IMG/VR virus record: IMGVR_UViG_3300027851_000145
Span: 1-20,254 of that record
Length of the DNA: 20,254 nucleotides
Source of the DNA: a virus
Strand: one strand, 5' to 3'
Position numbers and translations under genes: made by a program. This document shows positions 1-20,254 of the stretch, piece after piece (positions within the stretch are counted from its first letter, which is position 1; each line of letters opens with the position of its first letter). The notes beneath the pieces were generated by a model that saw only the letters and a list, made by a program, of their open reading frames with translations, had not been told where the DNA came from and ran no database searches.

Positions 1-24
1 CCCCAAGCCTCAAGGCCCTGACCC

Positions 25-1398
25 TTAGGCTGTACGTTGCCGGACGTCATACGGGAACGACAGATCGTCGGTCGTGAAGGCCTGGATAACATAGGGGCCG
101 CTGACCGTAAATTGACCTGTGCCGGTGACGTTGCCGTAGATGAGCGCGACGTCCTGCTGCTCGATGGCTGCGAGGTAGCCTTGGATCGCGGAGATGTCGA
201 TGATGGCGTCTTGGCCGGCCAGCGTGAACACGCCGTAGTCCGCCGCCAGCAGCTTGCCCACCGCCAGCGCCGCATCCTGACCGCTCAGGACAAAAGCGCC
301 GAACCCGGCGGCCAGCAGTCGCGCAGCCAGGAGGTCGGCGTCCTGACCAGCCAGGGTAAACAGCCCGTAATCCGCGGCGACAAGACGTCCGACCACCAGG
401 CTCGCGTCCTGGCCGGCCAGCGCGAACGCTCCGAAGTCCGCGGCGATCGTTTTGCCCAGAGCGAAATCCGCGTCCTGGCCGCTCAGCACAATGACGCCGT
501 TGTCGGCCACCAGTTGCAGGCTGCGCAGCAGGTCGACGTCCTGGCCGTTGAGCACGAACGTGCCGTTCTCGGCCGCCAGCATGCGCATCAGCGCGAAGCC
601 CGCGTCCTGCCCGCTCAGCGAGAACGACCCGTTGTCTCCGACCAGCAGGCGCATGACCGACAGCGTCGCGTCCTGCCCGCTGAGCACGAAGGTCGCATAG
701 TCCGCCGGAAGGACGCGACCGGGGTCGAGGGACACATCCTGGCCGTTCAGGACAAACACCCCTTCGGCCGCCGCCAGCACCAAACTCCGCACGAAAGTGG
801 CGGTCTGTCCCGCCAGCGTGAACGCGCCGTAGTCCGCCGTCAGCGTGATGGGGGCGCCTGGGCCCGTGAACCCGCTCGGCGCGGCCGTGTTGAACGCCGT
901 GGCGCCGAAGTTGGCGGTCCCGGTAGAGCTCGACGCCGTGGTGATGAACGCGGTGCCTGTGCTCGGAACGCCTGCCGTGATCGAGATGCCGCCGGTTCCG
1001 GTCGCCGGGTTGGCCGTGCCGCTGCCGTTCCAGTTGCCGCCGTTCTTCCGGAACCAGATGAGGCCGGCGGTCCAATCGACGGCGATCCCGACATAGTCGT
1101 TGTTGGCGAGGGTCAGGCCCGTCGCGGTCTGCGCGCCCCCGAGCCCAGCCTGGAGCACGTTGCCGTCGTTGCCGTAGAGCCAGACGCCCTGGGTGTTGAG
1201 GTCCACCGTCCCGAACGGCAGGATGCCGATCGCCGCCTGGTTCGCGCCGGCCGTGACACGGACTTCCCAGTAGTCCTTGCCGCTTCCCGTGAAGGTCGCC
1301 CGCACCCATGCGCCATAGGCCGTGACCGCGGCCGTGAGATCGCCGCCCGACAGGGTGACGTTGGCGGTCTTGTCGGATGGGTTCCAGGTGACGGCCAT
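25..1398 (-). CDS. SPRY-like virion protein with ten 22-residue repeats
   Basis: A 457-residue protein, probably part of the virion (tail fibre, head fibre or other surface protein). Residues about 40-175 look like a SPRY/concanavalin-type beta sandwich, with YWEVRV, VGIAVDW and LIWFRKNGGNW strands. Residues 184-402 hold ten tandem copies of a unit of the type AADYGVFTLAGQDA. The Gly-Gln pair recurs every 22 residues exactly (Q198, Q220 and so on to Q396), so the unit length never varies. A short C-terminal segment (about 403-457) follows. There is no signal peptide or membrane segment. The ATG at 1396-1398 is the first in-frame start, and the gene ends in TAA at 25-27. It is the last complete gene of the leftward structural run. 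The structural role is inferred from position and beta-repeat composition; the exact function is unknown. Confidence 0.85.
   Translation of the reverse strand: MAVTWNPSDKTANVTLSGGDLTAAVTAYGAWVRATFTGSGKDYWEVRVTAGANQAAIGILPFGTVDLNTQGVWLYGNDGNVLQAGLGGAQTATGLTLANNDYVGIAVDWTAGLIWFRKNGGNWNGSGTANPATGTGGISITAGVPSTGTAFITTASSSTGTANFGATAFNTAAPSGFTGPGAPITLTADYGAFTLAGQTATFVRSLVLAAAEGVFVLNGQDVSLDPGRVLPADYATFVLSGQDATLSVMRLLVGDNGSFSLSGQDAGFALMRMLAAENGTFVLNGQDVDLLRSLQLVADNGVIVLSGQDADFALGKTIAADFGAFALAGQDASLVVGRLVAADYGLFTLAGQDADLLAARLLAAGFGAFVLSGQDAALAVGKLLAADYGVFTLAGQDAIIDISAIQGYLAAIEQQDVALIYGNVTGTGQFTVSGPYVIQAFTTDDLSFPYDVRQRTA
193..849 (-). repeat. Ten tandem 66-bp coding repeats (22 aa each)
   Basis: Ten in-frame repeats of 66 bp encode the 22-residue units of the SPRY-like protein. 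The Gly-Gln pair keeps an exact 22-residue spacing through all ten. The copies have diverged (Gly-Gln-Asp is followed by Ala or Val, and Tyr, Phe, Asn or other residues occupy the aromatic position), so this is an old array rather than a recent expansion. Confidence 0.85.
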
Positions 1399-1412
1399 GC
1401 TTCAGCCAGGCG

Positions 1413-1673
1413 TCACGCCTCTCCGGTCTGGCCCTTGAGCGCGCGCACGAGGTTGGCACGCTCCTGGTCGAGGTCGAACAGGCCGGCTTCGAGCTCTCGG
1501 ATCTGCGCGTCGTAGTGCTCGCGTCGGACGCGCACCTCTTCGAGTAGCGGATTGATCTCCGCGTCGCGCGCCTCGCGCAGCGGCATGGAGGCTCCCAGGA
1601 TCTCATCGCGACGCGCTGTCAGCGCGTGGAAACGAGCGCGGAGCGCTTCGTCCGTGAACACAGCGTCGGTCAT
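1413..1673 (-). CDS. Small coiled-coil phage protein, hypothetical
   Basis: An 86-residue, highly charged, alpha-helical protein without Cys, signal peptide or membrane segment. From about residue 5 to 80 it is dominated by Glu, Arg, Leu and Ala in a heptad-like pattern (for example EEVRVRREHYDAQIRELEAG), which suggests a helical hairpin or short coiled coil. The ATG at 1671-1673 has AAGGAG about 9 nt upstream, a good ribosome binding site. It lies between two beta-rich structural genes with 11-14 bp on either side, so it is co-transcribed with them. I do not recognise the family. A role as virion component or assembly chaperone is only a guess from position. Confidence 0.75.
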   Translation of the reverse strand: MTDAVFTDEALRARFHALTARRDEILGASMPLREARDAEINPLLEEVRVRREHYDAQIRELEAGLFDLDQERANLVRALKGQTGEA

Positions 1674-1684
1674 GTCGTCGCTCC

Positions 1685-2104
1685 TTAGGACAGCTGCAAA
1701 ACGCCGTTGGTGGCGCTGAAGTCGACGGTGATGCTTTCACCGGACGCCAGGGTGATGGAAGAGCCGTAGTCCCAGTAGCCAATCAGCACTTTGGTGGCGG
1801 CTGACGAGTCGTAGAGCACAGCCCACCGGAAGGGACCGATCGAACCACCCGACGCCGTGAACACCACGTCGGCGAGCACCAGCTTGTATACCCCGGTCGT
1901 TTGCGACGAGGACGACGTCGTGGCCGCCGTGCCGCCGGCCGTGTAGCCGTTGCCCGCCGAGATTTCGGTGATGTCGGTCTGAACGGCGTTGGTCGCCGCA
2001 GGCGCCGTGTTGGTGAGCATCACCTTGAGGGTGTCGGACCCCAGGTTGACAGCCCCTTCCGGCATGTACTCGACGAAGGGGTAGAATTTTCCAAAGGTCG
2101 CCAT
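1685..2104 (-). CDS. Beta-rich virion structural protein, hypothetical
   Basis: A 139-residue protein starting MATFGKFYPFVEYMPEG and rich in Thr, Ser, Ala and Val, with alternating hydrophobic beta-strand patterning (GVYKLVLADVVFTASGG, FRWAVLYDSS). Such small beta-sandwich proteins are common in phage head/tail modules. No catalytic motif is visible. The ATG at 2102-2104 is preceded by AAGGA with a short spacer. It is separated from the next gene upstream by 8 bp, which fits one polycistronic message. The likely role is a minor virion or decoration protein. Confidence in the reading frame is high; the function is inferred from context only. Confidence 0.8.
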   Translation of the reverse strand: MATFGKFYPFVEYMPEGAVNLGSDTLKVMLTNTAPAATNAVQTDITEISAGNGYTAGGTAATTSSSSQTTGVYKLVLADVVFTASGGSIGPFRWAVLYDSSAATKVLIGYWDYGSSITLASGESITVDFSATNGVLQLS

Positions 2105-2112
2105 GTCGGTCC

Positions 2113-2487
2113 TTACCCGTGCGTGATGGTTGCCGAGGTGATGATGACGGGCTTGCCGGTCTCGATGCCGGTCGTGTTCAGCACGACGTTGGTCCCGGAT
2201 GTTCCGACGGTCAGGCCGTCAGCGACCACGGTCCCGGTGCTGTCGGTGAACCGCGCCAACACCGCCGTCCCGTCAGCCAGGCCTACCGTAGCCAGCGGCA
2301 CGCCGCTGAACGTCAGCACCGCTGCGCTGACGCTGCCGCACGGGTCATCGAGCGTGATGGACGCCAGCACGGCGGCGTAGGCCGCCGAGCACAGCTCCAG
2401 GACGCCAGGGCCGGCTCCGGCGTCGATGGCGTCGCGCACGTCAGTCATGCGCGCGTTCTTGACGGTGGTGTTGTAGTTAACCGCCAT
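2113..2487 (-). CDS. Small structural protein, hypothetical
   Basis: A 124-residue protein. The first 45 residues look helical (NARMTDVRDAIDAGAGPGVLELCS); the remainder is beta-rich and Thr/Val/Gly-rich (TFSGVPLATVGLADGTAVLA, TVVADGLTVGTSG), as in small phage virion proteins. The start at 2487 overlaps the end of the preceding coiled-coil gene (2477) by 11 nt, indicating translational coupling. There are no catalytic residues, signal peptide or membrane segments. I read it as part of the virion because it sits in a run of similar Thr/Ala/Val-rich genes; its precise position in the particle cannot be told. Confidence 0.8.
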   Translation of the reverse strand: MAVNYNTTVKNARMTDVRDAIDAGAGPGVLELCSAAYAAVLASITLDDPCGSVSAAVLTFSGVPLATVGLADGTAVLARFTDSTGTVVADGLTVGTSGTNVVLNTTGIETGKPVIITSATITHG

Positions 2488-3052
2488 CTTTCACCGCGTC
2501 GCGTAGCCCGTCCAGCAACGGCTGGACGGCAGCTTCCACGCGCGCGGCGAGCGACAGTGCGCTCTCCTTGACCTCGGCGGCCGCCTTCAGCGTCGCGTCG
2601 ATCTCGCTTTGTTTGGCTTCGATTTCGGCTTTGCGGCGCGCAATGTCGCGCTCCGCCTCCTTCGTCATCGAGGCGATCTTGGCCTCGAGCGCAGCTTCCT
2701 GCTTCTCGAGGGCTGCGACCCTGACCTCGGCGGCTTCCTGCTTCTCGGCCGCCGCCTTGGCTGCGGCCTGCGCTCGGTCCCGCGTCTCCTTGGCCGCGTC
2801 TCGCGCAGCCGTGCCGATGGTGTCGGCCTCCTCGCGCGCCGCAGCGAGTTTGGCTTCGGCGGCCTTGACCTTCTCGGCCGCGTCCTCGTAGGCTTTGGCC
2901 GCGTCACCGGCGATGCGAAGATCCTGCTTGGCCTTCTCCGCCGCCAGTTGCGCGTCCTGAAGCGCCTTCAGCCGATCAGTGAACTGCAGGCCGGCGTTGG
3001 CCGCCAGCGCGATCTGGACTGCGGCGTCGGCGCCGTTGGAAACACCGTCCAT
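2477..3052 (-). CDS. Long Ala/Glu/Lys coiled-coil protein, hypothetical
   Basis: A 191-residue protein of which about residues 25-175 form an almost uninterrupted Ala/Glu/Lys/Arg-rich helix with heptad character (AKAAAEKQEAAEVRVAALEK, EAALEAKIASMTKEAERDIA). There is no cysteine and no signal peptide. Genes of this type in phage structural modules often encode fibre shafts, assembly chaperones or minor tail proteins; which applies here is unknown. It overlaps the downstream gene by 11 nt and lies 9 bp from the upstream one, so it belongs to the same transcript. An incidental low-complexity helix is possible, but the intact frame and coupling argue for a real gene. Confidence 0.8.
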   Translation of the reverse strand: MDGVSNGADAAVQIALAANAGLQFTDRLKALQDAQLAAEKAKQDLRIAGDAAKAYEDAAEKVKAAEAKLAAAREEADTIGTAARDAAKETRDRAQAAAKAAAEKQEAAEVRVAALEKQEAALEAKIASMTKEAERDIARRKAEIEAKQSEIDATLKAAAEVKESALSLAARVEAAVQPLLDGLRDAVKDGG

Positions 3053-3061
3053 GTCTCATCC

Positions 3062-3385
3062 TCACATGTTGATGCCGGACTGCACCAGCGTCATCGCCGC
3101 GGAGCCAGTGCCGGAGTTGACGGTGATGCGCACGGCGCGCACGGCGAAGGCGTAGTTGCCGACGGCGTTGGCGGTCTGCGCGGCCAGAGTGGTGTGGTCG
3201 TACCACGTCGCCGTGGCCGCATCGAACCCGGTCGCGAAAGGGTCGTCGAAGGTGTGCTGCACCGTGTAGTTGACGGTGCCGGTGACCTTGACCCCGATCC
3301 CCACGTTGAAGGGGTTCTGGTAGATGTCCATCGGCACGACGGGGGAGGAGCCGACGCCCGTCTGAGACACTGTGACTGGACGCAT
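3062..3385 (-). CDS. Small beta-rich virion protein, hypothetical
   Basis: A 107-residue protein with alternating beta-strand patterning (VGIGVKVTGTVNYTVQHTFD, YAFAVRAVRITVNSGTGSAA), no Cys and no signal peptide. The segment TVQHTFDDPFATGFDAATATWYDH resembles small single-domain phage proteins that build head surface or tail parts. The ATG at 3383-3385 is preceded by a GCGAGGACAGG tract giving a GAGG-type ribosome binding site. A 54-bp gap with a GC-rich hairpin separates it from the gene upstream. Its similarity in size and composition to the 3440-3877 product suggests a related structural role, which is inference. Confidence 0.8.
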   Translation of the reverse strand: MRPVTVSQTGVGSSPVVPMDIYQNPFNVGIGVKVTGTVNYTVQHTFDDPFATGFDAATATWYDHTTLAAQTANAVGNYAFAVRAVRITVNSGTGSAAMTLVQSGINM

Positions 3386-3399
3386 CCTGTCCTCGCTCG

Positions 3400-3430
3400 A
3401 AAAGCTGCGGCCGCCCGATAGCCTCGGCCG
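3400..3430 (-). terminator. Weak terminator-like hairpin between structural genes
   Basis: On the minus strand two copies of CGGCCG (3425-3430 and 3408-3413) can pair into a 6-bp stem with an 11-nt loop, followed by CAGCTTTTCG. The stem is short and the T run has only four residues, so read-through is expected. It may tune expression or shape the message between the two structural genes. Confidence 0.3.
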
Positions 3431-3439
3431 GCCAGGGGC

Positions 3440-3877
3440 TCAGTTGCCGAAGGTCTGCACGTACAGGATGGTCACGCGCACCGAACCCGCAGTCGGTTGC
3501 CCGACGGAAGTGACGGTGGCGTAGACCGTGGTGTTCGTGCTGATGTCGTCCATCGCAGCCAGCTGCGCCGCCGTGAACGTCGGGCGCGTGCGCGCGGCGG
3601 TCTTGGCGTTGACGCCGGAGGCGTATTGCGTGCCGGCCGAGGCGGACCCCACCGTCAACGTCGCCGAGGTGGCGCTGTTGTAGGCCGTGAGCACGTCCGC
3701 CAGAATGTCGACGATCTGGGTGTTCTGCGGCAGGTAGAAGATCGCTTCCTGCGTCAGGTCGGCGTCGAAGTCGATCAGCGCAGTCTGGGACAGCACGGTG
3801 TAGCCGAGGTTCGACTGCGACATGCCGGCGGGCCGGTCGCCGAGGACCAGCGGGCCGTTCAATTGGGTTTGGGCCAT
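3440..3877 (-). CDS. Virion/decoration-like structural protein, hypothetical
   Basis: A 145-residue protein beginning MAQTQLNGPLVLGDRPAG. An N-terminal loop is followed by Thr/Ala/Val-rich strands (SATSATLTVGSASAGTQYAS) and a C-terminal strand (SVRVTILYVQTFGN). Composition and size fit phage head decoration, head-fibre or head-tail joining proteins that sit just after the capsid gene. The ATG at 3875-3877 has AGGAGA 5-7 nt upstream, one of the better ribosome binding sites here. It is the first structural gene after the second homing endonuclease, so that endonuclease separates it from the MCP. There is no enzymatic motif; the role is inferred. Confidence 0.8.
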   Translation of the reverse strand: MAQTQLNGPLVLGDRPAGMSQSNLGYTVLSQTALIDFDADLTQEAIFYLPQNTQIVDILADVLTAYNSATSATLTVGSASAGTQYASGVNAKTAARTRPTFTAAQLAAMDDISTNTTVYATVTSVGQPTAGSVRVTILYVQTFGN

Positions 3878-3894
3878 GAGGCTCTCCTAGGGGC

Positions 3895-3909
3895 GGGCGC
3901 CTCGCGCCC
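3895..3909 (-). other. Leader hairpin just upstream of a ribosome binding site
   Basis: GGGCGC and GCGCCC form a perfect 6-bp stem with a 3-nt loop, ending about 10 nt before the AGGAGA of the 3440-3877 gene. It lies in the 123-bp gap 3878-4000. It could affect translation initiation or mark a processed 5' end; the gap otherwise shows nothing clear. Confidence 0.35.
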
Positions 3910-4000
3910 ATCCTGCGACACATGTGGTCAACGAGTATGGCGCGCTGGCCGCTTGGAGCCTGCGTCGGGCGCTAAGATAGCGGATAACGACCCCTCTTGG

Positions 4001-5467
4001 CTACTGCCGCCAGACCCATCTCTGGTGACCGACCCCCAGAACCTTCTTCAAGCCCTGGTCTTCGACCCATTTCCGCTCGGAAACGCCCTTCGGCCGAGAC
4101 TGCACGAGGTATCGCGACACCTTCTGCCCGCGGCGATCCACGTAGAAGTAATCAGGTCTGGTGACGGCCTCCAACGCGAAGCCCGCCGCCTCGTACATCT
4201 TGCCGTCGCCCCAGCGCAAATCGCAGTAGGAGGTGACCTCCGCCGGTTGGTGGTCCTTGAGAAACCGAGCGAACAGCCGGCTAAAACCTCCACGGACTCG
4301 CCCGACAGAGGCATACCGCAGAACTTCCCAGCCCGCTTTTCCGTAGCGGTTCGGGCCCAGCGTGATGCACGCCAGCAGTCGGCCGTTCAGTTTCAAGCCG
4401 TACGCCGCCTGCGGCGTGACACCGGAGCCTTGGGTGTGGTGTTGCTTGAGGAACGCCTTCGCCTCAGGCCGATCCAGCACGCACACCTCACAGGCCCTGG
4501 CGTTTGCGACCTCAGCGCAGCCGAACGCCGCGCGCAAGCGGCTTTCCACCGCCTCGCGCTTCTCGATCCACTCGAAGTCGAAGATCTGGATCAGCCGGAC
4601 GTCGGCGCTCTGCGCTCGGTCGTACTTCTCCCGATGCTTGTTTCCGATGCGATCTTCCGTGTGCCAGTAGCAGCCATGATACTCGATCCCGACCCGGTGG
4701 TCTGGGGCCCAGATGTCGATGTGCAGGCCGTCCAGGATCTCTTTGTCTTCGTGCTCGATGCGAACGCCGAGGCCTTCAACGAACGACGCCACCTCCAACT
4801 GCGCGTAGTTGACCGTACGGCCGCACGCCGGACAGCCATGACCATCCAAGTGGGAGAAGGCTTTTTGCTCGAATTCTCCGTGCGTGGGGCACATCAGCCG
4901 CACCGTGTCGTGCGCCGCCGTCGGCATCTTGACGATCGCATACGCCCCGTCGTGCACGCGCGCCGCGCGTTCAGCATAGGTGGCCTGGTACGCTTCATTG
5001 CGCTCCGCCCCGAATGCCCGGCGCCGGTCTTCCCAGCATTGCGGGCAGCCATGTCCCGTCAAATGCGCGCCGGGTTTTTGGCGAAAAGCGCCATGCTTCT
5101 TGCACACGATCTCGACGGGGACATGCGTGTTCACGTATTCCACGCGTGAGTAGTCGTACGTGTCGCCGTGCACCCGTCGGAAATCCGCGATCGGGTCCTT
5201 CTTGGTCTTCTTGGCCGTACGCAGCGCCACGCCGCACTTAGGACAGCCCTGGCCAAACATGTGGTTGGCGGGGACTTGCACGAAGAACTCCTCGTGCGTT
5301 TCGCACCAGATCGGGATCTTCTGCTTGCTGCCGTTCCACGCGGCCCTGGTTTCCGGCTTCGTGTACGACAGGTTGCGGTGTTTCCCGTTCACCGGGTTGT
5401 CGAAATCCGTGACCTTCGCAACGAAGGTCTCGAAGGCGAGTTTGTGAGGTTGTTCGGTCCTAGGCAT
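4001..5467 (-). CDS. Homing endonuclease: zinc-ribbon repeats, VSR-like nuclease core, GNAT-like tail
   Basis: A 488-residue free-standing endonuclease of the kind that spreads within phage genomes. Three Cys/His repeats of the DUF723 type follow each other: C55/H58/C75/C78, C122/H125/C141/C144 and C193/H196/C212/C215, each ending GxGCPxC. Residues about 220-315 form a VSR-like (EDxHD-type) nuclease core, with LHIDIWAPDHRVGIEYHGCYWHTE carrying D251, E262 and H269 as likely catalytic residues. Residues about 325-460 resemble a GNAT acyltransferase-like domain (LNGRLLACITLG, YCDLRWGDGKMYEAAGF). I chose the ATG at 5465-5467; an in-frame TTG at 5506 would add 13 residues but lies in the MCP terminator's T tract. 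It is inserted between the MCP terminator and the next structural gene. Confidence 0.85.
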   Translation of the reverse strand: MPRTEQPHKLAFETFVAKVTDFDNPVNGKHRNLSYTKPETRAAWNGSKQKIPIWCETHEEFFVQVPANHMFGQGCPKCGVALRTAKKTKKDPIADFRRVHGDTYDYSRVEYVNTHVPVEIVCKKHGAFRQKPGAHLTGHGCPQCWEDRRRAFGAERNEAYQATYAERAARVHDGAYAIVKMPTAAHDTVRLMCPTHGEFEQKAFSHLDGHGCPACGRTVNYAQLEVASFVEGLGVRIEHEDKEILDGLHIDIWAPDHRVGIEYHGCYWHTEDRIGNKHREKYDRAQSADVRLIQIFDFEWIEKREAVESRLRAAFGCAEVANARACEVCVLDRPEAKAFLKQHHTQGSGVTPQAAYGLKLNGRLLACITLGPNRYGKAGWEVLRYASVGRVRGGFSRLFARFLKDHQPAEVTSYCDLRWGDGKMYEAAGFALEAVTRPDYFYVDRRGQKVSRYLVQSRPKGVSERKWVEDQGLKKVLGVGHQRWVWRQ

Positions 5468-5507
5468 GTCTGAGACCGTATCTGAGTACCCTTCGTCTCG
5501 CAACAAG

Positions 5508-5534
5508 AAAAAGGCCCCCGCTTGCGCGGAGGCC
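5508..5534 (-). terminator. Strong intrinsic terminator after the MCP gene
   Basis: On the minus strand GGCCTCCGC and GCGGGGGCC form a 9-bp stem (one T.G wobble) closed by a GCAA tetraloop and followed directly by TTTTTCTTGTT. This is a textbook rho-independent terminator 30 bp after the capsid stop codon. It would limit downstream structural transcription to read-through or to a separate promoter. Confidence 0.85.
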
Positions 5535-5563
5535 CTGCAATCCGTGGCGCCGTTGAGGGCTGT

Positions 5564-6478
5564 TTAGAGCCCGGCGGTGCCGTAGATGCCGCGCGGATCG
5601 GTCCACCCGGGGATGTAGCGTTCCGTGCTCTTATAACGCATGGAGTCCGTCTCGAAGTCGCCCTCCATGGAGCGCTCCAGCCCCCGACGCTTGGCCAGCT
5701 TGAGGCCTTCCGGCGCGTCGGTCTGAACCCACCACGCCGTGGTCGACGTGATACGGGACAGGACCGCGTGGCCGTCGCCCAGCAGCCCCATCGACTTGAC
5801 GGGGTTGATGTCGTTGTTGGCCGTGCCGGCGCGCAGCGCCGAGTTCAGGAGCACTTCGCCCTGGAACATCAGCGACGGGCCCGAGACGAGCTTCTTCGGC
5901 GTCAGCCGGATGCGCTTGCCGTTGTTGTCGACGGCGTTGCGGATCTGGATGAGCATCTGCTCCAGGGAGGTCTGGGACAGCGCCGCGGCCGTGGTCAGCA
6001 GGTTCGAGAACGTGCCGGTCACGATCGGGTGGTTGGTGACGTTCAGCGCCACGCCGTCGCCCCCGAGGTACGAGCCGTTGAAGGCCCGGTTCAGGATGTT
6101 GGCGCAGAGCGTTTCCTTGGTCTCGATCAGCGACTGAGCGAGGTGGCGGGCGTAGGTCTGGCCGACGCGGATGTGGTCGCCGTCCTCGACCAGGACCTTG
6201 GTCAGCGCGAACGCCAGGCCGTAGACCTTGTAGACGTAGCGCTGGATGAACAGCACGCCGCCGGACTGGTAGGTGACCGCCGTGCCGTCGGGAAGCTCCG
6301 GCGCCGCCCCGAAGCCGTACAGGACGGGCTCTTCGTGGTAGCTGCGCGGGATGCCCGTGAACTCGCGGAAGACCTGCTTCCACTCGTCGGCGCGCTGATC
6401 GTAGATGCCGTTGAACTCCTCATTGAGGATAGGTTCAACAATCGATCGGAAGTCGGTGCTGCGCATCGGCGTAGCCAT
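5564..6478 (-). CDS. Major capsid protein (HK97-fold type)
   Basis: A 304-residue protein that builds the icosahedral head shell. Typical capsid features are the N-terminal helix (IVEPILNEEFNGIYDQRADEW), a long stretch compatible with E-loop and spine helix (ARHLAQSLIETKETLCANIL), the segment NHPIVTGTFSNLLTTAAALS, then LTPKKLVSGPSLMF, matching the 'P..LVVPP.L' region of this class, and the C-terminal RYIPGWTDPRGIYGT. No prohead protease is visible; the preceding scaffold-like gene fits scaffold-guided assembly. The ATG at 6476-6478 lies 2 bp after the GIY-YIG endonuclease stop, and its AAGGAA ribosome binding site lies inside that gene. A strong terminator follows. Assignment rests on sequence character and position; confidence is high. 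Confidence 0.88.
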   Translation of the reverse strand: MATPMRSTDFRSIVEPILNEEFNGIYDQRADEWKQVFREFTGIPRSYHEEPVLYGFGAAPELPDGTAVTYQSGGVLFIQRYVYKVYGLAFALTKVLVEDGDHIRVGQTYARHLAQSLIETKETLCANILNRAFNGSYLGGDGVALNVTNHPIVTGTFSNLLTTAAALSQTSLEQMLIQIRNAVDNNGKRIRLTPKKLVSGPSLMFQGEVLLNSALRAGTANNDINPVKSMGLLGDGHAVLSRITSTTAWWVQTDAPEGLKLAKRRGLERSMEGDFETDSMRYKSTERYIPGWTDPRGIYGTAGL

Positions 6479-6480
6479 GA

Positions 6481-7227
6481 CTACTTTTCCTTTTTCGAAG
6501 CATTCGCAGCAAGTTTAATGCCGCGAATTCTGTTGTTGCGAACGCCTTCGTCTTTCCACGACCTGCTAACGCCTTCGGAGCGGCCTTCCAGCATCTTGGC
6601 ACGTTTGATCGGATCAGCCCAGGCCGCCCTTTTCTTCTCGGCCATCTTGGCCTTGAATTCAGGGTCAGCCCACCGCGCCTTGGACGCCGCAGCTCGCGCT
6701 GCGTTGGCCTCGGGGGTGTTGGCTTTGCGAGCGTTGGCTTGCCGCGCCGCCAAGGCTTCAGGGCTCGGCGTCTTGCGCTTACCGCGCATGGCCACCGACA
6801 CTCGGGCCTTGTACTCGGGGTCTTGCCAAGCCTCGTTCTTCTTGGTGGTCGCTTCGCTGCGCCGACGCTGGATCTCAGGATCCTGCGCCAGTTGCCTAGA
6901 GCGTTCCGCGATTTTGGCTTTCGCCTCCTCGCTGTGAGAGTACCCGGAGGCCCCCTCGCCACCATCCGTCTGGTTCGTGAGCGCCACGCCCATGCGCTGG
7001 AGACACTTGATCAGCCCGCGTTCGAGATCGAAGGCGACACCCTCGTCCGAACACTCCAGCTTCCCGATCAAGATGTTCTCGGCGCCGTGCTTGACCACCA
7101 CGTGCCCGTGATGCTTGTTGCGCGCCGGCAAGGGCCGGCTGCGGCCGCCCATGCCCTTGCCGACATAGAACACACCGGACGCATCCGAGGTGTCTGGCCG
7201 GGCATGGACATAGGCGTAGTAGGTCAT
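6481..7227 (-). CDS. GIY-YIG homing endonuclease with NUMOD3-like repeats
   Basis: A 248-residue free-standing homing endonuclease. The N-terminal GIY-YIG nuclease (residues 1 to about 95) shows a YAY variant of the GIY motif at 4-6, FYVGKG for YIG at about 20, the arginine-bearing GGRSRP, and the catalytic-type glutamate in DLERGLI. The C-terminal half (about 95-248) is very basic and holds a NUMOD3-like SHSEEAKAKIAERSR motif followed by DNA-contacting repeats of the type WADPEFKAKMA, occurring about four times. The start ATG is 14 bp after the stop of the upstream structural gene and has a weak ribosome binding site. Its 3' end supplies the ribosome binding site of the capsid gene. The gene is intact, so homing activity is plausible. 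Confidence 0.88.
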   Translation of the reverse strand: MTYYAYVHARPDTSDASGVFYVGKGMGGRSRPLPARNKHHGHVVVKHGAENILIGKLECSDEGVAFDLERGLIKCLQRMGVALTNQTDGGEGASGYSHSEEAKAKIAERSRQLAQDPEIQRRRSEATTKKNEAWQDPEYKARVSVAMRGKRKTPSPEALAARQANARKANTPEANAARAAASKARWADPEFKAKMAEKKRAAWADPIKRAKMLEGRSEGVSRSWKDEGVRNNRIRGIKLAANASKKEK

Positions 7228-7241
7228 GGCTCGATCAGGCC

Positions 7242-7811
7242 TTAGAAGCTGGCCACGTCAGCGACGAACTGATGTTCGCTGATGCGGACGAAGACGTTGA
7301 CGTAGGTGTCGCCCCAGGCGTTGTCGGCGTCGTTGCTGATGTTGATCAGCTGCAATCCGGCATTCGTCGCGACGGAGGAGACATCGAGGGCGATGGCGCT
7401 CAGGCCCGTGGTGGTCGAGCCTGCGGTGATCGTCGAGAAGTCGTACTGCTTCCCGATGTCGGTCACGGCCAGGGCCGCGTTCGACTGGATCTTGTAGGCG
7501 ATCTGGGGATCGCGAGTGACATAGGCCACGATGTCCGTGGCCACGGTGCTGGCGGTCCAGCGGTTGGTCAGCCGGCGCCGGCCTTCGGAGTCGGTGAACT
7601 CGACGCCCTGGAAGGAGCCGATGAACCGATCGCCGATGGCGGCCGCCGCGATCGTGCCTTCGCCGGTGGACGACGGCACGATCTTGACGGGCTGGTTCTG
7701 GAGGATGTTCGAGGCGTAGGCCGAGGTGATGGTGAACGCTTCGGGGCGCACCACACCACCGCCCATGTGATAGGCGGGGACAAGGCCGAACGGAGAGGCA
7801 GTCGAAGACAT
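7242..7811 (-). CDS. Virion structural (decoration-like) protein
   Basis: A 189-residue protein beginning MSSTASPFGLVPAYHMGGGV, a start typical of phage head proteins encoded just before the capsid gene. It is rich in Thr, Ala, Ser and Val with beta patterning, and contains ILQNQPVKIVPSSTGEGTIA and IGSFQGVEFTDSEGRRR, which resemble small beta-barrel decoration or accessory capsid proteins. No catalytic motif, Cys or membrane segment is seen. The ATG at 7809-7811 has a GAGCGAGA tract upstream, a weak to moderate ribosome binding site. The GIY-YIG endonuclease now lies between it and the capsid gene. A decoration or cement role is inference; a structural role is likely. Confidence 0.75.
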   Translation of the reverse strand: MSSTASPFGLVPAYHMGGGVVRPEAFTITSAYASNILQNQPVKIVPSSTGEGTIAAAAIGDRFIGSFQGVEFTDSEGRRRLTNRWTASTVATDIVAYVTRDPQIAYKIQSNAALAVTDIGKQYDFSTITAGSTTTGLSAIALDVSSVATNAGLQLINISNDADNAWGDTYVNVFVRISEHQFVADVASF

Positions 7812-7857
7812 TGCACGTCTCGCTCAGAAGGGTTGAACCTCCCGGCGGGCCGGTCTC

Positions 7858-8406
7858 TTACGTGAAGATACCATGCGCCGGAGCGGATTTCCGCAGGTCC
7901 GTCGTGCCGTCGCCTTCGATGAGCTTCGCGCCTACGCGCTCAGCGTCTTCTCGGGCGGTGTCGACAAGCTCCGTGAGCCGGGCGTCGTCTTGCGCCGGGG
8001 CGCGGTGATGAGCCTCGTTCATGAACGCCAGGTACAGCGTCATGGGAAGCTTCGCCGCGAGCATCTCGTTGACCCCGATGAACCCCTCGTAGTCGCCGGT
8101 TTTGATGCCGGCGTACCCGAAGCCCGGGACCTCGGCGGCCTTGATGAGCTCGTAGCCGAGCTGCAGGCGCCGGTGGATCGGGTCTCGAGGGTTCTCCGTG
8201 GTCAGCCAGCACACGTGATAGCCGTCGATAGGCGGCAGATCGGGAAGTGCGTCGTTGAACATGGAGTTCTGGAACATCCGCAGCCGGTCGTCTTCGGTCA
8301 GCTCCCGGTCCTCGGCCACCACGCGTTCCTGCGCGGCGCGATCCGTATTGGCCCGGGGCGTGCGCCCAGCATCCAGTTCCTTCTTAAGGCGGTCGTCGGC
8401 TTCCAT
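7858..8406 (-). CDS. Conserved phage morphogenesis-module protein, unknown function
   Basis: A 182-residue, mainly soluble helical protein. The central part, YHVCWLTTENPRDPIHRRLQ followed by LGYELIKAAEVPGF and EGFIGVNEMLAAKLP, recalls a family that recurs beside capsid genes in phages, but I know of no defined function. Residues 1-45 are charged and helical; residues 130-175 look helical (DARLTELVDTAREDAERVGA). The ATG at 8404-8406 has AGGAG about 11 nt upstream and lies 17 bp after the scaffold-like gene. There is no signal peptide. It could be a minor head protein or an assembly factor; the gene call is secure and the function open. Confidence 0.8.
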   Translation of the reverse strand: MEADDRLKKELDAGRTPRANTDRAAQERVVAEDRELTEDDRLRMFQNSMFNDALPDLPPIDGYHVCWLTTENPRDPIHRRLQLGYELIKAAEVPGFGYAGIKTGDYEGFIGVNEMLAAKLPMTLYLAFMNEAHHRAPAQDDARLTELVDTAREDAERVGAKLIEGDGTTDLRKSAPAHGIFT

Positions 8407-8423
8407 CTCGGTCTCGCTCCTAT

Positions 8424-9401
8424 TCAGCGCGACGCATTGTTACGATCGAAGTCCCGGTACGCCTTAAGCATACGGTTGCGGCGCTCGGGATCGTCCCAAA
8501 CGCCGGCGTCGATCATAGCCTGCTTCCGCGCGGGTGTCACGTGGACGACACCAGCGCCGGCCACGGGGGTCTTGGCGCCCTTGGCGCCGCCCACGGGCGG
8601 CCCCTTCCGGCGCGGGGTGTCGGTGTCGTCCACTTCGGTTTCCGTCTTGCTCGCCTTGGGTTTCTTTTCGGCTCCGAAGCGCTTGTTCACGCGGTTGGTG
8701 AGCTCTTTCCAGAACTCGACCGAGTCCGGGTTGTAGCCCTCCGACTGAAGCTGGACGTCGAGCTCCTTGGTCGCGGTGCTGTAGGCGTCGACGCCGTTGG
8801 GGTTATACCAGCGGTTGGCGGCGACCCAGGCCTGGGCGAGGACGACGCGCTGGCCCTGCACGGGCGTCGTGCGCTGGTCCTTGCGCGACTTGAGCACGAG
8901 CTCCTTGTCACGCGCCGCGTCACGCAGGCGCATGGCCTCGGTGACCGCGGCGCCGTCGCCGGACTCGACGGCGTTGGCCAGGATCTGCTCGATCTGGGTG
9001 ATCTCAGCCTGGGTGGAGGCGAGTTCGGCTTCGATCTGCTGGGCGGTCTGCGTCGAGACACCGTGCTCCAGCGACTCCAGACGCTTCACGAGGGCGGCGT
9101 TGGTGCGCCGCAGCTCTTGAATGGCGTTCTCGGCCCGCTCGCGCGCCGCGCGCTGCATCTCGCGGCGCTTGAGCCGCTTCTGCCGGCTCTTGCTGGCGAT
9201 CTCGTCGTCGACGTCGTCTTCGTCGGAAGCGAGGCGCTCGTCCTCGTCGTCCTCTTCATCGTCCTCGGCGTCGTCGGGTTCAGGCTCCTCGGCGTCTTTC
9301 GCCTGGGGCGCCGGCGCCTTGCCGGGCTCCGGGAGCTCGTCGACCTCGACCACCTCGATGATCTCGTCTTCGTCTTTGCCGGTGAGGATTTCGTCAGCCA
9401 T
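8424..9401 (-). CDS. Scaffold-like head assembly protein
   Basis: A 325-residue protein with the general layout of phage scaffolding proteins. The first 65 residues are extremely acidic (AEEPEPDDAEDDEEDDEDER). A basic helix (SKSRQKRLKRREMQRAARER) and a coiled-coil segment to about residue 160 follow, then a middle domain (AQAWVAANRWYNPNGVDAYS). The tail ends in a basic, helix-forming region (ARKQAMIDAGVWDDPERRNR), which in scaffolds contacts the capsid protein. It is two genes upstream of the capsid-flanking endonuclease and overlaps the Tad2-like gene by 8 nt. No protease motif is seen. A role as scaffold is inference from composition and position. Confidence 0.7.
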   Translation of the reverse strand: MADEILTGKDEDEIIEVVEVDELPEPGKAPAPQAKDAEEPEPDDAEDDEEDDEDERLASDEDDVDDEIASKSRQKRLKRREMQRAARERAENAIQELRRTNAALVKRLESLEHGVSTQTAQQIEAELASTQAEITQIEQILANAVESGDGAAVTEAMRLRDAARDKELVLKSRKDQRTTPVQGQRVVLAQAWVAANRWYNPNGVDAYSTATKELDVQLQSEGYNPDSVEFWKELTNRVNKRFGAEKKPKASKTETEVDDTDTPRRKGPPVGGAKGAKTPVAGAGVVHVTPARKQAMIDAGVWDDPERRNRMLKAYRDFDRNNASR

Positions 9402-9624
9402 GGAGGATCATCCAGTCCTGTGCCAGAAGGTCCGTCTGCGAGCAGGTCCACGGCACGTGCTCACCGTCGACGGTGACCATCATGACGTAGCCCCGCTTCC
9501 GGGCCTCCTCGTTCGCGGGAACGTAGTAGAGGTGCATGCCGCGGCCATTCCAGCCTTGGCGGGTGACTTTGGCGCCGGCGAGCAGCGCGTCTCGGACATC
9601 GCCGATGTGCAGGCCCACCAGCAT
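9394..9624 (-). CDS. Tad2-like (DUF2829) protein, candidate Thoeris/CBASS signal sponge
   Basis: A 76-residue protein that matches the DUF2829 / 'Thoeris anti-defence 2-like' family almost end to end: a short N-terminal helix (IGDVRDALLAGAKVTRQGWN), the hallmark GWNGRGMHLYYVP (24-36), a strand VMMVTVDGEHVPW (47-59) and the terminal SQTDLLAQDWMI (62-73). Characterised Tad2 proteins bind and sequester glycocyclic-ADP-ribose signals made by Thoeris, and some also bind CBASS cyclic dinucleotides; whether this one does is untested. Length is usual for the family. Its ATG overlaps the co-chaperonin stop (TGATG), and the gene overlaps the scaffold-like gene by 8 nt. Many DUF2829 members are uncharacterised, so anti-defence activity is inferred. 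Confidence 0.8.
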   Translation of the reverse strand: MLVGLHIGDVRDALLAGAKVTRQGWNGRGMHLYYVPANEEARKRGYVMMVTVDGEHVPWTCSQTDLLAQDWMILHG

Positions 9625-10091
9625 CAGACGAACGCCTTGACCTGGGTGGGGTCGCCGACGATCTTGACCTGCAGGTGCAGGTCGTCGAACAGCACGACCA
9701 GGACTTCCTCCTGCTTGCCGTCATCACCGCGGCGCGCCGTGCCGTCCTCGTTCCAGAGCTTGATGCTCCAGCGGTCGCCGCCGTACTTCGGCATGCGCAC
9801 GAAGTCGCCCGGCTCGCACCAGGAGCCCTCGGGCCAGGGCGCGCCGGTGTTGCGGTTGCGGAACGCCAGCGGGCCGCACCTCAGCACCTTGCCGACCTGG
9901 GTGTTGTAGGTCTCGGTATCGCGGACGTCGTCCGTCAGAATGATGCCGCCCTTGGTCTTGCGCTTGGCCTGGCGCACTTGCAGCAGGACCCGCGAGCCCA
10001 GCGGCTCGACGCCGGGGTCGCAGGCGGGAAAAGCCTCCGCCAGGTCGACGTAGCCGAACTCCACCGTGTTGTGGGGCGAAATGCCCATCAT
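9624..10091 (-). CDS. GroES-like co-chaperonin (head assembly)
   Basis: A 155-residue protein with a chaperonin-10-type fold. The core is PLGSRVLLQVRQAKRKTKGG followed by IILTDDVRDTETYNTQVGKV (about 31-68), the GroES pattern 'P..DRVLV......T.GGI.LP....E....G.V...G', then GDFVRMPKYGG for the later barrel strands. The TKGGIILTDD region corresponds to the mobile loop that docks on GroEL. Phage versions such as T4 gp31 replace host GroES so that GroEL can fold the capsid protein. The C-terminal strands (EVLVVLFDDLHLQVKIVGDP) extend the usual 95-residue length. The first of two ATGs (10091) has AGGAGA 7 nt upstream. Position among head genes supports a capsid-folding role. Confidence 0.85.
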   Translation of the reverse strand: MMGISPHNTVEFGYVDLAEAFPACDPGVEPLGSRVLLQVRQAKRKTKGGIILTDDVRDTETYNTQVGKVLRCGPLAFRNRNTGAPWPEGSWCEPGDFVRMPKYGGDRWSIKLWNEDGTARRGDDGKQEEVLVVLFDDLHLQVKIVGDPTQVKAFV

Positions 10092-10103
10092 GCTCGTCTC
10101 TCC

Positions 10104-10298
10104 TTACAGGAACTTGTCGTTGGCTTCCCGATCGCGAAGCAGGTTCTCCAGCAGGGCCCTGGTGTGCTCCAGACCCTGGTAGAACCCGACCTTCTTGCCG
10201 TACTCGAACAGGCTCACGTCCGCCGAGACGCCGGTGACGGCGGCGAGCGCCGCCTTCTTCGCCTCGGCGTCGAGCGCCATGAGCAGCTTCTCGATCAC
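10104..10298 (-). CDS. Small helical phage protein, GTG start
   Basis: A 64-residue protein, mostly helical (EKLLMALDAEAKKAALAAVT, EHTRALLENLLRDREANDKF), with a middle segment SLFEYGKKVGFYQGLEHTR reminiscent of small phage structural-module proteins. The start codon is GTG (10296-10298), overlapping the upstream stop as GTGA, so translation is likely coupled. The stop TAA at 10104-10106 is embedded next to the ribosome binding site of the co-chaperonin. I do not recognise a function. Confidence 0.75.
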   Translation of the reverse strand: MIEKLLMALDAEAKKAALAAVTGVSADVSLFEYGKKVGFYQGLEHTRALLENLLRDREANDKFL

Positions 10299-10402
10299 TT
10301 CTTGGGCACGATGCTGTTCTTGCCCTTGGCCGGCATCCGGCCCATGGCCATCGCCTTGTGCTGGTTCACCGGGCCCGCCGGCGGCTTCATCGTCTTGGCC
10401 AT
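10295..10402 (-). CDS. Tiny basic protein (35 aa) after the portal gene
   Basis: A 35-residue very basic peptide (MAKTMKPPAGPVNQHKAMAM then GRMPAKGKNSIVPKK). Its AGGAGA ribosome binding site lies just after the portal stop, 7 nt from the ATG at 10402, and it couples by a 4-nt overlap to the next gene. Small Lys/Met/Pro-rich peptides of this kind occur between portal and head genes of several phages, without a known role. The same frame is open upstream through the 3' part of the portal gene, which makes a frameshift fusion formally possible, though the strong ribosome binding site favours independent translation. Confidence 0.75.
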   Translation of the reverse strand: MAKTMKPPAGPVNQHKAMAMGRMPAKGKNSIVPKK

Positions 10403-10413
10403 ATCAGGCTCTC

Positions 10414-13056
10414 CTATCCCCCGGGATTGGGGTTCGGGTTCGGGCTCCTGCCCGGGTTCTGGTTGCTGTTCGGGTTCGGGTTGGGCGGCTTCAGCTTGGC
10501 CGCCTCGATCTTGCTGTCGACCTGCATCTGGGTCATCTCCAGAGCCGTGGCGTTGTCGGCGTCGTTCATCGCGACCTTGGCGAGGAGCTCCTGCGCCTTG
10601 AACTCGGCTTCGGCGTCGGCCTCGGCGGCCTGGACCCGCTGTACGACTTGCCGAGCCTTCTCCTCGGCGGCGAGGCGCGCGGCATCCAGCTGCTGTTGCT
10701 GCTGGTCCTGCTGCGCGGTGAGCTGCAGCTTGGCCTTCTCCCGGGCGTCCTTGGCCTGGTCCTCGGCGGCGCGGCGCTGGGTCTCGGCAAGGGCGGCTTG
10801 CAGCGCCGGGTCCTGCTGCGGCGGGGGCGACAGCTCCTTGACCATAGCCATCGCCTCTTCGATGACCGGCGGCAGCGCCTTGAAGGCGTCGTTGGCGCCG
10901 CCCAAGACGCTCAGCGCGGCCTGGGTGAGCATCTGGTCGAGCGCCTGCTTGTCTGCCTTGTCCGTCGTCTGGCGGATCATGGCGCGCAGCCGGTCTTCCG
11001 GGTTGTCGCCTTCCAACGGCTCGCCGTCCTCGTCGACCAGACCCTCCGCCATCTCCGGGACGTTGGCCAGGGCCGAGGCCGCCGCCTTGAACGTCTCGGC
11101 CGCGAACCACAGGGCCATGTGCTCCTTCAGGTGGCCCAGCAGGATCGGCAGCGCCGTCGGCGCGATGAGCTTGCTGGAGCCGAACATCGGGCTCTTCATG
11201 AAGGCCACGTGGACCTGAATGTGCGCGATGTGGTCCTGGTCCGGGAAGGCCGTGATCGCCTGGCCCAGGGTCGCCTTGACGCTCTCCTCGACGGCGTTGG
11301 TCTCCGTCGGCTGCGTCTTGGGCGCCAGCAGCTTGAGCGGGTCCGGGATCTTCAGCGTCTCGAGGATGCGCTCCTCGACCTCGCGGGCGTTGTAGAGCTG
11401 CGGCACCAGCTGGGCGCGTTGGGCGACGGCCTGCATCTGGGCGAAGCGCTGCGCCTCGGAGAAGATGTTCGGGTCGCTGACCGGCCGCACGTCGAGCGGA
11501 CCGTTGAAGTCGGCGCGCGTCGCCAGCTTCTCGCCGGCTTCCTTCTCCAGCCGCTCCTCGTCCAGGTACATGCCGTTGAGGCGGTGCAAGACCATGAGCA
11601 GCCGCGCCATGGCGTCGTGCAGCCGGGCGTGGATGGCGCTGAACACCACCATGCCCTGCTCGATCTTCGCCAGGGTGGTGCCGACGGGGACGTTCTGGTT
11701 GTTGTCGGAGAAGTCGTCGAAGGTGGTGCGAATGACGTCGCGGCCCGCGTCCACCAGGAAGCCGAGCAGCTGGAACAGCGTCGCCGACGGCTGGTTGAAC
11801 GGCATCGGCATCAGCAGCTTGCGGATGTCGTCGACGCCGGGGCCCCCGTCCATTTCCAGGATCTCGGTCGGGCTGACCGTCAGGCTTTGCCCAGGCCGGC
11901 CGCCCTTCCCCATCTTCACGAGGCCCGGCATGTTGGAGATGTGGGCGCTGTCGAGCAGCGCGCGCAGCGCGCCGGTCGCCGCGGAGTTCAGGCCGCCGAT
12001 CATCTGCACGATGCCGATCGGGTAGGCCCCGCGCCACGGCACGAACGGGAACTCGACGATGTGGTCGAGCGCCTCGAGCGTGTCGTCGTCCTCGCGCCAG
12101 TTCCTGTACAGCCCCACGACCCGCTGGCTTGTTTCGTCGATCGACAGCAGGTAGGGCGCCGGCCCGTACTCTTCCTCCAGGTCCAGCGTGCAGGCGATCT
12201 CGTAGACCACGCGCAGGCCGTCCTCGTTGTATGGACTCTCCTCGCGGCCTTCGATCTTGTCGTTGGCCTTGCCGCTCTCGGTCTCGCTGATCAGCTGCGA
12301 GGGCGACGGCAGGTCCACGTCCAGGTAGAAGCCGCTGGCGACGTCCTCGGCGAACTCCTGCTCGGTGACGAAGCGCATGTGCGTCTGGCGGCCGGCCGTG
12401 TAGAAGTTGGTGGCGGCGTACGGCAGCAGGATGTGGTCTATCGGCACGAACTCGAAGACCGGCCGGTTACGCGCCTCGTTCCACCGCAGCTTGACGTATT
12501 GCGCCCCGCCCAGCGGAAGCTGGGTCAGCAGCTGCTCCAACTCGGCCCGGAAGCCCTTGACCTGGGTGGTCAGCTGCCAGTTGAGCAGCGCTGCTTTCCG
12601 GTCGGCCTTGGCGACGCGCTTGCGGGTCGTCTTGCCGACGATCTCGGTCTTCACCGGCCCGGACGCCGGCATCAGCTCCTTGATCGCCCGTGAATTGAAG
12701 TCGACGCAGACCTCGGTCAGCATCGGGTGGACGACCTTGGACGCCCCCTGGAAGTCGGCGCCCCCCGGCGCGTTCTTCCCCATGCCGGTGCGGTTCAGCC
12801 CCTCCGCGTACTGCTCGTCGCGCTCCTTGCGCGCCTGCTTGTCGTGGTCCAGGAGCTCCAGGTACTCGGTCGCGATCTTCGACAGCTCGCGGTCGTCGAG
12901 CGTCTCGGCCAGGTTGGCGTAGAACTCGCCCTCGCCTTCCGGCTCCTCCTCGTCCTTCAGATGGACGATGGCGCCGCCGTCGGGAGTGTCCTCGATCTCG
13001 GGGTCCTCGTCCTCGAACTCGACGACTTCACCCTCCAGGTCCTCGTCGTCGTTCAT
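10414..13056 (-). CDS. Portal protein
   Basis: An 880-residue portal, the dodecameric ring at the head vertex through which DNA enters and leaves. After an acidic N-terminus (EGEVVEFEDEDPEIED), residues about 45-600 carry the portal core: HDKQARKERDEQYAEGLNRT, SKVVHPMLTEVCVDFNSRAI, VEFPFVPWRGAYPIGIVQMI, DVIRTTFDDFSDNNQNVPVG and GTTLAKIEQGMVVFSAIHAR. About 720-860 is a long Gln/Ala/Glu coiled coil (AAEEKARQVVQRVQAAEADA). The last 22 residues are an Asn-Pro repeat ending SPNPNPNPGG. It is longer than usual portals (about 450-750), mainly through the C-terminal helix. The ATG overlaps the upstream stop (ATGA). Next to the large terminase, as is typical. Confidence 0.88.
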   Translation of the reverse strand: MNDDEDLEGEVVEFEDEDPEIEDTPDGGAIVHLKDEEEPEGEGEFYANLAETLDDRELSKIATEYLELLDHDKQARKERDEQYAEGLNRTGMGKNAPGGADFQGASKVVHPMLTEVCVDFNSRAIKELMPASGPVKTEIVGKTTRKRVAKADRKAALLNWQLTTQVKGFRAELEQLLTQLPLGGAQYVKLRWNEARNRPVFEFVPIDHILLPYAATNFYTAGRQTHMRFVTEQEFAEDVASGFYLDVDLPSPSQLISETESGKANDKIEGREESPYNEDGLRVVYEIACTLDLEEEYGPAPYLLSIDETSQRVVGLYRNWREDDDTLEALDHIVEFPFVPWRGAYPIGIVQMIGGLNSAATGALRALLDSAHISNMPGLVKMGKGGRPGQSLTVSPTEILEMDGGPGVDDIRKLLMPMPFNQPSATLFQLLGFLVDAGRDVIRTTFDDFSDNNQNVPVGTTLAKIEQGMVVFSAIHARLHDAMARLLMVLHRLNGMYLDEERLEKEAGEKLATRADFNGPLDVRPVSDPNIFSEAQRFAQMQAVAQRAQLVPQLYNAREVEERILETLKIPDPLKLLAPKTQPTETNAVEESVKATLGQAITAFPDQDHIAHIQVHVAFMKSPMFGSSKLIAPTALPILLGHLKEHMALWFAAETFKAAASALANVPEMAEGLVDEDGEPLEGDNPEDRLRAMIRQTTDKADKQALDQMLTQAALSVLGGANDAFKALPPVIEEAMAMVKELSPPPQQDPALQAALAETQRRAAEDQAKDAREKAKLQLTAQQDQQQQQLDAARLAAEEKARQVVQRVQAAEADAEAEFKAQELLAKVAMNDADNATALEMTQMQVDSKIEAAKLKPPNPNPNSNQNPGRSPNPNPNPGG
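10417..10487 (-). repeat. Asn-Pro coding microrepeat at the portal 3' end
   Basis: Six-nucleotide AACCCG-type units (seen as GGTTCG/GGGTTC on the plus strand) encode repeated Asn-Pro dipeptides at the end of the portal. Short exact units are prone to slippage, so length may vary between related phages. The peptide should be extended and disordered. Confidence 0.7.
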
Positions 13057-13334
13057 GCGTCATCCCCCGGCACGAGCCAGCCCAAATCGGAGCGCATAAT
13101 GTCCACTAACTCGGCCTTGCACAACTCGGCGAGCGAAAGCGCCCTGTGCATCTCTTTCGAGCTGTAGATTGCGGGCGAGCCATCGAACATGATCCCGAAG
13201 ACTACAACTTCGCGCAATTTGCCTGCAGCCGAAGCCAGCACGGCGTCTGGCTCCTGGCCGCCGGGATGGCCTAGAGGTAAAGCCACGCCGCCGTCTTCGC
13301 TCCTGAACAGGGGCACGACCTTATCGTCAGACAA
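13053..13334 (-). CDS. Small hypothetical protein with TTG start
   Basis: A 93-residue protein between the large terminase side and the portal. I chose the TTG at 13332-13334 because GGAG lies 6 nt upstream and the peptide then begins (M)SDDKVVPLFRSEDGG; the longer ATG start at 13451 would add an Arg/Pro-rich shadow of the preceding gene. The sequence has a short N-terminal strand, a middle REVVVFGIMFDGSPAIYSSK beta region and a C-terminal helix (RALSLAELCKAELVDIMRSD). It overlaps both neighbours (8 nt upstream, ATGA downstream). The pattern VVVFGIMFDGSPAIYSS is plausible for a small two-layer fold; I do not recognise the family and assign no function. Confidence 0.7.
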   Translation of the reverse strand: MSDDKVVPLFRSEDGGVALPLGHPGGQEPDAVLASAAGKLREVVVFGIMFDGSPAIYSSKEMHRALSLAELCKAELVDIMRSDLGWLVPGDDA

Positions 13335-13548
13335 GGGGTTCTCCCGTGCATTCGCACCACAGCTTGCGGGCGCGGGCCCAGGCCCCCAGCATCGCTTTGG
13401 CGCTCTCGGAGCCCCCCGCCGGGGAGTAGTGGTGCGCGGTTTTTCGGTCAAAGTCGGCAGCTTTAGCGCGCAACTCTTCAGCGCGGGGGTGCCCCCCGTC
13501 CGCCAGCGCTCGCATGCGTTCAGCTAAAGAAAGCGAGTTATACGCCAT
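13327..13548 (-). CDS. Conserved small phage protein, unknown function
   Basis: A 73-residue soluble protein: MAYNSLSLAERMRALADGGH, RAEELRAKAADFDRKTAHHY, then KAMLGAWARARKLWCECTGE. The final block 'GAWARAR.LW...TGEPL' recalls short proteins found near terminase genes in phages, none with a known function to my knowledge. The ATG (13546-13548) overlaps the end of the terminase gene by 11 nt. A role in packaging or regulation is possible from position, but nothing in the sequence proves it. Confidence 0.75.
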   Translation of the reverse strand: MAYNSLSLAERMRALADGGHPRAEELRAKAADFDRKTAHHYSPAGGSESAKAMLGAWARARKLWCECTGEPLV

Positions 13549-15025
13549 ATGGGTTCACCCTGTTCGGCTTGGCGCGCGGCGCGTCGATGTCCTGGCGCTT
13601 GCCGCGTTCGGGCATCAGCGTCACCGCGTCCATCATGCCCTTGTCGACGATGTAGCGGAACGCCTGCGACGTCGTGTCGACGTAGTCGTCGTGCTTGATG
13701 CTGCCGGGCCCGGAGAAGGAGCACAGCTGGGACACGAAACCGTCGGCCCAGGTACGGAACCTCCCCGGGAACTTGGCGCTCTCCGGGATCCACACCATCT
13801 TCCGCGCGAAGATGTGCGACACGGCGTGGAGCCGCGCCGTCTTGTCCGCCCGGCCGGGGTTGTAGGCGTAGGCCTCGATGCCCTCGCGTTCCAGCGACTG
13901 GCGCAGCGAGATGCCCGAGCCCTTGTCCTCGATGATCAGGATGTCGGGCTTGCGGCCTGTGGTGGTCAGCTTCGCCGGCCCGTACATCGGGCTGATCAGC
14001 GCCTGGTCGCTCTCGTCGCCGTAAGCGGTGTTGAGCTCCTTCTTCACCTTCTTGATCAGGTCCGGCAGCCCGAGGTGGTCCTCCCAGCAGTCCAGCAGGA
14101 GGACGTTGCGCTTGTCCTCGAGCCAGAAGACGCCCCACACCGAGCAGGCCGTAGGGTCCGCGGCCTGGGTGCGCTTGTCGATCGTCTTCTCGGTGAAGGC
14201 CGTGTCCAGCGACATGACGATGAAGTCAAACTTCGGCAATGGCCGGTCATGCGGCCACAGGCGCAGCCAGGACCGGGCGATGATGCCGCCCTCCTCGGCG
14301 TCGATCAGCTCGCCGTTCAGCTCCTGGCGCCCGAGCTGCGTGCCCTCGTACTGGGTCAGCTGCTCGAAGAAACTGTTGGGCAGGTTCGCCCGGTTCTCGT
14401 AGGTCGTGCCCGTGACGATGACCCGGTTGGCCTTGGGCGCCACCAGCTTGCGGATGAACTCCTTCGGCTTCGGCGTCGTCGTCCACATGACCTTGGGCTT
14501 AGGCCCGAGACGCAGGCCCATCATGGCCATGTCCCAGGTCGCCTCGTCGTTCGCCCAGGTCGCGATCTCGTCACCCAGGATGCGGGCGCACTGCGGCCCC
14601 CGCAGGCGCTCCGGTTCCTCGGAGGAGAAGCCCCGAATGATGGCTTTCTTGCCGCTCAGCGTCCTGATCGTGATGATCAGATTGGTCTTGTTGTAGTCTT
14701 CGATGACCTCTAGCGGCAAAGTGTTCAGTATCCCGGTCGGCCCCTCGAAGCAAGTGTGCCGCACGTCATTGAGTGTCGGGGCGATGACAAAGCTGGGATG
14801 ACCGTCGGGATCGAAATACGCCTCCTGGCTGATCCACTGGGAGCCCATCAAGCTCTTGCCAAATCCTCTTCCGGCCAGTACGCCGCACTCCGTCCAGGGC
14901 TCAGGCGGCGGCCGCTGCTTATCCCGCGCCGTCGCCTTCCACTTCGCCAGCCACACCAGAACCGCGAGCTGCTCCTCCGTCATGGAGCGCAGATCGTCGG
15001 CCGTGAGGTTGGCGATGTCGGTCAT
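13538..15025 (-). CDS. terL: Terminase large subunit (packaging ATPase/nuclease)
   Basis: A 495-residue motor that cuts concatemeric DNA and pumps it into the prohead through the portal. The ATPase domain shows Walker A AGRGFGKS (51-58), Walker B RILGDE (148-153, E153 catalytic) and the coupling motif TTTPKP (182-187). The RNase H-like nuclease domain shows FIVMSLDTAF (D274), LIIEDKGSG (D367 region) and KHDDYVDTTSQAF (D446, D447, D450), the acidic metal-binding set. Length and motif order are normal. I use the ATG at 15023-15025, overlapping the upstream stop as TGATG; an upstream in-frame ATG at 15169 would add 48 Gly/Arg-rich residues that are a shadow of that gene. The small terminase candidate lies 4.5 kb away. 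Confidence 0.93.
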   Translation of the reverse strand: MTDIANLTADDLRSMTEEQLAVLVWLAKWKATARDKQRPPPEPWTECGVLAGRGFGKSLMGSQWISQEAYFDPDGHPSFVIAPTLNDVRHTCFEGPTGILNTLPLEVIEDYNKTNLIITIRTLSGKKAIIRGFSSEEPERLRGPQCARILGDEIATWANDEATWDMAMMGLRLGPKPKVMWTTTPKPKEFIRKLVAPKANRVIVTGTTYENRANLPNSFFEQLTQYEGTQLGRQELNGELIDAEEGGIIARSWLRLWPHDRPLPKFDFIVMSLDTAFTEKTIDKRTQAADPTACSVWGVFWLEDKRNVLLLDCWEDHLGLPDLIKKVKKELNTAYGDESDQALISPMYGPAKLTTTGRKPDILIIEDKGSGISLRQSLEREGIEAYAYNPGRADKTARLHAVSHIFARKMVWIPESAKFPGRFRTWADGFVSQLCSFSGPGSIKHDDYVDTTSQAFRYIVDKGMMDAVTLMPERGKRQDIDAPRAKPNRVNPYGV

Positions 15026-15294
15026 CAGACGCTTTTGGTCAGAAGCGCCCTGGCCCGTTCGATCGCGCCGAGCGTGACCAGCGGGTTCGGCGAGCTCACG
15101 GAGTACCGGGTGTCCGCGGTCGAGCCTTCGACCCGGCTGGAGATCACCACCAGCATCTGCGGATCCCACTCGCCGCCGTCGATCAGCCGCAGCACATGGA
15201 TCAGCACATCTCTGGGTGTCCAGACGGCGGCGTCATCGTTCATGCGCGACCGCGCTTCCGTAATCGACACCGGGTGGTTCGCGAAATCGTCCAT
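15025..15294 (-). CDS. Small hypothetical protein upstream of terminase
   Basis: An 89-residue soluble protein (MDDFANHPVSITEARSRMND, DAAVWTPRDVLIHVLRLIDG, then GEWDPQMLVVISSRVEGSTA). The pattern 'W.P.DVL...L..IDGGEWDP..LVVI' looks like a compact alpha/beta domain. I set the start at the ATG 15292-15294, which has AAGG about 9 nt upstream; the longer frame to 15384 has an Arg/Cys-rich extension across a hairpin and is less likely. It couples to the large terminase by a 1-nt TGATG overlap. I recognise no family; an accessory role in packaging or host takeover is possible. Confidence 0.7.
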   Translation of the reverse strand: MDDFANHPVSITEARSRMNDDAAVWTPRDVLIHVLRLIDGGEWDPQMLVVISSRVEGSTADTRYSVSSPNPLVTLGAIERARALLTKSV

Positions 15295-15346
15295 GAGCGC
15301 GGACCTTGTCCGCTGAAACTGCGTCTGGCAAGCCCCCGAAACGCAA

Positions 15347-15380
15347 GAAGCGCGCGGGGACCTGACACCTCGCGCGCTTC
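15347..15380 (-). terminator. Strong stem-loop, possible attenuator before the terminase genes
   Basis: GAAGCGCGCG and CGCGCGCTTC form a perfect 10-bp stem that extends to about 13 bp with one wobble and an 8-nt loop. Read on the minus strand it is followed by TTGCGTTT, an imperfect T tract. It lies in the 118-bp gap 15295-15412, between the accessory genes and the packaging/head genes, so partial termination there would lower late gene expression relative to the small genes. Confidence 0.5.
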
Positions 15381-15412
15381 CCACGTCCAGGAGGGAACGG
15401 GCCCTTTCGAGC

Positions 15413-15664
15413 CTAGTCCAGCTTAACCGCGTCCTCTTCCCCGGACAAGCCCCCGACCGCCTTCGGCGCCGTGTTCGACGCCGCGGTCTCCAGCCACACC
15501 CGGAAGAACTCGAAGTGCTCCCGCTCGAAGTTGATGGCCAGGCCGTCCAGGGCCCCGTCCGCCGCGTCCCTCGCCAGAATGAACTGCGCGCCGTTCTCGG
15601 CCACCAGGACCGTGAGCGCCACGCCGTTTCCCTGGAACCGCTGCTGATAGATCTGTCCGCTCAT
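15413..15664 (-). CDS. Small hypothetical protein
   Basis: An 83-residue protein (MSGQIYQQRFQGNGVALTVL, VAENGAQFILARDAADGALD, then GLAINFEREHFEFFRVWLET). Two short strands and an aromatic-rich helix suggest a compact domain. No Cys, signal peptide or membrane segment. Its ATG overlaps the upstream stop by 4 nt (ATGA at 15661-15664). It is the last of the small accessory genes before the hairpin at 15347-15380. No family recognised. Confidence 0.7.
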   Translation of the reverse strand: MSGQIYQQRFQGNGVALTVLVAENGAQFILARDAADGALDGLAINFEREHFEFFRVWLETAASNTAPKAVGGLSGEEDAVKLD

Positions 15665-15909
15665 GTGTTCTCCTTCGGAGGCTTCGTGCCCCGCGCAAAA
15701 TGCAGCAGCGCCGTCGCAAAATAGTCGAGCTCGTGGCGGCTGACGTAGCTGGTGATGTCGACGGCCTTGCCGGTATCGCCGACCTCCTGGTCCTCGACCA
15801 CCGGCACGTGCAGATCCAACTGGATATCCGCGGGATACGGGCGCTCGGCCTTGCTGATCTTCAGCGACGCGCCGAACCCAAGGTCGAACGTGAAGGTGTC
15901 GTCGCTCAT
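15661..15909 (-). CDS. Small acidic hypothetical protein
   Basis: An 82-residue acidic protein beginning MSDDTFTFDLGFGASLKISK, with a beta-rich first half (ADIQLDLHVPVVEDQE) and a helical end (VSRHELDYFATALLHFARGT). I chose the ATG at 15907-15909, which overlaps the upstream stop as ATGA; the longer frame to 15990 adds an Arg/Pro-rich stretch that is a shadow of the neighbouring gene. Small acidic proteins are often host-takeover or DNA-mimic factors, but this one shows nothing decisive. No family recognised. Confidence 0.7.
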   Translation of the reverse strand: MSDDTFTFDLGFGASLKISKAERPYPADIQLDLHVPVVEDQEVGDTGKAVDITSYVSRHELDYFATALLHFARGTKPPKENT

Positions 15910-16169
15910 AGCGCCACCGTCGGAAATGCGTGGCTCAGACGGTCGCGGAGCGCGACGTTTGCGCTTTCCGCAAGCAGCATCGTCAGCCACGCCACCTCCG
16001 CCGGATCGAGGTCGTACACGCTTGCCTCTTCAGCTTTTCGGACCAAGCGTTGCAACTCGCTCCTTGCGAGGATAGTCAGGTGAGGGCCTCCCCAGCTGTC
16101 CTTTAGTATTTTCGCGCCACGAAACGTGTCGAAAACGGAGTACGGGACGAGTTGAGTAATGTCGATCAT
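15906..16169 (-). CDS. Small hypothetical protein, two overlaps
   Basis: An 87-residue soluble protein: MIDITQLVPYSVFDTFRGAK, then SWGGPHLTILARSELQRLVR, then DLDPAEVAWLTMLLAESANV. It has two helices, one charged and one hydrophobic-faced, and no membrane segment. It is joined to both neighbours by 4-nt ATGA overlaps (16166-16169 and 15906-15909), strong support for the frame and for coupled translation. Local codons are slightly less GC-rich than in the neighbours. No family recognised and no function proposed. Confidence 0.72.
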   Translation of the reverse strand: MIDITQLVPYSVFDTFRGAKILKDSWGGPHLTILARSELQRLVRKAEEASVYDLDPAEVAWLTMLLAESANVALRDRLSHAFPTVAL

Positions 16170-16996
16170 GACAGCAGCCCCGCGACGACCTGCACGAGGG
16201 TGAACACGAGAGCCGCGCCGCCGCCGATACCGACGGCCTTGAGCAGCAGGACGGGGCTCTTCTCGCCCTTGAGCAGCTTCAGCAGATTGTCGGCTTGCCG
16301 GTCGACCAGCGCCATCTGCTCTTCGATCTCGTCCGCCAGCAGATCCAGCTGCTCCTCCCTGGCCTCAAGCGCCTTCAGGCTCTCCCGGAGCTCGATCTCG
16401 CGCTCGCGCAGCTCGTCGTCCCGGGCCCGGTCGATGTCCTTCGGGCCGTCGACGCCGGTGATCTTGAGCGGGCTGATCGGAGCCATCTCATGCTCGAACT
16501 CGCGGTCGTCCGGGGGTTCGAAGGCGCCGGAGCCGCCTGGGCTGCTCTGCGACAGATCACCGCGCTGTCGCTTGGCATAGTAGCTGTTTTCGCCAAGCCG
16601 CATGATGTTCTGCGCCTGTTGGCCGCTATCCTTGAAGCGCTGCAGGTCCACCTCCGCGATCTCCTCGCCCGACGCGTCGTCATACAGCGTCGCTTTGGTG
16701 AAAGGCCCCAGCGCTGCAGTGTCGGTGGAATACGTCGGCTCTGAGCCCCCTGCGCCGTCGCATCCGATGGCTGCTTTGACTTCCCGCCACTCGTACCGAG
16801 GGCCCTCCTCAACGAACCCGGTCTCCTCGCCGGCGCTTAGCACCGCCCCTGCCACCTTGCGCCAGTGCTCCTTCTGCACGTCCTGCAGCTCGTCGAACGG
16901 CTGCGGGTGGCGCAGGCCCTCGCTCCAGGCGTCCCAGGCCGCCGCGGCGGCACGGTCGCTCGACGGGGCTTCGCCCGCCTTTTGCCCTTCGTCCAT
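16166..16996 (-). CDS. Tail-anchored coiled-coil membrane protein, hypothetical
   Basis: A 276-residue protein with three visible parts. Residues 15-60 carry AAAAAWDAWSEGL and DVQKEHWRKVAGAVLSAGEE, a helical motif also found in many short phage proteins. Residues 60-185 are polar and probably flexible. Residues 190-245 form a charged coiled coil (DELREREIELRESLKALEAR, EEQLDLLADEIEEQMALVDR). A single transmembrane segment (about 249-274, LKAVGIGGGAALVFTLVQVV) ends the protein, so it is tail-anchored with its bulk in the cytoplasm. There is no signal peptide. It follows the Acb2/Tad1-like gene with a 1-nt TGATG overlap. Possible roles are membrane-sited host takeover or superinfection exclusion; none is shown by the sequence. 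Confidence 0.78.
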   Translation of the reverse strand: MDEGQKAGEAPSSDRAAAAAWDAWSEGLRHPQPFDELQDVQKEHWRKVAGAVLSAGEETGFVEEGPRYEWREVKAAIGCDGAGGSEPTYSTDTAALGPFTKATLYDDASGEEIAEVDLQRFKDSGQQAQNIMRLGENSYYAKRQRGDLSQSSPGGSGAFEPPDDREFEHEMAPISPLKITGVDGPKDIDRARDDELREREIELRESLKALEAREEQLDLLADEIEEQMALVDRQADNLLKLLKGEKSPVLLLKAVGIGGGAALVFTLVQVVAGLLS

Positions 16997-17238
16997 CAGC
17001 CCTCTCCCTCGATCAGCGCCCGCACGGCGCAGTCCTTCGCTTCCAGCAGCTTCCTGAGCGCCACCGTCCGCTCGCTGTTCCGCGGCAGCGTTCGCACGAT
17101 GGTCTCGGCCAGCACGCAGAAGGGTTGCGACGCGTCCTGCAGATGCGGCGGCAGGTGCAGGTACTCGAAGAACTGGAGCATGCGGTCCTGCGCGACGGCG
17201 CGCTCGTTCCTGTTTGGAGATTCTGCGGTGGTTTCCAT
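16996..17238 (-). CDS. Acb2/Tad1-hairpin-like protein, candidate cyclic-nucleotide sponge
   Basis: An 80-residue, all-helical protein with the pattern I associate with the Acb2/Tad1 hairpin family: a short aromatic lead-in (LQFFEYLHLPPHLQ, 21-34), a first helix (PFCVLAETIVRTLP, 39-52) and a second helix with the signature SERTVALRKLLEAKDCAVRA (55-74). Characterised Acb2 proteins assemble into hexamers that trap CBASS cyclic di- and trinucleotides; Tad1 proteins trap Thoeris gcADPR isomers. Without structure prediction this remains a motif-level call, and a structural role in other phages cannot be excluded. The ATG at 17236-17238 has GAAAGGGG upstream and follows the previous stop by 2 nt. 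A longer frame to 17532 is a shadow. Confidence 0.65.
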   Translation of the reverse strand: METTAESPNRNERAVAQDRMLQFFEYLHLPPHLQDASQPFCVLAETIVRTLPRNSERTVALRKLLEAKDCAVRALIEGEG

Positions 17239-17240
17239 CG

Positions 17241-17489
17241 TCACGCCCCTTTCGACGGGGCGTTGCGACGGTTCTTCACCGTCTCCTTGCGGAACTGCGC
17301 GGCCTGCGCCTTGGCTAGCTTGAGCCGCCGCCGGCGCAGGACCTGGCGCCCCGGAGCCGGCCGCACGACGGTGGCGTAGACGAGCCGGTTGGCTTCCTCC
17401 TTCGCCGCAAGCCTGGCGGCCGCGCGCTCGGCGCCGTCGCCCGAGCCGGGGTTCGGTTCCCCGTGTCTCTGCTCGTAAGTGAGATGCAT
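17241..17489 (-). CDS. First gene of the leftward operon, basic hypothetical protein
   Basis: An 82-residue protein (MHLTYEQRHGEPNPGSGDGA, then ERAAARLAAKEEANRLVYAT, then RRRRLKLAKAQAAQFRKETV) with strong net positive charge in its C-terminal half (RQVLRRRRLKLAK, KETVKNRRNAPSK), compatible with nucleic-acid binding. No recognised DNA-binding fold is visible. The ATG at 17487-17489 is preceded by AAGGGAACAGGATC. It is the gene nearest the leftward side of the control region, so operator site 1 (17528-17545) lies in its leader. Regulation by that element is likely, but the protein's function is unknown. Confidence 0.68.
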   Translation of the reverse strand: MHLTYEQRHGEPNPGSGDGAERAAARLAAKEEANRLVYATVVRPAPGRQVLRRRRLKLAKAQAAQFRKETVKNRRNAPSKGA

Positions 17490-17527
17490 GATCCTGTTCC
17501 CTTCTGACCCTGGATGCAGGGTACACT

Positions 17528-17545
17528 TTCACCTAACCGGGTGCG
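17528..17545. promoter_or_regulatory. Operator-like inverted repeat, site 1
   Basis: TTCACCTAACCGGGTGCG, the least symmetric copy of an 18-bp element whose shared core is CAC.TAA...GG.TGC. It lies 39 bp before the start of the first leftward gene, that is in its 5' leader. A bound repressor here could act as a roadblock. Confidence 0.6.
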
Positions 17546-17569
17546 TATTGCAAGTTGAATGTTGTCCCA

Positions 17570-17620
17570 TCGGCGCAAGGCGTGGGGCCTGTCGGCGCAA
17601 GGCGCGGGGCCTGTCGGCGC
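17570..17620. repeat. Tandem 22-bp repeat, two full and one partial copy
   Basis: A 22-bp unit beginning TCGGCGCAAGGCG and ending GGGGCCTG occurs twice (17570-17591 and 17592-17613) with one C/T difference, followed by the first 7 bases of a third copy (17614-17620). It lies between operator sites 1 and 2. Function is unknown: a protein-binding array, a spacer or a replication feature are all possible. Confidence 0.8.
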
Positions 17621-17631
17621 TGAGCAGTGTC

Positions 17632-17649
17632 TGCACTTAAATGGGTGCA
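17632..17649. promoter_or_regulatory. Operator-like inverted repeat, site 2
   Basis: TGCACTTAAATGGGTGCA; with one flanking base each side the arms CTGCAC and GTGCAG are perfect 6-bp complements. It sits just downstream of a candidate leftward promoter (17663-17691), where a bound repressor would block transcription. Confidence 0.65.
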
Positions 17650-17662
17650 GGTAACTGGTGAA

Positions 17663-17691
17663 AATATGCAAAATAGGTGAGTAGGCCATAA
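17663..17691 (-). promoter_or_regulatory. Candidate leftward promoter
   Basis: On the minus strand TTATGG (17686-17691) and CATATT (17663-17668, 4 of 6 to the sigma-70 -10 box) are 17 bp apart in the only AT-rich stretch of the region. The -35 match is poor. It would start transcription near 17655, overlapping operator site 2. Confidence 0.3.
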
Positions 17692-17840
17692 GCGATCGCG
17701 CCGCCTCCCGAAACTCGGGGGTAGGGGGTCGCCTCTTGCTCTCCGCCCCCGTCGCGTCCGGCCGTTCGCCCTCGAACTACCTACCCCCTCGCCTCGCCAG
17801 CCGCGGGCCTGCCGCGCCACGCCAAGCGCCGTCAATGCAG

Positions 17841-17888
17841 CGTGTAAACAGAGCATGCACCTAATCGGTTGCATCTCTCGTTTACACG
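17841..17888. promoter_or_regulatory. Concentric double palindrome containing operator site 3
   Basis: The outer arms CGTGTAAAC (17841-17849) and GTTTACACG (17880-17888) are perfect 9-bp complements. Exactly centred between them, with 6 bp on each side, is operator site 3, TGCACCTAATCGGTTGCA (17856-17873); both symmetries share the centre 17864.5. Two dimeric or tetrameric proteins, or one with two contact surfaces, could bind here. The element lies just upstream of the rightward gene cassette, so it probably controls that promoter. Confidence 0.7.
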
Positions 17889-17899
17889 TGCCATAGATA
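17869..17899 (+). promoter_or_regulatory. Candidate rightward promoter overlapping operator site 3
   Basis: TTGCAT (17869-17874) and a TAGATA-like -10 (17894-17899) are spaced 19 bp, both weak matches to sigma-70. They overlap operator site 3 and its outer arm, consistent with repressor control of the rightward genes. The match alone would not be convincing; position is the main argument. Confidence 0.3.
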
Positions 17900-17939
17900 T
17901 GTGAGCCGGCGCACGGTGCGTCGGGGGAGAACCTGACCA

Positions 17940-18299
17940 ATGACTTACCCTCTACCTTCCGAGCCTATGCCTCGTGACATTATCCGCCGCTCTATCGTCA
18001 TGCATCCCACGCTACTGGCCGAGGCGCTTGACCGTGCGGCCGCAACCCATCGCGCTGCGGCCGCCAGCATGATGAGCCGGCAAGCCTGCCAAGCCGCGCA
18101 CAAGCTGGCGCATGACTGCGCCGACGCCGCCAACGCGCTGCGCGCCGTTGGCGATGTGGACGCGCTGACTGATGACTTCATGGCCGCGGGCCTTGGCGTC
18201 TGGACGTCCGTCCTGATCCAAGCCGCGCGCCTTCAATGTCTGCCGCAATCTGTCGCGAGCCAAGCGTGCGAGCGCCTGGACGCGTCGACCGTCGCCTAA
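17940..18299 (+). CDS. First gene of the rightward cassette, helical hypothetical protein
   Basis: A 119-residue, Ala-rich, mainly helical protein (MTYPLPSEPMPRDIIRRSIV, then HPTLLAEALDRAAATHRAAA, then DVDALTDDFMAAGLGVWTSV). There are no membrane segments and no clear catalytic motif; four cysteines are scattered (CQAA, HDCADA, LQCLPQ, QACE). The ATG at 17940 has GGGGGAG about 10 nt upstream followed by the AACCTGACC leader shared by this cassette. It lies directly downstream of the nested palindrome and candidate promoter, so it may be expressed early and repressed by the same factor. Family not recognised. Confidence 0.72.
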   Translation: MTYPLPSEPMPRDIIRRSIVMHPTLLAEALDRAAATHRAAAASMMSRQACQAAHKLAHDCADAANALRAVGDVDALTDDFMAAGLGVWTSVLIQAARLQCLPQSVASQACERLDASTVA

Positions 18300-18325
18300 C
18301 CTCTGGCCACAAGGAACCTGACACC

Positions 18326-18949
18326 ATGACTAAGACACTCACCCCCACGGAAGCGCGCAACGCTTGGCTTGCGAAGGCCTCGCGCATGTGCGCCGGCCTC
18401 CTCTTCGATGTGGGCTATCCCGTGCCCGACAAGGTGCGCGTATCGATCGGCTGGGCTTCCAAGGGCGCCCGCGCCAAGTCGATTGGCGAATGCTGGGCGA
18501 GCGAGGCCAGCGGCGATGGGCACTTTGAGATTTTCATCTCGCCCAAGCTCGGCGACGCCGAGACCGTGCTTGCGACCGTGCTGCATGAACTCGTACACGC
18601 GGCCGTTGGCCTGGAGCACAAGCACAAGGGCCCGTTCCGCAAGGCGGCCGTTGCGGTCGGGCTCGAAGGGAAGATGACCGCGACCGTGCCCGGCGACGCG
18701 CTCAAGGCCACGTTCGCCGCATGGGTCGCCAAGGCGGGCCCCTACCCCGCCGCGGCCCTGGACGGCGCCACAAGCGCGGGCAAGACGCAAACCACGCGCA
18801 TGCTCAAGGTCGAATGCGTGTGCGGCTATCAGCTGCGCGGCTCGCGCAAATGGCTCTCCGTTGGCGTGCCTGATTGCCCGCTGTGCTGCGAACCCATGAC
18901 GTGCGCCGACCTGGACGCCGAGCCGGAAGAGCTGGCGGAAGCGGCCTAG
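18326..18949 (+). CDS. SprT-like zinc metalloprotease
   Basis: A 207-residue protein with the HELVHA zinc-protease signature: LATVLHELVHAAVGLEHKHK places the metal ligands H87 and H91 and catalytic E88, with H98 in the following LEHKHKG as a candidate third ligand. The C-terminal part carries a zinc-ribbon-like cysteine set (CVCG, C164/C166; CPLCC, C184/C187/C188), the usual SprT/SprT-like arrangement (metzincin-like domain then zinc ribbon). Cellular relatives (SPRTN/Wss1-type) cleave DNA-protein crosslinks; phage copies are known without settled roles. I use the ATG at 18326-18328 with AAGGAA upstream; the frame is open to 18236 but that part overlaps the previous gene. There is no signal peptide, so cytoplasmic. 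Confidence 0.85.
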   Translation: MTKTLTPTEARNAWLAKASRMCAGLLFDVGYPVPDKVRVSIGWASKGARAKSIGECWASEASGDGHFEIFISPKLGDAETVLATVLHELVHAAVGLEHKHKGPFRKAAVAVGLEGKMTATVPGDALKATFAAWVAKAGPYPAAALDGATSAGKTQTTRMLKVECVCGYQLRGSRKWLSVGVPDCPLCCEPMTCADLDAEPEELAEAA

Positions 18950-18957
18950 TCTGAGGC

Positions 18958-18983
18958 GGGGCGCCCGGTTCGCCGGGCGTCCT
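18958..18983 (+). other. TTCG-capped stem-loop between rightward genes
   Basis: A 10-11 bp GC stem (about 18958-18968 with 18973-18983, two G.T wobbles) closed by a TTCG tetraloop follows the SprT-like gene by 8 bp. There is no T tract, so it is unlikely to be a normal intrinsic terminator. A mRNA 3'-end stabiliser, processing site or weak attenuator is more likely. Confidence 0.5.
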
Positions 18984-19027
18984 ACCGCACACTAGGGTGC
19001 GACAACCTGACACAAGGAAACCTGACC

Positions 19028-19408
19028 ATGGCCCAAGCCATTTACGAGCAACACGACAAGCACTTCGCCAACGTGAGCGCCTATGTCGTGATCGATCCCG
19101 CCGCGCCGGCCAACCCCATGACCGTCGCGCTTCACTACCCGCGCGACGGCGCCGGCCGACTCTATGCCTACGTGCACGTGCGCGGCCTGCCCATGGTCCG
19201 CGCCTTCGCCAGCGGGGGCGGATATGACAAGGCCAGCGCGGCCGTGCAAAGCGCCGTGGAGCGTATCGAGCTGGACGCCAGCGGCGACGGCTACATGAAG
19301 CCCTATAACGATCAGGCCGAGCGCCTGAAGGCCGTTCAGCTCGACAACGGCCACGAGTGGGCGTCGGCCCTGGCGCACGCCGGCTATGTCGTCCTGAAAG
19401 CCGTCTGA
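19028..19408 (+). CDS. Hypothetical protein of the rightward cassette
   Basis: A 126-residue soluble alpha/beta protein (MAQAIYEQHDKHFANVSAYV, then RLYAYVHVRGLPMVRAFASG, then SGDGYMKPYNDQAERLKAVQ, then HEWASALAHAGYVVLKAV). Conserved-looking Gly-Gly and aromatic residues suggest a folded domain, but I do not recognise the family. The ATG at 19028 is preceded by AAGGAAACCTGACC, nearly identical to the SprT-like gene's leader, showing common expression. The stop at 19406-19408 overlaps the ribosome binding site of the small membrane peptide that follows. Confidence 0.75.
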   Translation: MAQAIYEQHDKHFANVSAYVVIDPAAPANPMTVALHYPRDGAGRLYAYVHVRGLPMVRAFASGGGYDKASAAVQSAVERIELDASGDGYMKPYNDQAERLKAVQLDNGHEWASALAHAGYVVLKAV

Positions 19409-19420
19409 GGAGGCCGCGCC

Positions 19421-19501
19421 ATGCTCTTTATATACGCGCTCGCGATATGGGTCGTCGGCCGCTTCGTGCTCGACGTGATCCTGACCTATCTGGAGGGCTA
19501 G
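19421..19501 (+). CDS. 26-residue membrane peptide
   Basis: MLFIYALAIWVVGRFVLDVI followed by LTYLEG is almost entirely one hydrophobic helix with a single Arg, typical of a tiny transmembrane peptide. GAGGAGG (19407-19413) lies 7 nt before the ATG, an excellent ribosome binding site, and a strong terminator follows 30 bp after the stop. Possible roles include a small membrane effector or regulator (for example a holin-like or partner-tuning peptide); the sequence shows only the membrane helix. It is shorter than usual annotation cut-offs. Confidence 0.6.
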   Translation: MLFIYALAIWVVGRFVLDVILTYLEG

Positions 19502-19530
19502 GCCCTCCACCTCCCAAACCCAAGCGCCAC

Positions 19531-19562
19531 AAGGCCGCTGGCTCCCCGCCAGCGGCCTTTTT
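19531..19562 (+). terminator. Strong intrinsic terminator of the rightward cassette
   Basis: AAGGCCGCTGGC and GCCAGCGGCCTT form a perfect 12-bp stem with a TCCCC loop, followed by a TTTTTCTTT tract. It ends the rightward transcript just before the convergent small-terminase gene. Read leftward the T tract is poor, so it mainly works on the plus strand. Confidence 0.9.
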
Positions 19563-19570
19563 CTTTGCGC

Positions 19571-20113
19571 CTATAGCAGGTCGGATATGTCGTCGGAGGC
19601 CGGCGGCGCCGGCGCGTCGTGCTCTATGATCTGCGCACGCGTACGAGGGGTGACGTCCACGAGCGCCTGCGCGGGAGCGCCGCCGGCCAGGCGCAGGACG
19701 GCCAGGGCCTCGAGGAACTTGGGAGAGGTCTCGATCTTGTTTCCGTCCGCGTCGGCCATGCGCAGCTGAAAGCCCTCGCCGTAGCGCCGGGGGTCCCATT
19801 TCGCGAGCAATTTCAGGTCTGTATCGACGATCAGGCGATCACGCTTGACGTCGCCCGTGCTGTCGCCTCCGAGCGCGGGCCCGTAGCCGCGAGCGGTCTT
19901 CCGCACGGCTTGCGCGATTGCATCGAAGCCGTGTGCGCGGGCAAGAGCGATGTTCGCAGCTACGTCAGGATTGGCAGATTCCCATTGCCCCACCAGCGAC
20001 GCGCTCGGTAGTCCGGGCTCCCGGCATATCTCCGTCAGCGGCGTCCCCTTCCTAAGTCCCTCATAAACCTTAGGAAGCACCTCTTGCGGATCATACGTGG
20101 CTACCCGCCCCAT
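19571..20113 (-). CDS. terS: Small terminase subunit-like DNA-binding protein
   Basis: A 180-residue protein that fits the small terminase family, which recognises viral DNA and recruits the large subunit. The N-terminal HTH-like part (VYEGLRKGTPLTEICREPGL, then PSASLVGQWESANPDVAANI) has the usual 'G.sl..Ic...G.Ps...v..W....p.f...y..Ar..g.d' pattern. A linker with VKRDRLIVDTDLKLLAKWDP then RRYGEG matches the Sf6-like 'RL.vdt.kWla.....rYG' segment. The C-terminal tail is acidic (ASDDISDLL), suited to binding the large subunit. The ATG at 20111-20113 has no strong ribosome binding site. It lies 4.5 kb from the large terminase, split off by the rightward cassette. Confidence 0.75.
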   Translation of the reverse strand: MGRVATYDPQEVLPKVYEGLRKGTPLTEICREPGLPSASLVGQWESANPDVAANIALARAHGFDAIAQAVRKTARGYGPALGGDSTGDVKRDRLIVDTDLKLLAKWDPRRYGEGFQLRMADADGNKIETSPKFLEALAVLRLAGGAPAQALVDVTPRTRAQIIEHDAPAPPASDDISDLL

Positions 20114-20122
20114 TGCTTAAGC

Positions 20123-20160
20123 TGCACCTAGCTTTGAGTGATTCACTCCCACTGTTTACA
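20123..20160. promoter_or_regulatory. Half-operator, palindrome and TGTTTACA upstream of the small terminase gene
   Basis: This stretch holds TGCACCTA (20123-20130), identical to the left half of operator site 3; the 13-bp palindrome GAGTGATTCACTC (20136-20148); and CTGTTTACA (20152-20160), the complement of the TGTAAACAG in the outer arm of the nested palindrome. The same two words thus recur near both transcription units, suggesting shared control of the small terminase gene. Confidence 0.4.
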
Positions 20161-20254
20161 GCAAATCACCGATACCCAGCAAGTCCACTCTCGCCGCACC
20201 TGCCGCCGTCCCCTCCCCCTCAGGATCGACGCCAGGGCTGTTTTCCGGCTCCTG
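20156..20254 (-). CDS. C-terminal end of an unidentified leftward gene (partial)
   Basis: From the window edge to a TAA at 20156-20158 an uninterrupted minus-strand frame encodes QEPENSPGVDPEGEGTAAGA followed by ARVDLLGIGDLL. It lies directly upstream of the small terminase gene, in the same direction, and its stop is 42 bp before that ATG, so it is plausibly the preceding gene of the same operon. The Pro/Glu/Gly-rich run and short hydrophobic end resemble a disordered C-terminal tail. Without the rest of the gene no function can be given; at 32 residues the frame could also be chance. Confidence 0.5.
   Translation of the reverse strand, partial: QEPENSPGVDPEGEGTAAGAARVDLLGIGDLL

Follow-up and report, generated by a model that had tools for sequence, protein, structure and literature searches.

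Phage proteins from several families disable nucleotide-based immune signals. Acb2 and Tad2 have been established as sponges (PMC12043709). The Acb4 family corresponds to PF13876, and all eight of the homologues that were tested bound 3'3'-cGAMP (PMC11722364). Phage proteins with RyR domains (RyDEP) either cleave 2'cADPR and 3'cADPR or sequester them (preprint, PMC13232231). Among the Tad2 proteins, ModTad2 (anti-Thoeris 2 from a Myroides odoratus prophage; PDB 8v3e, 9eib) is a His-ADPR sponge, and SPO1 Tad2 (PDB 8sme, 8smf, 8smg) is a gcADPR sponge that does not bind 3'3'-cGAMP (PMC11722364). According to a review, the gcADPR pocket of Tad2 is made up of the beta1-beta2 loop, the beta3-beta4 loop, strand beta4, the beta4-alpha3 loop, and helix alpha3, while cyclic dinucleotides are bound elsewhere, within a long beta2-beta5 insertion (PMC12043709).

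When these antagonists act, and what sets off the defenses, has also been described. The activity of SPO1 Acb4 appears early in infection (PMC11722364), as does that of the RyDEP of DyoEdafos (PMC13232231). Major capsid proteins activate the Thoeris systems of staphylococci and streptococci (PMC12578639). A phage portal protein does the same for SpbK, a TIR protein (PMC12847820). Another defense, Panoptes, responds to Acb2 and, weakly, to SptTad2, and it punishes phages that express Acb2 (PMC12657218).

The usual places to look for counter-defense genes are early regions and anti-defense islands. Here, we describe a Tad2-like gene that lies among the head genes of a virus. The window, which is the whole stretch of DNA that we analyzed, is a 20,254-base IMG/VR virus record with its head genes on the minus strand.

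A compact member of the Tad2 family

9394..9624, minus strand: compact Tad2-like protein, 76 aa (PF11195, PDB sequence matches, AlphaFold2 and Foldseek)

The translation of this open reading frame is MLVGLHIGDVRDALLAGAKVTRQGWNGRGMHLYYVPANEEARKRGYVMMVTVDGEHVPWTCSQTDLLAQDWMILHG. The initial annotation had recognized two sequence blocks of DUF2829 in the 76-residue product, and each is present letter for letter; it did not mention the strand (minus). The protein matches Pfam's PF11195 (Tad2-like, formerly DUF2829) with E = 2.1e-19 and 70.2 bits, as compared to a cut-off of 25, and the match covers 68 of the 76 residues and positions 3-73 of the 73 in the profile. Because the score is far above the cut-off and spans most of the protein, this is not a chance match. 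In the PDB, a sequence search returned solved Tad2 chains only (ModTad2, SptTad2, HgmTad2/AcrIIA7, and SPO1 Tad2).

The structure points the same way. The AlphaFold2 model, a monomer prediction based on 43 aligned sequences from the window and the loci, had a mean pLDDT of 91.9 and a pTM of 0.80. Foldseek found 24 matches to it in the PDB at E < 0.001, with query TM-scores of 0.79-0.87, and all of them were Tad2; the next match had E = 0.47. The Tad2 fold that had been proposed from the sequence is thus supported by comparison with solved structures.

A single-sequence scan found no close relatives of this Tad2, and PADLOC did not match it. The only NCBIfam match was to FlgC, which we dismissed as meaningless. 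The gene's GC content (0.654, or 0.857 at third codon positions) is in line with that of the neighboring genes. Overall, the protein is an ordinary member of the Tad2 family; the new part is the recurrent slot in the head operon.

Predicted ligand

9535..9558, minus strand: beta1-beta2 loop, residues 23-30, with invariant W25, N26, G27, and M30; predicted gcADPR-pocket element (alignment, model, PMC12043709)
9490..9519, minus strand: short beta2-beta3 connector, residues 36-45, without the long insertion linked to dinucleotides (inter-motif length, PMC12043709)
9424..9474, minus strand: beta3-beta4 loop, strand beta4, beta4-alpha3 loop, and helix alpha3, residues 51-67, with invariant W59, S62, Q63, and D65; predicted gcADPR-pocket element (alignment, model, PMC12043709)

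We mapped the published pocket elements onto the model, where they correspond to residues 23-30, 51-58, and 59-67. Twelve residues are invariant in 43 homologues (G17, R22, W25, N26, G27, M30, W59, S62, Q63, D65, D70, and W71). The window's protein has all 12, and eight of them (W25, N26, G27, M30, W59, S62, Q63, and D65) lie within predicted elements of the gcADPR pocket, so the pocket motifs are intact.

The two motifs are separated by just 28 residues in the window's protein, as compared to 42 in ModTad2, 54 in SptTad2, and 60 in HgmTad2. Sixteen of the 43 sampled Tad2 sequences have a similarly compact stretch (20-29 residues), and none of the solved PDB chains that we found do. In particular, the window's protein lacks the long beta2-beta5 insertion of the dinucleotide-binding (anti-CBASS) subgroup of Tad2. 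Since the pocket motifs are intact and the dinucleotide loop is missing, the predicted ligand is an ADPR-type signal rather than a dinucleotide. From loop length and motifs, then, we predict that this Tad2 is a sponge for an ADP-ribose-type (Thoeris) signal.

The head operon

19571-20113, minus strand: small terminase
13538-15169, minus strand: large terminase
10414..13056, minus strand: portal protein (phrog_1216, E = 2.8e-15); possible trigger of TIR sensors
10104..10298, minus strand: conserved 64-aa protein between portal and GroES (profile homologues in 218 loci)
9624..10091, minus strand: GroES-like co-chaperonin, upstream side of the slot (PF00166, E = 2.4e-7; phrog_3188, E = 1.5e-8)
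8424..9401, minus strand: scaffold-like protein, downstream side of the slot (keeps its position after GroES in 170 distinct loci)
7858-8406, minus strand: conserved head-module protein
7242-7811, minus strand: conserved head-module protein
5564..6478, minus strand: major capsid protein (PF25209, E = 2.5e-12); possible trigger of TIR sensors

The Tad2 start shares 1 nucleotide with the GroES stop (TGATG), and its stop shares 8 nucleotides with the start of the scaffold-like gene (ATGGCTGA), which agrees with the initial description of a gene coupled to both neighbors by overlaps. The scaffold-like protein is charged and of coiled-coil type. It had no trustworthy family match among the Pfam and PHROG profiles (the best, PF15237 at E = 9e-4, is below the cut-off), and we dismissed its PTRF_SDPR and XopAE matches as noise from charged sequence. 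That it acts as a scaffold is suggested by its location, a short way upstream of the major capsid gene.

A consensus scan of positions 7200-13600 found one promoter-like site on the minus strand, at 8512-8540 inside the scaffold gene, which is within the count expected by chance, and no terminator-like site on that strand. These results are compatible with a single head-gene transcript but do not prove one.

A few other genes of the window are of interest. An open reading frame at 6481-7227 (minus strand), between a 189-aa head protein and the capsid gene, looks by eye like a GIY-YIG homing endonuclease but has no match in Pfam; a similar one, also recognized by eye, is at the same junction in locus L151 (7249-7998, plus strand). 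Just downstream of the capsid gene, at 4001-5506 (minus strand), a 501-aa open reading frame contains a treble-clef zinc finger and weakly matches Vsr-like proteins and homing endonucleases. The 457-aa protein at 25-1398 (minus strand) matches SPRY weakly and repeats a motif resembling AADYGxFxLxGQDA many times; it is probably a virion surface or tail protein. On the opposite strand, at 18236-18949 (plus strand), there is a candidate SprT-like metalloprotease that scored under the Pfam cut-off.

The GroES-scaffold junction in the window's clade

We fetched relatives with the window's head genes (portal, capsid, and GroES), so whether a locus has Tad2 had no influence on its inclusion. A GroES-like gene is followed by a scaffold gene in 170 distinct loci, and adjacency is the normal state: in empty slots, the median gap between the two is 13.5 nucleotides, and 4-nucleotide overlaps are frequent. 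The gap is over 100 nucleotides in eight loci (about 5%), whose slots are filled; the other 162 slots are empty. All eight of the filled slots contain only Tad2, Acb2, Acb4 (PF13876), or RyR/RyDEP:

L108, L143, L366: Tad2
L096: Tad2 and PF13876
L145: Acb2/Tad1-hairpin (PF24729)
L105: Acb2 and RyR (PF02026)
L099: Acb2, RyR, and PF13876
L104: PF13876

Most members of these families were confirmed by Pfam, and the remainder were identified by profiles that we built. The antagonist functions of the slot members are assigned by homology and so are putative. We had considered that the PF13876 and RyR genes might be unrelated passengers, but we dropped this idea because both are published signal antagonists.

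Loci that were fetched with Tad2 or Acb2 alignments, which are a biased sample, gave eight further filled slots:

L209, L213, L214, L196: Tad2
L243: Acb2
L315: Acb2 and an HNH nuclease
L273: Acb2, RyR, and PF13876
L260: Acb2, Tad2, and PF13876

Including the window, 17 slots are filled with such genes. As to whether Tad2 genes recur between co-chaperonin and scaffold genes in related phages, a survey suggested by the initial annotation, they do so in nine further distinct loci.

In the head-gene-fetched loci, 17 antagonist genes lie between the large terminase and the capsid gene. Twelve of these are in the GroES-scaffold slot, four are between portal and GroES, one is after the scaffold gene (L019), and none are in the other three intervals. 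Outside of the terminase-capsid region, we found one antagonist gene in 618 kb. Tested against six equal intervals, this distribution has a binomial P of 1e-6 by gene or 3e-4 by locus, which are rough values only, as the loci are related. Endonuclease-like genes in these loci are found in the portal-GroES interval or ahead of the capsid gene.

Two of the Tad2 domains (L096, 4767-5288, and L260, 6068-6721) are fused to an N-terminal domain, which in L096 is common to phrog_872 and phrog_9467. Separately, L158 (4322-5014) and L161 (4314-5084) share a protein of 230-256 aa between portal and GroES, a junction that is also the site of Acb2 and Acb4-family genes.

Turnover and origin of the cargo

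On a tree of capsid proteins, filled and empty slots are intermingled (7 changes in 100 rows). For instance, L096, L099, L105, L260, and the empty L098 have near-identical capsid proteins. The flanking DNA of L098 is about 83-88% identical to that of the four filled loci, whose cassettes differ. Similarly, the flanks of the empty L114 and the filled L108 are 88.5-91% identical: AAGGAGATGAA precedes the scaffold gene in L114 and precedes Tad2 in L108, where the scaffold gene starts 2 nucleotides past the Tad2 stop. The slot Tad2s do not form one clade in the Tad2 tree (8 changes for 10 slot sequences), although support is low for such a short protein, and they appear to be polyphyletic.

The slot is empty in Caulobacter phage RW, whose capsid protein is 84% identical to the window's, and in other cultured or complete-genome relatives (Roseobacter CRP-902, Pelagibacter HTVC023P, Phage DSL-LC04, and two Manatee Spring records). 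In Alcaligenes QDWS535, GroES is directly before the next head gene, which our scaffold profile did not recognize. When genome contigs were scanned for hosts, all matches were MAG contigs in which the slot was empty or incomplete, so they are no firm guide to the host. Given the empty slots of the cultured and complete-genome relatives, the empty slot is likely to be the original state.

In the window's clade, then, the junction has conserved flanks, variable and unrelated cargo, and repeated filling, as expected for an accessory insertion slot. The unrelated cargo and the turnover between close relatives argue for an exchangeable counter-defense slot and against a structural role.

Other clades and other contexts of Tad2

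We surveyed two further sets of loci, using the capsid proteins of L243 and L196 as queries (62 and 61 distinct slots, respectively). Three of these slots are filled (L470, 3515-3769; L501, 3494-3706; and L517, 2877-3104), and all three contain short proteins (70-84 aa) from sister clades that do not belong to a known family of signal antagonists. The proteins in L470 and L517 have no match in Pfam. All three are candidates for counter-defense proteins or for small assembly factors. So, across clades, the cargo is not restricted to counter-defense (none of the three other-clade fills has a known antagonist family, and L315 includes an HNH nuclease), and since sponge-only cargo failed in two more clades, we limit the claim to the window's clade. 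In the L196-capsid set, L575 and L586 have a Tad2 just after portal, and L517 has one, with a weak match and a divergent sequence, just before GroES. Overall, the surroundings of GroES attract antagonist genes repeatedly, but only in the window's clade are such genes frequent strictly between GroES and scaffold.

Across IMG/VR, Tad2 genes have mixed neighbors, so placement in a head operon is atypical for the family at large. In Pseudomonas phage phiAH14a (L430; KU708004.1), a cultured phage that is unrelated to the window, the Tad2-like gene (3779-4249) is also among head genes, with a head morphogenesis gene on one side and, on the other, the gene that comes before the one for the major capsid protein. 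In the N4-like phages that we examined, the Tad2-like gene is outside of the head genes. In Escherichia phage IME11 (L433; NC_019423.1, 2940-4255), a Tad2-like gene is two genes after the "gene 66" protein, which its note places in the PF13876/Acb4 family; here antagonist genes cluster in an unrelated phage.

Interpretation

Our preferred reading, which as a whole we consider probable, is that the window encodes a compact Tad2 sponge for an ADPR-type ligand, as an exchangeable accessory gene between GroES and scaffold that is expressed from the head transcript. It builds on the family, the fold, the pocket motifs, the missing dinucleotide loop, the adjacency of the flanking genes, and the repeated filling and turnover of the slot; the ligand and the expression would be its predicted parts. 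The protein would form a tetramer and would bind an ADPR-type TIR signal (gcADPR or His-ADPR) at the subunit interfaces. Capturing this signal would keep the Thoeris effector off and so protect the phage. The sponge would be translated from the transcript of the head genes, with the timing and the yield of capsid production, and in the phase in which capsid or portal proteins may trigger TIR sensors. Late expression, which we infer from the gene's location, fits with the reports that TIR sensors recognize capsid and portal proteins, and a late operon with a high output would be well matched to a sponge, since sponges capture their ligands stoichiometrically. However, the published activities that appear early in infection (SPO1 Acb4 and DyoEdafos RyDEP) are unlike a late operon and count against this proposal.

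As for the slot itself, we tentatively suggest that it is dedicated to swappable antagonists, with the antidote being translated in step, as to both time and amount, with the triggers of TIR or CD-NTase sensors and with the cargo tracking the defenses of the hosts. This is a real possibility, but we would not call it probable. It is also possible, if a bit more doubtful, that the junction simply permits insertions: a small gene of any kind could settle there provided that it brings a ribosome site, counter-defense genes would accumulate, and the position would have no functional meaning, although the protein would still be a sponge. That only about 5% of loci are filled would fit a permissive junction, as would the short proteins without a known antagonist family in other clades, the HNH nuclease in L315, and the mixed neighbors of Tad2 elsewhere. 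A permissive junction does not account so well for the window's clade, where every filled slot of the unbiased set contains signal antagonists and where homing endonucleases use other junctions.

The remaining alternatives concern what the protein does. Dinucleotides such as cGG are ligands of some Tad2 proteins (8wjd was solved with cGG; PMC12043709), and Acb2 and Acb4, which share the slot, are anti-CBASS proteins. Nevertheless, a CBASS (cyclic dinucleotide) sponge instead of a Thoeris one, as the initial annotation had allowed, is unlikely, as the dinucleotide-holding insertion is absent (the motifs are 28 residues apart instead of 54-60) and SPO1 Tad2, which is also shorter, does not bind 3'3'-cGAMP (PMC11722364). 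The same annotation had raised a structural role, and the gene's position and its translational overlap with two assembly genes would suit a helper of GroES or of the scaffold that reuses the Tad2 fold. We consider this very unlikely: the slot is empty in 162 of 170 relatives and in cultured relatives, it is refilled by unrelated folds with a common counter-defense function, the pocket motifs are kept, and the only significant structural matches are to Tad2. Least probable of all is an anti-CRISPR of the AcrIIA7 type. Two PDB chains of the Tad2 family (8kbi and 9kzr) are named AcrIIA7, and several phage records label homologues as anti-CRISPRs, but AcrIIA7/HgmTad2 was solved with 1',2'-cADPR and with cGG, so signal binding is its structurally supported activity, and the slot genes of the relatives are signal antagonists, not anti-CRISPRs.

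The head-operon slot is a simple place to look for new counter-defense genes. We found no description of a recurrent, exchangeable counter-defense slot inside a capsid-assembly operon in the literature we searched, mostly without subscription papers. Because all four slot families in the window's clade are published antagonists, the short unannotated proteins of the sister clades become candidates. The slot also makes a question testable: are the timing and dose of sponges matched to the capsid proteins that Thoeris-type sensors recognize? The patchy presence of sponges would fit with a cost of carrying them, given that Panoptes punishes phages that express Acb2 (PMC12657218).

Comparison with known systems

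The best match to the window's protein is ModTad2, both by sequence (E = 1.8e-15) and by Foldseek (E = 1.7e-8, TM-score 0.83). The two share a GWNG(K/R)GM stretch and a YYVP stretch; they differ in the distance between the motifs (42 residues in ModTad2 vs. 28) and in that ModTad2 has SVSD where the window has SQTD. SPO1 Tad2 has the same fold as the window's protein (TM-scores 0.83-0.84 for 8smf_H, 8smg_B, and 8sme_B) and shares its SQTD motif, and both are without the long dinucleotide loop, but the connector of SPO1 Tad2 is longer and the two are about 30% identical. HgmTad2/AcrIIA7 and SptTad2 (PDB 8kbi-8kbm and 8wjd) have the window's fold and both motifs; unlike the window's protein, they have the long insertion that is tied to dinucleotide binding.

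Acb2, Acb4 (PF13876), and RyDEP (RyR) occupy the same GroES-scaffold slot in related phages and also disable nucleotide immune signals, but their folds are unrelated to Tad2, and Acb2 and Acb4 act on CBASS signals. The hotspots of antiviral systems in P2-like phages and P4-like satellites (PMC9122126) likewise hold variable accessory cargo between conserved phage genes. The cargo described there is anti-phage systems, whereas the slot in the window's clade holds putative counter-defense genes whose translation overlaps that of capsid-assembly genes.
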